A DNA stretch of 64,000 nucleotides, taken from contig MKTU01000027.1 of the NCBI GenBank assembly GCA_001898415.1, positions 56,885 to 120,884 on the forward strand. Reading direction: 5' to 3'. The position numbers were made by a program, and so were the translations under genes. The notes under the pieces are model-generated. The model ran no database searches, was not told where the DNA came from, and saw nothing but the letters and a program-made list of their open reading frames with translations. This document shows, one piece after another, positions 1-64,000 of this stretch. The stretch's first letter is position 1, and each line of letters starts with the position of its first letter. The stretch comes from Rhodanobacter sp. 67-28. GTDB lineage: Bacteria; Pseudomonadota; Gammaproteobacteria; Xanthomonadales; Rhodanobacteraceae.

Positions 1-152
1 GCGGGCCGGTTCGTTTCCGGGCGCCGGAATGTGTGCGGGTATGGAGCCTGGCGTGGTGTGCCCCCCTGCGGTGGCCGCCGGCATGCCGTGCTGTCTGCCT
101 GCCGAACCTGCCGAATCGTAGCCGGTCACCCATCAATTTGTGACGGATGTGG

Positions 153-181
153 TTGTATCCGGTACAAGTTTAGTGTATAGG
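153..181 (+). promoter_or_regulatory. Candidate sigma70 promoter with overlapping dyad
   Basis: TTGTAT (153-158) and TATAGG (176-181) are separated by 17 bp, upstream of the priming sugar transferase. The -35 lies inside an imperfect dyad, TTGTA-TCCGG-TACAA (153-167), which could be an operator. The match is by eye only. Upstream, 1-150 shows no supportable gene. Confidence 0.4.
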
Positions 182-264
182 TGCAGGCCCGCCGCCAGGC
201 GGGGACGAGCGCCAAGCGGTGCCGTCGGTTCGCCATGCTGGTTGGAGTGGCAAGGGTTGGGGGG

Positions 265-1671
265 ATGGAGATGTTTCGCTTTCTGCGTCGTAAAGCCAAC
301 CGCTGGCTATTGCTGCTGGCGGCTGTGGACATGGTGCTGCTGGGCTTTTCGCTCAACGCGGCCATGTACCTGCGTTATTTCAATCGGCCTGCCGATCTGG
401 CCCAGTTCTCCCACCACATGCCCGAGCGCTCGCTGGCGTTCGCCGTGATCATGCTGCTGGCGATGGTCGCCCTGGGTCACTACCAGTCGCACATGCGAAC
501 GAGCTGGTTCGGCGTGCTGGCGCGCCAGAGCGTGGGTTTCGTGCTCGGTGGCGTGGGCGTCTTCATCATGTATTACCTGCTGCCGCAGGCCTATGTCGGC
601 CGCGGCGTGCTGACCATCGCGCTGCTGCTGTCCTTCGCCCTGATGATGGGCTTCCGGCTGGTGTTCCTGCGCCTGGTGGACGCGGTGGTGTTCCAGCGCC
701 GGGTGCTGATCCTGGGTGCAGGCAAGCGTGCCTCGCAGATCCAGACGCGCATGCGCCGCCACGCCGACCGGATCGGCTTCAACGTGCTCGGTTTCGTGCC
801 GCGCGAGGGCGAGGAGGTGCAGGTCGGCGCGATGTCCCTGGTGCGCCCCGAGGGTTCGCTGGTGGACTGGGCGCTGCATCGCCAGGTGGACGAGATCGTG
901 GTCGGCGTGGACGACCGGCGCGGCGGGCTGCCCATGCGCGACCTGCTGGAGTGCCGTCAGAACGGCATCGACGTGACCGACCTGGCGACCTTCTTCGAAC
1001 GCGAGTCCGGCCGCGTGCAGCTGTCGCTGACCGATCCCTCCTGGCTGGTGTTCTCCGGCGGCTTCGATGCCACTCCGCTGCGCCGCTTCAGCAAGCGCTG
1101 CTCGGATCTGCTGATCGCCACGCTGGTGCTGCTGCTGACCTGGCCGCTGATGCTGCTGGTGGCGCTGGCCATCCGCATCGAGTCCGGTGCCGGCCAGCCC
1201 ATTCTCTACCGGCAGGAGCGCGTCGGCGCGCGCGGCAAGACGTTCCAGCTGATCAAGTTCCGCAGCATGCGCACCGACGCGGAGCTGGACGGCATCGCGC
1301 GCTGGGCGAACAAGGACGACGACCGGGTGACCCGGGTGGGCCGCTTCACGCGCAAGGTGCGCCTGGACGAGCTGCCACAGTTGTGGAACGTGCTCAAGGG
1401 CGAGATGAGCTTCATCGGCCCGCGGCCCGAGCGGCCGCAATTCGTGATCGACCTTGGCCAGAAGATCCGCTACTACGATCTGCGTCATTGCCTCAAGCCC
1501 GGTCTGGCCGGCTGGGCGCAGCTGCGTTATCCGTATGGCGCGTCCGAGGCCGATGCCGAGGAAAAGCTCAAGTACGATCTGTACTACGTCAAGAACCACA
1601 ACCTGCTGTTCGACCTGCTGATCCTGTTCCAGACGGTCGAAGTGGTGCTGTTCCGCCGCGGCGCACGCTGA
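265..1671 (+). CDS. Undecaprenyl-phosphate sugar phosphotransferase (exopolysaccharide priming enzyme)
   Basis: 468 aa polyprenyl glycosylphosphotransferase, predicted to move a hexose-1-phosphate from a UDP-sugar to undecaprenyl phosphate at the inner membrane, the first step of repeat-unit assembly. Four N-terminal membrane segments (about residues 14-135) precede a nucleotide-binding-like fold (LILGAGKRA). A fifth helix (about 282-305) leads into the catalytic domain, with KFRSMRTDAE near residue 331 and DELPQLWN...SFIGPRPE near 368-388. Architecture and length fit the WbaP/EpsB-like family (TIGR03013/TIGR03025). ATG 265 is chosen because it begins MEMFRFLRRK, is preceded by a G-rich SD-like tract and removes 28 unconvincing residues from the longest reading frame. 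Confidence 0.9.
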   Translation: MEMFRFLRRKANRWLLLLAAVDMVLLGFSLNAAMYLRYFNRPADLAQFSHHMPERSLAFAVIMLLAMVALGHYQSHMRTSWFGVLARQSVGFVLGGVGVFIMYYLLPQAYVGRGVLTIALLLSFALMMGFRLVFLRLVDAVVFQRRVLILGAGKRASQIQTRMRRHADRIGFNVLGFVPREGEEVQVGAMSLVRPEGSLVDWALHRQVDEIVVGVDDRRGGLPMRDLLECRQNGIDVTDLATFFERESGRVQLSLTDPSWLVFSGGFDATPLRRFSKRCSDLLIATLVLLLTWPLMLLVALAIRIESGAGQPILYRQERVGARGKTFQLIKFRSMRTDAELDGIARWANKDDDRVTRVGRFTRKVRLDELPQLWNVLKGEMSFIGPRPERPQFVIDLGQKIRYYDLRHCLKPGLAGWAQLRYPYGASEADAEEKLKYDLYYVKNHNLLFDLLILFQTVEVVLFRRGAR

Positions 1672-1792
1672 TTGGCGGTTCCCTCCGGGCCGGCCGGCCC
1701 GGCAAGCTTGAACCCGTCTTCCGGACCTGCGGCGTGGTTGGCGCGTCATGGCTGCCGGGCCAGCTATGACGCCGCATTGTGTGGTGATACGC

Positions 1793-1820
1793 TTTCCGGG
1801 CACGGGGCATTCAGGATAAT
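1793..1820 (+). promoter_or_regulatory. Candidate promoter before the lyase-like gene
   Basis: A good -10 (GATAAT, 1815-1820) has a weak -35 (TTTCCG, 1793-1798) at 16 bp spacing. It lies in the 220-bp gap before the start at 1893. Only the -10 is convincing. Confidence 0.3.
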
Positions 1821-1892
1821 CAGCTACCCAGCTCAAGCCGCCGGCTTGGCGAGGCTGGGTCGTTGGCATCGGCCTACCTATGGATTCCCCCC

Positions 1893-4868
1893 ATGTCCCG
1901 CACCGATCAGATTGCGCCGAACAGGCCTGCAGCACCGACCCGGGGCAGCGGCGAGATGCCCGCTCCGTCATCATTGCGCGCGCAACGCACGCGTACCGCG
2001 CTGCTCGGTGGCGGCGTGATGCTGATGCTGCTGTTCACTGCGGTATCGCTGCTGCTGGCGCGCGATGACGAACCGCGACCGCTGACCTACCGTCCGATGG
2101 CCGCCGCGCCGGCGCCAGCCAGGCTGCCGGCGGCCCCCGCCAGGCCTTCGCCGCTTGCCGCGGAGAAGCTCGGAAATGCCGCTGACGCCAGGGTCTCCCC
2201 CACCATCGCGGCGGCGACGAGCCGACGCGCGACCCGGGTCGATGCTGCAGCGGTGGCGCCGCCGGCGAACGCGCCGCGCGCCCGCGCGACCACGACCGAA
2301 GCGACGCCCCGTCCGGTCCCCCGCGTTGTCGGTGGCGTTGTCGGTGTGCAGCCGCTGGTGGCGGCCACCGGTGCCTCCTCCCGCAGCACCGCTGCAAGGC
2401 ATGCGGTCGGCATGCCAGCCGGGCTGACCGGGTCGATCGGCCGCGATTCCTCCGCGGTGCAGGGCGCGCCGCGGGCGGCTGCGTTCAGCGCTGTGCCGGT
2501 GCGACCGCAAGCCGTGACGCTGGCGGCGCATCCACGGCTGCTTCTGGACTCCTCCACGCTGACCGCGCTGCGCCAGCGCGCGGCGGCGAACACGCCGCAA
2601 TGGACGGCGCTGAAAGCCACCTGCGATTCCTACATCGGCGGCACGGTGGCGTATCCCACCGGCAACCAGTACCCCGACAAGCCGAACCTCGGCTCGGGCT
2701 ACCAGGGCGAATCCTATCTGCCGGCGCTGCTGGCCGAAGGCATGTGCTACCAGGTGCTGAAGTCCAGCAATGCGGCGGCCGCGGCACCCTACGGCGCCAA
2801 GGCGGTCGACATCCTGATGAAGATGTCGATGCCCTACCCGGGCAGCAACGGCTGGGACCCGTGCACCGACAGCGGTTACGGCATCCGCTTCTACGGCGTG
2901 GGTTACGGCCTGGGCTATGACTGGGTCTACGACCTGCTGACCGCGTCCCAGCGCACGCAGATCTACACCACCGCGAACGCGTGGATCGCCGCGTGGGAAA
3001 AGTCCGGCGGGTGTGCTTCGTTTGCCTACGATGGCAATCCCATCGGCAACTACTACGCCGGTTACTTCCACGCCAAGGCGGTGATCTCGCTGGCCACCTA
3101 CGGCGAAAATCCCAGCGCGCCGGCGCAGTGGACCGACTGGCTGGGCAACCAGTTCGGCGCGCGGGTGCAGCCGTACTATCGCCTGCACATGCTCGGTGGC
3201 GGCTGGCCGGAGGGTTACGGCAACTACGCGCCGCTGAGCATCCTCAACATGAGCTTGCCCGCGCGCGAAGTGAAGACCGCCACCGGGCAGGACCTGCTGC
3301 ATGCCAGCGCGCCGTATACCTTCCCGGTGGACAGTGCCGACTACTCGATGCATTTCACCTGGCCGTCGCTGGTCTACTTCGACGACCGTGACGACAACCA
3401 CTCCAACGGCGATCCCTCCTCGCCGCCGCCGGGCACGACCCCGGTCGGCATGTTCCAGCAGATCATCGGTGCGTTGAGCTACTGGCAATCGCCCAAGGTC
3501 GCGGTGTTCAACCAGTACCTCGCGGCGGTCGACCAGGCCACCGGCGGGTACAGTGATGCGCCGGCCTGGCTGCAGTTCCTGGCGATCGATCCGAATGCGC
3601 CGAAGGCGGCGCTGAGCACCTTGCCGCTGTCCTATTTCGCGCCGGGCATGAACGCCGTCGCGGCACGCTCGGACTGGACCACCGCCGCCAGCTGGATGTC
3701 GTTCCGCGCCGGCCCCTACACCAACAACCCCGCCGCCGGGCACGAGTTCTTCGACCAGGGCAGCCTCGCGCTGGTGCGCGGCGGCTCGCCGCTGCTGGTC
3801 AATGCCGGCGGCTGGCTGGTGCACGAGCCTGGCGGCAACGCCGACGAGACGAAGATCTTCAACGACAACTACGGCGACCTCGACGGTACCCAGTACAGCG
3901 GCAACCGGCAGCTGTACAACATCTTCTACGTGCGCAGCATGAGCGGCAGCTCGGTGGCGCAGCGTTTCGGCCAGGAGGCCAATACCACCGAGGACGATGG
4001 CGTGCGCACCGCGGTGTCGGCCTACGAGGACGGCAACGGCTACGTCTACATGCTGGCTACCCACCTGGAGGACATGTATCGCACCTTCTCCGCCGGGCCG
4101 GCGGTGTCGGCATGGTCGCGGCAAGTCGTCTACCTGCGTCCGAACCGTTTCGTCGTCTACGACCGCACCACCGAAGGCAGCACTGGCTACGACCAGTACC
4201 TGGCCTGGCATTTCCCGGCCAACCCGGCCGCGGGCAGCGCGCCGGCGGGACAGCACCGCTTCGACGTCAGCTACAACGGCCAGTACGTGGGCGCGATGAC
4301 CACCGTGCTGCCGACCGGCAACAAGACCACGACGGTCGGCATGTATCCGGGCGACAACCCGATCAAGGCGTGGCAGGTGCAGGTGCGCCCGCCCGACACC
4401 AGCGCCAGCCAGCGATGGCTGACCGTGTTCGACCTGTCCGGCACCGCCGCCAAGGTCGCCACGGCCAGCCCGGTGACGGTGAGCCAGGGCGGCATCGTCG
4501 GGGTGGAACTGCTCGCCAGCGACGGCAACGCCGTGGTGGTGAGCAGCAGCGGCGCCCCCGGCACCGCGCTCAGCGGCAACCTCGTCTACGGAGTGCAGCC
4601 GTTGTCGGCCTACCACGTGGTCACCGACCTGCTCCCGGACACCGGCTACACGGTGACCACCTCGGCCAACGCCGGGTTGCGCAACGTCAACATCAGCGTG
4701 GGCGGCACCACCATGAGCAGCCACAAGGGTGTACTCAGCTTCTACGTGACGACCGACGGCACGGTGCAGGGCAACCCGCCGCCACCGCCGACGCCGGTTT
4801 ACGTCCCGGTGCCGATCAGCGCGCTGCCGGTTCCCGGCTTTCCGGCACCGTACAAGCCCGGCGGTTGA
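1893..4868 (+). CDS. Membrane-anchored heparinase II/III- or alginate-lyase-like protein
   Basis: 991 aa. A short basic N-terminus is followed by one hydrophobic segment (LLGGGVMLMLLFTAVSLLLA, about residues 37-57) that should act as a signal anchor. A roughly 120-residue Ala/Pro/Arg-rich linker follows, then a large periplasmic domain starting near HPRLLLD. That region has the look of the (alpha/alpha) toroid plus beta-sandwich fold of heparinase II/III-type polysaccharide lyases: a GNYYAGYFHAK segment and, in the second half, GHEFFDQGSLALVRGG. The C-terminus is proline-rich. A role in trimming the exopolysaccharide is inferred from position beside the priming transferase. ATG 1893 is preferred to TTG 1863. 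Substrate unknown. Confidence 0.75.
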   Translation: MSRTDQIAPNRPAAPTRGSGEMPAPSSLRAQRTRTALLGGGVMLMLLFTAVSLLLARDDEPRPLTYRPMAAAPAPARLPAAPARPSPLAAEKLGNAADARVSPTIAAATSRRATRVDAAAVAPPANAPRARATTTEATPRPVPRVVGGVVGVQPLVAATGASSRSTAARHAVGMPAGLTGSIGRDSSAVQGAPRAAAFSAVPVRPQAVTLAAHPRLLLDSSTLTALRQRAAANTPQWTALKATCDSYIGGTVAYPTGNQYPDKPNLGSGYQGESYLPALLAEGMCYQVLKSSNAAAAAPYGAKAVDILMKMSMPYPGSNGWDPCTDSGYGIRFYGVGYGLGYDWVYDLLTASQRTQIYTTANAWIAAWEKSGGCASFAYDGNPIGNYYAGYFHAKAVISLATYGENPSAPAQWTDWLGNQFGARVQPYYRLHMLGGGWPEGYGNYAPLSILNMSLPAREVKTATGQDLLHASAPYTFPVDSADYSMHFTWPSLVYFDDRDDNHSNGDPSSPPPGTTPVGMFQQIIGALSYWQSPKVAVFNQYLAAVDQATGGYSDAPAWLQFLAIDPNAPKAALSTLPLSYFAPGMNAVAARSDWTTAASWMSFRAGPYTNNPAAGHEFFDQGSLALVRGGSPLLVNAGGWLVHEPGGNADETKIFNDNYGDLDGTQYSGNRQLYNIFYVRSMSGSSVAQRFGQEANTTEDDGVRTAVSAYEDGNGYVYMLATHLEDMYRTFSAGPAVSAWSRQVVYLRPNRFVVYDRTTEGSTGYDQYLAWHFPANPAAGSAPAGQHRFDVSYNGQYVGAMTTVLPTGNKTTTVGMYPGDNPIKAWQVQVRPPDTSASQRWLTVFDLSGTAAKVATASPVTVSQGGIVGVELLASDGNAVVVSSSGAPGTALSGNLVYGVQPLSAYHVVTDLLPDTGYTVTTSANAGLRNVNISVGGTTMSSHKGVLSFYVTTDGTVQGNPPPPPTPVYVPVPISALPVPGFPAPYKPGG

Positions 4869-4874
4869 GCCGGA

Positions 4875-4902
4875 CCGCGACCGGCGTTCGCACCGGTCGC
4901 GG
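4875..4902. terminator. Hairpin between convergent genes (terminator-like)
   Basis: A perfect 10-bp stem (CCGCGACCGG / CCGGTCGCGG) encloses an 8-nt loop, 6 nt after the stop of the lyase-like gene and between it and the convergent J-domain gene. No T-tract follows on the + strand, so intrinsic termination is plausible but unproven. Confidence 0.5.
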
Positions 4903-4961
4903 CAGACGCACCTCCGGGCGGTGGTCGCGGTCGATCAGGGCGAGTGCGGCGTGTCGCGCGT

Positions 4962-5654
4962 TCACTGGCCCTGCGGCGGGCTGCTGTGCGCGGCCACATG
5001 CAGCGGGTACAGCGGTGAGCTGTACCAGTCGACCACCTTGCCGTTCTCGAAGCGCACCCATGATGGGCCGTACTCCCAGCGCTGGTCGCTGGCCATCAGC
5101 GTGGGTTCGCCTTCGATGCTGCGCACGCTGGCGGCATCCATGCCCAGGCCCCACGCCGGCCGTTCCGCCGGCGCTGTCGCCGTGGCGCGATGCGTCGGCG
5201 GCTGCACGGTTTCGGCGGGCGGGGCCGCGGGCGGCGCGGGCGGTTCGCCCGGCCACAGCCACCACGCCGCAATGGCAGCGGCCGGCAGCAACAACCAGCG
5301 ACGGGAACGCCGCCGTGTCGCGAGTACCCGCTGCGTCGCCGCGGCCGACCCGGCTTCGCCCCTCGGCGGCTGGGACGGCCGCACGCCCGCGGCGCCGGGC
5401 AGGCGGCCATGCGTGCGGTGGAACTCCATCGCCATGCCGTACATCGCGGTGAGCTGCTGCAGCCGCTGCGCGGCGACGCCGCGCGAATCCTCGTCGCGAC
5501 GGTCCGGGTGCAGCACCGACACCCGGCGCCGGTACGCGTGCTTGAATTCGTCCAGGCCACAACCCGGTTCGAGACCGAGCAAGCGGTAGAGGTCGAGAAA
5601 ATCGGTCTCGCGCGCCACGTCGTGCTTCCCCTTGAATGCCGCAAGCCGGGCCAT
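4962..5654 (-). CDS. Membrane-anchored J-domain protein
   Basis: 230 aa. Residues about 17-80 form a J-domain with the diagnostic HPD at 49-51 (VLHPDRRDEDSRG), the DnaK-stimulating signature. A basic stretch and one hydrophobic helix (about 119-136) follow, then a Pro/Ala-rich linker and a C-terminal segment (about 165-220, RWEYGPSWVRFENGKV) resembling the strand pattern of SmpA/OmlA-type proteins. The J-domain would face the cytoplasm and the tail the periplasm. It has no zinc-finger or G/F region, so it is a type III J-protein. It is convergent with the lyase-like gene and divergent from the methyltransferase. Client unknown. Confidence 0.75.
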   Translation of the reverse strand: MARLAAFKGKHDVARETDFLDLYRLLGLEPGCGLDEFKHAYRRRVSVLHPDRRDEDSRGVAAQRLQQLTAMYGMAMEFHRTHGRLPGAAGVRPSQPPRGEAGSAAATQRVLATRRRSRRWLLLPAAAIAAWWLWPGEPPAPPAAPPAETVQPPTHRATATAPAERPAWGLGMDAASVRSIEGEPTLMASDQRWEYGPSWVRFENGKVVDWYSSPLYPLHVAAHSSPPQGQ

Positions 5655-5691
5655 GTGCCGCGCACCATCCGTGCACCGGCTGCCGTGCGGA

Positions 5692-5697
5692 ACTATA
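5692..5697 (-). promoter_or_regulatory. Possible -10 element for the J-domain gene
   Basis: TATAGT on the minus strand, about 38 nt upstream of the ATG at 5654. There is no convincing -35 at 16-18 bp and no clear SD. Confidence 0.25.
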
Positions 5698-5775
5698 CCT
5701 GCTGGACGCCGCGGCCGCGGCGCACCCTCGCTGCCTCGTGCTAGCGTGACGCACCGAAAACGGCGGGAGGCGACG

Positions 5776-6615
5776 ATGGCCAGGGGCCTGACTGCAAGCT
5801 TGCGGGGTGTGGCGTTGGGCGTGGCGGAGTTGCCGGGGGTGCGTCTGCTCGCGCGGCCGGTCTATCGCCACCTGTTTGCCCGCGACGTGTTGCCCGGCAA
5901 TGCCTACGGCGGCGTGTTTGCCAGTGTCGAGGCGGCGCGTGCCGGGGCACCGGCATCGTTGCCGACCAGCTACGACCAGCCGCAGTCGGGCGAGCTCTAC
6001 GCCGACCGGCTGGAGCGTGTGCAGATCGTGGATTACCCGGTGCTGTTCTGGCTCTCGCGACTGTTTGCCGGCGACGCGCGGAAATTGTTCGACCTGGGCG
6101 GCAACGTGGGCACCAGCTATTTCGGTTTCCGCCACCACCTGCCGTATCCCGATGACCTGCGCTGGCTGGTGCACGACGTGCCCGCCGTGGTCGCGGCCGG
6201 GCGCGCGCTGGCCGAGCGCGAGGATGGCGCCGGCAAGCTCGGCTTCACCGACTCTCCGCAGGACGCCGACGGTTGCGACGTGCTGCTCTGCAGCGGCGTG
6301 CTGCAGTACCTCGACTACTCGCTGCCGCAGTTGCTGCAACCATTGCGCGCGCCGCCGCGCCACGTATTGGTCAACGTGACGCCGCTGCACCCCGAGCGCA
6401 GCTTCGTGACCCTGCAACGTGTCACCCGGCGCCGGGTCGGCATCGCCAACTGCCCGTACCGGGTGACCGCGCTGGGCGCCTTCATCGAGGAGTTCGCGGC
6501 AGCCGGTTATCGCGTGGTCGACCACTGGTCGACGACCGAGCGCCACATGCGCATTCCGTTCGAGCCGGACCATTCGATCGATCGTTACCACGGATTCTGT
6601 TTCCGCCGCGACTGA
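5776..6615 (+). CDS. Putative SAM-dependent methyltransferase, TIGR04325 type
   Basis: 279 aa. The N-terminal half has the NAYGGVFAS and YPVLFWL segments typical of the TIGR04325 (LIC12133-like) group found in surface-polysaccharide loci. FDLGGNVGTSYF (about 105-116) is a glycine-rich SAM-binding motif I. Later motifs are HDVPAVV and CSGVLQYLDYS. The start is set by GGGAGG (5765-5770) 5 nt before ATG 5776. The preceding 120-bp gap is divergent with the J-domain gene. It may modify the polysaccharide or the NRPS/PKS product encoded just downstream; context alone does not decide. Substrate unknown. Confidence 0.7.
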   Translation: MARGLTASLRGVALGVAELPGVRLLARPVYRHLFARDVLPGNAYGGVFASVEAARAGAPASLPTSYDQPQSGELYADRLERVQIVDYPVLFWLSRLFAGDARKLFDLGGNVGTSYFGFRHHLPYPDDLRWLVHDVPAVVAAGRALAEREDGAGKLGFTDSPQDADGCDVLLCSGVLQYLDYSLPQLLQPLRAPPRHVLVNVTPLHPERSFVTLQRVTRRRVGIANCPYRVTALGAFIEEFAAAGYRVVDHWSTTERHMRIPFEPDHSIDRYHGFCFRRD

Positions 6616-6698
6616 GCTTGCGGGGCGCCGGGGCGCGGGGCACACTGCCGTTTCGATTCCGCGGCGCAGCTTGCGGCTGGCGGGTCGCGGGAGGGGGC

Positions 6699-7622
6699 AT
6701 GTCGGGTCCATCGTCCAAGTGGCTGGAAGTCGCCTGGGATCAGTTCGATCCCTGGCGGATACAGGGCGTGCGGCATCATCTGGCGACGCACCCCGCGCTG
6801 CAGTTGCCGGCCCTGGTCGAGCTGGGCAAGCGGCTGGAAGCGCGTGGCCGCGTGCGCTCGCACAGCGGCGATGCCACTGCGGGCACGTCGTTCAACGAAG
6901 CACCCCGGTTGCATCCCAACGCCAAGGGTGTCGAGGCGACGCTGAGCGACATCGAGCATGCCGCGGCGTGGACTTCGCTGCTCAACGTGCAATCCGATCC
7001 GCAGTACCGCGCCGTCGTCGACGAGGTACTCGACTCGGTCCGGCCGCAGGTGGAGGCGGTCGACCCGGGCATGTGCTATCGCGCCGGCTGGATCTTCCTC
7101 ACCTCGCCGCGGGCGGTGACGCCGTTCCACATGGACAAGGAACACAACTTCATCCTGCAGGTGCACGGCCGCAAGCGGATCTACGTGTGGGACCATCGCG
7201 ACACGCAGGTGGTCAGCGAGCATGCGCGCGACCGCTTCCATCGCACCCATTCGCGGGAGCTGCTGCAGTGGCGCGAGGAGTATCGCGAGCGTGCGCAGGT
7301 GTTCGAGCTGGAACCCGGGATGGGCGCATACATGCCCTCGACCAGTCCGCACATGGTCGAGAACGGCGATGGCCCGTCGATCACCATGAGCTTCACCTAT
7401 TACACCCGCGCGACCCGGCGCAACTCCCTCCTGCATCGCACCCACGACATGCTGCGCCGGCTGGGCTGGGTGCCGCCGGCGGTGGATCGCTTCCCGTTGT
7501 TCGACGCCGCCACGCTGGCGGCCGGCGGGCTCTACATCGGCAGCAAGCGGCTGGCGCGGCGACTGGCCGGCGCGTCCGTCGATTCGGACGCCGCACCGTA
7601 CGCCAAGGTTGGCGACTCGTGA
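6699..7622 (+). CDS. JmjC/cupin-like Fe(II)/2-oxoglutarate-type dioxygenase
   Basis: 307 aa. TPFHMDKEHNF supplies H144-x-D146, and PSTSPHMVEN supplies a distal His (H218), the facial triad of JmjC/cupin-fold hydroxylases. FILQVHGRKRIYVW between them matches the cosubstrate-binding strand pattern of the cupin_8/JmjC group. The start is fixed by GGGAGGGGG ending 1-2 nt before ATG 6699. Its stop overlaps the next ATG (TGATG). Lying between a methyltransferase and the PKS/NRPS genes, it could hydroxylate an amino-acid residue of that product or a protein. The hydroxylase assignment rests on the triad; the target is inference. Confidence 0.7.
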   Translation: MSGPSSKWLEVAWDQFDPWRIQGVRHHLATHPALQLPALVELGKRLEARGRVRSHSGDATAGTSFNEAPRLHPNAKGVEATLSDIEHAAAWTSLLNVQSDPQYRAVVDEVLDSVRPQVEAVDPGMCYRAGWIFLTSPRAVTPFHMDKEHNFILQVHGRKRIYVWDHRDTQVVSEHARDRFHRTHSRELLQWREEYRERAQVFELEPGMGAYMPSTSPHMVENGDGPSITMSFTYYTRATRRNSLLHRTHDMLRRLGWVPPAVDRFPLFDAATLAAGGLYIGSKRLARRLAGASVDSDAAPYAKVGDS

Positions 7623-8449
7623 TGTCCGGCCGGCGACGCGGCGGTCGCCGGGCCTGGCGCGTGCTCATGCTGGCCTGCATTCCGCTGACCGCAGCCGGCG
7701 TCGACCGGCCAGCTCCTCCCGCGCCGCCTACGCTCGGCGCCCACACCTTGCTGGCGCAGGCCGATCATCGCGGCCGCAGTCCCGCCGTGACCGCGCCGCT
7801 CGACACCGCGCCGGCGGGCAGTGCGTTGCTGGTGCTCAATGGCGGCTTCGCCAGCAACGCGGCGGCGCCGACCGACAGTTATGGGCGGCACTGGACCCAG
7901 GTGGGTCCGACCGCCGTCTACGACGGCTACCAGGGCCGTTTCGACGTGAAGGCCTACGTGTCGCTGGCCGGCCCGGGCGGCCGGCACCATACGGTCAGCA
8001 TCGACAAGCCGGGTGAGCCGGAGCGCGAGATCACCATCCCCTTCGTGGAAATCCGCCATGCCGGCGTGCTGCAGGATTTCGCCCAGAATTACCCCGCGCC
8101 CAGTCTGGTCCAGCGCATCGCGGGCAAGCTCAAGCGCACGGTGGAGGGCATGCTCTCCGATCCGGCCGACCGCTTCAGCGTGACCAGCGGCGAGGTCACC
8201 ACGACCGGGCCGGCCACGTTGATTGCGGTGTGGTGGGGTGACGGCAATGTACGCCGGATGAGCGCCGTGCCGGACAACGGTTTCACCGTGATCGACAGCT
8301 ATCTGCAACTGCCGCCGATAAGCGGCGTGCAGTGCGCGGTGGCTTACCGCCAGGTCGACCGTGCCGGTACCTACCGGGTGAGCTGGAGCGGCAGCCCGCG
8401 CCAGCGGGCGATCCTGTGGCTGTTCGCGTTCCAGTCCGCCGCGCCATAG
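7622..8449 (+). CDS. Secreted protein of unknown function
   Basis: 275 aa. The N-terminus is Arg-rich (MSGRRRGGRRAWR) followed by a hydrophobic stretch (VLMLACIPLTAAG), consistent with a signal peptide. The mature part looks beta-rich, with repeated short strand/turn patterns (ALLVLNGGF, TLIAVWWGDG, AILWLFAFQS). No family is recognised. ATG 7622 overlaps the stop of the dioxygenase gene, so the two are probably translationally coupled. It is the last gene before the NRPS/PKS block and could belong to either neighbouring cluster. Confidence 0.6.
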   Translation: MSGRRRGGRRAWRVLMLACIPLTAAGVDRPAPPAPPTLGAHTLLAQADHRGRSPAVTAPLDTAPAGSALLVLNGGFASNAAAPTDSYGRHWTQVGPTAVYDGYQGRFDVKAYVSLAGPGGRHHTVSIDKPGEPEREITIPFVEIRHAGVLQDFAQNYPAPSLVQRIAGKLKRTVEGMLSDPADRFSVTSGEVTTTGPATLIAVWWGDGNVRRMSAVPDNGFTVIDSYLQLPPISGVQCAVAYRQVDRAGTYRVSWSGSPRQRAILWLFAFQSAAP

Positions 8450-8491
8450 TCCATCCGCGTAGCACGCAGTCAGTCTGAATGGCGTGCCCCA

Positions 8492-8521
8492 TTGCACAGT
8501 TCGACGCGGTTCTGCGCTAAT
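8492..8521 (+). promoter_or_regulatory. Weak candidate promoter before the PKS/NRPS gene
   Basis: TTGCAC (8492-8497) and GCTAAT (8516-8521) are 18 bp apart in the 241-bp gap upstream of the assembly-line genes. The -10 matches consensus at four of six positions. Confidence 0.25.
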
Positions 8522-8690
8522 CTTGTCGTCCAGAGGCTGGTTTGGCAGACGACGCGATGAGCGGGTGCTCCCAGGCGGCTTCGCTGGGCAGATGCCGGCC
8601 GATCCGCGGTGCCTCGCGAATCGCGCGCATCCTGCCCGAGGGAGATCGGCGCGTGTCGTGGCGGTCATCGCCGCCCGACCAGGAGGGGTG

Positions 8691-11600
8691 GTGGGCGCGG
8701 CATCCAATCCAGTGTCAATTGACGACGGCATGTCGTTGCTGGACGTGCTGCCGGGCATCGCGCCTGCCGATGACGAAACCTGGCAAAGCCGCCGCGTGCC
8801 GCTCGACGGCGCATTGGCCACTTGCGTGGCGGCGCTGCACGCGGCCGATCCCGAGCGCGCGGCGCTGACCCTGCTGGCCGCGTTGGCGCGGGTCGAGGCG
8901 CAGCTGACCGGCGCCGAGTCCGCCGTGGCAACGCTGCACCAGGCCGGATGCACCCGCCAGCTGACCGTGCCAGTGCCCCGCGACGCGCCACGCAAGGCAT
9001 GGCTGGAGGGCGTGCTGTCCGCAGCGCGCGGGTCGGCCGCCCCGGTCACGGTGGCGTGGATGGTGCTGCAGGAGGCAGCGTTGCCGGACGCCGCCGCCGC
9101 GCTCTCCACCTGGCGCCTCGATTTCAGCGACGCGATCGCCCTCGAACTGCGCTGGCGCAGCCCGCTGACGGCAGCGAGCGTGGAGCTGCTGGCCGGTTGC
9201 GTGCAGCGCGCCTGGGCGGGCCTGCTCGACGAAGCTGACGCCGAGCCGGATCTCCTCGCTCCGGCCGAACGCCAGCGCTTGCTGGTGCAGTGGAATGACA
9301 CCGCGGTGCCGCGACACCGCGGCGACAGCGTGTCCGCGCTGTTCTCCCGCACCGCCGCCGCGCATGCGGATGCACCGGCGGTGGTCGAGGGCGGGCACGC
9401 CCTGAGCTATGCCCGACTCGATGAGCGGTCCAGCACCTTGGCCCGGCATCTGCTCGATGCCGGCGTCGTGCCGGGCGACATCGTCGGCGTCGCGCTGGAG
9501 CGTTCGGCGGGGGCGCTGGTGGCAATCCTCGGCGTGCTCAAGGCCGGCGCGGCCTACCTGCCGCTCGATCGCAGCCACCCGCCGGAGCGGTTGGCGTTTG
9601 CGCTGGCCGATGCGGGTGCGCGGATGGTGCTGGTCGCATCGGTCGCGGCTACGCTGCCGTTGCCCGATGGAGTGGCGTGCCTTGCGCTGGATGTCGTCGA
9701 GTCCGTACCCGTGCCGCACGACGCGCCGCTGCCCGTGGTCGACGGCGATGCGCTCGCCTACGTGATGTACACCTCCGGCTCCACCGGCACCCCCAAGGGC
9801 GTAGCGATCGCCCATCGTTCGATCATCCGGCTGGTGTGCGGCGTGGATTACGTGCGGCTGGATGCCGACACGCGCATGTTGCACGCCGCGCCGCTGGGCT
9901 TCGATGCGTCGACCCTGGAAATCTGGGGCGCGCTGCTGAACGGCGGTCGCGTGGTGGTCCATCCCGAAACTATCCCCACCGCTGCCGGCCTGGCCGCAAC
10001 CATTGCCGGCGAAGGGGTCGGCACGGCGTGGCTGACCTCGTCGCTGTTCAACGCCGTGGTCGACGAGGCGCCGCGTCGGCTGGAGGGGTTGCGCCAGCTG
10101 CTGATCGGTGGCGAGGCACTGTCGGTCGACCATGTGCGCCGCGCGCTGGCGGCCTTGCCCGGCGTGGAGATCATCAACGGCTACGGCCCGACCGAGTGCA
10201 CCACGTTCACCTGCACCTGGCCGATCCCGCGGGACCTGCCGGCCGACGCGCGCTCGGTGCCGATCGGCCGGCCGATCGCCGACACCCGCGTGTACGTGCT
10301 CAATCGCGCCGGCGAGCTGGTGCCGACGGGCGTGGTCGGCGAGCTGCACGTGGGTGGCGACGGCGTGGCGCGCGGTTACCTCGGACGGGCGCAGCTGACC
10401 GCCGAGCGTTTCGTGGCCGATCCGTTCGGCGCCGCCGATGGTCGCCTGTATCGCACCGGCGACCTGGTGCGCTGGCGCGACGACGGCGTGCTGGAGTTCG
10501 TCGGCCGGCGCGACGGCCAGGTCAAGATCCGCGGCTACCGCATCGAGACCGGCGAGATCGAGGCAGCGCTGCTGCGCCAGCCCGGCGTGCGCGCCTGCGC
10601 CGTCGTGCTGCGCGATGACCCGCCGCTGGGCAAGCGCCTGGTCGCCTACGTGGTCCCCGCCGCCACCCGCCCCGACCAGCCGGCGCTGCGCCGCGGCTTG
10701 GCTGCCGAACTGCCGGAGTTCATGCTGCCGGCCGCGTGGGTGGTGCTGGACGCGCTGCCGGTCACCACCAACGGCAAGCTCGACCGCGCCGCACTGCCGG
10801 CGCCGGGCAGCGCACGGCCGGAACTGGCCACGACCTACGAAGCCCCGGTGGGCGAAGCCGAGACGCGCCTGTGCGCCGCCTTCGCCACCAGCCTCGCGCT
10901 GGACAAGGTGGGCCGCCACGACAACTTCTTCGAGCTGGGCGGCAGCTCGCTGCTGGCGGTGCGGCTGATCGATCGCTTGCGCCGCGACGGCGATGCCGCG
11001 CTGGACGTGCTGACCTTCTTCCGCGATCCCACGCCGCTGGCGCTGGCCCGCCACCGCGATCACGCCGGCGCCGACGGCATCGAACCGGCGCGCCTCGCCC
11101 GCCCGCGTGCCGCCGGCGCGCAAGCCGGTGCCGAGCCGATCGCGATCATCGGCATGAGCGGCCGCTTCCCCGGCGCCGCGGACATCGAGAGCTTCTGGCA
11201 GAACCTGTGCGAGGGGCGCGAGTCGATCACCCGCTTCGCGCCGGGCGAGCTCGACCCGTCGATCCCGGCGAGCCTGCGCGACGATCCGGCCTACGTGCCC
11301 GCGCGCGGCGTGATCGACGGCGTGGAGCTGTTCGACGCCGCGTTCTTCGGCATCAGCCCGCGCGAGGCGGAGTTGATGGACCCGCAGCAGCGGCTGTTCC
11401 TGGAGCTGTGCTGGGAGTGCCTGGAACGCGCCGGCCATGCACCCGGCGCGCAGGACGGCCCGGTCGGCGTGTTCGCCGGCATGTACAACGCGACCTATTT
11501 CCAGCACCACGTCAGCGCGCATCCCGACCAGGTCGGGAAGCTCGGCGCGTTCCAGGTGATGCTGGACAACGAGAAGGATTTCATCGCGCCGCGGGTGGCA

Positions 11601-14600
11601 CACAAGCTGGACCTCACCGGTCCCGCGGTGAGCGTGCACACCGCCTGTTCCACCTCGCTGGTGGCGATCTGCCAGGCGATGGAGAGCCTGCGCAGCGGCC
11701 AGTGCGAGATGGCGCTGGCCGGCGGTGCCTCGATCACCTGTCCGCCGCGCAGCGGCTACCTGTTCCAGGACGGCGCGATGCTGTCGCCGGACGGCCACAC
11801 GCGAAGCTTCGACGCCGAGGCGCGGGGCACGGTGTTCAGCGACGGTGCGGCGGTGGTGCTGTTGAAGCGGCTGGCCGACGCGCAGGCCGATGGCGACCCG
11901 GTCATCGCGGTGATCCGCGGTGGCGCGATCAACAACGACGGCGGCACCAAGGCCAGCTTCATGGCGCCCAGCAGCGAGGGCCAGGCCGCGGTGGTCGCGA
12001 TGGCGCAGCGCAACGCCGGCGTCGACGCGCGCAGCATCTCCTACGTGGAAGCGCACGGCACGGCCACGCCGATCGGCGATCCGATCGAGGTGGAGGGCCT
12101 GGTCAAGGCGTTCCGGCGCGACACGCCGGATACCGGCTTCTGCCGCCTCGGTTCGGTCAAGAGCAACGTCGGCCACCTGGTGATCGCCGCCGGCGCGACC
12201 GGCGTGATCAAGACTGCGCTGGCGCTGGCCGAGCGGCGGATTCCGCCGAGCCTGCATTACGCCGCGGCCAACCCGGCGATCGACTTCGCCCGCTCGCCGT
12301 TCGTGGTCAACGATCGCCTGCATGACTGGACCAGCGCGCCCGGCGTACCGCGCCGCGCGGGCGTGAGTTCGTTCGGCGTGGGCGGCACCAATGCGCACGT
12401 GGTGCTGGAGGAAGCACCCGCACCGACGCCGAGCGAGGCGACCGCCGGGCCGCAACTGCTTTTGCTGTCGGCGCGCACGGCCACTGCACTGGGTACGGCG
12501 GCCACGCGGCTGGGCACACACCTGGCGGACTCTCCGGAAGTCGAGCTTGCCGACGTGGCGTGGACGCTGGCGGTCGGACGCAAGGCCTTCGCCCATCGGC
12601 TGGCCGTGGTCACCGAGTCCGCCACCAGCGCCAGCGCGCAGCTGGCCAGCGCGGAAATCGCCGCGGCGGCGACGCGCAGCACGCCGGCGCGGGCGAGCGA
12701 CGTGGTCTTCCTGTTCCCGGGCCAGGGCGCCCAGTATGCCGGCATGGGTCGCGCGCTGCATGCCAGCGAGCCGGTGTTCCGCGACGCATTCGACGCTTGC
12801 GCCAGCGCCTTGCGCAAGCAGGGCGGTTTCGACCTCGCCGCGTGCGTGTTCGCCGACGACCCGGCCGCGCTGCTGCCCACGGCGGTGATGCAGCCGGCGA
12901 CGTTCGCCATCGAATACGCGCTGGCGCAGTGGTGGATGAGCCTGGGCCTCGTGCCGGCAGCGATGATCGGCCACAGCGTGGGCGAGTTCGTGGCAGCCAC
13001 GCTGGCCGGCGTGTTCAGCCTGCGCGACGCGATCGCGCTGGTGGCGCGGCGCGGCGAGCTGATGCAGGCGCAGCCACCGGGCGCGATGCTGTCGGTGCGG
13101 CTGCCGCTGGATGCATTGCAGGCACGCCTGCCGGCGGATCTGGCGCTGGCAGCGGAGAACGCGCCTGGCGCCTTCGTGGTGGCCGGGCCGGCCGAGACGG
13201 TCGAGGCTTTCCGGGCGGCGCTCGAAGCGGACGGCATCGCCGCGCGCCTGCTGCAGACCTCGCACGCCTTCCATTCGGCGATGATGGAGCCGGTGCTGGC
13301 ACCGTTCCGCGAGGCGCTTGCCGCCGTCGAACTGGGCCGCCCGCAGCTGCCCCTGGTGTCGACCGCGCTGGGCGACTGGCTCGACCCCGCGCAGGCCGGC
13401 TCGATCGATTACTGGACGCAGCACCTGCGCGTGCCGGTGCGCTTCTCCGGCGCGCTGGCGCGGGTGCTCGACGCGCCATCGCGCGTGCTGCTGGAAGTGG
13501 GGCCGCGCCACACGCTGACCACGCTCGCCCGACAGCAACTCGGTACCGCGCGCGAACGCATCGTCGCCGTGCCCAGCCTGGCCGATGCGGCGGACGTGGA
13601 GCGCACGGCGCTGCTGCAGGCCGCGGGCCAACTCTGGTGCCGCGGCATGGCGCTTGATCCGGCACGACTCGACCATCGCGCGCGCCGCCGCCGCGTGCGC
13701 CTGCCCACCTATCCGTTCGAACGCCAGCGCTGCTGGCTGGATGCCGCACCCGCCACGGCGCCCGCGCCATCGTTCCCAGAACCGACACCCGTCGCCGCCG
13801 CGCCCGCGGCCGAGGAAGCCCCCATGCCGCAAGTCGCCATGCCCGCCGATCGCCGCCCCCGGCTGGTGAACCAGCTCAAGGCGGTGTTCGAGGACATCAC
13901 CGGGATCGAACTGGACGACGCCGACAGCACCAGCAACTTCATCGAGCTCGGGCTGGACAGCCTGATGCTGACCCAGGTCGCGCTGCACCTGTCGCGCGTG
14001 TTCCCGGTCAAGGTGACCTTCCGCCAGTTGATGGTCGACCACGCCAGCCTGAACCGGCTGGCGGCGTTGCTGGACGAGCAGATGCCGCCGGACGCGTCGA
14101 CGGCGGCGCCAGTTGCCGCGCCGGTCGCCGCCCCCGTGGCTGCGCCGACGCTCGCCGCGCCAACGCTTGCCGTGCCGGCGCTGCCGACGGCGGGAGCGGG
14201 CGGCAACGACTACGTGCGTCACGTGATCGACCAGCAGATGCAACTGATGGCACAGCAGCTGGCCTTGCTCGGGGGAACGGCGAGCGCCGCCGCACCCGTC
14301 GCGCCCGCACAGCAAGCAGCACCACCGGCCAGCGTGGCGACGCCACCGGCGGCAGCACCCGTGTCGACCAGCGCGGATCGCGACGAGGAAGCGGCGCTGG
14401 CGCACACCCGCTACGACGTCAAGAAGGCGTTCGGCGCGATCGCGCGCATCGACAACGGCCAGCTGGAACTGTCCCGCCACCAGCGCGAGCGGCTCGATCG
14501 TTTCATCGAGCGCTACGTCGCGCGGTCGCGCAAGTCCAAGCAGTACACCGAGGCGCAGCGCCCGCACATGGCCGACCCGCGCGTGGTGAACGGCTTCCGC

Positions 14601-15953
14601 CCGCTGACCAAGGAGATCGTCTACCCGCTGGTGGTCGAGCGCTCCAAGGGCTCGCGCCTGTGGGACCTGGACGGCAACGAATACGTGGATGCGCTGAACG
14701 GCTTCGGCATGAGCCTGTTCGGCTGGCAGCCGGATTTCGTGCTGGAGGCCATCCGCCGCCAGCTCGACCTCGGCTACGAGATCGGCCCGCAGCATCCGCT
14801 CGCCGGCGACGTGGCGCGACTGGTGTGCGAGGTCACCGGACACGACCGCGCCGCCCTGTGCAACACCGGTTCGGAAGCCGTGCTGGGTGCGCTGCGGGTC
14901 GCGCGCACGGTCACCGGGCGCAGCACCGTGGTGCTGTTCAGCGGCTCCTACCACGGCATCATCGACGAGGTGATCGTGCGCGGCACGAAGAAGCTGCGTG
15001 CGGTGCCGGCCGCGCCCGGGATCATGCGCAACACGGCGGAGAACGTGATCGTGCTGGACTACGGCACGCCGGAATCGCTGGAGATCATCCGCGCGCGCGC
15101 GCACGAGCTGGCCGCCGTGCTGATCGAGCCGGTGCAGAGCCGACGGCCCGATTTCCAGCCAGTCGATTTCCTGCGCGAAGTGCGCAAGATCACCGCCGCC
15201 TCCGGCACGCTGTGCATCTTCGACGAGATCGTCACCGGCTTCCGCGCCCATCCCGGCGGCACCCAGGCGCTGTTCGGCATCCAGGCGGACCTCGCCACCT
15301 ACGGCAAGGTGGTCGGCGGCGGTTATCCGATCGGCGTGATCGCCGGCAAGCGCGAGTTCATGGATGCGCTCGACGGCGGCAGCTGGCAGTTCGGCGACGA
15401 CTCGGTGCCGACCGTGGGCGTGACCTATTTCGCCGGCACCTTCGTGCGCCACCCGCTGGCGCTGGCGGCGGCGCAGGCGGTGCTCGAACACATCAAGGAG
15501 CAGGGCGCCGGCCTGCAGGAGCGGCTCAACGCGCGCACCACGGCGATGGCCGCCGAGCTCAACGCGTTCTGCGACGAAGTCGGCGCGCCGATCGCGGTCA
15601 AGCACTTCGCGTCGTTCTGGAGGACCCAGTTCCTGGAAGAGCATCCCTTGCAGGATCTGCTGTTCGCGATGATGCGCAGCCGCGGCGTGCACATCCTGGA
15701 CAACTTCCCCTGCTTCTTCACCTCCGCGCACAGCGAGGCGGATTTCCGGCAGATCACGCAGGCCTGGAAGGATTCGGTGATCGAACTGCAGGAGGCCGAC
15801 TTCCTGCCGCGGCGCACCGCCACCGCCCGCACCGTGATGGACGCGCGCCAGCCGCCGCTGCCCGGCGCGCGTATCGGCCGCGAACCGGACGGGCGTCCGG
15901 CGTGGTTCGTGCAGGTTCCCGGGCAACCGGGCAGCTACACCAAGGCAAGTTGA
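8691..15953 (+). CDS. Hybrid NRPS/PKS synthase: (C remnant)-A-PCP-KS-AT-ACP-aminotransferase
   Basis: 2420 aa. The N-terminal ~190 residues resemble only the tail of a condensation domain (no HHxxxDG). The A domain has [11 protein letters not shown] near residue 359. Residues read by eye at the ten code positions give D-A-L-W-L-G-G-T-F-K, close to the classic valine code. The PCP Ser lies in LGGSS (~750). The KS has Cys 986 in TACSTS plus HGTAT and NVGH. The AT has GHSVGE (Ser 1429) and HAFH, which favours malonyl-CoA. The ACP Ser is 1757. The C-terminal class III PLP aminotransferase (GSA-like) has Lys 2206 in [10 protein letters not shown]. There is no KR, DH or ER. The order KS-AT-ACP-AMT matches mycosubtilin/iturin synthases. 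GTG 8691 is chosen for AGGAGG at 8681-8686; ATG 8730 is the alternative. Confidence 0.9.
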
Positions 15954-15958
15954 TCGCG

Positions 15959-18856
15959 ATGAGCATCGGAACCCCAGCCAGGGACGCGGCGCTCGCCGTC
16001 GACTACGACCCCTTCGCCGACGGCACGCTGTCGCGCGTGGTGCCCGGCACCGAGCCGCAGCGCGAAATCTGGCTGGCCGACCAGCTCGGCGCCGAGGCTT
16101 CGCTGGCCTACAACGAATCGGTCTCGCTGCACTTGCGCGGCGTGCTCGATGCGGCCGCGCTGCACGCGGCGTTGCAGTCGCTGCTGGATCGGCACGATGC
16201 GCTGCGCGCCAGCTTCGGCCCGGATGGCGAAGCCCTGTGCATACGCGAGCAGGTGAGCTTCGAGCTGCCGTTGCTCGACCTGTCGGCCGCCGATCCGGCG
16301 CGGCGCGAGCAGGCCGTGGCCGAGCGTCGCGCCGCGGTGGTGGAAACCCCGTTCGCGCTGGGCCGCGATCACCTGCTGCGCGGCGAGTTGCTCCGCCTGG
16401 CGCACGACGAGCACGTGCTCATCCTCACCGCCCATCACATCGTCTGCGACGGCTGGTCGTGGTGGGTGCTGGTGCGCGAGCTGGGCACGCTGTACGCGCA
16501 GCGGCTCGGCCACGCGGTGGAGGCGCTGCCGCCGGCCGAAGCGTTCGCCGACTACGCGCTGGCCCAGGCCTGCCAGCCGGATGCCGCATACGCGCAGGAC
16601 GAGCAGTACTGGCTGGCGCGCTTCGCCGGCGAGATCCCGGTGCTCGACCTGCCCACCGATCGCCCGCGCCCGGCCCGCCGCAGCTTCGGCTCCGCTCGCG
16701 AGGACTGGACGCTGGATGCGGAACTGGTCGCGGCGATCCGCCGCCTCGGCGCGCGCCAGGGCGCCAGCCTGTTCGCCACCTTGCTGGGCAGTTTCGCCGC
16801 CTTGCTGATCCGGCTGGCACACCAGTCGCGGGTGGTGATCGGCATCCCCACCGCCGGGCAGGCGATCGACGGCCACGACGCCCTGGTCGGCCACTGCGTC
16901 AACACCTTGCCGCTGCTGTTCGAGCCGGACCTGGACCGGCCCGCCGCGCTGGCCATCGAGCAGGCGCAAACCACCTTGCTCGACGCGCTGGAACACCAGC
17001 GCCTCACCTTCGGCAGCCTGCTGCGCAAGCTGCGCATCGGCCGCGACCCTTCGCGCCTGCCGCTGGTCAGCGTGATGTTCAACATCGACCAGGCGCTGGA
17101 CCACGAGGACTCGGCGTTCCCCGGCCTGCAGCTGGAATTCGCCAGCAATCCGCGCCGCTACGAGAACTTCGAGCTGGCGATCAACGCGGTGCAAAGCCAT
17201 GGCGAGCTGCGCCTGGAATGCCAGTACAACCGCGAGTTGTTCGACGGTGCCACGATCCGCCAGTGGCTGGGGCACTACCAGACCCTGCTGCAGGCGATGG
17301 CCGCCGACGACGACACGGCGTTCGGTCGGCTGCCGCTGCTGGCCGACATCGAGCAGCGCAAGGTGCTGGAGAAGTTCAATGCCACCCACGTCGACTATCC
17401 GGCCGGGCAGTGCATCCATGAACTGATCGAGGCGCAGGTGGCGCGCACGCCGCAGGCGATTGCCGTCAGCCATGAAGGCGCAACGCTGAGCTACGCCGGG
17501 TTGAACGAGCGGGCCAATCGGCTCGCCCATCACCTGCGCGCGTCCGGCGTGCGCCCCGACCAGCGCGTGGCGATCTGCGCCGAGCGCTCGCTGGAGCTGG
17601 TGGTCGGCCTGCTGGCCATATTGAAGGCCGGCGCGGCGTACGTGCCGCTCGACCCGGAATATCCACCCGAGCGCCTGGCCTGGATGCTGCAGGACTGCGC
17701 GCCGGCAATGCTGCTGACCCAGCAGGCGCTGGTGTCGCGGTTGGCGCCGCTGGCGCCGGCCGTGCCGCCGTTGGCGCTGGACCAGGCCGCGCCGGCATGG
17801 GCCGAGTGTGAGGCATCCAACCCGCTCGCGGCGGCAAACGGCCTGCACGACCGCCACCTCGCCTACGTGATCTACACCTCTGGCTCCACCGGCCTGCCGA
17901 AGGGTGCGATGAACGAGCATCGCGGCGTGGTCAACCGGCTGCGCTGGATGCAGGAGATGTTCGCTGTCGATGCACGCGACGTGGTGCTGCAGAAGACGCC
18001 GTGCAGTTTCGACGTCTCGGTGTGGGAGTTCTTCCTGCCGCTGATGAGCGGCGCGCGGCTGGTGATGGCGCGTGCCGGCGGCCATCGCGATCCGGCCTAC
18101 CTGGCCGATACCATCCGGCGCGAGCAGGTCAGCACGATCCATTTCGTGCCTTCGATGCTGCACGCCTTCCTCGACCACGGCGATACCGCGGCGTGCGCCA
18201 GCCTCAAGCAGGTGATCTGCAGCGGCGAGGCGCTGCCGGCGGTACTGGCCGCGGCGTTTTTCCGCCAGTTGCCCGGCGTGGGCCTGCACAACCTGTACGG
18301 CCCGACCGAGGCGGCGGTGGATGTCACCGCGTGGGCGTGCGTGGCCGGCGACGACGCATCGAGCATTCCGATCGGCCGCCCGGTGGCCAACACGCGCATC
18401 TACATCCTCGATGGCTATGGCCAGCCGGTGCCGGTGGGCGTGGCCGGCGAGATCTTCATCGGCGGCGTGCAGGTCGGTCGCGGCTACCTCAACCGCGAGA
18501 CGCTGACCGCCGAGCGCTTCCTGCCCGATCCGTTCGCCCACGACGCCGACGCACGCATGTACAAGACCGGCGACCTCGGTCGCTGGCGTGCGGACGGCAA
18601 CATCGAATACCTCGGCCGCAACGATTTCCAGGTGAAGCTGCGCGGTTTCCGCATCGAGCTGGGCGAGATCGAACACCGCCTCGCCACGAACCGGCGGTGG
18701 CGCAGGCGGTGGTGCTGGCGCGCGAGGATCGCCCCGGCGACATGCGCCTGGTTGCGTACATCGCCGGCGCGGCTGGCGCCAGCGCCGATCCGGCGGCGCT
18801 GTCCGCGCACCTGCGCGCGAGCCTGCCCGAGTACATGGTGCCGGCGCACTACGTGA
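15959..18856 (+). CDS. NRPS, upstream part of frameshifted gene: C-A
   Basis: Begins 5 nt after the PKS/NRPS stop (MSIGTPARD). The condensation domain has an intact HHIVCDG (residues 159-165). The adenylation domain has YTSGSTGLPKG near residue 639, and code residues read by eye are D-V-W-H-I-S-L-V-D-K, matching serine codes. Homology stops after RGFRIELGEIE: from about 18690 the frame reads Arg/Trp-rich nonsense to a stop at 18856, while normal NRPS sequence continues in another frame. Restoring one C near 18691 (AACCGG to AACCCGG, giving ATNPAVAQ) rejoins both parts into a 2161-aa C-A-PCP-C-A-PCP protein. Either a sequence error or a real lesion. As it stands, the product lacks its carrier domain. 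Confidence 0.8.
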   Translation: MSIGTPARDAALAVDYDPFADGTLSRVVPGTEPQREIWLADQLGAEASLAYNESVSLHLRGVLDAAALHAALQSLLDRHDALRASFGPDGEALCIREQVSFELPLLDLSAADPARREQAVAERRAAVVETPFALGRDHLLRGELLRLAHDEHVLILTAHHIVCDGWSWWVLVRELGTLYAQRLGHAVEALPPAEAFADYALAQACQPDAAYAQDEQYWLARFAGEIPVLDLPTDRPRPARRSFGSAREDWTLDAELVAAIRRLGARQGASLFATLLGSFAALLIRLAHQSRVVIGIPTAGQAIDGHDALVGHCVNTLPLLFEPDLDRPAALAIEQAQTTLLDALEHQRLTFGSLLRKLRIGRDPSRLPLVSVMFNIDQALDHEDSAFPGLQLEFASNPRRYENFELAINAVQSHGELRLECQYNRELFDGATIRQWLGHYQTLLQAMAADDDTAFGRLPLLADIEQRKVLEKFNATHVDYPAGQCIHELIEAQVARTPQAIAVSHEGATLSYAGLNERANRLAHHLRASGVRPDQRVAICAERSLELVVGLLAILKAGAAYVPLDPEYPPERLAWMLQDCAPAMLLTQQALVSRLAPLAPAVPPLALDQAAPAWAECEASNPLAAANGLHDRHLAYVIYTSGSTGLPKGAMNEHRGVVNRLRWMQEMFAVDARDVVLQKTPCSFDVSVWEFFLPLMSGARLVMARAGGHRDPAYLADTIRREQVSTIHFVPSMLHAFLDHGDTAACASLKQVICSGEALPAVLAAAFFRQLPGVGLHNLYGPTEAAVDVTAWACVAGDDASSIPIGRPVANTRIYILDGYGQPVPVGVAGEIFIGGVQVGRGYLNRETLTAERFLPDPFAHDADARMYKTGDLGRWRADGNIEYLGRNDFQVKLRGFRIELGEIEHRLATNRRWRRRWCWRARIAPATCAWLRTSPARLAPAPIRRRCPRTCARACPSTWCRRTT

Positions 18857-21800
18857 TGCTGCCGGCAATCCCGCTGTCGCCCAACGGCAAGGTCGATCGC
18901 ACGCGATTGCCGGCACCCGACACGGCGGCGGGCAGCGGAGCACGCGAACAGCAGGCGCCACGCGATGAACTCGAACAGCGCGTGGCCGCAGCGATGGCCG
19001 CGACGCTCGGCGTGGACGCGCCGGGCGTGGACGACAACTTCTTCGACCTGGGCGGCCATTCGCTGCTGGCCTCGCGCTGGATCGCCCGGCTCAATCGCGA
19101 ACTGGGGTTGACCCTGTCGTTGCGCGCCGCGTTCGACGCCCCCAGCGTGGCCGCGATGGCGGCGGCGATCCGCGCGCTGGACACCGATCCGGCCCAGGCC
19201 CGCCCGGCGCCGCCGTCGATCCCGCGGCTCGCCGATCGCGGCACCGCGCCGCTCTCGCTGATGCAGCAACGCGTCTGGTACCTGGAGCAGCTCAATCCCG
19301 GCCAGGTGGTCTACCACGCGCCGTCCGCGCATCGCCTGCGCGGGCCGATGAACGTGGCGGCCTTCGAACAGGCGCTGCGCGACATGGTGCGGCGCCAGCC
19401 GACCTTGCGCACGGCGATCGAGCTGGACGACAAGACCGCGGTCCAGCGCATCCATGCCGAGCTCGAGATCGCGTTGCCGCTGGAGGATCTTTCCGGCGTG
19501 GACGCGGCCGGGCGCGAGGCCGTACTGGCCCGGCGGCTGGAGGAGCTGATCGCCGAGCCGTTCGACCTGGGCACGCCGCCGCTGTTCCGGGTGAGGCTGT
19601 TCCGGCTCGCTGCGGACGAACACGTGTTCTTCTTCATGCCGCATCACGTGATCTGGGATGGCTGGTCGTTCGACCTGCTGTACGAGGAGATGTCGGCGCT
19701 GTACGCCGCGCGTGCCGCCGGCCGGGAACCTGCATTGCCGCCGCTGGCGGTCGAGTACGCCGATTTCGCCGCGTGGCATGCGCAATGGATGCGTGGCGAC
19801 GAGCTGAAGCGCCAGCTGGCGCATTGGCGCAAGCGCCTGGCCGGCACGCTGGAGCCGCTGGCGTTGCCGGTCGATCGCCCGCGTCCGCCGCGCATGAGCG
19901 GCGCCGGTGCCACCGAGTGGATCCATCTGCCGGCGGACCAGGCGGCGGGCATGCGCCAGCTCGGCCAGCAGGGCCAGGGCACGCTGTTCATGGTGTTGCT
20001 GACCGCCTGGTGCGTGCTGCTGCATCGGCTCAGCGGGCAGGGCGAGGTGATCGTGAACACGCCCGTGCGCGGTCGCGACACGCCCGAGCTGGAACGGGTG
20101 ATGGGCTTCTTCGTCAACGCGCTGCCGCTGCGCGTGCAGCTGGAAGACGGCGCCTCGTTCCTGGACGCGCTGCAGGCGGTGCGTGGCGTGGTGCTTGATG
20201 CGTTTGCCTGCGCCGACGTGCCGTTCGAGCAACTGGTGATCGACCTCGACCTGCGCCGCGACGACAGCCGCCCGCCGCTGAGCCAGGCGATGTTCTCGTT
20301 CCAGGACGTGCGCCTGCGCCCGGGCCGCTGGGGCGAGCTGGAACACCAGAACATCCCGGTGTTCCAGCACGGCGCGGCTGACGACGTCGGGCTGTGGTTC
20401 ATCGAGCACGCGCAGGGACTTTCCGGCGGCCTCACCTACAACACCGACATCTTCGACGCCGCCAGCGTGGCGCGCTGGATCGATTACCTGCGGCAGATCC
20501 TGGCGCAGGCGGTGGCCTCGCCGCAGCGCGCGCTGGGCGACATCGAGCTGATGGACGCGGCGGAACGAACGCAAGTGCTCGTGGAGTGGAATGCGACCGC
20601 GGTGGACTACGACCGCACGCTGGGCCTGCCCGCGCTGATCGAGGCGCAGATGCGCGCCGCGCCGCAACGCATCGCTGCCGAGTGCGGTGGCGAGCGCGTC
20701 GACTATGCGTGGCTCGACCAGGCCAGCCGCAACCTCGCGCTGGCGCTGGGTCGTCACGGCCTCGGTCGCGGCGACCGCGTGGGCATCTGCGTGCCGCGCA
20801 GCCTGTCGATGCTGGTGGCGGTGCTCGGCGTGTTGCGCAGTGGCGCCGCCTACGTGCCGCTGGACCCCACCTTCCCGCCGGATCGCCTGCACTACATGGC
20901 CGAGCATGCGCAGCTGCGCCATGTGCTGGTCACCGACGCGGCACTGCTGCCGGCGGCGGTCGCCGAAGGTCGCGAACTGCTCGACGTCGACGCACTGGCC
21001 GCGCAGCCGGCGGGCGAGGGCAACTTGCCGCCGGTGCACGGCGACGACACCGCCTACGTGCTGTACACCTCCGGCTCCACCGGCAAGCCCAAGGGTGTCG
21101 CCGTGCTTCACCGCAACCTGGTCAACTTCCTGCTGGCGATGGCGCGCGAGCCGGGTTTCACCCGGGACGACACCGTGTGCGCGGCCACCACGCTGTCGTT
21201 CGACATTGCCGGGCTGGAGCTGTACCTGCCGCTGACCGTGGGCGGGCGCGTGGTGATCGCCACCGACGAGGAGCAGCACGATCCGAACCGGATGTGGGAC
21301 CTGATCGAGCGCAGCGGCTGCAACGTGCTGCAGGTGACCCCCTCGGTGCTGCGCCTGTTGCAGGATGCCGGGCGGGATCGCGCGCTGGATCAGCTGCGCC
21401 TGTTCGTCGGCGGCGAAGCGCTGCCGTCGGCACTGGCGCGCAACATGGCGGGGCGCTGCCGCGAGCTCTGGAATCTGTACGGCCCCACCGAGACCACGAT
21501 CTGGTCCAGCCTGGCGCGAATCCGCCCGGATCTCGATACGGTGCCGCTGGGCAAGCCGATCGCCAACACGCGGATCTACGTGCTGGACGCGCAGGGTAGG
21601 CCATTGCCGCCGGGCGTCATCGGCGAGATCTGGATCGGCGGCGATGGCGTGGCCGCCGGCTATCTGTTCCAGCCCGAGCTGACCGCCGAGCGCTTCGTCG
21701 ACGATCCCTTCGTCGGCGGCACCGCGCGCATGTATCGCAGCGGCGACCTGGGTGCCTGGCGCCATGGCGTGCTGCATTTCCACGGGCGCGTCGACCACCA

Positions 21801-22443
21801 GGTCAAGCTTCGCGGTTTCCGCATCGAGCTGGGCGACATCGAGGCCGCCGCCGACAGCCACCCGGCGGTGCACGAATCCGTGGCGGCGGTGCGCCGCTTC
21901 GGCGACAACGACCTGCGCATGGTGCTGTACGTGGTGATGGACGGCGACGTCGAGGCGGGTGCCCGCGAGCTGCGCGAGCACCTGCGCCAGCGCCTGCCCG
22001 GCTACATGCTGCCGCAGCACATCGAGACCCTGGCGCAGCTGCCGAAGACGCCCAACGGCAAGATCGATCGCAAGCAACTGCCCGAGCCCGTCGCCGCGGC
22101 GGTCGTGGCGCAGCAGCGTCCCGGCCGGCAGGCCGGGCCCGCGACCGACGCGATGAGCGATGCGCGCGAACTGTATCTCGCCGGCCTCTGGCGCGAGCTG
22201 ATCGGCGTCGAGGAGATTCGCCGCAACGACAACTTCCTCGACCTCGGCGGGCACTCGATGCTGGCGGTGGAGTTCGCCAGCCGGGTGCGCAAGGAGACCG
22301 GCGTGAGCCTGCGCCTGCTGAACGTGGTCACCGGCACGCTGGCATCGCTGGCCGCCGAGCTGCCCGAAGCCGGCGCGGGTTCGCCGCGACCGGCGGAAGG
22401 TTCCCTGTGGTCGCGTCTGCGCAAGCGCCTCGGAGGGGGCTGA
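18691..22443 (+). CDS. NRPS, downstream part of frameshifted gene: PCP-C-A-PCP
   Basis: Continues the NRPS in a different frame; the coordinate given is the frame junction, not a start codon (no SD is visible; ATG 18742 is the first ATG). The end of the serine-type A domain (PNGKVDRTRLP) is followed by a PCP with LGGHSLL (Ser codon 19060), then a C domain with HHVIWDG (~19642). The second A domain has YTSGSTGKPKG (~21064), and hand-read code residues D-I-L-Q-F-G-L-I-W-K resemble glycine codes. A final PCP has LGGHSML (Ser codon 22255). The protein ends about 60 residues later with no thioesterase or reductase, so release must be in trans or by another route. Confidence 0.8.
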   Translation, partial: PAVAQAVVLAREDRPGDMRLVAYIAGAAGASADPAALSAHLRASLPEYMVPAHYVMLPAIPLSPNGKVDRTRLPAPDTAAGSGAREQQAPRDELEQRVAAAMAATLGVDAPGVDDNFFDLGGHSLLASRWIARLNRELGLTLSLRAAFDAPSVAAMAAAIRALDTDPAQARPAPPSIPRLADRGTAPLSLMQQRVWYLEQLNPGQVVYHAPSAHRLRGPMNVAAFEQALRDMVRRQPTLRTAIELDDKTAVQRIHAELEIALPLEDLSGVDAAGREAVLARRLEELIAEPFDLGTPPLFRVRLFRLAADEHVFFFMPHHVIWDGWSFDLLYEEMSALYAARAAGREPALPPLAVEYADFAAWHAQWMRGDELKRQLAHWRKRLAGTLEPLALPVDRPRPPRMSGAGATEWIHLPADQAAGMRQLGQQGQGTLFMVLLTAWCVLLHRLSGQGEVIVNTPVRGRDTPELERVMGFFVNALPLRVQLEDGASFLDALQAVRGVVLDAFACADVPFEQLVIDLDLRRDDSRPPLSQAMFSFQDVRLRPGRWGELEHQNIPVFQHGAADDVGLWFIEHAQGLSGGLTYNTDIFDAASVARWIDYLRQILAQAVASPQRALGDIELMDAAERTQVLVEWNATAVDYDRTLGLPALIEAQMRAAPQRIAAECGGERVDYAWLDQASRNLALALGRHGLGRGDRVGICVPRSLSMLVAVLGVLRSGAAYVPLDPTFPPDRLHYMAEHAQLRHVLVTDAALLPAAVAEGRELLDVDALAAQPAGEGNLPPVHGDDTAYVLYTSGSTGKPKGVAVLHRNLVNFLLAMAREPGFTRDDTVCAATTLSFDIAGLELYLPLTVGGRVVIATDEEQHDPNRMWDLIERSGCNVLQVTPSVLRLLQDAGRDRALDQLRLFVGGEALPSALARNMAGRCRELWNLYGPTETTIWSSLARIRPDLDTVPLGKPIANTRIYVLDAQGRPLPPGVIGEIWIGGDGVAAGYLFQPELTAERFVDDPFVGGTARMYRSGDLGAWRHGVLHFHGRVDHQVKLRGFRIELGDIEAAADSHPAVHESVAAVRRFGDNDLRMVLYVVMDGDVEAGARELREHLRQRLPGYMLPQHIETLAQLPKTPNGKIDRKQLPEPVAAAVVAQQRPGRQAGPATDAMSDARELYLAGLWRELIGVEEIRRNDNFLDLGGHSMLAVEFASRVRKETGVSLRLLNVVTGTLASLAAELPEAGAGSPRPAEGSLWSRLRKRLGGG

Positions 22444-22659
22444 GGTGCGGGCTCGACGAGGGGCGTGCGCGGAACGTGCACCGTGCCAGCCTGTCGCCCG
22501 CGGCGACTGCTACCATCGTGTCAGTCCCGCCGACGGTGCGGGGCGGGTTGGCGAGCGAATGCACGCGTGCATCCGTCCATGGGGCGCGGCACCGATCGTG
22601 ATGGCCTGGCTCAGTCGTTTCTTCACCCCGAGTCACGCGCTCGATCCTGATCACGCCGC

Positions 22660-23922
22660 ATGTTCACATTAAGCCTTCTCTACCTCGCGCTCACCATCGT
22701 CCGGCCACAGGATTTCTTGCCCGCGCTGGAGGGCATTCCGCTGTTGCCGGTGGTGCTGCTGCTGGCTTTCGCGGCGTGGATGATCCGTGCCGGCAAGAAT
22801 TTCGACGCGCCGCAGTTCCTGTTGTTGCCGGTGTTCCTGCTGGTAGGCATGGTGTCGATGGTCGCCAACCACTGGTTCGGCGGCGCGCTTGCGCTGCTGG
22901 AGAGTTTCGGCCCCATCGTGATCGCGTTCTTCGTCTTCGCCTCCGCCTGCACCACGCAGCGCCGGGTGACCATCGCGATGGCGGTGTTCGTGCTGTGCGC
23001 CTGCGTGCTGGCCCAGCACAGCATCGTGCAGGCGAACACCGGCATGGGCTGGACCGGCGTACCGCTGGGTGAGGACGGGCGCGTGCGCTACGTGGGCATC
23101 TTCAACGACCCCAACGACGTGGGCCTGCTGTTTGCCGCCACGCTGCCGATGGCGTTCTTCCTCAGCAGCGGGGGCGGTTTCCTGCGCCGGATCTGGTGGC
23201 TGGCCGCCGCGGGCCTGCTGCTGTACGGCATCTACCTGACCAATTCGCGCGGCGCCATGCTCGCGGTGCTGGTGGTCGGCGGCATCTTCGTGTGGCGACG
23301 CCGCGGCATGTTCACCGCCGGCGTGCTGGGCGTGCTGGGTTTGCTGGTGATGCGCCTGCTGTCCTCGCGCATGCAGGAGCTGGACCCGGACGAGTCATCG
23401 GCGTTTGGTCGGGTGGATGCCTGGTACGAGGGCATGCACATGTTCTTCTCCAACCCGCTGCTCGGCGTCGGCCCCGGCAACTTCACCGACTACAATCAGC
23501 TCACCGCGCACAACTCCTGGGTACTGGTGCTGGCCGAAACCGGGTTTCTGGGCTACACCCTGTGGCTGGCATTCACCACCTACGGCTTCTGGATGATGAT
23601 GACCGTGATGCGCCACCAGCCCGAAACGGCCGTCGAGTCGGCGCAGGCCGGCACGTGGCAGGGCGAACGGGCGATCGCGTTCACCCTGCTGTTGTCGCTG
23701 TACGGGCTGTTCTCCGCGGCGTTCTTCCTCAGCCGCAGCTACACCGTGGTGATGTACCTGCTGGTCGCGCTGGTGGTGGGCCATTACATGGGCGCGCGCC
23801 AGCGCTGGCCGGGCGTGCCGCTGCTGCGCCTGACCGATCACTGGATGCGCTGGCTGGCCGTGTCGGTGGCCACCATCGTGGCGTTGTACGTCATCACCAC
23901 CATCTTGCTGATCGGCTCATGA
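22660..23922 (+). CDS. O-antigen ligase/Wzy-type polysaccharide polymerase
   Basis: 420 aa, about 10 predicted membrane helices, with the Wzy_C/O-antigen-ligase loop pattern: NPLLGVGPGNFTDY followed by a conserved His in AHNSWVLVLAETG. Such enzymes polymerise or transfer lipid-linked repeat units on the periplasmic face. It heads a five-gene operon in which every following start overlaps the previous stop (ATGA). ATG 22660 begins MFTLSLLYLALTIVRPQ. The 216-bp gap after the NRPS contains no gene I can support. Polymerase versus ligase cannot be separated by sequence alone. Confidence 0.8.
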   Translation: MFTLSLLYLALTIVRPQDFLPALEGIPLLPVVLLLAFAAWMIRAGKNFDAPQFLLLPVFLLVGMVSMVANHWFGGALALLESFGPIVIAFFVFASACTTQRRVTIAMAVFVLCACVLAQHSIVQANTGMGWTGVPLGEDGRVRYVGIFNDPNDVGLLFAATLPMAFFLSSGGGFLRRIWWLAAAGLLLYGIYLTNSRGAMLAVLVVGGIFVWRRRGMFTAGVLGVLGLLVMRLLSSRMQELDPDESSAFGRVDAWYEGMHMFFSNPLLGVGPGNFTDYNQLTAHNSWVLVLAETGFLGYTLWLAFTTYGFWMMMTVMRHQPETAVESAQAGTWQGERAIAFTLLLSLYGLFSAAFFLSRSYTVVMYLLVALVVGHYMGARQRWPGVPLLRLTDHWMRWLAVSVATIVALYVITTILLIGS

Positions 23923-25469
23923 GCATTCGCAGCGGCGCCTTGCGCAACACCCTGTTTTCCTCGATCGGCATCTACGTCGAGTACTCGCTGGGGATGCTGG
24001 CGGCGATCCTGATCGCGCGCCAGCTGGGACCGCAGCATTACGGCATCTACGGCCTGTTCATCTGGTTTGCCGCGATCGGCGTGGTGGCGACCAACTCGGG
24101 CATCACTACCGGCGTGATCAAGTTCGTCGCCGAGCTGCGCGGCGCCGACCAGCACGAGCTGATCGTGCCGGTGGTGCGTTACCTGCGCCGCATGCAGATG
24201 TGGCACCTGCTCGCGGTGATGGCGCTGGCGCTGGCGCTGTACCTGCTGTTCGGCGCACGTTTCGCCGCCGACCTGCGCGTGACCGAGTTCGTCATGCTTG
24301 CCGCCGCCGTGGCGTTGCGCGCGCCGTACATGTTCAACATCGCCGTCGCCAAGGGTTTCGAGGCGTTCGACGCCACCGCCAAGGTCAGCCTGATCTCCGC
24401 GCCGCTGAACCTGCTGATGGTGGCGGCGGCGATGCTGATGGGGGCGTCGATCTTCTGGTTCCTGGTGGTCTACCTGATCTCCGGCGCGGTGTTCCTGCTC
24501 ACCTCGCGCCACCAGGCGCGGCGCCTGCTGGCGCGGCATGCCGGCGCGGGGGCGGTGCCCGAGGTGTTGCAGCAGCGGGTGCGCCGGCACCTGCGCATCG
24601 TCTCGGTCACCATCATCCTGGGCTTCCTGATCGCCAGCGACGTGGAGATCCTGTTCCTCAACCTGTTCGACAGCGCCGCTTCGGCGGGCTATTTCAAGGT
24701 CGCCTACCAGCTGGCGACCGGGATCATGCTGCTGGTGCCGGGCGTGTTCGGGGCGGTACTGCTGCCGATGATGGCCAAGGCGCAGAGCCAGGGGCGCGAG
24801 GCCGGCGGCCGGCGCTTCGTCGCCGTGACCAGCTATCTCGCCCTGCTGGCGGCGCCGGTGGTGGCCTTCGGCGGCACCTTCGCCGGCGCGGTGATCGGCC
24901 TGCTGTATGGCGCGACCTATGCCGCCGCGGCGCCGGTGTTCGGCTGGTGCCTGTTCGCCTGCGCCATGGGCACGGTGACCCAGGGCGCCACCAGCCTGCT
25001 GGTCAGTGCGGATCGGCAGAACGTGGTGCTGATCCTCACCATCATTCTTGGCGTGCTGAAGATGCTGCTTGATTACGTGCTGATCGCGCGGTTCGGCCTG
25101 TACGGTTCGGTGGCGGCCATCGTGATCCTGTTGTTCGTCATCGCCGCCTCCTACCTGACCATCGGCATCCGCATCAGCGGCGTGCAGCTGGAGTGGCTGC
25201 GGCTGCTGCGCATCGTGCTGGCGGCGGCGCTGGCCGCCGGGCTCGCCTCGCTGGTCCACGCGGCGCAGCTGGGGCCGATCCCGACCCTGCTGCTGGGCGC
25301 GTTCGTGCTGACCGCGTCCTACGCGTTGCTGACCCTGTTGTTGCAGTGCTGGAGTCGCGCCGACATTGCCCAATTGCAGAGCCTGCACCAGCGCTACGCC
25401 GCCGGTCGACCGCGTCCGCTCGGCCGTCTGCTGGCGTGGGCCGGTGCGCGCGCCTGGGGGGATCCATGA
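23919..25469 (+). CDS. Wzx-type flippase / oligosaccharide translocase
   Basis: 516 aa polytopic protein of the polysaccharide-export MATE/MOP superfamily. The N-terminus has the LARQLGPxxYGIYGL-like signature (LIARQLGPQHYGIYGL), and hydrophobic helices run throughout (around 12-14). It should flip undecaprenyl-linked repeat units across the inner membrane for the polymerase encoded upstream. ATG 23919 overlaps the polymerase stop by 4 nt. Confidence 0.85.
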   Translation: MSIRSGALRNTLFSSIGIYVEYSLGMLAAILIARQLGPQHYGIYGLFIWFAAIGVVATNSGITTGVIKFVAELRGADQHELIVPVVRYLRRMQMWHLLAVMALALALYLLFGARFAADLRVTEFVMLAAAVALRAPYMFNIAVAKGFEAFDATAKVSLISAPLNLLMVAAAMLMGASIFWFLVVYLISGAVFLLTSRHQARRLLARHAGAGAVPEVLQQRVRRHLRIVSVTIILGFLIASDVEILFLNLFDSAASAGYFKVAYQLATGIMLLVPGVFGAVLLPMMAKAQSQGREAGGRRFVAVTSYLALLAAPVVAFGGTFAGAVIGLLYGATYAAAAPVFGWCLFACAMGTVTQGATSLLVSADRQNVVLILTIILGVLKMLLDYVLIARFGLYGSVAAIVILLFVIAASYLTIGIRISGVQLEWLRLLRIVLAAALAAGLASLVHAAQLGPIPTLLLGAFVLTASYALLTLLLQCWSRADIAQLQSLHQRYAAGRPRPLGRLLAWAGARAWGDP

Positions 25470-26836
25470 AGACATCGTGGTACGAGAAGGCGTTTTCCCG
25501 CGTGCTCTACCCGCTGTGGGAGAGCGGCCTGCGGCGGCGGCACACGCTGGCGTACCTGGCCGACTACCAGCGCGACCAGTGGCTGGCGCCGGAGCAGATC
25601 GCCGCGCTGCAGTGGCAACGCCTGAAGCGGTTGCTGGAGCACTGCGAGCAGAAGGTTCCGTATTACCGGCAGCGCTGGCGCGAGGCCGGCGTCGCCGTCG
25701 CCGACATCCGCAACCTGGATGACTACGCGCAGCTGCCGGTGCTGACCAAGGCCGACATCCGCCAGCACTTCGATGCGTTGCAGGCCGAGGGCTGGCACGA
25801 CCGCGTGCTGACCAAGGCCACCGGCGGCTCCACTGGTGACCCGCTGCGTTTCGGCTACACCCGCGAGAGCTACGAGCGGCGCACCGCAGTGATGTGGCGC
25901 GGCTACGACTGGGCCGGCTCGCGCATGGGCCGGCGCACCTTGTTCGTGTGGGGCGGGGCCGTGGGCACGCCGCACCGGCTCCAGCAGTTCAAGGACCGCG
26001 TGTACAACGCGGCGTTCGCCCGGCGCGTGCTCAACAGCTTCGGCATGACCGAGGCCAACATGGCCGGCTACGCCGACGCGATCGACGACTACCGCCCGCA
26101 GGTCATCGTCGGCTACGTCGGCCCGCTGGTGCGGCTGGCGCAATGGCTGCTCGACACCGGTCGCCGCGTGGCCGCGCCGCGGAGCATCATCGGCGCCGCG
26201 GAGTCGCTGCACGAGTTCCAGCGCGAGATCATCGAGCGTGCATTCGGCTGCCCGGCGTACAACACCTACGGCTGCCGCGAGTTCATGCTGATAGCCTCCG
26301 AATGCGAGCGTCGCGAAGGCCTGCACGTCAACGCCGATCACCTGGTGGTGGAGTTGCAGCGGCACCCCGGTGCGCCTGCCACCGAGCCGGGCGAGGTGGT
26401 GATCACCGACCTGTTCAACTACGGCATGCCGTTCGTGCGCTACCTCAACGGAGACGTCGCCACCGCGAGCGACCACGTCTGCAGTTGCGGTCGCGGCTTG
26501 CCGCTGCTGCAGCGCGTGGATGGCCGCCTGCTCGACGCGATCCGCACCCCGGCCGGCCACCTGCTGCCCGGCGAGTTCTTCCCGCACATGCTCAAGGACG
26601 TGCCGGGGCTGGTGCGCTTCCAGGTGGTGCAGCGCCGGCTCGACCAGCTCGAACTGTCGCTGGTGCGTGGTCCCGGCTTCGACGAAGCCTCGCTCGCCTA
26701 CATCCGCCGCGAGCTGGCCAAGGTGGTCGGCGACAGCCTGCAATTGAACGTCCATTTCGTCGACGACATCCCGCTCACGCCCAGCGGCAAGTGGCGCGTG
26801 TGCATCTCCGAACTGCCGGCCGCGCCCGCGGCATGA
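25466..26836 (+). CDS. CapK/PaaK-like AMP-dependent ligase
   Basis: 456 aa. Similar in plan to phenylacetate-CoA ligase: an N-terminal helical region (LLEHCEQKVPYYRQRW), the phosphate-binding loop TGGSTGDPLRF (about 117-127), NTYGCREF as the A5-like region, and C-terminal LTPSGKWR like the A10 motif. In capsule and exopolysaccharide loci these CapK-type enzymes are common but mostly uncharacterised; activation of a carboxylate as an acyl-adenylate is expected. Starts by ATGA overlap with the flippase gene. Its proximity to a PKS/NRPS without a release domain is notable, but a link is speculative. Confidence 0.75.
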   Translation: MKTSWYEKAFSRVLYPLWESGLRRRHTLAYLADYQRDQWLAPEQIAALQWQRLKRLLEHCEQKVPYYRQRWREAGVAVADIRNLDDYAQLPVLTKADIRQHFDALQAEGWHDRVLTKATGGSTGDPLRFGYTRESYERRTAVMWRGYDWAGSRMGRRTLFVWGGAVGTPHRLQQFKDRVYNAAFARRVLNSFGMTEANMAGYADAIDDYRPQVIVGYVGPLVRLAQWLLDTGRRVAAPRSIIGAAESLHEFQREIIERAFGCPAYNTYGCREFMLIASECERREGLHVNADHLVVELQRHPGAPATEPGEVVITDLFNYGMPFVRYLNGDVATASDHVCSCGRGLPLLQRVDGRLLDAIRTPAGHLLPGEFFPHMLKDVPGLVRFQVVQRRLDQLELSLVRGPGFDEASLAYIRRELAKVVGDSLQLNVHFVDDIPLTPSGKWRVCISELPAAPAA

Positions 26837-27954
26837 ACATCGTCCACGTCGTCGAGAACCTCAACCGCGGCGGCCTGGAACGCATGGTCATCGACCTGGT
26901 GACCATGCAGCAGCGGCAGGGTCACCGCTGCCGCGTGGTCTGCCTGTTCGAAGCCGGCGCGCTGGCGCACGAGCTGGACGCCCAGGGCATTCCCGTGCAC
27001 GCCTGCGGCAAGCGCCGCGGGCCGGATCTGCGCGCCCTGCTGCGCCTGCGCCGCGCCCTGGCGACACCCGCCACCGAAGTGCTGCACACCCACAACGCGG
27101 TGGCGCACTACCACGCGGTCTGGGCCAGCACCGGGCTGGGCATCGGCCGTGTCGTCAACACGCGCCACGGCATGGGCGCCAACCGCAACTCGCGCCGGCG
27201 CGAGGGCCTGTATCGACGCGCGCTGGCGCGCACCGATGCGGTGGCGCTGGTGTGCGCGGCCGCGCGCGACGACGCCATGCGCCGCGGCATCGTGCCGCCG
27301 GGCAAGGCCTGCGTGGTGCCGAACGGCATCCGCGTGGAACAGTTTCTGTCCGCCTCTCCCGACCATCGTGCGCGCCTGCGCGAGAGACTGGCGCTGCCGC
27401 CGCAGGCGCGGCTGATCGGCAGCGTGGGCCGGCTCAACTGGACCAAGGATCAGGCCAACCTGATCCGCGCCTTCGCCGTGGTGCGCCAGCGCGTGGCCGA
27501 TGTCGTGCTGCTGCTGATCGGCGACGGCGAACTGCGCGCCGAGCTGGAGCAGCTTGCCGCTGCGACGATGCCGGGCGGGAGCGTGCGCTTTCTCGGCGAT
27601 CGCAGTGACGTGCGCGAACTGCTCCCCGGGCTCGACCTGTTCGCGCTGTCCTCGCTCAGCGAGGGTTATTCGATGGCATTGCTGGAAGCCTGCGCCAGCG
27701 CCCTGCCCATCGTCGCCACCGCGGTGGGCGGCAACGGCGAGATTGTGCGCGAGGGCGTGAATGGCAAGCTGGTGCCGGCCGCCGACGCGGAGGCGCTGGC
27801 CGCGGCGATGATCGCGCTGCTGGAGGCGCCCGCGACCGCGCAGGAACTCGGCGCGCACGGGCGCGCATGGGTCGAGGCGGAAGGCTCGCTGGAGCGCATG
27901 GCCGCGCGCTACGAATCGCTCTATCGCGGCGAGCGGGAGCCGGCCGGCGCATGA
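26833..27954 (+). CDS. Family GT4 glycosyltransferase
   Basis: 373 aa GT-B glycosyltransferase. The N-terminus has HVVENLNRGGLERMV, typical of GT4 acceptor-side domains. The donor-side domain shows VGRLNWTKDQ, then SLSEGYSMALLEACA with the EX7E-type acidic pair, and ATAVGGNGEIV. Retaining, probably cytoplasmic or membrane-associated, adding a sugar to the lipid-linked repeat unit. It overlaps the CapK-like gene by 4 nt. Donor sugar unknown. Confidence 0.85.
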   Translation: MNIVHVVENLNRGGLERMVIDLVTMQQRQGHRCRVVCLFEAGALAHELDAQGIPVHACGKRRGPDLRALLRLRRALATPATEVLHTHNAVAHYHAVWASTGLGIGRVVNTRHGMGANRNSRRREGLYRRALARTDAVALVCAAARDDAMRRGIVPPGKACVVPNGIRVEQFLSASPDHRARLRERLALPPQARLIGSVGRLNWTKDQANLIRAFAVVRQRVADVVLLLIGDGELRAELEQLAAATMPGGSVRFLGDRSDVRELLPGLDLFALSSLSEGYSMALLEACASALPIVATAVGGNGEIVREGVNGKLVPAADAEALAAAMIALLEAPATAQELGAHGRAWVEAEGSLERMAARYESLYRGEREPAGA

Positions 27955-29099
27955 AACTGCTGATCACCACCAACCTGTTTCCCACGCCGTGGGACCCGCT
28001 GCGCGGCGCGTTCAACCGGCAGCAGTTCGAGCGCCTGGGCCAGCGCCACGAGGTGCACGTGCTGACCGCGGTGGATTTTCGCGAGCGGCTGGGCGGCGTG
28101 CGCGGCACGGTCGACGTGCCCGGCCTGCGTCGTGACCACTTCACTTTCGTGTTTCCGCCGGGACTGCGCTCGCTGCATGCCGGGTGCTGGTTCGCTTCGC
28201 TTTGGCTGCAGCACGGCCGGCGCCTGCGCGCGGAGAAGTACGACGCGATCCTGGCCAGCTGGGCCTATCCCGACGCGGTGGCCTCGGGCTGGCTGGCGCG
28301 CCGGCTGAACATCCCCTACGTGGTCAAGGTGCACGGCAGCGACCTGAACGTGATGGCCGAGGGTGCGTTGCGCCGGCCGCAGATCGGCGCGGCGTTGCGC
28401 CGTGCGGGCGCAGTGGTGGCGGTGAGCCAGGCACTGGCCGACAAGGCGGTGGCGCTGGGCGCGGACCCGACGCGGGTGCACACGATCTACAACGGCGTCG
28501 ATGCGCAGCGGTTCTCGCCCGGTTCGCGCGAGGCGGCGCGACAACGCCTGGGCCTGGGCGCCGAGCAGCCGTTGCTGCTCTACGTCGGCAATCTGAAATC
28601 GACGAAGGGTTGTCTGGACTTGCTGGAGGCGTTTCCCGCCGTGCTGGCGCAGCGGCCGCAGGCGGCCCTGGTCTACGCCGGCGCCGGCGCCTGCCGCGAC
28701 GAACTGCTCGCGCGGGCCGCCGCCCTGGGCTGCGCCGAACGCGTCAGCCTGGTCGGTGCCGTGCCGCATGCGCAACTGGGCGACTGGTTCCGCGCCGCTG
28801 ACCTGCTGTGCCTGCCCAGCCACAACGAAGGGGTGCCGAATGTGGTGCTGGAGGCGATGTCCTGCGGCATCCCGGTGGTGGCCAGCCGGGTCGGCGGCAT
28901 CCCCGAAGTGCTGCCGGAGTTTGCCGGCATGCTGGTGCCGGTGCGTGATCCGGCAGCGTTGTCCGCCGCCTTGCTGGAAGCCACCGGCCGGGCATGGCAG
29001 GGCGAGCGCATCGTCGAACACGCGCGGGGTTTTCGCTGGGACGACAACATCGACCGGCTGGAGCGGGTGTTGTGCGAGGTCGTTGCCGGTCACCCGTGA
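27951..29099 (+). CDS. Family GT4 glycosyltransferase
   Basis: 382 aa GT-B enzyme starting MKLLITTNLFP and overlapping the upstream GT4 gene by 4 nt. Features: FNRQQFERL near the N-terminus, VKVHGSDLN in the middle, YVGNLKSTKG at the domain junction and HNEGVPNVVLEAMSCGIPVVAS in the donor site. Last gene of the 22660-29099 operon; it ends 17 nt from the convergent oxidoreductase-epimerase gene. The two GT4 enzymes probably add successive residues. Specificities cannot be read from sequence. Confidence 0.85.
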   Translation: MKLLITTNLFPTPWDPLRGAFNRQQFERLGQRHEVHVLTAVDFRERLGGVRGTVDVPGLRRDHFTFVFPPGLRSLHAGCWFASLWLQHGRRLRAEKYDAILASWAYPDAVASGWLARRLNIPYVVKVHGSDLNVMAEGALRRPQIGAALRRAGAVVAVSQALADKAVALGADPTRVHTIYNGVDAQRFSPGSREAARQRLGLGAEQPLLLYVGNLKSTKGCLDLLEAFPAVLAQRPQAALVYAGAGACRDELLARAAALGCAERVSLVGAVPHAQLGDWFRAADLLCLPSHNEGVPNVVLEAMSCGIPVVASRVGGIPEVLPEFAGMLVPVRDPAALSAALLEATGRAWQGERIVEHARGFRWDDNIDRLERVLCEVVAGHP

Positions 29100-29116
29100 C
29101 CCGCGGGGCGGGCCGG

Positions 29117-31222
29117 TCAGGCGTCGTCGGCTTTTGTCGCTGGCGCGTTGTCTGTTTGCGCGTTCGTCGCGAACATCCGCTCGAAACCCTTCTGCAAGCC
29201 GATGCGCGGTTCCCAGCCCAGTCCGCTGCGTGCCGCACTGATGTCGAAGTTGGCCAGCGGGCGCAGCGAGCGGACCCGGTAGCGGGTCAGCGGCACGCTG
29301 CGGTGAAGCAGCTTGCCGAGCAGTTCCACACCGGCAGCCAGCGCCATGAACACGCCGGTGGGCACGCGCAGCAGCTTCAGCTCGTCGCCCAGCTTGCCCT
29401 TCACCCTGGCCAGGTAATCGCCCTGGGTGACGATCTGCGGGTCGACCACGTTGAAGATCCGGCCCGTCGCGGCGGGTGCGTGCGCGGCCAGCAGCAACGC
29501 GTCGACGACATCGTCGACGTAGACCAGCGGCAGAGTCTGCTGCGCCGGGCCGACCGCGATCCAGCGCCCGGCCAGCGCCAGCGTGCCGTTCGGGGTCACG
29601 CGCTCGGCCCCCGGCCCCACGATCTGGCCCGGGCGCACGATCACCGCCGGCAGCGCGCGCTCGCGGATCGCGTCGCTGACGATTCCTTCGGCGGTGAGCT
29701 TGGTCTGGGTATAGGCGCCGCGGCGGTCGGGCCAGGGCTCGAACGCCGAGTTTTCGGTGACGGCCACCGCCGGATCGCGGCCGGCGTGGTCGAGCACGCT
29801 GAGCGAGCTGACGTAGACCAGCCGCTCCACCGCATGCCTGGCGCAGGCGTCGACCACATTGCGGGTGCCCCACACGGTGCCCGCCTCGAAGTCGCCGGGG
29901 CCGCCGCGCATCGCCGCGCCGACGTGGTAGACCACGCGCGCGCCCTGCACGGCATGGTCGACGATCGCCGGATCGCCCAGATCGCCCACCACCACCTGGA
30001 TGCCGGCGCTCTCGGCGGCCGGGTCGGCCCGGCGCACCAGCACGCGCACCGATTGCCCGCCTGCACGCAGCGCGGCGACCAGCGCGCGGCCGAGGAAACC
30101 GGCGGCGCCCGTCACCAGCGCGTCGACCGGCGCCAGCGGCACGATGCGCGCGGCCAGTTCGTCGCGCCGTTCGCGATCCGCCTGCGCGCACACCGTTTCC
30201 ATCAGCGCGACATGGCGGCGGCCTTCCTCCGCGCTGATCGGCGGCGTGGTGCCCTCATGCAGCGCCTGCGCAAATGCCTGCGCGCCGTGCTGGATGCCGG
30301 GCGAGGGGCGCAGCCGGCCGGTGGCGAAGCGCAGCACGTTCCACGGCACGCGCACCACGTCGCGCAGGGCGTTGGTGAAGGCGGTGAGCACGATGCCGAT
30401 GAACTTCGGGCCGGGCAGCACGCGCTTGATCCGGCAGATCTGCAGGAAACGGTCGGCCTCGATGATGCCGCGCGTGCCCTGCACGATGATGCGGTTCTGC
30501 ATCGGGCGGATGTTCCACGACAGCAGCAGCCGGCCGACGCCGTCCGCGCATTGTGCGCGGGCATCCCATTCGTCGAACTTCAGGTTGGTGCTGCGGCCGC
30601 TGGAGCGATAGCGCACGTCCAGCTCGCCGATCGGGCCGAGGAAGGATTCGAGCACGTACAGGCCGTGCACGCCGAGGTCGCGGAACGGATACGAGCCCTG
30701 CTTGACCATGCCCGGCAGCGGGCCGCCCGCGTACGGCGGATAGTCCGAGCTGCGCAGCACGTCGAAGCTCAGCACCTCGCCGATGCGCCCGGCCTTGACC
30801 CAGGCCTGCGCCTGCATCACCACCGGATCGAAATGGTCGGAATGGTCGACCGACAGCAACAGGCCCTTGTCGCGCGCCTTGGCGATCATCGCATCGCACT
30901 CGGCGACGGAGTCGGCCATCGGCTTCTCCACGAACACGTGGCAGCCCATGTCCAGCGCCTGCAGGGTCAGCGGCGCGTGGCTGGACGGCGGCGTGAGCAC
31001 GTACACCGCATGCGGGTGGCGTTCGGCGAGCCGGGTGAAGTCGCCGGTGACGAACTCGATCCCGAAGCTGGTGGCCAGCGCCTGCGCGGCCTTGGTGTCG
31101 ATGTCGCAGATGCCCACGATCTCGACGAACTCGAGCCGGCGCAGCGCGGCGATGTGGTGGCGCGCCACGTAGCCGGCACCCACGATGGCGATGCGCAGCT
31201 TCCCTTCGATTCCCGCGTTCAT
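29117..31222 (-). CDS. Fusion of GFO/IDH/MocA oxidoreductase and extended SDR epimerase
   Basis: 701 aa. Residues about 8-355 are a Gfo/Idh/MocA-type oxidoreductase: IVGAGYVARHH dinucleotide loop and the family's EKPMADS at 99-105. Residues about 365-690 are a complete NAD-dependent epimerase/dehydratase: VTGAAGFLGRAL near 369, VSSLSV, and YTQTK with catalytic Tyr/Lys near 504/508. Either half is normally a stand-alone enzyme of about 340 aa. The fusion suggests consecutive oxidation/reduction and epimerisation on one nucleotide sugar or related substrate. ATG 31222 has AGGGGACAGG upstream; a start 15 codons earlier is less likely. Substrate unknown. Confidence 0.85.
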   Translation of the reverse strand: MNAGIEGKLRIAIVGAGYVARHHIAALRRLEFVEIVGICDIDTKAAQALATSFGIEFVTGDFTRLAERHPHAVYVLTPPSSHAPLTLQALDMGCHVFVEKPMADSVAECDAMIAKARDKGLLLSVDHSDHFDPVVMQAQAWVKAGRIGEVLSFDVLRSSDYPPYAGGPLPGMVKQGSYPFRDLGVHGLYVLESFLGPIGELDVRYRSSGRSTNLKFDEWDARAQCADGVGRLLLSWNIRPMQNRIIVQGTRGIIEADRFLQICRIKRVLPGPKFIGIVLTAFTNALRDVVRVPWNVLRFATGRLRPSPGIQHGAQAFAQALHEGTTPPISAEEGRRHVALMETVCAQADRERRDELAARIVPLAPVDALVTGAAGFLGRALVAALRAGGQSVRVLVRRADPAAESAGIQVVVGDLGDPAIVDHAVQGARVVYHVGAAMRGGPGDFEAGTVWGTRNVVDACARHAVERLVYVSSLSVLDHAGRDPAVAVTENSAFEPWPDRRGAYTQTKLTAEGIVSDAIRERALPAVIVRPGQIVGPGAERVTPNGTLALAGRWIAVGPAQQTLPLVYVDDVVDALLLAAHAPAATGRIFNVVDPQIVTQGDYLARVKGKLGDELKLLRVPTGVFMALAAGVELLGKLLHRSVPLTRYRVRSLRPLANFDISAARSGLGWEPRIGLQKGFERMFATNAQTDNAPATKADDA

Positions 31223-31247
31223 CCTGTCCCCTGTTGTTTCCACTGAT

Positions 31248-32411
31248 TCATGCCTGCTTGCGTGCAAGCGCCGATGATACTTCGCGCAACACCTCGTCCA
31301 CGCGGTTGTCCCACGTTTGTCCGGCCACCGCGGCCACGCGCGCGTCGGCTGCCGCCGGCGTGTCGTCCCGCAGCGCCCGATCCAGACCGTGCAGGAAGCC
31401 GTCCCGGTCCGCCGCGATCTCGACCCAGCGCGCGAACTTGTCGATCTCCGGCTGGCTCACGCTGACCACCGGCTTGCCGGTGGCCAGGTACTCGCGCACC
31501 TTCAGCGGATTGGCGTTCGCGACCTGGCGGTTGTGCCGGTACGGGATGATCGCCACGTCGAATGCCTTGGCCCAGCGCGGCAGCTCGCGGTACGGCTGAG
31601 CGCCGACCAGCCGCACGTTGTCCAGCGCGCGCAGGCGCGACACGTCCACGGCGGCGTGGCCGACCAGCAGGAAGCTCCACTGCGGGCGCTCGCGCGCCAG
31701 CCATTCGATCAGTTCCAGGTCGATCCATTCGTGAAGGGAGCCGAAATAGCCCACCACCGGGTGGACGAGCTCCCGCGCCGCGGCCGGCACCGCCGTGGCG
31801 GGGTCGCGCGCCTGGCCGAACAGGGCCGTGTCGACGCCATGGGGCGAGAAGCGGGTGGCTTGGTTGATGGCGCGCTTGGCCTCCAGCAGCGCCGGCGGGG
31901 CGACGAAGACGAGGTCGGCACGGCGGGTCAGATCGAGGTCGCGTGCGGCGATCAGCTCGCTGTCCACGCCCGGGTGCGCCGCGTAGTCGTCGATGCAGTA
32001 GTACACGCACAGGCGCTCGCCCAGCTGCTGCGCCAGGAAACCCGGGTGCGGCACCGCGAACCAGGAGATCGGCGTGACGTCGCCCAGCACGCGCATGGCG
32101 CGGCGCACCGCCCAGCGGCCGAACACGCGGTTCAGCCAGTCGACCCCCGGCACCCGCCGAAACGGCAATTGCGGCACGGTGCAATGCCACAGGTTGGGGC
32201 GCACCGGCACCGGCGCGCGCAGGGCCGCGCGCAGCTTGCGCCAGGCGCGGCGCAGGTCGCGCCCGCTGGCCTGCGGCGCGCGCATGCCGGGCGAGTCGAC
32301 GTACAGCAGCGGTGCGGCATGGGCCAGGCGTTCGGCCACGTGATGGCTGCTGGTACGGTTTTCCGCGTACCAGTCGTTGCCGAAGTAGATCAGGCCATAT
32401 CCCTGCAGCAC
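31248..32411 (-). CDS. Glycosyltransferase, TuaH-like GT4-type
   Basis: 387 aa from GTG 32411, chosen because GGAGAG lies 5-6 nt upstream and the protein then begins right at the conserved-looking GLIYFGNDWYAENRTSSHH. Longer versions run to 32492 or 32570. Other features: YYCIDDYAAHPG, SPHGVDTALFG, VGYFGSLHEWIDLE and IPYRHNRQVANANPLKVREYLATGKPV in the donor-binding half. The pattern fits TuaH-like glycosyltransferases of teichuronic-acid and exopolysaccharide loci. It lies 25 nt upstream of the oxidoreductase-epimerase fusion and is probably co-transcribed with it. Confidence 0.75.
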   Translation of the reverse strand: MLQGYGLIYFGNDWYAENRTSSHHVAERLAHAAPLLYVDSPGMRAPQASGRDLRRAWRKLRAALRAPVPVRPNLWHCTVPQLPFRRVPGVDWLNRVFGRWAVRRAMRVLGDVTPISWFAVPHPGFLAQQLGERLCVYYCIDDYAAHPGVDSELIAARDLDLTRRADLVFVAPPALLEAKRAINQATRFSPHGVDTALFGQARDPATAVPAAARELVHPVVGYFGSLHEWIDLELIEWLARERPQWSFLLVGHAAVDVSRLRALDNVRLVGAQPYRELPRWAKAFDVAIIPYRHNRQVANANPLKVREYLATGKPVVSVSQPEIDKFARWVEIAADRDGFLHGLDRALRDDTPAAADARVAAVAGQTWDNRVDEVLREVSSALARKQA

Positions 32412-32649
32412 GCGTCTCTCCGCGGATCGCAAACGTGGGTGTGTGGGCCGGCGCCGTAATCCCCGCGCGGCCGCCCGAAGGACGGCGGACATGCGAAAAT
32501 CGCCCGGCTTAGTGCCGAATGAAGATATCCTGTGCGTCGGATTCGGATGGCGGCAGCAGCCCCTGCGCACGCCATCGACGACAAGGGTGGATTATGCCTG
32601 CAAGCAAGGATTTCTGCCGGTGCCGGCACAGCGTGCGCGGCAGCGACGG

Positions 32650-33333
32650 ATGGTCGCCATGATCGGCTGGTTGAAGCGCATGCGGTTGCTGCGTTGCCTG
32701 CCCGCTGCGGTGGTACTCACCGCCATGCCTCCCGGCGGCGCCCGCGAGCTGTACCTCAGCTTCGATGACGGCCCCGACCCGCAATACACGCCGGCCCTGC
32801 TCGACCTGCTGCGGCAGCACCAGGTGCGCGCCACGTTCTTCCTGATCGGCAGCAAGGCCGAGCGCCACCCGCAGCTGGTACGGCGCATGCTGGACGAGGG
32901 GCACCGGCTGGGCAACCACTCCTGGAGCCATCCGGATTTCAACCGGCTGTCGCTGGCCGGGATGATGGACGAGATCGACCGCACCGACCGGGTGCTGCAG
33001 GCGTTCGATGGCGTGCTCCACCACGGCGTACGCCCGCCCAGCGGCGCGTTCTCGCTGGCGCTCACGCTGCGCCTCGCGCGCGAGCGGCGACGCCTGCTGT
33101 ACTGGTCCTACGACAGCCTCGACTACCAGCACCGGCCGCCGGCAGAACTGGTGGCGGCGATGCGCGCGCAACCGCCGCGGCCGGGCGACGTGCTGCTGAT
33201 GCACGACGACAGCGACTGCTGCACCCGCATGCTGGAAACGCTGCTGCCGCAGTGGCGTTCCGAGGGTTTCGAGTTCCGCCCGCTGCCCACCGGCGCCGAC
33301 CTGGGCGCAACGGCTGAAGGAGTGCACGCATGA
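32650..33333 (+). CDS. Polysaccharide deacetylase (NodB homology domain)
   Basis: 227 aa. LSFDDGPDP (about 36-44) carries the metal-binding Asp pair and NHSWSHP (about 93-99) the two His ligands of carbohydrate esterase family 4. A short hydrophobic stretch near the N-terminus (LPAAVVLTAM) may be a weak signal or anchor. Expected to remove N- or O-acetyl groups from amino sugars. ATG 32650 or 32659 are the best starts; no strong SD is seen. The next gene starts within its stop (ATGA). The 238-bp gap upstream is divergent with the TuaH-like gene and shows no clear feature. Confidence 0.8.
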   Translation: MVAMIGWLKRMRLLRCLPAAVVLTAMPPGGARELYLSFDDGPDPQYTPALLDLLRQHQVRATFFLIGSKAERHPQLVRRMLDEGHRLGNHSWSHPDFNRLSLAGMMDEIDRTDRVLQAFDGVLHHGVRPPSGAFSLALTLRLARERRRLLYWSYDSLDYQHRPPAELVAAMRAQPPRPGDVLLMHDDSDCCTRMLETLLPQWRSEGFEFRPLPTGADLGATAEGVHA

Positions 33334-34496
33334 TCGTCGCCTGGCTGATCGCGGGTTTGCTGGCGCTGTGCGCGATCGCCGTCACCGTGGCGATCCGCGC
33401 GCGCAACATGCAGTACTGGCTGGGCGGCTACCTGCGCCGGCGGCGTCCGCCGGCGGTCGACGGGCCGATCCACGTGATGTTCTGCTTCGTCGACCATTTC
33501 GAGCCGGCCTGGGGCAAGGTCGACCTGGCCACCCAGCGCGCGCGCGTCGACCGCTGGTGCCGTGACTACCGCGCCCTCGCCGCGATGCACCGCGACGCCG
33601 ACGGGCGGATGCCGCAGCACACGTTCTTCTATCCGGAAGAGGAATACCTGGAAGAACACCTGGACAAGATCGCCGCGCTCTGCGCGGAGGGCTATGGCGA
33701 GATCGAGATCCACCTTCACCACGACAACGACAACGAGGCCAACTTCCGCCAGACCATCGAGCGCTTCAACAACCTGCTGCACGAGCGCCACGGCGCGTTG
33801 CCGCGCGATCCGGCCACCGGCCAGCTGCGCTTCGGCTTCATCCACGGCAACTGGAGCCTGGACAATTCGCGCGCCGACGGCCGCTGGTGCGGCATCAACA
33901 ACGAGCTGATCCTGCTGCGCGAACTCGGCTGCTACGCCGACTTCACCCTGCCGTCGGCGCCCAGCGACACGCAGACGAAAACCAGCAACGCGATCTACTA
34001 CGCCACCGACGACCCGCTGCGGCCCAAGTCGCACGACAGCGGCGTGCCGGTGCGCGTGGGCGGCACGCCCAGCGGCGACCTGATGATCGTGCAGGGGCCG
34101 CTGGGGCTGAACTGGCGCGAGCGCAAGTTCGGCGTGCTGCCGCGGATCGAGAACGCGGACGTGCGCCGCGGCTGCCCGCCCACGCCCGAGCGGGTCGACG
34201 CGTGGGTGAAAACCGGCATCCACGTCGAGGGGCGGCCGGAGTGGGTGTTCGTCAAGGTCCACACGCACGGCACCCAGGAGCGCGACATGGACACCCTGCT
34301 CGGCGACGCCGCGCAGCGCATGCACCAGCACCTGGAGCGCGCCTACAACGACGGCAAGCGCTACGTGCTGCACTACGTGACGGCGCGCGAGACCTACAAC
34401 ATCATCAAGGCTGCCGAGGCCGGGCATCGCGGCGACCCGCATGCGTTCCGCGATTTCCTGCTGCCGCCGCCACCGCATCGGCTTGCCGGGGCGTAG
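33330..34496 (+). CDS. Membrane-anchored protein of unknown function, coupled to the deacetylase
   Basis: 388 aa. One N-terminal helix (about 3-22, WLIAGLLALCAIAVTV) anchors a long soluble domain rich in His/Asp motifs: FCFVDHFEPAWG, FFYPEEEY, EIEIHLHHDNDNE, FGFIHGNWSLDN and VKVHTHG. Their spacing resembles a metal-dependent polysaccharide-deacetylase-like fold, but the NodB TFDD signature is absent. The 4-nt overlap with the deacetylase gene suggests that the two work together. I do not recognise a characterised family. Confidence 0.65.
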   Translation: MIVAWLIAGLLALCAIAVTVAIRARNMQYWLGGYLRRRRPPAVDGPIHVMFCFVDHFEPAWGKVDLATQRARVDRWCRDYRALAAMHRDADGRMPQHTFFYPEEEYLEEHLDKIAALCAEGYGEIEIHLHHDNDNEANFRQTIERFNNLLHERHGALPRDPATGQLRFGFIHGNWSLDNSRADGRWCGINNELILLRELGCYADFTLPSAPSDTQTKTSNAIYYATDDPLRPKSHDSGVPVRVGGTPSGDLMIVQGPLGLNWRERKFGVLPRIENADVRRGCPPTPERVDAWVKTGIHVEGRPEWVFVKVHTHGTQERDMDTLLGDAAQRMHQHLERAYNDGKRYVLHYVTARETYNIIKAAEAGHRGDPHAFRDFLLPPPPHRLAGA

Positions 34497-34566
34497 CGGC
34501 GCCGCGCTCGCGCGGATCACCGCGGCGTGGTCCCGGCATCATCTCCGTCCTCGAAGGAGGAAACAG

Positions 34567-35499
34567 ATGGACTGGCGCACGAAGGGAATGCTGCAGAAGG
34601 TGCTCGGCGTGATGCCGGGCGGCGCCGCGGTCCACTACCAGCTGCAGCGGCGGTTCGGCGGGCTGCGCGACTTCGATCGCGAGTTCGACATCAAGATCGA
34701 CGACTGGCGGCTGATGGCCAACCAGCTGCGCGAGGTCGGCGTGCCGGTGGCGGGCGCGCGGCTGTTCGAGATCGGCAGCGGCTGGTATCCGACTTTTCCG
34801 TTGTGCTGTTTCCTGGCGGGCGCGCGGCGCGTCGTCACCGTCGACCTCAACCGGCACCAGCGCCGGGATCTGGTGCGCGCCTGCGCGCGCGGGCTGGAGC
34901 GGCATGTCGCCCTGATCGCCGAGGTCGCCGGCCTGCCCGAGGCAGAGGTGCGTCAGCGCCAGCAGCAGTTGGCCGCCGCACTGGAGCGATGTGCCGACCT
35001 GGCCGCGGCGACCGCCGGCGTGGTCGATTACCGCGCACCGGCCGATGCCGCCCGTACCGAGTTGCCCCGGGACCATATCGATTGCGTGTTCTCCAACAGC
35101 GTGCTGGAGCACGTGGCGCCGGAAGCCATCGGCGGCATCTTCCGCGAGGCCAGGCGCATCCTGCGCCCCGGCGGGATCATGTTCCACTCGGTCAACTGCG
35201 GTGATCACTACGCCTATGTCGACTCCCGCATCACCCAGCTCAATTACCTGCAATACACCGATGCGCAGTGGCAGCGCTGGAACAATGCGTTCCTGTACCA
35301 AAACCGGCTGCGCGCCGACGTCTTTGTCGAGCAGGCCGAGGCGGCCGGTTTCGCCATCGTGACCCGGGTGAGCTCGCCCCCCGCCAGGCGCCTGCGCGAG
35401 CTGGCGGAACTGAACATCGCCCCGCAGTTCGCGTCGATCCCGGCCGAACGCCTGTGCATCACCTCGATCGACTTCATCGCGCGCAAACCCGCCGCCTGA
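34567..35499 (+). CDS. Class I SAM-dependent methyltransferase
   Basis: 310 aa. Motif I is FEIGSGWYPTFPL (about 68-80), followed by VTVDLNRHQ. The later VFSNSVLEHVAPEAIGGIF and ILRPGG match motif IV/post-IV of small-molecule methyltransferases of the UbiE/Methyltransf_11 type. The start is secure: GAAGGAGG at 34553-34560 lies 6 nt before ATG 34567. In this context it probably methylates a sugar of the repeat unit, an inference from neighbours. A strong hairpin follows 17 nt after the stop. Confidence 0.8.
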   Translation: MDWRTKGMLQKVLGVMPGGAAVHYQLQRRFGGLRDFDREFDIKIDDWRLMANQLREVGVPVAGARLFEIGSGWYPTFPLCCFLAGARRVVTVDLNRHQRRDLVRACARGLERHVALIAEVAGLPEAEVRQRQQQLAAALERCADLAAATAGVVDYRAPADAARTELPRDHIDCVFSNSVLEHVAPEAIGGIFREARRILRPGGIMFHSVNCGDHYAYVDSRITQLNYLQYTDAQWQRWNNAFLYQNRLRADVFVEQAEAAGFAIVTRVSSPPARRLRELAELNIAPQFASIPAERLCITSIDFIARKPAA

Positions 35500-35516
35500 G
35501 CGGGTCCGTGAAGGCC

Positions 35517-35538
35517 GCCTGCCGGGCGCCCGGCAGGC
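35517..35538 (+). terminator. Perfect 22-bp palindrome, terminator-like
   Basis: GCCTGCCGGGC is followed directly by its reverse complement GCCCGGCAGGC, 17 nt after the methyltransferase stop. Only CTT follows, not a T-run, so it may terminate weakly, block exonucleases, or be a protein-binding dyad. A good -10-like TACAAT (35596-35601) lies between it and the next gene. Confidence 0.4.
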
Positions 35539-35770
35539 CTTCCGATCCGCCCGGGGAAAGCGTGAAACGCCATGTCTGGCGATGCGGAAAACGCATACAA
35601 TGACGCTACTTCCGGCGCCAGGAGTGCGGCCGCGGAAGCTGCGACGCCTCGGGCAGCCGGACGGATCAGGCAGACAGCGCGCCGCGGCTGCGTGATCCGC
35701 GCGGCAAGCGTGGGGTGGCGGCGAGTCGAAGCTTCAAGTGGTCACTGGATGCAGGAGCGGTCGGGTACCC

Positions 35771-36835
35771 ATGGCACTGGTCAGCGTAGTCATCCCCACT
35801 TTCAACCGGGCCTATTGCCTGGCGCGCACGCTGGACAGCGTGCTCGCGCAGACGCATGCCGAACTCGAGATCCTGCTCGTCGATGGCGGCTCCACCGACG
35901 AGACGCCCGAACTCGTGCGCCGGCGCTATGGCACCGAGCGTCGCGTCCACTACATCGCGCAGGCGAACGCGGGGGTCGCAGCGGCGCGCAACCACGGCAT
36001 CCGGCTTGCACGCGGCGAGTTCCTGGCGTTGCTCGACTCGGACGACGTCTGGCAACCGTGGAAGCTCGAGCTGCAGCTGCGCTGCCTGCGGCAGTTTCCC
36101 GAGCTCGGCATGGTCTGGACCGACATGGAGGCGATCGACCCGAACGGGCGCGTGTTCAACCACGCGTACATCCGCAGCATGTACAGCACCTACGCACTGT
36201 TTCCCCAGGATCGGCTGTTTCCGCAGAGCGTGCCGCTGCGTTCGGTCGCGCCGTCGATGGAGGCGGTGGTCGGCGCGGCATCCTTGCGCATGGGCATGAT
36301 CTTTTCGCAGATGATCATGGGCAACCTGGTGCACACCTCCACCGTGCTGATCCGCCGCGAGCGGCTGGAAAAGGTGGTGGCCTTCGACGAGACCCTGCGC
36401 TATTCCGGCGAAGACTTCGATTTCCACCTGCGTACCTGCCGCCACGGGCCGGTAGGTTTCCTCGACCTGCCCACCATCCAGTACCAGCGCGGCATGCCCG
36501 ACCGCCTGACCCGTTCCGAATACCGCATCCATACCGCCACCAATTTCCTGCGCACGATCACTCCCTTCATCGAGTCCGCGCGCAGCGAGATCCACCTGCC
36601 CCGGCGGATGATCGAAGGCGCCCTGGCCGATGCCCACGAGTGGATCGGGGAGCTGCAGTTCGAGGCGAATGACATGGCGGCGGCGCGATCCCACCTGTTT
36701 GCGAGCATCCGCCATCGCTGGTGGCAGCGGCGTGCCTGGGAGCTGTTCGTGTGCTGCTACCTGCCGGCGGTGCTGCGCGGCTGGCTCCGGGCGCATCGCC
36801 GGCATCTGCGCCAGCGCACGGTTGCCTCGCCATGA
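35771..36835 (+). CDS. Family GT2 glycosyltransferase
   Basis: 354 aa. GT-A fold with VSVVIPTFNRAY at the N-terminus, VDGGSTDETPE, ANAGVAAARNHG and the DxD metal site in LLDSDDVW (about 88-95). The C-terminal part holds SGEDFDFHLR, the expected catalytic-base region. Inverting transferase acting at the cytoplasmic face. The 271-bp gap upstream contains the palindrome at 35517 and a -10-like TACAAT, suggesting a fresh transcription start. ATG 35771 gives MALVSVVIPTF; the upstream ATG at 35738 would add 11 unconvincing residues. Confidence 0.85.
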   Translation: MALVSVVIPTFNRAYCLARTLDSVLAQTHAELEILLVDGGSTDETPELVRRRYGTERRVHYIAQANAGVAAARNHGIRLARGEFLALLDSDDVWQPWKLELQLRCLRQFPELGMVWTDMEAIDPNGRVFNHAYIRSMYSTYALFPQDRLFPQSVPLRSVAPSMEAVVGAASLRMGMIFSQMIMGNLVHTSTVLIRRERLEKVVAFDETLRYSGEDFDFHLRTCRHGPVGFLDLPTIQYQRGMPDRLTRSEYRIHTATNFLRTITPFIESARSEIHLPRRMIEGALADAHEWIGELQFEANDMAAARSHLFASIRHRWWQRRAWELFVCCYLPAVLRGWLRAHRRHLRQRTVASP

Positions 36836-38022
36836 CCCTGCCCCCGGTGGCGCCGGGTACACCGGAGCCCGCGGTGACTGACGATTCGCACGGCCCGGCA
36901 CCGACGCTGCGCATCATCGGGGACGTCGCCGCCTGGGACGCGATCCGCGCGGCCTGGGATGCACTGCACCAGGCCAGCCCCACGGCCTCGACCCCGCTGG
37001 ACTTTGCCTGGTTGCGCCATTGGTGGGACGTTTACGGCCCCGTATATGGCCAGGGCGGTCTGCGCATCATCACGTTGTGGCGGGGGTCGCGCCTGGTCGG
37101 CGCGCTGCCGCTGTACCTCGACGTGGGTCGCGGCGGCTGGCTCGGGGTGCGCTGCCTGCGCTTCCTCTCCACCGGGGAAGAGGAGTTCGAGGAGGTCTGC
37201 GCCGACTATCTGGACCTGCTGCACCTGCCCGGCGAGGACCGGGCCTGTGCGCAAGCCGCGTGGCGGGCGATCGACGCCATGGCCTGGGATACCCTGGAGC
37301 TGCTCGATCTCTCCGAGCATGCGGCCCTGTTGCGCTGGCGCAGCGATTTCCCTCGCCACGCCCGCCTGCAACTGTCGTCGCGCGGGGCCTGCCCGATCGC
37401 CTGGCTTGGCGACGGCTTCGAGGCTTACCTGGGCAGCCTGTCGCCCAAGACACGCAAGCACGCCCGCCAGTACCTGCGCGACGCCGAGCGTGCCGGCATC
37501 GTGGCGGAGCTGGCCGATGCCGCCACGGCCGACCGTCATTTCGACGATCTCGTGCGCGTCCACCAGGAGCGCTGGGTGGCGGCCGGTGAACCGGGTTGCT
37601 TCTCGGCGCCACGTTTCACCGAGTTCCATCGCGGCCTGGTGAGGCGGTGGACGGCAAGCGGGCGTGTGGTGCTGGCGCGGTTCTCGCACCAGGGAAGGAT
37701 CTTTGCCGTGCTCTACGGTTTCGTGACCGGGCGCAAGTTCGACCTGTACCAGTTTGGCGTGGCGCCGCTGGATCCTGGCGTGGTCCGCAGCTCGGGTACC
37801 GCGGCGAACCTGCTGCTGATGCGGCAGCTGGCACAGGGCGGCATCTCCCACTACGATTTCCTGCGGGGCGTCAGCACGTACAAGAAATCGCTGGCCACTG
37901 AACAACGCCAGCTGTTTTGCGCGACGTGCCGCAGGCATACGGCGCGCGCACTGCTCGACCGCCTGCGTCAGCTGTGCGTACGCGCAATCCGCCGCTTCAT
38001 CAAGCTGGTTTCGCCGGGCTGA
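36832..38022 (+). CDS. GNAT/FemAB-like acyltransferase (CelD/BcsL family)
   Basis: 396 aa. Matches the Acetyltransf_6 (CelD/BcsL) plan: FAWLRHWWDVYG near the N-terminus, LGSLSPKTRKHARQYLR in the middle, then a GNAT-like half with HQERWVAAGEPG, GRIFAVLYGFVTG and YDFLRGVSTYKK. FemAB/CelD-like proteins in exopolysaccharide loci are thought to acylate or aminoacylate the polymer. Overlaps the GT2 gene by 4 nt (ATGA). If an amino-acid product decorates this polysaccharide, this is one candidate for the transfer step, but that is conjecture. Confidence 0.75.
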   Translation: MTLPPVAPGTPEPAVTDDSHGPAPTLRIIGDVAAWDAIRAAWDALHQASPTASTPLDFAWLRHWWDVYGPVYGQGGLRIITLWRGSRLVGALPLYLDVGRGGWLGVRCLRFLSTGEEEFEEVCADYLDLLHLPGEDRACAQAAWRAIDAMAWDTLELLDLSEHAALLRWRSDFPRHARLQLSSRGACPIAWLGDGFEAYLGSLSPKTRKHARQYLRDAERAGIVAELADAATADRHFDDLVRVHQERWVAAGEPGCFSAPRFTEFHRGLVRRWTASGRVVLARFSHQGRIFAVLYGFVTGRKFDLYQFGVAPLDPGVVRSSGTAANLLLMRQLAQGGISHYDFLRGVSTYKKSLATEQRQLFCATCRRHTARALLDRLRQLCVRAIRRFIKLVSPG

Positions 38023-38037
38023 CCGCGGAGTGCTCCA

Positions 38038-39033
38038 ATGAAAAAGGCCATCGCGTCACACCTGCTCTGCCGCAGCGGTTTGCGCCGGGTGCTGCACCGG
38101 ACTGTGCGCTGGTCCGGCGTGCTCGCGCTCAACTACCATCGCATCGGCGATGCGCTGGGTACGCCGTTCGATCGCGGCCTGTGGAGCGCCAGCGCGGAGG
38201 CGTTTGCCGAGCAGGTCCGTTTCTGCAAGGCACAGCTGGAGATCATCGGCCCGGCCGACCTGCCGCGGGTACTCGCCGCCCGGCGCGGCCGCTACGCCAT
38301 GATCACGTTCGACGACGGCTACCGCGACAACTACGAGACGGCGTTGCCGATCCTGCGTGGCGAAGGCGTGACCGCCACCTTCTTCGTCGCTACCGGTTTC
38401 ATCGACGCGCCCAGCCTGCCGTGGTGGGACGAGATCGCCTGGATGGCGCGCACCAGCCAGCGCCAAGCGCTGCAGTTGCCGGCGTGGTTCGACGCGCCGA
38501 TCCACTTCGACGAGCCGGAACGGGAAGCGGCGGTACGTCGGCTGCTGCGCAGGTACAAGGAGATGCCGGCGCAGGACACGGCCGCGTATCTCGATGCCGT
38601 GGCGGATGCCACGGGTACCGGCCGCGCCGATGCCCGCGCCGGTGATGCGCTGTGGATGAACTGGGACATGCTGCGCGAGATGCAGGCGGCGGGCATGACC
38701 ATCGGAGGGCATACGGTGAATCATCCGGTGTTGTCGCGCATGTCGGCGCAGGGGCAGCGGCACGAGATCCTGGAATGCGGCCGCCGCCTCGCCGCCGAGC
38801 TGGGGACGCCGATGCGCTGCTTCAGCTATCCGGTGGGCAATCCCGGCGCGTTCGACCAGACCACCCGCGACTGCCTGCGCGAGGCGGGCGTGGAACATGC
38901 CTTCAGCTACTACGGCGGGCACGCCCGTTTCGACCACTGGGACGCCTACGACATTCCCCGCGTGGCCGTGGAGATGGAGCTGGACACCGACTGGTTCCGC
39001 TCCCTCGTGACCTTGCCGCAGTTGTTCGCGTGA
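38038..39033 (+). CDS. Polysaccharide deacetylase (NodB homology), second copy
   Basis: 331 aa. MITFDDGYRDNYE (about 87-99) supplies the metal-binding Asp pair and GHTVNHPVLS (about 223-232) the His ligands. CFSYPVGNPGAFD is the family's motif 3 region. No signal peptide or membrane helix is obvious, so it may act in the cytoplasm on lipid-linked intermediates, unlike the anchored pair at 32650-34496. It begins 15 nt after the acyltransferase stop and its own stop overlaps the next GTG. Confidence 0.85.
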   Translation: MKKAIASHLLCRSGLRRVLHRTVRWSGVLALNYHRIGDALGTPFDRGLWSASAEAFAEQVRFCKAQLEIIGPADLPRVLAARRGRYAMITFDDGYRDNYETALPILRGEGVTATFFVATGFIDAPSLPWWDEIAWMARTSQRQALQLPAWFDAPIHFDEPEREAAVRRLLRRYKEMPAQDTAAYLDAVADATGTGRADARAGDALWMNWDMLREMQAAGMTIGGHTVNHPVLSRMSAQGQRHEILECGRRLAAELGTPMRCFSYPVGNPGAFDQTTRDCLREAGVEHAFSYYGGHARFDHWDAYDIPRVAVEMELDTDWFRSLVTLPQLFA

Positions 39034-39839
39034 CCGGCGTGGCGAAGACGACCCCCACCCCGGTGCCCGCGACGAGCGGCGACCTGGTCAGCGTGGTGAT
39101 GCCGGTGTACAACGCCGCGACGTGGTTGCCGCGGGCGGTGGAGTCGGTGCTGGCGCAGAGCCATCGCAACCTGGAGCTGGTCGCGGTGGACGATGGTTCG
39201 CACGACGATTCGCTGGCGATCCTGCAGGCCTTCGCGCGCTCCGACGCGCGCGTGCGCGTGCAGCGCCAGGTGCAGAACGGCGGCGTGGCGGCGGCGCGCA
39301 ATGCCGCTCTGGCGGCTGCGCGGGGCGACTACATCGCCTTCCTCGACGCCGACGACTGGTGGCACCCGGCCAAGCTGGAGCGGCAACTGGCCAGCCTGCG
39401 CGCCAGTGGCGAGCGCATCAGCTACGCGGCGTACTGGCGGGTGGCGGAAGACGGCCGGGTGCTCAGCCGGGTGGACCCGCCCGCGCGGCTGGAGCATCGC
39501 GACATGCTGGCCAGCAATTTCATCGGCAATCTCACCGGCCTGTACGCGCGCGAGCTGGGCGACGTGCCGTTCCGTCGGATCGGCCACGAGGACTATGCGT
39601 TCTGGCTGGAGCAGGTTCGCCGCGCCGGCGTGGCGGTGCGCGCGGACAGCGCCGAACCGCTGGCCTGGTATCTGGTGCGCGAGTCGTCGCTGTCGGCCAA
39701 CAAGCTGCGCGCGGCGCGCTGGCAGTGGACGATCTATCGCCAGGTCGAGAAGCTCGGCTTGCTGCGCGCCTCGCTGTGCATGCTGCGCTACGTGTGGCAC
39801 GCCTTCGCCAAGCGCAGGCGACCGCGCCGATCGCCCTGA
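39030..39839 (+). CDS. Family GT2 glycosyltransferase
   Basis: 269 aa. VSVVMPVYNAATWL, VDDGSHDDSL, GGVAAARNAAL and the DxD site FLDADDWW mark a GT-A glycosyltransferase. GHEDYAFWLEQ is the catalytic-base region. GTG 39030 overlaps the deacetylase stop (GTGA), so coupling sets the start. Shorter than the other GT2. It closes the 35771-39839 gene string and is convergent, 10 nt apart, with the lyase-like gene. Confidence 0.85.
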   Translation: MTGVAKTTPTPVPATSGDLVSVVMPVYNAATWLPRAVESVLAQSHRNLELVAVDDGSHDDSLAILQAFARSDARVRVQRQVQNGGVAAARNAALAAARGDYIAFLDADDWWHPAKLERQLASLRASGERISYAAYWRVAEDGRVLSRVDPPARLEHRDMLASNFIGNLTGLYARELGDVPFRRIGHEDYAFWLEQVRRAGVAVRADSAEPLAWYLVRESSLSANKLRAARWQWTIYRQVEKLGLLRASLCMLRYVWHAFAKRRRPRRSP

Positions 39840-39849
39840 TCGACGCGCG

Positions 39850-41550
39850 TCAGGGGCGCGCCGGGGCGGCGCCGCTGCCCGCGTCCTGGCGCATCAGCCA
39901 CTGCACCACGCCGGTGCCGCGATGGTTCCAGTTGAAGCGTCGCGCGGTGCTGGCGTTGCGCGCGCAGGCGACGGCGTACGACGACGCCAGCGCATGCATG
40001 CGCCGGTCCAGCGCATGCTGCAGCTGCGGGTCGGTGCTGAAATAGCGGGCGGCGGCCACCGGCAGGGTCAGCTCCACGTTGTGCGAATCGCTGTACCAGC
40101 CGTCGGAGTTCTCGATGGCGACCAGCCTGGCCCGGTCGACGTGGGCCGACGACCAGTACCAGCTGATCTGGCCACCGGGTCCGCTGCACGGGTCGCGCCA
40201 GTCCTTGCCGACCGTGGCCACGGTTTTGGCGTCGATCCAGCCGTAGCGCTCGAGGTAGCGGCCGAACGCGGTGATCATCGGCGGGATGCGCGCGTCCCCG
40301 GTGGCCAGCCAGGCATGCCACAGGCCGTCGATGATGTTCTGCGTCATCCACGGCGAGCTGCCCGGCACGTCGGTGGCCGCGTCGTACGGGTTGCCTTCGT
40401 GCATGTCCCAGCTGCTGCGCCAGGAGCCGTCATTGCCCAGGCCGTCGGGATTGTGCTGCTGGTGCTGGTACAGCCAGCCCACGCGATCGCCGATGTCTTG
40501 CAGGTATTCGCGCTTGCCGGTGAGTTCCCACGCGCTGACGATCTGCAGCAGGCCCAACCCGGCCTGCCGTTCGGTGAAGAACTTCTGGGTGAGCCCGGTG
40601 TAGGGGCCGGCGGGAATGGTCCAGCCGCCGGTATCCCACGCTCCCACCATGCGTTCGACCAGTGCCGTGTCGTCCTGGCTGTCGTCGCCGGTGAGGCCGA
40701 GCGCGAGCAGGGTCGGCTGGATGTAGACGTACTTCGGGTCGCAGGGGTTCACCTCGCCCAGCTTGAAACCGCCGCCGCACAGCGGCCAGCCCGGTGCGCC
40801 GAAGCGGCGGATGTGCGCCATGTAGAAGTGGTAGCTCTGGACCGCGGCGGCGAGGTAATCGACGCGGCCGGTGCGCACGTACTGCTGGAACAGCGCGGTG
40901 GGGCGATCGAACAGCCACGCCGAGCCGTCGCTGCGCGGAAGTTTGCGCGCCCAGGCGAACTGGGTTTCGAAGTAGCGGTCGTAGGCGCCGGGGGGTACCG
41001 CCGGCACTTGCGGGCCGGCGATCAGGGAAGCGGTCATCCATTGCGGGCTGAGCGTGGCCAGCACGCCCGGCACGCGCACGCCGTCGGCACCGTCCACCAG
41101 CTCGTCGGCGTAGGCCCAGCCCGGCGCGGCGGTCGCGGTGGCGCCGACCGGCGCGAGGGCGAAACGCAGCTGCGCGCTGTCGCCGGCCAGCGTGGCGTGG
41201 AACTGCGCGCGCACGGCGCGGATGCCGCCGCCGTCGAAATGCCAGCGCAACGTGGCCTCGACATGCGCCGGCACGGGCTGGCCGCGCGCGTCCTCGATGC
41301 GCACCCGTCGCGCGTCGTCCAGCATGCCGGGCGGGAACGGGATGCCGACAGTCACCGCGACCCGATCGCCGACGGCGCCGTGGCGATGCAGGGTGATCGT
41401 CTGCCACTGCGCGCCGATGCCGGTCGGCGCCAGCCTGGCGATCGGTGGCGGCGCGCTGGCGCCTTGCGCGTGCGCGGTCGCGAGCAGCAGGCCGAGGCCG
41501 GCGAACAGTGCGCCCAGCCGCCGGACGAAGCCGCGCGCTGCGCGTGTCAC
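39850..41550 (-). CDS. Secreted lyase-like protein (PcRGLX/YetA-like)
   Basis: 566 aa. A twin-basic start and hydrophobic core (RLGALFAGLGLLLATAHA) form a signal peptide. Residues about 40-150 have strand-rich character with VGIPFPPGML, VEATLRWHFDGGG and FHATLAG, like the RIFT barrel of PcRGLX/YetA-type exo-rhamnogalacturonan lyases. The rest has helix-rich toroid character with Trp/Tyr-rich motifs (SWRSSWDMHEGNPYD, QISWYWSSAHVD). Possibly cleaves or edits the exopolysaccharide in the periplasm. GTG 41550 overlaps the GalE stop by 4 nt, so it is the distal gene of the leftward export operon. Confidence 0.65.
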   Translation of the reverse strand: MTRAARGFVRRLGALFAGLGLLLATAHAQGASAPPPIARLAPTGIGAQWQTITLHRHGAVGDRVAVTVGIPFPPGMLDDARRVRIEDARGQPVPAHVEATLRWHFDGGGIRAVRAQFHATLAGDSAQLRFALAPVGATATAAPGWAYADELVDGADGVRVPGVLATLSPQWMTASLIAGPQVPAVPPGAYDRYFETQFAWARKLPRSDGSAWLFDRPTALFQQYVRTGRVDYLAAAVQSYHFYMAHIRRFGAPGWPLCGGGFKLGEVNPCDPKYVYIQPTLLALGLTGDDSQDDTALVERMVGAWDTGGWTIPAGPYTGLTQKFFTERQAGLGLLQIVSAWELTGKREYLQDIGDRVGWLYQHQQHNPDGLGNDGSWRSSWDMHEGNPYDAATDVPGSSPWMTQNIIDGLWHAWLATGDARIPPMITAFGRYLERYGWIDAKTVATVGKDWRDPCSGPGGQISWYWSSAHVDRARLVAIENSDGWYSDSHNVELTLPVAAARYFSTDPQLQHALDRRMHALASSYAVACARNASTARRFNWNHRGTGVVQWLMRQDAGSGAAPARP

Positions 41551-42539
41551 CGGGCCGCGTCCCGTGCCGCCAGCTGGCGTTCCCACGCGAGCGCGGTGCG
41601 CACGATGAACTCCAGGTCGTCGTGGCGCGGCGCCCAGCCCAGGCGCTGGCGCAGGCGGTCGGCGCGGGCGATCAGCATCGGCGGATCGCCCGCGCGGCGC
41701 GGCTGCTCGGTCACCTGCAGCGTCGCGCCGCTGACCCGGCGCACCGTCTCGATCACCTCGCGCACGCTGTAGCCGTGGCCGTAGCCGCAGTTCAGCGTCA
41801 GCGACTCGCCGCCCGTGCGCAGGTGGTCGAGCGCGCGCAGGTGCGCCGCGGCCAGGTCCTCGACATGGATGTAGTCGCGGATGCCGGTGCCGTCGGGAGT
41901 GTCGTAGTCGGTGCCGAAGATGGCCAGGCCCGGGCGCTTGCCCACCGCATGCTCGCAGGCGACCTTGAGCAGCAGGGTGGCGTTGGGCGTGGATTGCCCG
42001 ATGCGGCCGAGCGGGTCGCAGCCGGCGACGTTGAAGTAGCGCAGGATCACGTAGCGCATCGCGCCGGCGGTGCCCAGGTCGCGCAGCATCATCTCGGACA
42101 TCAGCTTGGAGCTGCCGTACGGATTGATCGGCTGCAGCGGCGTGTCCTCGTCGGCCACGCCGCTGGCCGGCGTGCCGTACACCGCCGCGGTCGAGGAAAA
42201 GATGAAACGGTCCACGCCGGCCTCGACGCAGCAGGCGAGCAGGTTGCGCGTGTTGCAGGTGTTGTTGCCGTAGTACTTCAGCGGGTCGCGCACCGATTCG
42301 GGCACTACCGTGTGCGCGGCGAAATGCATCACCGCATCCACCTTGTGCTCGGCCAGCACGCGTGACACCAGCGGCTGATCGCCCACGTTGCCCACCACCA
42401 GCTCGGCGCCGCGCACGGCGTCGGCGAAGCCGCTGACGAGGTTGTCCAGCACCACCACCCGCTCGCCGCGTTCGCTCAGCTGCTGCACCACGTGGCTGCC
42501 GATGTAGCCGGCGCCGCCGGTGACCAGGATCGTGCTCAT
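41547..42539 (-). CDS. galE: UDP-glucose 4-epimerase
   Basis: 330 aa, normal length for GalE. VTGGAGYIGSH (6-16) binds NAD. SSTAAVYG and YGSSKLMSE provide the Ser/Thr, Tyr and Lys of the catalytic set. FNVAGCDPLGRIGQ, GTDYDTPDGTGIRDYIHV and TLNCGYGHGYSV are strongly GalE-like. Interconverts UDP-Glc and UDP-Gal (or the N-acetyl forms), feeding polymer assembly. Start ATG 42539 overlaps the stop of the upstream hydrolase gene. Confidence 0.95.
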   Translation of the reverse strand: MSTILVTGGAGYIGSHVVQQLSERGERVVVLDNLVSGFADAVRGAELVVGNVGDQPLVSRVLAEHKVDAVMHFAAHTVVPESVRDPLKYYGNNTCNTRNLLACCVEAGVDRFIFSSTAAVYGTPASGVADEDTPLQPINPYGSSKLMSEMMLRDLGTAGAMRYVILRYFNVAGCDPLGRIGQSTPNATLLLKVACEHAVGKRPGLAIFGTDYDTPDGTGIRDYIHVEDLAAAHLRALDHLRTGGESLTLNCGYGHGYSVREVIETVRRVSGATLQVTEQPRRAGDPPMLIARADRLRQRLGWAPRHDDLEFIVRTALAWERQLAARDAAR

Positions 42540-43366
42540 GGATTGCTCCCGCCGGAAATCGGAAAATTGTCCCGCAACCACGTCGCGATGTCGTCCAGAA
42601 GGCGCTGGCGATCCACCTGCAGGGCGTAGGTGTGGTCGCTGCCGGCGAACAGGCGCGCGCTGATCTGCGGGCGGTCGGCCAGGCGCCCGAAGCACTCGCG
42701 GAACTGGCGCGGATGGTTGAAGTAGCGGGTCACCCCCCCGCTGTAGATGAAGTGCAGCCTGAGACCGCGGTCGAGCATGGTGGCCAGTTCCCGTTGCACC
42801 TGCTCGCGCGGCGGGAAACGTACCGCGAAGACGTCGTCGCCCTGGCTGGCGCGCGCCTGCAGGCTGCGGCTGATGAAGCGTTGCCAGCGCGAGCCGCTCC
42901 ACAGCCGCGGCAGGTAGTGGCGCAGGCGAAAGCCCAGCGTGCGGTAGGCGTAGCCATCGAGGAAGACGGCGCCGGCCACGCGCGGCTCGTCGAGCGCCAC
43001 GCCGTGCGCGTTCTGCGCGCCGGAACACAGGCCGAGCAGCACGAAGCGGCTGCAGCCGGCGTGACTGGCGAGCAGGCTCATCGCGTCGGCGACGTCCGCC
43101 TTCACCTGCTGCGCTTGCGAGCCCGCTTCGTCGGCGGCGCTGCTGTCGCCGAGCGAGGAAAGGTCGAAGCGCAGGGTGGGATAGCCGTCGGCGTTCAGCC
43201 GCCGGGTGAGTTCCACGTGCAGCCGGAACGGCCCGACCCGGTGCACCATGCCGGCATTCAGCACGATCACGCCGACCGGCGCGGCAGGTGTCGCCGCATC
43301 GGGCAGCCCGGCCACGCCGACCAGGTGCTGCGCGCGGCCGAAGCGGAAGGCGCGTTCCGTGCTCAT
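42536..43366 (-). CDS. Alpha/beta hydrolase, exosortase-A-associated hydrolase 1-like
   Basis: 276 aa. VIVLNAGMVHRVGP and LRFDLSSLGDS resemble TIGR03100 hydrolases that travel with XrtA-type exopolysaccharide genes. The nucleophile elbow reads GLCSG, so Cys sits where Ser is usual. A late acid/His region (GSDHTYA) is present. Overlaps both neighbours by 4 nt. Substrate unknown in all members I know of. No exosortase is visible in this window. Confidence 0.75.
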   Translation of the reverse strand: MSTERAFRFGRAQHLVGVAGLPDAATPAAPVGVIVLNAGMVHRVGPFRLHVELTRRLNADGYPTLRFDLSSLGDSSAADEAGSQAQQVKADVADAMSLLASHAGCSRFVLLGLCSGAQNAHGVALDEPRVAGAVFLDGYAYRTLGFRLRHYLPRLWSGSRWQRFISRSLQARASQGDDVFAVRFPPREQVQRELATMLDRGLRLHFIYSGGVTRYFNHPRQFRECFGRLADRPQISARLFAGSDHTYALQVDRQRLLDDIATWLRDNFPISGGSNP

Positions 43367-44139
43367 GCCGCCGCTCGCAGGTGGTCGCCGACGGCGCGGA
43401 TCAGGTCGGGGGCGAGGATGGCGTGCTCCAGCCGATCCAGCACATCCCAGCTTGCCGTGGATGACAGCGCGACGACCGCGCTGCCGGCGCCGAGCTGCGC
43501 GGGCCAGTCCGCATGCGTGGCGGCGGGCTGCGATGCGAACACGCGCACGGGAATCGTCGCCGGCGTCGCGCGCCAGCCGTCGAGCTGCCGGCGCAGGTCG
43601 GCGCCGACCGGAAAGCCCAGCCATTGATCGGCCGCGTCCTCGCGGCTGCGCGGCGCGGGGAAGCGCATCGGGTCCGCGCGCAGGGCCTCCTGCGCCGCGT
43701 CCAGCCGGGTCACGGATTCGTGGCCGTCCAGCAGCGGGTCCCACAGCAGGAGTTCCGCCATGCGGCCGGCCGCGGCCGCTTCCAGCGCGATGGCGCCGCC
43801 CAGTCGTGCGCCGAAGCCGATCACCCGGCTGCAGCCGGAGCGTGCACGCAGTTCAGCCGCCGCGGCAACCGTGTCGGCCACGCAGCGGGTCCAGTCGCAG
43901 GTATCGCTGGGGCCGGCCGAGTCGCCGGTGCCGAAATAGTCGAAGCGCAGCGCGGCGACGCCTTGCAGCGCCAGTGCATCGGCGAGCTGGCGGTACACGC
44001 GATGGCTGCGAATCATGTCCTGGCCCAGCGGCGGGCACAGCAGCATGGCCGTGCGCGCCGGCCCGGCGACCGGATGATAGAGACCGAACAGACTCTCCCC
44101 GCTACCGAATTGGCACGGTTGTGCCGGTTCGACGCGCAT
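43363..44139 (-). CDS. Alpha/beta hydrolase, exosortase-A-associated hydrolase 2-like
   Basis: 258 aa. LFGLYHPV, LLCPPLGQDMIRSHR and LRFDYFGTGDSAG fit TIGR03101-type hydrolases. The nucleophile elbow reads GARLG with no Ser or Cys in the central position, so it may be non-hydrolytic or use other residues. Pairs with the preceding hydrolase through a 4-nt overlap; its start is 3 nt after the outer-membrane barrel stop. Function unknown. Confidence 0.7.
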   Translation of the reverse strand: MRVEPAQPCQFGSGESLFGLYHPVAGPARTAMLLCPPLGQDMIRSHRVYRQLADALALQGVAALRFDYFGTGDSAGPSDTCDWTRCVADTVAAAAELRARSGCSRVIGFGARLGGAIALEAAAAGRMAELLLWDPLLDGHESVTRLDAAQEALRADPMRFPAPRSREDAADQWLGFPVGADLRRQLDGWRATPATIPVRVFASQPAATHADWPAQLGAGSAVVALSSTASWDVLDRLEHAILAPDLIRAVGDHLRAAA

Positions 44140-44142
44140 CCG

Positions 44143-45450
44143 TCACCTCCGGTAGGCCACGCCGAGATAGATCTCGTTGGCATGGTAGCTGGCGCCGACG
44201 GTGTCGCTGTGACGCACGCGACGGGTGAACGACGCGTTCCAGCTCCAGTGCTCGGTGCGCTGGGTGGCAAGGATCAGGCCGAAGTTGGTGGTGCGGTCGG
44301 TGCGCGCCATCGTGTTGTATTCCATCGACTCGGTGTTGCCGAACAGCGACAGCGTGGTGCGCGGGTGCAGTCGGTAGTCGAGGCCGAGGGTGCCGCCGCG
44401 GCCGCGCTGGCTGTCGGTGGGGTCGTTGACGTAATCGAAGTTGCGGTACAGCGGCGCGATGCGCAGGTTCCAGCGCGTGCCGACGTAGGTGTAGACCACC
44501 TCGTAGCGCCGCTCGGTATAGACCTGCGAGCTGATCACGGTGGCACCGGTGTTGATGTTCGACGGTGCCGGCGCCGATTCGCCGGGGTTCTGGTCGAGCT
44601 GGTTGATCAGGTCTTCCGCCGCGTCGCCGTACTGGCGCGCACCGCGCAGCAGCAGGGTGCTGTTGGGGGTCATGCGCCAGGCCACGCTCAGCCGCGCCAG
44701 CGGCGTGTTGATCGACTGCGCCTGGTCGAACGAGAGCCGTGACCAGCCCACCGAGGCATTGACGTCGAGCTGGCTGAGGCGGCTGACCGAACTGACGAAC
44801 AGCTGGGTGCGGTTGTAGGCCGGACCGGCGTCGGCGTGGTCGAAGGTCACCCGCTCGGTTTCCGCGTTGGCCGACAGCGATGCGGTGGGGCTGAGATCCT
44901 TGAACAGGCGCAAGGCCAGCAGGCCGCGCGAGGAATCGAACTCGTTGGTCTTGGACGCGCGGCTGTCGATGTAGCGCAGTTCGGCCTGGCCGCGCACGGT
45001 CGGGTTGAGCCGGAAACGCAGGGTCGGGCCCAGCGTCAGCACGTTGGTCTGCTGCTGGTTGTCTGGCGCATTGCTGGAGAAGGTCGACAGCGGCTGCACG
45101 CTGGCCACGTCGCGCACGGTGAAATCCAGTCGCTCGGGCAGCACCGTCCAGTTCGCCTGGCCGGCGAGCTGGGCCAGCGTCTGGTTATCGAAGGCGTGCG
45201 CCAGGTAGTCGCGGTACTCCAGGTTGCCGACCACGTCGGCCTGGAAGGTGGAGCCTTCCTGCTGATAGCTGAAGTCGAAGCCCGGGATCAGCATGTTCTG
45301 GCTGATCGGGTCGGTTTCGGTCAGGCCGATGTTGTCGCTGTGGCCCACGCCGACGCGCCAGCCGTAGTCGAACTGCGCCGCCGATGCGCCGGTCGAGGCA
45401 ATGACCAGCATCGACCCCAGTACGCAATTGCGGGTGCGATATGTCGACAT
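44143..45450 (-). CDS. Outer-membrane beta-barrel protein of the exopolysaccharide export system
   Basis: 435 aa. Signal peptide (NCVLGSMLVIASTGASA) and then alternating amphipathic strands with frequent aromatic girdle residues, ending in LGVAYRR as expected for a barrel. DYGWRVGVGHSDNIGLTETD near the mature N-terminus is typical of the TIGR03016-like barrels of XrtA-type loci. Probably the outer-membrane pore or assembly factor. ATG 45450 follows AAGGGGG at about 10 nt; ATG 45477 is the alternative. The preceding gap (45451-45600) shows no clear feature. Confidence 0.7.
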   Translation of the reverse strand: MSTYRTRNCVLGSMLVIASTGASAAQFDYGWRVGVGHSDNIGLTETDPISQNMLIPGFDFSYQQEGSTFQADVVGNLEYRDYLAHAFDNQTLAQLAGQANWTVLPERLDFTVRDVASVQPLSTFSSNAPDNQQQTNVLTLGPTLRFRLNPTVRGQAELRYIDSRASKTNEFDSSRGLLALRLFKDLSPTASLSANAETERVTFDHADAGPAYNRTQLFVSSVSRLSQLDVNASVGWSRLSFDQAQSINTPLARLSVAWRMTPNSTLLLRGARQYGDAAEDLINQLDQNPGESAPAPSNINTGATVISSQVYTERRYEVVYTYVGTRWNLRIAPLYRNFDYVNDPTDSQRGRGGTLGLDYRLHPRTTLSLFGNTESMEYNTMARTDRTTNFGLILATQRTEHWSWNASFTRRVRHSDTVGASYHANEIYLGVAYRR

Positions 45451-45600
45451 GTGTGCGTGCCCCCTTGTCTTGTCCATGATCGTCGAGCCCTGAACCTGCG
45501 GAAACCGCATCCGATGGCTTGCCCCTGGCGCTGCGAGTCTGGCAGATCCGCGCGGAACCGTGCGGTCGGGCGGAGTGTCGCAACGCCCCGCCGGACGGCC

Positions 45601-46392
45601 TCACGGTGCGTGGTTGAACACCACTCCGGCCACCTTGTTCGCATCGAAACTGGCCACCGCCTGGCTGATCGCCGCCGGCGTGTCGCGGCCGTAGCCGGCC
45701 ACCACCACCACCTGGTCGGCCAGCTCGGAGAGGATGCGCGCGTCGGGCGAGCCCTTGATCGCCGGCCCGTCCAGGAACAGGTAGCGGTCCGGGTAGCGGC
45801 AACGCAGCGAATCGACCACCGCGCGCATGCGGAACGAGGAGAAATACTCGCCGCTGTTCTCGCGCGTGGAACCGGCCGGGATCAGGCGCAGGCGCGGGAT
45901 GCCGGTCGCGTAGATGATCGACTTGATGCCGATCGACGGCTGTTCGAGGAAGTTGATCAGGCCCTCGCTGCCGCGCGCCACCCCCAGCGCCTCGTGCTGG
46001 GTCGGGTAGCGCAGGTTGCAGTCGATCAGCAGGCTGGTCTTGGCTTCGTCGAAGGCGAACGCGAGAGCCAGGTTGCGCGCCACGAAGCTGCCGCCCGACT
46101 TGGGGCTGACCGGCACCACCATGGTCACGAAGTTGCGCTCGCCGCCGAGCCACAGCAGGCGCGTGCGGATCTCGCGGAAGGCATCGGACTGCGTTCGCAC
46201 CGACTCGTCGCGGTGGATCAGCCGGCGCTCCTCCAGCTGCCGCGGCACCAGTGCACCGGTTTCCGACATCAGCGCGATCGAATGGCCCGGCGCAGCCTTG
46301 GCCTCGTCGCCGGCGGCCGCGGCCCGTTCGCGGGCCTCGGGCTCGCGCGAGAGCAGGTTGATTACCGACTTGTCATCGTCCCGAGCGTTCAT
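45601..46392 (-). CDS. CpsD/CapB-like ATPase of the exopolysaccharide system, degenerate P-loop
   Basis: 263 aa. By position and fold this is the partner of the chain-length protein, related to XrtA-associated tyrosine autokinases (TIGR03018-like) or CpsD. But the Walker A loop reads VSPKSGGSFVARNLA, where the GK[ST] lysine is replaced by Gly. Walker A' reads LLIDCNLRYP, with Asn for the usual Asp. There is no C-terminal tyrosine cluster; it ends VVFNHAP. LFLDGPAIK serves as Walker B. It may bind but not hydrolyse ATP, acting as a structural partner. Start ATG 46392 overlaps the chain-length gene stop. Confidence 0.75.
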   Translation of the reverse strand: MNARDDDKSVINLLSREPEARERAAAAGDEAKAAPGHSIALMSETGALVPRQLEERRLIHRDESVRTQSDAFREIRTRLLWLGGERNFVTMVVPVSPKSGGSFVARNLALAFAFDEAKTSLLIDCNLRYPTQHEALGVARGSEGLINFLEQPSIGIKSIIYATGIPRLRLIPAGSTRENSGEYFSSFRMRAVVDSLRCRYPDRYLFLDGPAIKGSPDARILSELADQVVVVAGYGRDTPAAISQAVASFDANKVAGVVFNHAP

Positions 46393-47942
46393 GCCAGTCC
46401 CTTCAGCTTCAACCAGAACAGCAGCGCATAGGCCAGCACCACGCACAGCACGATCGCCACCAGCGCCAGGTTGCGCCGCCGCTCGCGCTGATGGTCGCCC
46501 GGTGTCGGGTAAAATGGAACGGTCGCCAGTACCGGCAGGCCGGTCGCCTGTTCCAGTTGCTCCGCCGAGCGCACGCGCGGATCGAAGCGGGCGAAGCCGA
46601 ACAGCACGCCGAACGGGACCGCCAGGCCGGCGAGGATGCCGGCGATGCCGAAGTGCATGAAGCGCAGTCCCGAGGGCACCAGCGGCATCACCGCGGGGTT
46701 CTGCACCACGAACGAGGCGCCATCCTGGTCGGAGTCGAGGTTCATCGACACCCGCGCGCTTTCGCGGCGCTTGAGCAGGTCCTGGTAGACGTCCCGGTTG
46801 ACCGTGTAGTCGCGGGTCAGCTCGGCGGTGACCGCCTCGGAGTTGGCGATGCGCTTGCTGCGGTCAAGCTCGGAGTCGAGCCGCGCCTGCGCCGCGCCCA
46901 GCCGCGCGGTGGTGGCGGCGATGTCCGAGCGCAAGGTGGCGAGCTGGCTGCGCATCTGCTGGTAGAGCGGGTTGAACTGCACGGCGCTGCCGTTGGTGCC
47001 GGTGTCGCCGATCGCGCGCGGCGCCTTGGCCGATTGCTGGTCGGCGCTGGCCAGCAGGCGGCGCAGGTCCTCGATCTGGTGGCGGGTACGCACCACGTCG
47101 GGATATTCGTCGGTGTAGGTCAGGCGCAGCTTGTCCAGTTTCGACTGCAGTTCGGCGAGCTGGCTTTCGTAGATGCCGTTGGAGGTCTGCACCGCGTTGA
47201 CCTCCGACTCGCCGGAGAGCTGGCGCTCCAGCGAGCCGGCCTGCGAGCGCTTCTCCATCAGGTCCATCTGCGCCGTCTCGATCTGGTTGCGCAACTGGCT
47301 GATGCTGGCGTTGGTGTCGGCCTCGCTGCCCGGGCGCGCGTCGGCGTTGGCGTTGCGGTAGTCCTTGAGCTTGTTCTCCGCGTCGGTCAGCTTCTTGCGG
47401 TAGGCCTCGACCTGGCTGTCGATGAAGTCGAAGGCGTCGCGGCTCTCCTTCATCTTCGAGGCCACGCTTTCGCTGATGAACAGCTGGCCGAACGTGCGCG
47501 TCACGTCGAAGGCGCGCCGCGCGTCGCTGTCGTGGTAGCTGATGGTGATCAGGTTGTCGCGCGAGATCGTGACCAGGGTGCGCGCCTTGATCTCCTGGAT
47601 CAGCTTGTCCTGGTCGACCGGGGAGGGTTTGTGCGCCATCCAGCCGCCGGCCACCAGCACCTGGTCCATGACCTTGCGGCTGAAGATCACCGCCTTGGCG
47701 ATGCCGGCGCGGTTGGTGTTGCCGGTGGCGGCGGCGGCGCCTTCCATCAACGGCGTGATGATGCTGCTCTTCTGCGCCAGGATGGTGACCGAGGCGTCGT
47801 AGCGCTGCGGCCAGTTGATGCCGGCGATCAGCGCCAGCATCGCGATCGAGGCAAAGATGACCGCCAGCGACACGCGTCGTCGCTTGGCCTCGGTCCACAG
47901 CACCGGGAGCAGTGCCAGCAGGGGATTGGGTTCTTCGTTCAT
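46389..47942 (-). CDS. Polysaccharide chain-length determinant (Wzz/GNVR, XrtA-associated type)
   Basis: 517 aa. Two membrane helices bracket a long periplasmic region: one near residues 25-43 (VIFASIAMLALIAGI) and one near 420-445, plus a last hydrophobic segment near 492-510. The periplasmic part has a heptad-rich coiled coil (about 170-385, for example VEAYRKKLTDAENKLKDYR). The Wzz-type C-terminal Pro-rich motif appears as VVQNPAVMPLVPSGLR. Matches TIGR03007-type chain-length regulators that work with a Wza-like exporter and a CpsD-like partner, both encoded alongside. Confidence 0.9.
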   Translation of the reverse strand: MNEEPNPLLALLPVLWTEAKRRRVSLAVIFASIAMLALIAGINWPQRYDASVTILAQKSSIITPLMEGAAAATGNTNRAGIAKAVIFSRKVMDQVLVAGGWMAHKPSPVDQDKLIQEIKARTLVTISRDNLITISYHDSDARRAFDVTRTFGQLFISESVASKMKESRDAFDFIDSQVEAYRKKLTDAENKLKDYRNANADARPGSEADTNASISQLRNQIETAQMDLMEKRSQAGSLERQLSGESEVNAVQTSNGIYESQLAELQSKLDKLRLTYTDEYPDVVRTRHQIEDLRRLLASADQQSAKAPRAIGDTGTNGSAVQFNPLYQQMRSQLATLRSDIAATTARLGAAQARLDSELDRSKRIANSEAVTAELTRDYTVNRDVYQDLLKRRESARVSMNLDSDQDGASFVVQNPAVMPLVPSGLRFMHFGIAGILAGLAVPFGVLFGFARFDPRVRSAEQLEQATGLPVLATVPFYPTPGDHQRERRRNLALVAIVLCVVLAYALLFWLKLKGLA

Positions 47943-47975
47943 GGACGGGTCGACTCGCGTGCCTGTGCCGGCAGC

Positions 47976-48596
47976 TCAGAACGCCCGCTGCGGCACGGTG
48001 ATGACGTCACCCGGCTGCACCGGGTAGTTGGTCGTCAGGTTGCCCTTCTGCAGGATGCTGTCCAGCCGGATCGCGTACGACTGCGTGGCGTCGCCCGATT
48101 TGCGGTACAGCTCGGTGCGGTCGGGCGCGGCGAATTCGGTGGTGCCGCCGGCGGCGAGCACCGCGTCGAGCACGGTCATGCCCTGGCGGTAGGGGATCGA
48201 CACCGGCGTGCGCACCGCGCCGGTCACGCGCACGCGCGAAAGGTATTCATGGCTGCGCAGCGAGGTGAGGATCACCGCCACCTGCGGGTCGCGCACGTAG
48301 GCCTGGAGCTTTTCCTTGATCTCCGCGGCGACCTGTTCGGGCGTGCGGCCGCCGGCCTGCACGTCGCCGATCAGCGGCACCGTGATCATGCCGTCCGGGC
48401 GCACGGGTACGCTGACGCTCAGGTCGGGGTTGTGCCACACCGACACCTGCAATTGATCGTCCACACCGATATGGTAGACGGCGACCGCCTGGGCTTCGGG
48501 GTTCACCGAAGGTGCCTGCGTCGAGCCGGGACCGGTGGCACAGCCGGCAAGCACGAGCAACAGGCCGAGCATGAGCAGTTGGCACAACGATTTCAT
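47976..48596 (-). CDS. Wza-like polysaccharide export lipoprotein
   Basis: 206 aa. Lipobox LAGC places the lipidated Cys at residue 19. YHIGVDDQLQVSVW and DGMITVPLIGDVQAGGRTPEQVA form the Poly_export domain, followed by a SLBB-like repeat (RVTGAVRTPVSIPY...TVLDAVLAAGG). Length and order fit the TIGR03027-type exporters of XrtA loci. AGGAGG 6-7 nt before ATG 48596 gives a firm start. First gene of the leftward export operon. The 153-bp divergent gap before the dehydrogenase has no promoter I can call with confidence. Confidence 0.9.
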   Translation of the reverse strand: MKSLCQLLMLGLLLVLAGCATGPGSTQAPSVNPEAQAVAVYHIGVDDQLQVSVWHNPDLSVSVPVRPDGMITVPLIGDVQAGGRTPEQVAAEIKEKLQAYVRDPQVAVILTSLRSHEYLSRVRVTGAVRTPVSIPYRQGMTVLDAVLAAGGTTEFAAPDRTELYRKSGDATQSYAIRLDSILQKGNLTTNYPVQPGDVITVPQRAF

Positions 48597-48749
48597 GGCA
48601 ATCCTCCTGATTGTCTTTCAGAATGTGCAGAATATCACGGCAGGAACGTCGACAACCGGATATGCGGACACGGCGCGCGGACTGCGCCGGACCGGCCGTC
48701 GGCCCGCTTCGCGCCGCGCCCCATCAAGGAAATCACGGGACAGTTACCT

Positions 48750-50027
<1,278 letters not shown>

Positions 50028-50091
50028 ACCTGCGCTGCACCTTGCGACTGCGTATCATGGGCGGGTTTTCACCGCCGCAGGCTGCTTCCGC

Positions 50092-51114
50092 ATGAAAGTC
50101 CTCGTCACCGGCACCGCCGGCTTCATCGGTTCCCACGTCGCCATGCACCTGCTCGAGCGCGGCGACGAGGTGATCGGCATCGACAACCTCAGCGACTACT
50201 ACGACGTGGAGCTGAAGAAGGCGCGGCTGGCGCGCTTCGCCGATCGCCCGGGCTACCGCCACGAACCCGTCGACCTTGCCGATCGCGCGGCGATCGAGGC
50301 GGTGTTCGCGCGGCACCGGCCGCAGCGGGTGATCAACCTGGCCGCGCAGGCCGGCGTGCGCTACGCGGCGCAGAACCCGCACATCTACGTGTCGACCAAC
50401 GTCACCGGCTTCCTGCACGTCATCGAGGGCTGCCGCCATCACGACGTCGAGCACCTGGTCTATGCCTCGACCAGTTCGGTGTATGGCGCCGACACCAGCA
50501 TGCCGTTCTCCGAGCACCAGTCGACCGAGCATCCGCTGACGCTGTACGCGGCCTCGAAGAAGGCCAACGAGATGATGGCGCACAGCTACGCGCACCTGTA
50601 CGGCCTGCCGTGCACGGGGCTGCGCTTCTTCACCGTCTACGGGCCGTGGGGCCGGCCGGACATGGCGTTGTTCCTGTTCACCCGCGCGATCCTGGCGGGC
50701 GAGCCGATCAAGGTGTTCAACCACGGCCACCACAAGCGCAGCTTCACCTACGTCGACGACATCGTCGAGGGCGTCGTGCGCACGCTGGACAAGATCCCCG
50801 GCAAGGACCGCGGCTGGGACGGCAACGCACCCGACCCGGCCAGCAGCGGGGTGGCGCCGTACCGCATCTACAACATCGGCAACGAGCAGCCGGTGGAGCT
50901 GCTGCGCTACATCGAGGTGCTCGAACAGTGCCTGGGTCGCAAGGCGCAGATGGAGATGCTGCCGCTGCAGGCCGGCGACGTGCCGGACACCGAGGCCGAC
51001 ATCTCCGACCTGATCGCCTCGGTCGGCTACCGGCCGCGGGTGGGCGTGGAGGAGGGCGTGGCGAATTTCGTGCGCTGGTATCGCGACTATTACCGGGTCG
51101 GCGGGCAAGCCTGA
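50092..51114 (+). CDS. NAD-dependent UDP-glucuronate 4-epimerase-like protein
   Basis: 340 aa extended [16 protein letters not shown] (5-17) is the NAD site; STSSVYG and [10 protein letters not shown] provide the Ser and Tyr/Lys. [15 protein letters not shown] and [19 protein letters not shown] are signatures of UDP-glucuronate epimerases (GalE-like LspL/Cap1J group). It probably makes UDP-GalA or acts on the product of the upstream dehydrogenase. ATG 50092 follows a short gap; no separate promoter is needed. Confidence 0.9.
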
Positions 51115-51163
51115 TCGACGTGGCGCGCGCCGCGGCAACGCCGGGGCGGCGCAACCGCTACAA

Positions 51164-51379
51164 TTACGGGCTGACGCCGTGCGGGTGCAGCCAGCCCATC
51201 CAGATGCCCAGCACGACCATGCCGATCAGCACCAGCGACAGGCCGATGCGGCGGGTCAGCGCCCACACCGTTCGTCGGTCGTCGTCCTTGTCCTTCATCA
51301 TGAAGAACAGCGCCTGGCCGAGATTGAAGATCACCACCAGCAGTACCACCACCAGCGCGACTTTGTAGATGGTTTCCAC
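51164..51379 (-). CDS. DUF2909-type twin-transmembrane protein
   Basis: 71 aa, two helices (about 5-28 and 46-63) joined by a charged loop (MKDKDDDRRT). Matches the small DUF2909 proteins that accompany cytochrome c oxidase genes, often next to SURF1, as here (divergent, 59 bp). Role in oxidase biogenesis is suggested only by this linkage. Confidence 0.75.
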   Translation of the reverse strand: METIYKVALVVVLLVVIFNLGQALFFMMKDKDDDRRTVWALTRRIGLSLVLIGMVVLGIWMGWLHPHGVSP

Positions 51380-51438
51380 GTGATCGGTCCGAGCGATTTC
51401 GACAGCGGCAGTATAGCCACCCGCGGCAGCCGCACCGC

Positions 51439-52167
51439 GTGAACGGCTTTCGCCGTCCGTCGTGGTGGGCGTTGCTGCTGACGGCGGCCGGCGCCTTGCT
51501 GTTCCTGCGCCTGGGCGTGTGGCAACTGCATCGCGCCGACTTCAAGGAATCGCTGCTGCGGCGCTATGCCGCAGCGGAAACCGCGCCATCGCAGGACTTC
51601 GCCATGGTGGCCGCCACGCCGCCGGCGGGCAGCTTTCCGCGCGTGCAGGTGCACGGCCGTTACCTTGCCGACCGGCTCTACCTGCTGGACAACCCCAAGC
51701 ATGACGAGCGCGGCGGCGTGGAGGTGTTTGCGCCGTTCGAACTGGCCGGGTACGCGCCGCTGCTGCTGGTCGACCTGGGTTTCCTGCCCGGCAGCGGCAA
51801 CGGCAAGGCGCCGCAACTGCCGCCGTTGCCGGCCACGCCGGTCGAGCTGCGCGGCTTGTACGTGCCGCCGCCGCCGACCGGTTTCGAGATGGGCGGCAAT
51901 GCGCTGGCGCGGCAGACCCGCTGGCCGAAGCAGAGCATCTACCTGGCGATGGGCCAGGTGGCCGCCGACCTCGGCCGGCCCTTGTACCCGCGCGTGCTGG
52001 CGCTGGATGCGGACGCCTCCTCGATCTACGTGCGCCAGCACACTCTCGACCTCTCGATGCCGCCGGCGCGACACCGCGCCTATGCGTTCCAGTGGTTTGC
52101 CTTCGCCGTCGCCGCGGTGGTGATCCTGCTGGTGCTGCATCGCAAGCGCCCTCCGCGCGGGCGATGA
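51439..52167 (+). CDS. SURF1 family cytochrome c oxidase assembly protein
   Basis: 242 aa. Two membrane helices at the ends (about 10-27 and 217-235) flank a periplasmic domain, the SURF1 plan. LRLGVWQLHRADFKESLL at the N-terminal helix exit, LYLLDNPKHDERGGVEVF, LLVDLGFLPG and the C-terminal HRAYAFQWFAFA are characteristic. SURF1 helps insert haem a into oxidase subunit I, fitting the downstream ctaA and ctaB. The start is GTG 51439; no better ATG lies upstream. Confidence 0.85.
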   Translation: MNGFRRPSWWALLLTAAGALLFLRLGVWQLHRADFKESLLRRYAAAETAPSQDFAMVAATPPAGSFPRVQVHGRYLADRLYLLDNPKHDERGGVEVFAPFELAGYAPLLLVDLGFLPGSGNGKAPQLPPLPATPVELRGLYVPPPPTGFEMGGNALARQTRWPKQSIYLAMGQVAADLGRPLYPRVLALDADASSIYVRQHTLDLSMPPARHRAYAFQWFAFAVAAVVILLVLHRKRPPRGR

Positions 52168-52192
52168 TGACCCCACCGATGTCCTGTGATGA

Positions 52193-52774
52193 ATGTCCAC
52201 GATGAACACCGCTGACCCCAACCGCACGCGCAAGAGCCGCATCCACCTGTTGCTGATCGCACTGGTGTTCCTGGCGCCCATGATCGCCGCCGGCGTGCTC
52301 ACCTTTGCCGGCTGGCAGCCGGGCACCAAGGGCAACGGCCAGCCGATCGTGCCGCAGCGCAATTTCCTCGACGAGCACCTGCGCGTCGTGCTGGCCGATG
52401 GCGGCGATTACGCCTGGCGCGACAGCGAGCCGCGGATGACCCTGGTGGCGCTGGCCGGCCCGGATTGCGCCACGCAATGCCTGGCCACGCTCACCGCCAT
52501 GGCCAAGGCGCGGGTGATGCTGAACCACAAGCAGGATCGCCTGCGCCTGCTCTACCTGGGCACGCCGCCTGCCGATGCGGCGGCACGCGAGGCGATGTCG
52601 ACGTACTGGCAAACCGGCCGCGATGTCGACGGCAAGCTCGACGGCTATCGACCCGCCACGCCCGACAGCGTCGGCGCGCTGCTGGTGGAATCCAACGGCA
52701 CCGCGCTGTCGTTCTATCCGCCCGGCTTCGATGCCGCCGGCCTGCTGCGCGACATTCGCAAGGTGATCAAGTGA
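52193..52774 (+). CDS. Membrane-anchored protein of the oxidase-assembly cluster
   Basis: 193 aa (190 if ATG 52202 is used). One N-terminal helix (about 15-37) and a periplasmic domain with a thioredoxin-like look: [21 protein letters not shown] contains a CxxxC pair, and [16 protein letters not shown] is near the C-terminus. It could be a SCO-like copper/thiol factor, but the usual Cys spacing and distal His are not evident, so the function stays open. Its stop overlaps the ctaA start (TGATG). Confidence 0.65.
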
Positions 52775-53934
52775 TGTCGGCGCGTCAGCGGAAGTTTCTG
52801 CGCGGCTTGTCGCTGCTGGCGGCGCTGTTCGCCTTCGGCCTGGTGATGTTCGGCGCCTTCGTGCGGCTGTCCAACGCCGGGCTGTCCTGTCCGGACTGGC
52901 CCACCTGCTACGGCCAGGTCACCTGGCCGCAGCACGCGCAGGCGGTGGCGCACGCCGACGCGGCGTTCCCGGATCGTCCGTACGAGGCGCACAAGGCGTG
53001 GCGCGAGCAGGTGCATCGCTTCCTCGCCGGCACGCTGGGCGTGATGGTGCTGGTGCTGGCGCTGGCCGCCGCGTGGCGGGACCGGCGCGTGCGCGCGATG
53101 GTGGTGGTCGGCGCGATATGCGCGGCGATCGGCGTGACCATGTACATGCGCGGCGAGCATGTGTTCTCGTCGGTGCTGGCGGGCGTGGCGATCGCCGCGC
53201 CGCTGTTCGGCGCGTGGCGACTCGGTGGCGGCGGCGCGCGGCGGATCAGCGTGCTGGTGTTCGCGGTGATCGTGTTCCAGGCGATGCTCGGCATGTGGAC
53301 GGTCACCTTGCTGCTGAAACCGGTGGTGGTCACCAGCCACCTGCTCGGCGGCATGCTCACCTTCGGCCTGCTCTCGTACGTGGCGCTGCGTTTCGCCGGC
53401 GTCGCCGCGCCGGACCAGCGCCTGGCCGCGCTGCGCAGCCTGGTGGTGGCGGGCGTGGTGCTGCTGGCGTGCCAGATCGCGCTGGGCGGCTGGACCTCGT
53501 CCAACTACGCGGCGCTGGCCTGCGGCTACGGCCCGGGCTCGTTCCCGCAGTGCCTGGGCCAGTGGGCGCCGCCGACGGATTTCCGCGAAGGCTTCATCCT
53601 GTGGCGCGGCATCGGCGTCAACTACGAAGGCGGCGTGCTGGACATGGCCGCGCGCAGCGCGATCCAGATCGCGCACCGGATCGGCGCGCTGGTGGTGTTC
53701 TGCTACCTCGGCTGGCTGGCGTTCAAAGCGGCGCGCCGGGGTTTGCGGGCGCACGCGCTGGCGATCGCGCTGATCCTGCTGGCCCAGGTGACGCTGGGCA
53801 TCAGCAACGTGTATTTCGGCCTGCCGCTGCCGGTGGCCACCGCGCACAATGGCGTGGCGGCCTTGCTGTTGTTTGCCCTGCTGGCGACGTTGGCGCGCAC
53901 GCAGGCGGCCGTGCCGATATCAGAGGAGTCGTGA
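52774..53934 (+). CDS. ctaA: Haem A synthase (CtaA/COX15)
   Basis: 386 aa, eight predicted helices. [21 protein letters not shown] is the N-terminal signature (first helix plus Cys pair). Haem-ligand His residues sit in [24 protein letters not shown] and TAHNGVA. Oxidises the C8 methyl of haem O to make haem A for aa3 oxidase. Directly followed by ctaB, the preceding step. Confidence 0.95.
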
Positions 53935-54842
53935 GCGAGATGGAGTTGATCCGCGAATATCTGCAGCTGACCAAGCCGCGCGTCGTCGCCTTGCTGGTGT
54001 TCTGCGCCGTGATCGGCATGTTCCTCGCCGTGCCCGGCCTGCCGCCGTGGCGCGGGCTGGTGTTCGGCACGCTGGGCATCTGGATGGCGTCCGGTTCGGC
54101 GGCGGCGTTCAACCACCTGATCGACGAGCGGATCGACAAACTGATGGTGCGCACCGCCCGCCGCCCGCTGGCCACCGGCAAACTCACCGCGCACCAGGCG
54201 CTGGCGTTCGCGGTACTGCTGGGCATCGCCTCGATGCTGGTGCTGGCGCTGCTGGTCAACACGCTGACCGCACTGCTGACCTTCGGCGGATTGATCGGCT
54301 ACGCGCTGGTCTACACCCGCTACCTGAAGCGCGCCACGCCGCAGAACATCGTGATCGGCGGCCTCGCCGGCGCGATCCCGCCGGTGCTGGGCTGGACCGC
54401 GGTCACCGGCGAGTTGCACGCATTCGCGCTGCAGCTGTGCCTGATCATCTTCGTGTGGACGCCGCCGCACTTCTGGGCGCTGGCGATTTTCCGCCGCGAG
54501 GATTACGCGCGCGCCGGCGTGCCGATGCTGCCGGTCACCCACGGCGTGGTCTACACCCGCTGGCAGGTGCTGTTCTACACCATCCTGCTGGTGCTGGTGA
54601 CCCTGCTGCCGGCGATCACCGGCATGAGCGGGTTGCTCTACCTGGCTGGTGCGATCGTGCTCGACGCGGGCTTCCTCTACTACGCGATCCGCCTGCTCAA
54701 CCCGCCCGACGAGCTGTACCCGATGAAAGTATTCAAGTACTCCATCGTGTACCTGATGGCCTTGTTCGCCTTCCTGCTGCTCGACCACTGGCTGGTCGAC
54801 CCGCTGCTGCAGCATGGGGCGGTGCTGCAGCAGATCGGTTGA
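53931..54842 (+). CDS. ctaB: Protoheme IX farnesyltransferase (haem O synthase)
   Basis: 303 aa UbiA-family prenyltransferase with about nine helices. The first Asp-rich motif is [20 protein letters not shown] and the second region [28 protein letters not shown] and LPVTHG complete the pattern. Farnesylates haem B to haem O. GTG 53931 overlaps the ctaA stop (GTGA) behind AGAGGAG; ATG 53940 is an alternative. Confidence 0.95.
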
Positions 54843-54942
54843 ACGGTGGCGCGGGCTGTGCGCGCGTCGTTGGGGGGCTTCGGCGGGGGATTTTCGGATG
54901 AGTTGTCGGCGGCGACGGAAGGCGAGCGCGGTGTCGCCGCCT

Positions 54943-55701
54943 TCACCAGACGAAGCTGGTCGCGACCGTGTCGGGGCGGAGCATCCTGAAGCAGACGGGG
55001 TGGCAGCTGCCTTCCGGCAGGTCGGGGCAGAGCGTTTCCGCCAGCGTCAGGGTCAGGCGGCCGGCATCTGCGTCCAAGGCGGAAACCCGCGCGGCGCTGA
55101 AATCGAAGTAGCGGCCGGCTGCCGCGTGCGCGCCCTTGAAAAGGCTCTCCTTGGCGGAGAACGCGATCGTGAGGAGCATGCCGTCGGACAAGTGACCGTG
55201 CTGCTTCTCCAGCAAGGCGAGTTCGCCCGGCGTGAAGGCGAGTTCCCGCACCGCGTCGCGGGCGGCGGCCTCGATGACCTCCTCGAAGTCGATGCCGATG
55301 CCCCTCACGGCCGACGCCTCGACGGCGATTGCGCCAGCGAGGTCGCGCGTGTGCGTGATGCTTCCCGTCACGCCCGCCTGCCACCGTGGTTCCCTCGATG
55401 ATCCGATGCCAGGAATCGACGCAACGACGCCGAGGCGCTCGATCGCGTGGCGGGCCGCGATCCGGCCCGCCAGAAACTCGGCCTGCCGTTTGGGCACGGC
55501 CCTCTGCAGTGCAGCCGGAAGCGGCACGCCATGCTGCTCGAAGGCAGGCAGGGCGAACGCCGCGGAAGAGAACTCGATCACGAAGGCCGGGGGCACTCGT
55601 GGGTCATCATCGCCCACTTCCAGCCAGCGTGCGCTGCGCAGCAGCGCGTCGTGTCCGTCGCATTCGGGCGAGAGTCGGCTGGATCTGTCTTGCGCTGTCA
55701 A
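54943..55701 (-). CDS. 4'-phosphopantetheinyl transferase, EntD/Sfp type
   Basis: 252 aa from TTG 55701, chosen for GGGAGAC a few nt upstream and because EntD-like proteins are usually 210-250 aa; ATG 55794 would add 31 residues. GSITHT, GIGIDFEEV (Mg-binding Asp/Glu) and FSAKESLFK are the family motifs. Transfers phosphopantetheine from CoA to carrier proteins, so it is the likely activator of the PCP and ACP domains encoded at 8691-22443, about 32 kb away. Convergent with ctaB. Confidence 0.85.
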   Translation of the reverse strand: MTAQDRSSRLSPECDGHDALLRSARWLEVGDDDPRVPPAFVIEFSSAAFALPAFEQHGVPLPAALQRAVPKRQAEFLAGRIAARHAIERLGVVASIPGIGSSREPRWQAGVTGSITHTRDLAGAIAVEASAVRGIGIDFEEVIEAAARDAVRELAFTPGELALLEKQHGHLSDGMLLTIAFSAKESLFKGAHAAAGRYFDFSAARVSALDADAGRLTLTLAETLCPDLPEGSCHPVCFRMLRPDTVATSFVW

Positions 55702-55893
55702 GAATGTCTCCCTGCGTCCATCGGCTCCCGACGCAATCGAGGCCGCGGACCATCTTTGGTGCCGCAAGCGGTGCCGGGAGTCGGGGGCAAGCATAGTGGG
55801 ATCGGGCAGCGCGCGCCGTCGTGGCGTTCGTTTCCCGCGCCGGTGGCATGAAGGTTTTCTATCCATTTTCCGAGGTCACGCGCGGCCCGGCGA

Positions 55894-55922
55894 TTGACAG
55901 TTTTGCACTGCGGCACGACAAT
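55894..55922 (+). promoter_or_regulatory. Consensus-like sigma70 promoter for the mgtA leader
   Basis: Perfect TTGACA (55894-55899), 17-bp spacer, GACAAT (55917-55922). The expected transcription start is near 55929, giving a leader of about 555 nt before the MgtA start. This is the best promoter match in the window. The rest of the gap 55702-55893 shows nothing else I can support. Confidence 0.65.
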
Positions 55923-55980
55923 GCGCGCGCCCTGCGGCGCGCTGTGCCGCACGGCTTCCAGTCCTGACAAACCAAGGCAT

Positions 55981-56097
55981 ATGGACGTTTACCCTAGTCG
56001 CAACGTCGACATCCGCTCGCTTCGGGTGCCGGCGCCGCACAACAACAAGTTGAACGCCTGCGGCGACCGCCTGCGGTCGGCTGGTGCTTTCCACTAG
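55981..56097 (+). CDS. Possible 38-aa leader peptide upstream of mgtA
   Basis: ATG 55981 follows AAGG at 3-4 nt and encodes a 38-residue peptide beginning MDVYPSRNVDI, with Pro at 5, 18 and 20. Its last third and stop codon fall inside two predicted hairpins of the mgtA leader. In enterobacteria the MgtL leader peptide couples translation to mgtA expression; the same logic is possible here, but no sequence relation to MgtL is seen. Confidence 0.3.
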   Translation: MDVYPSRNVDIRSLRVPAPHNNKLNACGDRLRSAGAFH

Positions 56098-56146
56098 GGA
56101 AAGTCCGGCCCACTCCTGAGGACGCCGACGGCGTCGTTACCAGGAG
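56064..56146 (+). promoter_or_regulatory. mgtA leader hairpins with RBS-pairing stem
   Basis: Three consecutive hairpins. CGACCG/CGGTCG (56064-56079, 4-nt loop). CTTTCC/GGAAAG (56087-56103), whose loop holds the stop of the 38-aa ORF. A two-part stem follows: CTCCTG (56113-56118) with CAGGAG (56141-56146) around GACGCC/GGCGTC (56121-56135). CAGGAG is the ribosome-binding site of the small ORF starting at 56155, so the third stem would hide it. This suggests translational or riboswitch-like control of the mgtA transcript. No known riboswitch class was recognised. Confidence 0.5.
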
Positions 56147-56154
56147 ATGAGCCG

Positions 56155-56382
56155 ATGAAGCTCCTTCACGATTTCTTCCGCTGGCCGTTTGCCGGCGTCC
56201 GTGCCGTGGCGTCCCAGCCGGCGGCGTTGCCGCGTGATTTCAGCGTGACCGTGCCGGCCCCGTTGGCCGGGTCGGCGAGCCCTTCGCCGCAAACCCTGGA
56301 ACCCTCGCGCAACGGACGACGCGAGCCGGCCTCGTTCCTGCGCTCGCCGCGTCGCCGGCGGCTGGGCCGCGCGCACCGATGA
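56155..56382 (+). CDS. Small basic ORF between the leader and mgtA
   Basis: 75 aa from ATG 56155, with AGGAG 8 nt upstream, an ideal spacing. The peptide begins MKLLHDFFRWPF, is rich in Pro, Ala, Arg and Ser, and has no membrane helix. The stop lies 101 nt before the MgtA start. It could be a regulatory leader ORF whose translation sets mgtA expression, or a small partner protein. No homologue is recognised. Confidence 0.45.
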   Translation: MKLLHDFFRWPFAGVRAVASQPAALPRDFSVTVPAPLAGSASPSPQTLEPSRNGRREPASFLRSPRRRRLGRAHR

Positions 56383-56483
56383 TCCACCGCTGCGGACGCT
56401 GCCCCGGGCAGTCCGTCCGCGCCCTGCGCATTCGCTGACGCCACGCGCGTCTTTCCCGGCCACGCGTTACCCGGACGCACCCG

Positions 56484-59123
56484 ATGAGCAAGCCATTCCC
56501 GACGCGCGGCCGCGATGCCGCCGGTGCGCCGCCGCCCGCCCTTGCGGCCACGCTCGGGCATGCGTTTCGCAGCCCCGAGGCGCTGCTGGACGCGTTGCAG
56601 AGCAACCCCGGCGGGCTCGACGCCGAACAGATCCGCGCGCGCCTGCAGCGTGACGGCCTGAACGAGGTCTCGCGCGAGAAACCGCCGCACTGGTCGCTGC
56701 AGTTGCTGCGCGCGTTCCGCAACCCGTTCATCGTGGTGCTGCTGGTGCTCGCCGGCGTGCAGCTCGCCACCGACGGCAACGATCTCACCGGGCCGCTCAT
56801 CATCGCGGTGATGGTGGGCATCAGCGTGTTGCTGAGTTTCACCCAGGAGTACCGCTCCTCGCGCGCCGCCGAGCAGCTCAAGGCGATGGTGCGCAACACC
56901 GCCACCGTGCGGCGCCGCGCCTCGGACGGCCACAGCGAGCAGATCGAGGTGCCGGTGCGCGAACTGGTGGTGGGCGACATCGTGCAGCTGGCCGCCGGCG
57001 ACATGGTGCCGGCGGACCTGCGCCTGCTCGGCGCCAAGGACCTGTTCATCAGCCAGGCGATCCTCACCGGCGAGTCGGTGCCGGTGGAAAAGGCGGCGCC
57101 CGCGGCGACGGTGCCCGGCGTCGTCGACGACCCGCTGGAACTGGCCAGCGTCTGCTACATGGGCACCAACGTGGTCAGCGGCACGGCCAGCGCGGTGGTG
57201 CTGGCCACCGGGGCGCGCAGCTATCTCGGCTCGCTGGCGCACAGCATGGCCGGTGCGCGCGTGCAGACCAGTTTCGATCGCGGCATCCGCTCGGTGAGCT
57301 GGCTGCTGATCCGCTTCATGGCGGTGATGGTGCCGGTGGTGTTCGTGATCAACGGGCTGGACAAGCATGACTGGGGCGAGGCGTTCCTGTTCGCGCTGTC
57401 GATCGCGGTGGGGCTGACCCCGGAGATGCTGCCGCTGATCGTCACCGCCAACCTGTCCAAGGGCGCGCTGGCGATGTCGCGGCGCAAGGTGGTGGTCAAG
57501 CGGCTCAACGCGATCCAGAACTTCGGTGCGATGGACGTGCTGTGCACCGACAAGACCGGCACGTTGACGCTGGACCGGATCGTGCTGGAGCGTCATCTCG
57601 ACCTCGACGGCGAAGCCTCCGACCAGGCGCTGGAATACGGCTACCTCAACAGCCGGTTCCAGACCGGCCTGAAGAACCTGCTCGACAAGGCGGTGCTGGC
57701 GCATCGCGACCTGGAGGCGGCGGCGACGCGCTATCGCGTGGTCGACGAGATCCCGTTCGACTTTCAGCGCCGGCGCATGTCGGTGGTGCTGGCCGACGGT
57801 GCGGGCGAGCACCTGCTGATCTGCAAGGGCGCGGTCGAGGAGATGTTGTCGATCTGTGCCTGGGCGCAGACCGGCGGCGTGATCGAGCCGATGACCGGGG
57901 AACGCCGCCGCGCGATCAAGGCGATGACGCACAGCCTCAACGAGGACGGCCTGCGCGTGCTGGTGGTGGCCGTGCGGCGACAACCGGCGCAGGCGCATGC
58001 CTATGGCGTGGCCGACGAGGAAGGCCTGGTGGCGGTCGGCTGCCTGGCCTTCCTCGACCCGCCGAAGGACTCCGCCGCCACGGCGATCCGCGCGCTGCAC
58101 CAGCACGGCGTGGCGGTAAAGGTGATCACCGGCGACAACGAGGCGGTGACCCGCAAGATCTGCCGCGAGGTCGGGCTCGACGTCGGCGAATCGGTGCAGG
58201 GCCGCGACATCGAATCGCTCGATGACGCTGCGCTCGATGCGCTGGTCGCGCGCGTCACCGTGTTCGCCAAGATGTCGCCGCTGCAGAAGGCGCGCGTGGT
58301 GCGCTCGCTGCAGCGGCTCGGCCACACGGTGGGCTTCCTCGGCGACGGCATCAACGACGCGCCGGCGCTGCACGATGCCGACGTCGGCATCTCGGTCGAC
58401 ACCGCCACCGACATCGCCAAGGAGTCGGCCGACATCATCCTGCTGGAGAAGAACCTGATGGTGCTGGAGGAGGGCGTGCTCGAAGGCCGCGTCACCTTCG
58501 GCAACATCATGAAGTACATCAAGATGACCGCCAGCTCGAACTTCGGCAACGTGTTCAGCGTGCTGGTAGCCAGTGCGTTCCTGCCGTTCCTGCCGATGCT
58601 GCCGTTGCAGATCCTGGTGCAGAACCTCTTGTACGACATCTCGCAGCTGTCGATCCCGTTCGATCGCATGGACGAGGAATACCTGAGCAAGCCGCGCAAG
58701 TGGGATGCCGGCGACATCGGCCGTTTCATGGCGTGGATCGGCCCGGTCAGTTCGATCTTCGACATCACCACGTTCTGGCTGATGTGGCACTACTTCGGCG
58801 CCAACTCGCCGGCGCACCAGTCGCTGTTCCAGTCCGGCTGGTTCATCGAGGGCCTGCTCTCGCAGACCCTGATCGTGCACATGATCCGCACCCGGCGCAT
58901 CCCGTTCCTGCAGAGCGTGGCCTCCGCGCCGGTGCTCGGCTTGACCCTCGCGATCATCGTGCTCGGCATGCTGATCCCGTTCAGCACGCTCGGCGGCAAG
59001 ATCGGCATGGTGCCGCTGCCACCGATGTACTTCGCCTGGCTGGCGCTGACCCTGGCCAGCTACTGCGTGCTGACCCAGCTGGTGAAGGTCATCTACATCC
59101 GCAGGTACGGGCGTTGGCTCTGA
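56484..59123 (+). CDS. mgtA: P-type Mg2+ transport ATPase
   Basis: 879 aa, normal for P3B ATPases MgtA/MgtB. The phosphorylated Asp is D356 in CTDKTGTLT; TGESVPVEK is the actuator motif and VGFLGDGINDAPAL the hinge motif. An N-terminal soluble region precedes paired helices (FIVVLLVLAGVQL) and a set of C-terminal helices. Imports Mg2+ from the periplasm at low external Mg2+. LTPEMLPLIVTANLS in the membrane core is typical of MgtA. Its long structured leader fits the regulated expression of this family. Confidence 0.95.
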   Translation: MSKPFPTRGRDAAGAPPPALAATLGHAFRSPEALLDALQSNPGGLDAEQIRARLQRDGLNEVSREKPPHWSLQLLRAFRNPFIVVLLVLAGVQLATDGNDLTGPLIIAVMVGISVLLSFTQEYRSSRAAEQLKAMVRNTATVRRRASDGHSEQIEVPVRELVVGDIVQLAAGDMVPADLRLLGAKDLFISQAILTGESVPVEKAAPAATVPGVVDDPLELASVCYMGTNVVSGTASAVVLATGARSYLGSLAHSMAGARVQTSFDRGIRSVSWLLIRFMAVMVPVVFVINGLDKHDWGEAFLFALSIAVGLTPEMLPLIVTANLSKGALAMSRRKVVVKRLNAIQNFGAMDVLCTDKTGTLTLDRIVLERHLDLDGEASDQALEYGYLNSRFQTGLKNLLDKAVLAHRDLEAAATRYRVVDEIPFDFQRRRMSVVLADGAGEHLLICKGAVEEMLSICAWAQTGGVIEPMTGERRRAIKAMTHSLNEDGLRVLVVAVRRQPAQAHAYGVADEEGLVAVGCLAFLDPPKDSAATAIRALHQHGVAVKVITGDNEAVTRKICREVGLDVGESVQGRDIESLDDAALDALVARVTVFAKMSPLQKARVVRSLQRLGHTVGFLGDGINDAPALHDADVGISVDTATDIAKESADIILLEKNLMVLEEGVLEGRVTFGNIMKYIKMTASSNFGNVFSVLVASAFLPFLPMLPLQILVQNLLYDISQLSIPFDRMDEEYLSKPRKWDAGDIGRFMAWIGPVSSIFDITTFWLMWHYFGANSPAHQSLFQSGWFIEGLLSQTLIVHMIRTRRIPFLQSVASAPVLGLTLAIIVLGMLIPFSTLGGKIGMVPLPPMYFAWLALTLASYCVLTQLVKVIYIRRYGRWL

Positions 59124-59179
59124 TCGCCATCCGCGTCATCTGATTCCGCACACCGGGTGATTGCGCCGATCGGCGCGGG

Positions 59180-59965
59180 TCACATCTGGCGGAACAGGTG
59201 CAGATACGTGCGGCTCACGGGCAGCACCTCCGCGCGGCCCTTCAGGTGGATGTCCGCGGTCTCGTTTTCGCCACGCAAGACATGGCTGATCGCGCGGAGA
59301 TTCACCACCACGGAACGGTGCACCTGCACGAAATGCGCAGCATCCAGTTGCGCCACCAGTTCCTTCAGCGGCGTCCGGATCAATCCCCCGGCTGTCTTGC
59401 CGTCGTCGCCGCGCCATGCAACCAGGGTGTACTTCTCGTCAGAGCGCAGGAAGTCGATCTGGTCGACCGAAACCAGGCGCAGCGCCTGCCCGACCGAAAC
59501 GCGGATCCAGCGCAGCGGCGTCAGTGCCGCCTTCTTGCAAAGGTGCGCTTCCAGTTGCTCCAGAAGCGTGCGGGTGTCGGGTACCGGTTGCGCGGCGCGC
59601 AATCGTTCCTGCAGACGCGCCACCGTGTCGCTCAGGCGCGCCAGTTCCACCGGCTTCACCAGGTAGTCAAGCGCACCCTGTTCGAAGCCCTGCACAGCGT
59701 ACTGGTCGAACGCGGTGACGAAGACGAGATGTGCACGGCGATCGATGAAGCGCGCCACCTCCACGCCGGACAGGGCCGGCATATGCACATCGAGAAAGCA
59801 GATGTCGGGCCGCAGCGCCTCGAACTGCTCGACCGCCTCGCGGCCATTGCGCGCCTGAGCGACAACATGCAGTTCGGGCCAGGCCTGCGCAAGCAGCCGC
59901 ATCAGCTGCTTGCGCAACAGCGGCTCGTCATCGGCGATCAATGCAGTGGGGCGCGAACTGCTCAT
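59180..59965 (-). CDS. LytTR-family response regulator
   Basis: 261 aa. Receiver domain with IADDEP near the N-terminus, phosphoacceptor D59 in CFLDVHMP, T in VTAFDQYA and K in YLVKPVE. The C-terminal LytTR DNA-binding domain (about 150-260) shows IDFLRSDEKYT and FVQVHRSVVVNL. Start overlaps the upstream kinase stop by 4 nt. Targets unknown; LytTR regulators often act on nearby membrane-protein genes. Confidence 0.9.
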   Translation of the reverse strand: MSSSRPTALIADDEPLLRKQLMRLLAQAWPELHVVAQARNGREAVEQFEALRPDICFLDVHMPALSGVEVARFIDRRAHLVFVTAFDQYAVQGFEQGALDYLVKPVELARLSDTVARLQERLRAAQPVPDTRTLLEQLEAHLCKKAALTPLRWIRVSVGQALRLVSVDQIDFLRSDEKYTLVAWRGDDGKTAGGLIRTPLKELVAQLDAAHFVQVHRSVVVNLRAISHVLRGENETADIHLKGRAEVLPVSRTYLHLFRQM

Positions 59966-61047
59966 GCCGGCCTCTCCCGCGCAGGAAACTCGAGTTCGGC
60001 GCAGACGCCCTTCGGTTCGAGCGGCAGCAACCGCAACTGCGTATCGCCGCCGAAAGCCAGCTGCAGGCGCTCGCGCAGGTTCGAAAGTCCGGTGCCCAGC
60101 CCATCGCCGGCCCGCCCCAGGCCGACGCCGGTGTCGATGACTTCAGCGCGGCAGCGCCCGTCCCTCACGCGCACGCGCACATCGATCCGGCCGCCTTCCT
60201 CGCTCGGGTCGATGCCATGCCGTACGGCGTTCTCGACCAGAGTCAGCAACGTCATCGCCGGAAGATGCGATGCCAGGGCCGCTTCATCGGCGTGCAGCGT
60301 GAACTGCAGGCGGTCGGGCATGCGCATGTGCATCACTTCCAGATACGCGCGCACCAGCTCGATTTCCTGTGCAAGTGTGATCATCGGCTCGTGCAGGCGC
60401 GGGACCGCCGCACGCAGGTACGCGATCAGGCTGCCGAGCACCGCGGAGACCTGCGGCGAGCCGGAATCGACCAGCTCGCGCACGTTGGCCAGCGTGTTGA
60501 ACAGGAAATGCGGCTCGACCTGCGCCTGCAACAGCCGCAGACGGGCTTGCGCGGCATTGCGCTCGTACTCGCTGCGTTCCAGCTCGAAGGCCAGCGCCTG
60601 GCGCTGCGCGTGGCCGTTGATGTGCCGGTACAACGCCGTCATGGCGATCCATGGCGTCAGCAGGAGGCCCAGCCCGGTGATCATCGCGAAGCCGGACAGC
60701 CGGTCTGCATTGCGCGGCCAGGGCACTGCGTCGCCAAACGTGGTCAGCGAATAGGCGATCGCCACGGCGAACGGCACCGCAATCGCCACGCCTGCGACCT
60801 GCAGCACCCAGCGCGCCATCCAGCGCGGCAGGCGCCTGGGCCAGCGCTCGAACAGTCCGAAGACCATCAGCTGGAACAGGCCCAGGAACATCATGCGGAC
60901 AAACAGCACGGCCCACGGACCCTCCCAACTCGGCAGCAGGAGAACGCTCAGCACCAGGCTCGTCATCAGTACGAGCCGCACGCGTCGCCAGCCCAGCAGG
61001 CGGGGGTGCAGACCTCGTGGTTCTAGCGCGGGAGCCGTGGTCGCCAT
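59962..61047 (-). CDS. LytS-like sensor histidine kinase
   Basis: 361 aa. Four or so membrane helices in residues 24-140, then the His_kinase domain with phosphoacceptor H180 in QVEPHFLFNTLANVREL, followed by an HATPase with VENAVRHGIDP and DTGVGLG. Short extracellular loops suggest sensing in or at the membrane. Forms an operon with the LytTR regulator. No SD precedes ATG 61047, and a -10 element ends 6 nt before it, so the message may be leaderless. Confidence 0.9.
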   Translation of the reverse strand: MATTAPALEPRGLHPRLLGWRRVRLVLMTSLVLSVLLLPSWEGPWAVLFVRMMFLGLFQLMVFGLFERWPRRLPRWMARWVLQVAGVAIAVPFAVAIAYSLTTFGDAVPWPRNADRLSGFAMITGLGLLLTPWIAMTALYRHINGHAQRQALAFELERSEYERNAAQARLRLLQAQVEPHFLFNTLANVRELVDSGSPQVSAVLGSLIAYLRAAVPRLHEPMITLAQEIELVRAYLEVMHMRMPDRLQFTLHADEAALASHLPAMTLLTLVENAVRHGIDPSEEGGRIDVRVRVRDGRCRAEVIDTGVGLGRAGDGLGTGLSNLRERLQLAFGGDTQLRLLPLEPKGVCAELEFPARERPA

Positions 61048-61053
61048 GGACCA

Positions 61054-61059
61054 ACTATA
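61054..61059 (-). promoter_or_regulatory. -10 element positioned for a leaderless kinase transcript
   Basis: TATAGT on the minus strand, separated by exactly 6 nt from ATG 61047, places transcription start at or next to the A of the start codon. The -35 region (GCGAAT at 17 bp) is poor. Confidence 0.4.
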
Positions 61060-61239
61060 AAGTAGGGTGCGGGTGGATTCGCACTGTGCGACCCGGCTCC
61101 GCAGCCCATCGCCGCCGTTCGTCCACGGCGATCGTCAGTCGACCCGCCCAGGCCGTCGTCCATCGCAAACGGCTCGCTTTCGCGCCTTCCCGCGGTCAAC
61201 GTTTCGCTCGCGAAATCCGGCACGGGAGAGGGGTGGGAC

Positions 61240-61959
61240 ATGACGTGGCAGTTGATGGTGCATATCGTTGGCGGAGCCCTGGGTCTGTTGTCCGGAGCCG
61301 CGGCCATGATCGCGGCGAAGGGCAGTCTGCCCCATCGCATGGCGGGTCGCGTCTTCTTTGCCTCGATGCTGGTGATGGCGGTCATGGGTGGATATATCGC
61401 CGTCCTGGCGGGCGTGCGTGTCTCGGTATTGGCGGCGGTACTGACGGCCTATCTGGTCAGTTCGGGCCGGCTCGCCGCCCGGCGCGCCGACGGCGAGGCC
61501 GGCATCCTGGAATGGCTTGTACTGGCCGTCGGGGTTTCGGTTGCCGCCTATGGCCTGCATCTTGGCATCGAGGCCCGGAGCGGCCGCGCAGACGTGCTCG
61601 ACGGCACGTTCGTCGTTCCCGCGGCGATCTACTTCGTGTTTTCCGGGATCGCCGCCTTCGGTGCCGTCAGCGATGCATGGACGCTCGCGCGTGGCGGCCT
61701 GAAACGCCGATCCCGAATCCTGCAGCACCTCTGGCGAATGTCCGTGGCGCTCTATATCGCGGCCAGCTCGTTTTTCACCGGGCAACAGGACCTCTTCCCG
61801 GAGACCTTGCAGGGCTCGTTCCTGCTCCAACTGCCGGAGCTTCTGGTGATCGGCCTGCTCGTCTTCTGGGCGCTGCGGGTCGCGCTGTCGAAGCGGTACC
61901 GCGCGCAGAGGCCTGCGAGGGTGGATCAGACAAAGGAAGTGAAATCGCCATCACTCTGA
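61240..61959 (+). CDS. Polytopic membrane protein, DUF2306-like
   Basis: 239 aa with about seven predicted helices. MVHIVGGALGLLSGAAAM and GSLPHRMAGRVFF, a His-x-x-x-GR loop, resemble DUF2306-type proteins. A later segment reads LQHLWRMSVALYIAASSFFTGQ. GGGAGAGG lies about 10 nt before ATG 61240. Divergent from the LytS-like kinase, so it is a plausible target of that system by position only. Confidence 0.55.
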   Translation: MTWQLMVHIVGGALGLLSGAAAMIAAKGSLPHRMAGRVFFASMLVMAVMGGYIAVLAGVRVSVLAAVLTAYLVSSGRLAARRADGEAGILEWLVLAVGVSVAAYGLHLGIEARSGRADVLDGTFVVPAAIYFVFSGIAAFGAVSDAWTLARGGLKRRSRILQHLWRMSVALYIAASSFFTGQQDLFPETLQGSFLLQLPELLVIGLLVFWALRVALSKRYRAQRPARVDQTKEVKSPSL

Positions 61960-62086
61960 GGAAACGACGGATTCGTGCAACTTCGAAATTCGCCCGAAAT
62001 GCGCAGGGGAGCGGAACTCGTCAGCCGCCGCTGTCGTCCCCTGCAGGGGTTGGTCGTCCATGCGGTCCTCGCGACTGCCCCAACCA

Positions 62087-63142
62087 TCAGTCCGCCTCGC
62101 GATCATCCCCGACCATCGAATGCACGCCCCGCGCCGCGTAACGCCGCGCCACCACCGCGCACACCATCAACTGCAATTGATGGAAGACCATCAGCGGCAG
62201 CACCAGCGCGCCGAGGCCGCCGGCCTGGCCGGCGAAGAGGATCTTCGCCATCGGGATGCCGCTGGCCATGCTCTTCTTGGAGCCGCAGAACACGATGGTG
62301 ATCTCGTCCTCGCGCGAAAAGCCCAGCCGGCGCGCGGCCCAGGTGACGGTCGGCATCACCACCGCCAGCAGCAGCGCGCAGGCGGCCAGGATGGCGAGCA
62401 GGGAAGACGGCGGCGTGTCGTGCCACAGGCCTTCGACCACCGCAGCGCTGAAGGCGGTGTAGACCACCAGCAGGATCGTGGCCTGGTCGGTGAAGCCAAG
62501 CAGCGGCTTGTGCCGGTCCACGAAAGTGCCGATCCAGCGTCGGGCGAAGTGGCCGAGCGCGAACGGCAGCAACAGCAGCAGCACGATGTCCAGTACGCCA
62601 TGCCAGGAGACGCCGCTGCCGTGGCTTTCCAGCAGCAATCCCGCCAGCAACGGGGTCAGCACGATGCCGAGGAGGTTGGACGTCGACGCGCTGACCACCG
62701 CGGCCGGCACGTTGCCGCCGGCGATCGAGGTGAACGCGATCGACGATTGCACGGTCGACGGCAGCAGGCACACGAACAGCAGGCCCAGGCTCAGCTCTGG
62801 CGTCAGCACGGCGTCGCCGAGCGGGCGCAGCGCCAGGCCGAGCAACGGAAACAGCACGAAGGTGCTGGCCAGCACGGTCAGGTGCAACCGCCAGTGCGTC
62901 ATGCCCTGCACGATCGCTTGGCGCGGCAGCTTGGCGCCGTGCAGGAAGAACAGCAGCGCGATGGCCGCATCGGTGACGAGGTCGAGCACGCGTGCCGTTC
63001 CGCCCTCGCAGGGCAGCAGCGAGGCCAGCAGCACCGTGCCGAGCAGGGCCAGCGTGAAGTTGTCGGGAACCGCGCGACGCCCAGGAGCGTGGGCGGTAGA
63101 AACTTTCGAGGCGAAAAAGTGGCTGCGTGAGAACAGATTCAT
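62087..63142 (-). CDS. Bile-acid:Na+ symporter-like transporter (SBF-like)
   Basis: 351 aa, about ten helices. VTDAAIALLFFLHGAKLP, LLPSTVQSSIAFTSIAGGN and VFCGSKKSMASGIP are hallmarks of the SBF-like (YfeH/P7) branch of the bile acid symporter superfamily. The substrate of this branch is mostly unknown. ATG 63142 is preferred over 63160 or 63178 because the extra residues are not membrane-like; no clear SD supports any of them. Confidence 0.8.
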   Translation of the reverse strand: MNLFSRSHFFASKVSTAHAPGRRAVPDNFTLALLGTVLLASLLPCEGGTARVLDLVTDAAIALLFFLHGAKLPRQAIVQGMTHWRLHLTVLASTFVLFPLLGLALRPLGDAVLTPELSLGLLFVCLLPSTVQSSIAFTSIAGGNVPAAVVSASTSNLLGIVLTPLLAGLLLESHGSGVSWHGVLDIVLLLLLPFALGHFARRWIGTFVDRHKPLLGFTDQATILLVVYTAFSAAVVEGLWHDTPPSSLLAILAACALLLAVVMPTVTWAARRLGFSREDEITIVFCGSKKSMASGIPMAKILFAGQAGGLGALVLPLMVFHQLQLMVCAVVARRYAARGVHSMVGDDREAD

Positions 63143-63261
63143 GACGATTCGCTGGCCCATAGTGGTTCTATGGGCCAAGAAGCGGCGGGAATATGGACCA
63201 CGCAGGCGCTTTTGCAGCCCGGAAGATTTCTACCGCCCACGCTCCTGACCATGCAGGCGGT

Positions 63262-63882
63262 TCAGTCCAGCGTGCAGCGGGCGCGGCGGCGGTGCCGCCA
63301 CCAGGAGACCAGCAGCACTAGCAGCAGGATGCCCAGCAGCACCCACAGGCTGGCCTGGCCGCGATGCATCCACGTCAGCAACCACTGGTGGTTGTCCGCG
63401 CCGACGAAGCCCAGGTAGACCCAGAACGGCACGCTGATCAGCGCGGCGCTGCCGTCGAGCAGCAGGAAGCGCAGGAACGAGACCCGGTGGGTCATGCCGG
63501 CGGTGAGATAGATCGTGGTGCGCATGCCGGGCAGGAAGCGCGCGATGAACAGCACGCGGTTGCCGTAGCGGTGGAACTTCTCCTGCACCTTGGCGTAGCG
63601 CGCCGGGGTGAGGATGCGCGCCACGAAGCGCCATTGCAGGATGCGCGCGCCGTGGCGGTAGCCGAGCAGGAAGATCGCGCAGTCGCCCAGCAGCACGCCG
63701 AACATCGCCAGCGCGACCATCGCGTGCACGTTGGCATAGCCCAGACCGGCGATCACGCCGCCGGCGACCAGGGTGATGTCTTCCGGCAGCGGCAAGCCGG
63801 CGCCGCAGATCATCAGCGCGATGAAGACCGCCAGGTAGCCGTTCTCGGCAAAGATCGTGACCAGCTGCTGCAGCAGATCCAT
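63262..63882 (-). CDS. DedA family membrane protein
   Basis: 206 aa, DedA/SNARE-associated domain: ENGYLAVFIALMICGAGLPLPEDI, GVLLGDCAIFLLGYRHG and RFLPGMRTTIYLTAGMT are family landmarks. Four or five helices plus a basic tail. DedA proteins act in lipid flipping and envelope homeostasis. ATG 63882 gives MDLLQQL; 63930 is a longer option. The final 118 bp of the window hold nothing I can call. Confidence 0.85.
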   Translation of the reverse strand: MDLLQQLVTIFAENGYLAVFIALMICGAGLPLPEDITLVAGGVIAGLGYANVHAMVALAMFGVLLGDCAIFLLGYRHGARILQWRFVARILTPARYAKVQEKFHRYGNRVLFIARFLPGMRTTIYLTAGMTHRVSFLRFLLLDGSAALISVPFWVYLGFVGADNHQWLLTWMHRGQASLWVLLGILLLVLLVSWWRHRRRARCTLD

Positions 63883-64000
63883 CAGTGTTTTCGTGCCTTC
63901 TGCCGCCGCGCTCCGGTCGCAGCCGTGCATGATCCCACAGCCGTGGCGCCCTTGCGGCGCGCCGGGACAGCATGCCGCACGGCGCGTGCGGCCTCCGGCA

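Follow-up and report, generated by a model that had tools for sequence, protein, structure and literature searches.

The window, a stretch of 64,000 nucleotides from Rhodanobacter sp. 67-28 analysed here as a whole, carries a hybrid NRPS-PKS gene and a following NRPS in the midst of genes for an exopolysaccharide (EPS; Table 1). The open frame around the hybrid gene runs from 8484 to 15953, and the possible starts given in the table were picked by eye. The layout A-PCP-KS-AT-ACP-aminotransferase (AMT) with intact motifs and no reductive domains, which an earlier note had read from the letters, is confirmed: in the translation of 8691-15950 Pfam places AMP-binding at residues 218-564, AMP-binding_C at 622-696 followed by PP-binding, the N and C parts of ketoacyl-synt at 815-1190 followed by Acyl_transf_1 at 1339-1619, and PP-binding at 1728-1794 followed by Aminotran_3 at 1978-2297, and none of the 11 Pfam families listed is a ketoreductase, dehydratase or enoylreductase. 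The core motifs are in frame, namely TSGSTG, YGPTE, NGKLDR and ELGGSSL across the A domain and PCP, YHG, FDEIVTG and TYGK in the AMT, and those tabulated for KS, AT and ACP, including the HAFH that the same note had called malonyl-type. Since seven of the 11 relatives compared match the protein along 96-99% of its length, with 60-93% identity, this architecture is not a product of chance. The N-terminal ~215 residues look, to the eye, like a condensation-domain remnant, and because there is no intact C domain we take the protein to be a probable starter module.

The polysaccharide genes, which like the Ser-like and Gly-like modules were absent from the earlier note, share with XrtA-type EPS loci the glycosyltransferase, chain-length and export genes (TIGR03013, TIGR03007, TIGR03027). 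Unlike those loci, this one has an NRPS-PKS, and no exosortase gene was matched in this genome (0 of 1; among controls 1 of 14 matched, below cut-off, so that the sensitivity of the search is weakly gauged); an exosortase was rejected as the link between the line and the locus because none was found in the genome.

Table 1. Features of the assembly line and the surrounding EPS locus (window positions).
Feature	Position	Strand	Basis or remark
Polyprenyl glycosylphosphotransferase, starts polysaccharide	181..1671	+	TIGR03013, over cut-off
TIGR04325 family methyltransferase	5632..6615	+	recurs near related lines
Hybrid NRPS-PKS, A-PCP-KS-AT-ACP-AMT	8691..15953	+	start GTG 8691 or ATG 8730
N-terminal ~215 aa of NRPS-PKS	8691..9341	+	no Pfam match
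Adenylation (A) domain, code DALWLGGTFK, Val-like	9342..10778	+	Pfam, code alignment
PCP (approximate), ELGGSSL at 10932	10863..11060	+	Pfam, motif
Ketosynthase (KS), TACST/EAHGT/SNVGHL intact, grouped with NRPS-fed KSs	11133..12260	+	Pfam, motifs, KS tree
Acyltransferase (AT), GHSVG and HAFH (malonyl type)	12705..13547	+	Pfam, motifs
ACP, LGLDSL	13872..14072	+	Pfam, motif
Class III aminotransferase (AMT), MycA-like, PLP Lys codon 15306-15308	14496..15806	+	Pfam, 6kfm match, alignment, tree
NRPS, first part: C ~16037-17365, A ~17429-18490 (code DVWHISLVD, Ser-like)	15959..18690	+	
NRPS, second part, other frame: end of A, PCP (motif 19039), C 19240-20577	18691..22443	+	
NRPS, second part, last module: A (code DILQFGLIWK, Gly-like), PCP (motif 22237)	within 18691..22443	+	
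Wzy_C / O-antigen ligase-like polymerase	22660..23922	+	first gene after NRPS
Wzx-like flippase (Polysacc_synt)	23919..25469	+	ATG 23919
GNAT/FemAB-like N-acyltransferase	36721..38022	+	PF13480
Polysaccharide deacetylase-like protein	38038..39033	+	
Tyrosine autokinase	within 45601..48596	-	TIGR03018, below cut-off
Chain-length determinant (TIGR03007) and export protein (TIGR03027)	within 45601..48596	-	both over cut-off
Phosphopantetheinyl transferase (PPTase)	54946..55866	-	ACPS over cut-off (~55042-55302); EntD-like, below NCBIfam cut-offs

An aminotransferase clade apart from MycA

The closest solved relative of the window AMT is the MycA aminotransferase (6kfm, E 2.4e-121, query residues 3-431), and the PLP lysine, K271, which the earlier note had allowed might be missing, is invariant in a 12-row AMT alignment and also kept in a thirteenth sequence (G034). 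A phylogeny against MycA, proposed in that note and now run, places the window AMT outside the MycA group: it lies inside a 38-row group (100/100), apart from the Bacillota lines and from MycA, which sits in a separate 9-row group. This clade spans several phyla, and in 34 of its rows the KS is preceded by an amino-acid-type A domain, with Val-like, Pro-like or other amino-acid-like starter codes (read in 33; G061 by motifs only), the starter being unseen in the remaining four (L065, L067, L086 and L092; A domain off the contig or not found). L086 is also a long branch within the clade. In the KS tree a branch with 100/100 support parts 39 rows from 12, with the window KS among the NRPS-fed KSs, and in the scan of genome contigs, for which relatives were taken from the best 80 matches, Asp235 occurs in all 21 readable starters of the 25 clade loci within L050-L092, among the matches listed. 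Two other lines, L080 and L088 (both labelled 'other'), have an A domain upstream, yet their AMTs fall outside the clade, and L088 has a KS that falls on the lipid-fed side.

Three residues that the window AMT has together, E158, R318 and R394 in its own numbering, mark the clade: they are found in 37, 37 and 38 of its 38 rows, each in none of the 19 other assembly-line rows among the matches listed, and in one, two and none of eight other plasmid AMTs, and because single residues thus occur outside the clade only the set of three is diagnostic. We do not claim the set as proof of substrate, and NRPS-fed lines outside the clade (L080, L085) are without it. The Agrobacterium matches were put aside as being of a different kind, a free-standing AMT beside siderophore genes.

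Lines of the MycA/iturin type (mycosubtilin, bacillomycin D) are primed with a fatty acid. The window line is like them in carrying a GSAM-like class III AMT after KS-AT-ACP, and unlike them in being primed by an amino-acid-type A domain and in having its AMT and KS in other groups. MycA itself is described as a GSAM-like class III AMT that works ahead of a C domain and takes a beta-ketoacyl thioester as its substrate (PMC3870968), and Table 2 of the same 2013 survey already holds the layout of the window line, A-CP-KS-AT-CP-PLP1, for Pedobacter heparinus C6XWU5 and Thiorhodococcus drewsii G2E5C9, with no products, next to C-A-CP-KS-AT-CP-PLP1 in Salinisphaera shabanensis F7QBN5, and an antiSMASH prediction of amino acid-Mal-Gly is given for the Pedobacter line. 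Because of that tabulation and of its wide recurrence, calling the substrate logic unusual, as the earlier note did, was too strong, and the layout itself is not unique; what goes beyond that note is the AMT clade apart from MycA and the EPS setting, and the sections of the survey at hand hold no isolated product, amino-acid-starter clade or polysaccharide link (PMC3870968). It was the only paper on diamino-acid or vicinal-diamine assembly lines among the matches listed in the open-licence PMC literature, where those listed for NRPS or PKS tied to EPS or exosortase held, in title and abstract start, nothing on point.

Polysaccharide genes around related lines

Within the genus the PKS-AMT is found in 12 of 45 genomes (E 1e-60), all 12 among the 14 that have the locus, and in each of the 11 testable loci the line lies inside the EPS locus with Wzy downstream; two genomes have the EPS locus without the line. 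A deacetylase relative stands between NRPS and Wzy in eight of these 11 loci, and not in the window, G006 or G003. A conserved protein, P0001, was considered as an NRPS partner and rejected because it is present in the two loci without the line, tracking the EPS locus (14 of 45 genomes); Pfam and NCBIfam gave nothing for it at 0.001, and none of its PDB matches was better than E 0.36.

Further afield, in a sample of plasmid loci (22 of 50 matching records, chosen by hand), EPS markers accompany 11 of 14 clade members versus none of eight AMTs outside the clade, a count that becomes 5/8 versus 0/8 without the six loci from which the HMMs for these markers were partly built (L129, L130, L139, L141, L142, L143) and 9/12 clade members without the first two loci, which prompted the test; seven records (L134-L138, L140, L147), unannotated in the stretch, were judged by our own HMMs alone. 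Linkage is thus not universal in the clade, three of the 14 plasmid loci being without it, and by lineage it stands at 7/7 in Rhizobiaceae, 3/3 in Rhodobacterales, 1/3 in Variovorax and 0/1 in Spirosoma. The plasmid loci are interrelated and come from few families, mostly Rhizobiaceae and Rhodobacterales, and EPS genes are abundant on rhizobial megaplasmids. With flanks of up to 10 kb the association is weak, at 4 of 25 clade loci versus 0 of 18 others (p 0.13, among the matches listed). Of the 25 clade genomes among the matches listed, eight have Wzy_C or Poly_export on the contig of the line and no more than 40 kb away, a count made in the clade only, with no out-of-clade control.

The predicted peptide and its possible fates

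We propose that the NRPS-PKS protein acts as an initiating module pair, in which the A domain would adenylate an amino acid (L-valine being the most likely) and load it on the PCP, the KS would condense valyl-S-PCP with malonyl-ACP into a gamma-amino-beta-keto thioester, and the AMT would transaminate C3, so that 3,4-diamino-5-methylhexanoyl-ACP is our best reading of the product. Statine-type units (e.g. spiruchostatin) arise from Val and malonyl with a KR that yields a 3-hydroxyl; the window line would likewise turn an amino acid and malonate into a gamma-amino acid, but its AMT would give a 3-amine. The zeamine pathway, in the passages of PMC3547906 that treat it, also has a valine module that primes PKS extension, but differs in the ketoreduction proposed next and in an aminotransferase that works elsewhere, in a fatty-acid-like section of the pathway.

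The next NRPS would then extend this unit by a Ser-like and a Gly-like residue to a diaminoacyl-Ser-Gly thioester, and the short cationic peptide would most likely be passed to a sugar, either in the polysaccharide or in its lipid-linked precursor, or might be released and co-secreted with the polysaccharide. The sequence itself shows the order of the domains, their intact motifs, the codes, the clade to which the line belongs and its gene neighbourhood; what we infer is the chemistry step by step, the acceptor sugar and the release, the last because no thioesterase (TE) was found in the window's line and the window holds no proven transferase. The position of the line and of many relatives inside polysaccharide gene clusters is a hint that the peptide is produced for the slime or attached to it, and we think it probable that the product of the line is a cationic beta,gamma-diaminoacyl peptide (Val start, then Ser-like and Gly-like) that decorates, or is co-produced with, EPS. 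The broader proposal, that there is a widespread and unrecognised class of EPS locus in which an NRPS-PKS hands such a peptide to the polysaccharide and so decorates the slime, is a tentative one that we would not yet expect to hold. Across such a class the peptide may start with Val, Pro or another residue and go on mostly with Gly or Ser. The narrow range of families among the plasmid loci tempers our confidence in both.

The strongest competing explanation keeps the same diaminoacyl peptide and frees it as a small molecule (a protease inhibitor, signal or antibiotic), EPS adjacency then reflecting common regulation. Rhizobium and Loktanella relatives end in C-PCP-TE, and TE domains occur in L057 (Pedobacter), in L060 (Spirosoma) and in L074 (Caballeronia), the first and last of which also have a PPTase gene nearby; since the Rhizobium, Loktanella, Pedobacter and Spirosoma relatives end in a TE, a free peptide would be possible, and 21 of the 25 clade genome-contig loci among the matches listed have no EPS marker in their flanks of up to 10 kb. 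We regard it as a serious contender, if not the outcome we would predict, given that the window line shows no TE, that its place in the EPS locus is kept within one genus and that EPS genes recur beside lines in other families.

Returning to the valine-primed, EPS-associated peptide, alignment to motif anchors gives the starter code as DALWLGGTFK, the same string that had been read by eye as valine-like; the domain has Asp235 and passes the TIGR01733 amino-acid adenylation model (434 bits against a cut-off of 317), Asp235 and the Val-type code speak against the non-amino-acid substrate that the earlier note had considered, and the orthologues G003 and G029 have DAFWLGGTFK, a classical Val code. 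Nine of ten positions equal DALWIGGTFK, the Val code most frequently met according to PMC12283262, with position 299 the sole difference. L-valine is most likely the starter, and it is unlikely that Ile, Leu, Abu or some other amino acid with a branched or hydrophobic side chain is loaded instead to give a homologous 3,4-diamino acid, although the exact code was not found in the open-licence PMC literature and PMC12283262 has a table of codes common, by its title, to Leu, Ile and Val domains.

The apparent frameshift in the NRPS near 18,690 would suggest that only a remnant of the line, decaying or silent, is left in this genome, but this is quite unlikely: an assembly error may account for the shift, every PKS motif checked is intact, and G006, with a PKS 93% identical to the window's, has its NRPS in one open frame. 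A mycosubtilin- or iturin-like line that aminates a fatty beta-ketoacyl chain, with the A domain as fatty-acyl loader, would share the KS-AT-ACP-AMT block and its best solved match, MycA, but is highly improbable, as no fatty-acyl starter (FAAL or acyl ligase) was seen in the window line, its A domain has the Asp235 and TIGR01733 score given above, lipid-type loaders (L070, L079, L081, L084) have a DIP2-like C-terminal domain instead, and the window AMT and KS both stand apart from those lines in the trees. No close homologue with a known product was found, in a comparison made without a characterised-gene-cluster collection, and the overall interpretation of the earlier note is supported.

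To our knowledge, vicinal 3,4-diamino acids are rare among known natural products, and a cross-phylum clade with varied starters would offer a readable code for 3,4-diamino units together with new enzymes. We know of no earlier case of bacteria charging their biofilm matrix positively by means of an EPS-bound diaminoacyl product, and if the product of this line is EPS-bound, it would be a new route for placing positive charge on that matrix.

Architecture and predicted product of the line

The Pfam domains in the hybrid NRPS-PKS frame bear out the order A-PCP-KS-AT-ACP-AMT proposed in the earlier note, with no reductive domain among those listed, as that note also had it, and the core motifs examined are all intact. 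Alignment to motif anchors returned the starter A code that had previously been read by eye, DALWLGGTFK, an exact string with no match in the open-licence PMC literature; the Val code most often met is given as DALWIGGTFK in PMC12283262. Against TIGR01733, a model for amino-acid adenylation, the starter A domain scores 434 bits, over the cut-off of 317. The AMT, a class III aminotransferase, has its closest solved relative in 6kfm, the AMT of mycosubtilin synthase (E 2.4e-121, query residues 3-431). The sequence supports an amino-acid-primed line predicted to aminate C3 of a Val-malonyl product.

In the NRPS gene that follows, the first A code, DVWHISLVD, is Ser-like (Ser/Dha codes in the same paper being DVWHLSLVDK and DVWHMSLVDK) and the second, DILQFGLIWK, is Gly-like (DILQLGMIWK being the code of four Gly domains there), and the predicted thioester of the whole line would be (3,4-diamino-5-methylhexanoyl)-Ser-Gly. 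The two condensation domains of this gene are the only ones found genome-wide, and the window also encodes a phosphopantetheinyl transferase. The NRPS frame apparently shifts near 18,690, as placed by match ends, which may be either an assembly error or real decay; in the close relative G006 this region is a single open frame.

Features of the window and of related loci
Feature	Location	Details
XrtA-type exopolysaccharide genes	window 181-48596	genome without detected exosortase
Hybrid NRPS-PKS	window 8484-15953 (open frame)	start GTG 8691 or ATG 8730
NRPS gene	window, start ATG 15959	C-A, then in another frame PCP-C-A-PCP
Apparent frameshift	window 18640-18740	within the line's second A domain (first of NRPS gene)
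Wzy_C ligase	window, directly after NRPS gene	Pfam
P0001	window 33330-34493	388 aa
TIGR03013 glycosylphosphotransferase	window	NCBIfam match
Wzx-like flippase	window	
Glycosyltransferases, deacetylases	window	
GNAT/FemAB-like acyltransferase	window	
Chain-length and export genes	window	
PCP-sulfotransferase stretch	L065:1-1545; L086:1-1431	directly upstream of KS in two clade members
A-less terminal C-PCP	G034 ORF (joined loci L028/L029); L052:11367-16496	
A-less terminal C-PCP	L141:24509-27340; L130:24542-27022	TE follows
GINT1_N-domain protein	L066:16059-18674; L130:27130-28728	near NRPS; EPS-linked loci of different groups

Relatives and limits of the aminotransferase clade

At a threshold of E 1e-60, 12 of 45 same-genus genomes, the window's own included, have a match to the ACP-AMT part. 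Among 11 relatives used for PKS alignment (ten same-genus and G050, from outside the genus), seven covered 96-99% of the PKS with 60-93% identity; in the other four, coverage was 64-66% and identity 43-50%. In the starter-code counts, which leave out G061, the eight Val-like lines (window included) carry DALWLGGTFK (6/8) or DAFWLGGTFK (2/8), while G004, G008 and G001 have the Pro-like DVQF[IV]AHV, Pro codes being marked by Val236 and Gln239 (PMC12283262); the G050 code is DAFFFGGVFK. The second A of related lines is variable: Ser-like, Gly-like or DIMQ-type.

From one scan of genome contigs the best 80 loci were taken, 44 of them (L049-L092) at 39-88% identity, L049 being G005 a second time, and 36 at 28-35%, which we take as GSAM-like. 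In nearly all of the 44 the AMT is flanked by KS, AT or C domains; in L091 it stands alone. In the AMT tree (61 rows, four of them outgroup), a group of 38 (support 100/100) unites the 34 lines primed by an amino acid with four whose starter is unseen. This is the clade marked by E158, R318 and R394 together, and it stands apart from a group of nine comprising MycA and eight other lines (100/96). The KS tree (51 rows) divides 39 versus 12 across a 100/100 branch; the 39-row side includes L080 and L085, both preceded by NRPS domains. DIP2-like loader domains, as in fatty acyl-AMP ligases, lie upstream in L070, L079, L081 and L084. Two lines are exceptions: an A domain precedes the KS in L080 and L088, yet their AMTs fall outside the clade, and the L088 KS lies on the lipid-fed side of the KS tree.

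Within these best 80 loci, L050-L092 include 25 clade loci; a starter A is readable in 21 of them, with Asp235 in 21/21: six are Val-like, seven clearly Pro-like and the remainder other, L060 having Val236 and Gln239 but being otherwise dissimilar. By record title, readable starters come from Pseudomonadota, Bacteroidota, Cyanobacteriota, Planctomycetota and Gemmatimonadota, and Verrucomicrobiota and Acidobacteriota are represented without one.

Polysaccharide neighbourhood and possible fate of the predicted peptide

A search of the window's genome found no exosortase. The chain-length gene and P0001, a conserved protein without assigned family, mark the polysaccharide locus in the identical 14 of 45 same-genus genomes; the PKS is present in 12 of these 14, and Wzy lies downstream of the line in 11/11 testable loci (window, nine relatives and G061; G011 was left out, its contig being too short). 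In G062 and G066 a heparinase-like gene and Wzy share a single stretch, with no PKS/NRPS match between or nearby. P0001 is kept at 78-94% identity in the 13 other genomes and gave no match in Pfam or NCBIfam and no significant match in the PDB.

In a plasmid sample (22 records out of 50 with a match, 14 carrying the clade residues and 8 not), EPS genes (polysaccharide export, sugar transferase, chain-length/kinase or flippase), counted within 27-41 kb stretches, accompany 11/14 clade loci versus 0/8 others (Fisher p 0.001, related loci treated as independent), distributed as Rhizobiaceae 7/7, Rhodobacterales 3/3, Variovorax 1/3 and Spirosoma 0/1. For genome loci with flanks up to 10 kb the counts are 4/25 versus 0/18 (p 0.13), and 8/25 clade genomes have Wzy_C or Poly_export (Pfam) on the contig of the line, no more than 40 kb away (clade genomes only, G005 duplicate excluded). 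TIGR04325 methyltransferase genes are likewise near 11/14 clade plasmid lines versus 0/8 others; they adjoin the lines in L129-L132, L134-L139 and L141, with three copies in two Variovorax plasmids. On the sugar side of the pathway, the GINT1_N-domain protein is a candidate. Copper-resistance genes are near the line in L131, L132 and L133 (two Variovorax plasmids and one Spirosoma plasmid).

The A-PCP-KS-AT-ACP-AMT layout is already in print, without product, in Table 2 of PMC3870968; no description of the clade or of its polysaccharide context was found in the open-licence PMC literature, judged mostly from titles and abstracts. Domain and motif searches found no thioesterase in the window's NRPS gene. 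Rhizobium and Loktanella relatives terminate in C-PCP-TE with the final A domain absent, and L052, a Xenophilus relative, in C-PCP. A serious rival is that the peptide is released free rather than polysaccharide-bound; from the gene context, we infer that it may be attached to the polysaccharide.
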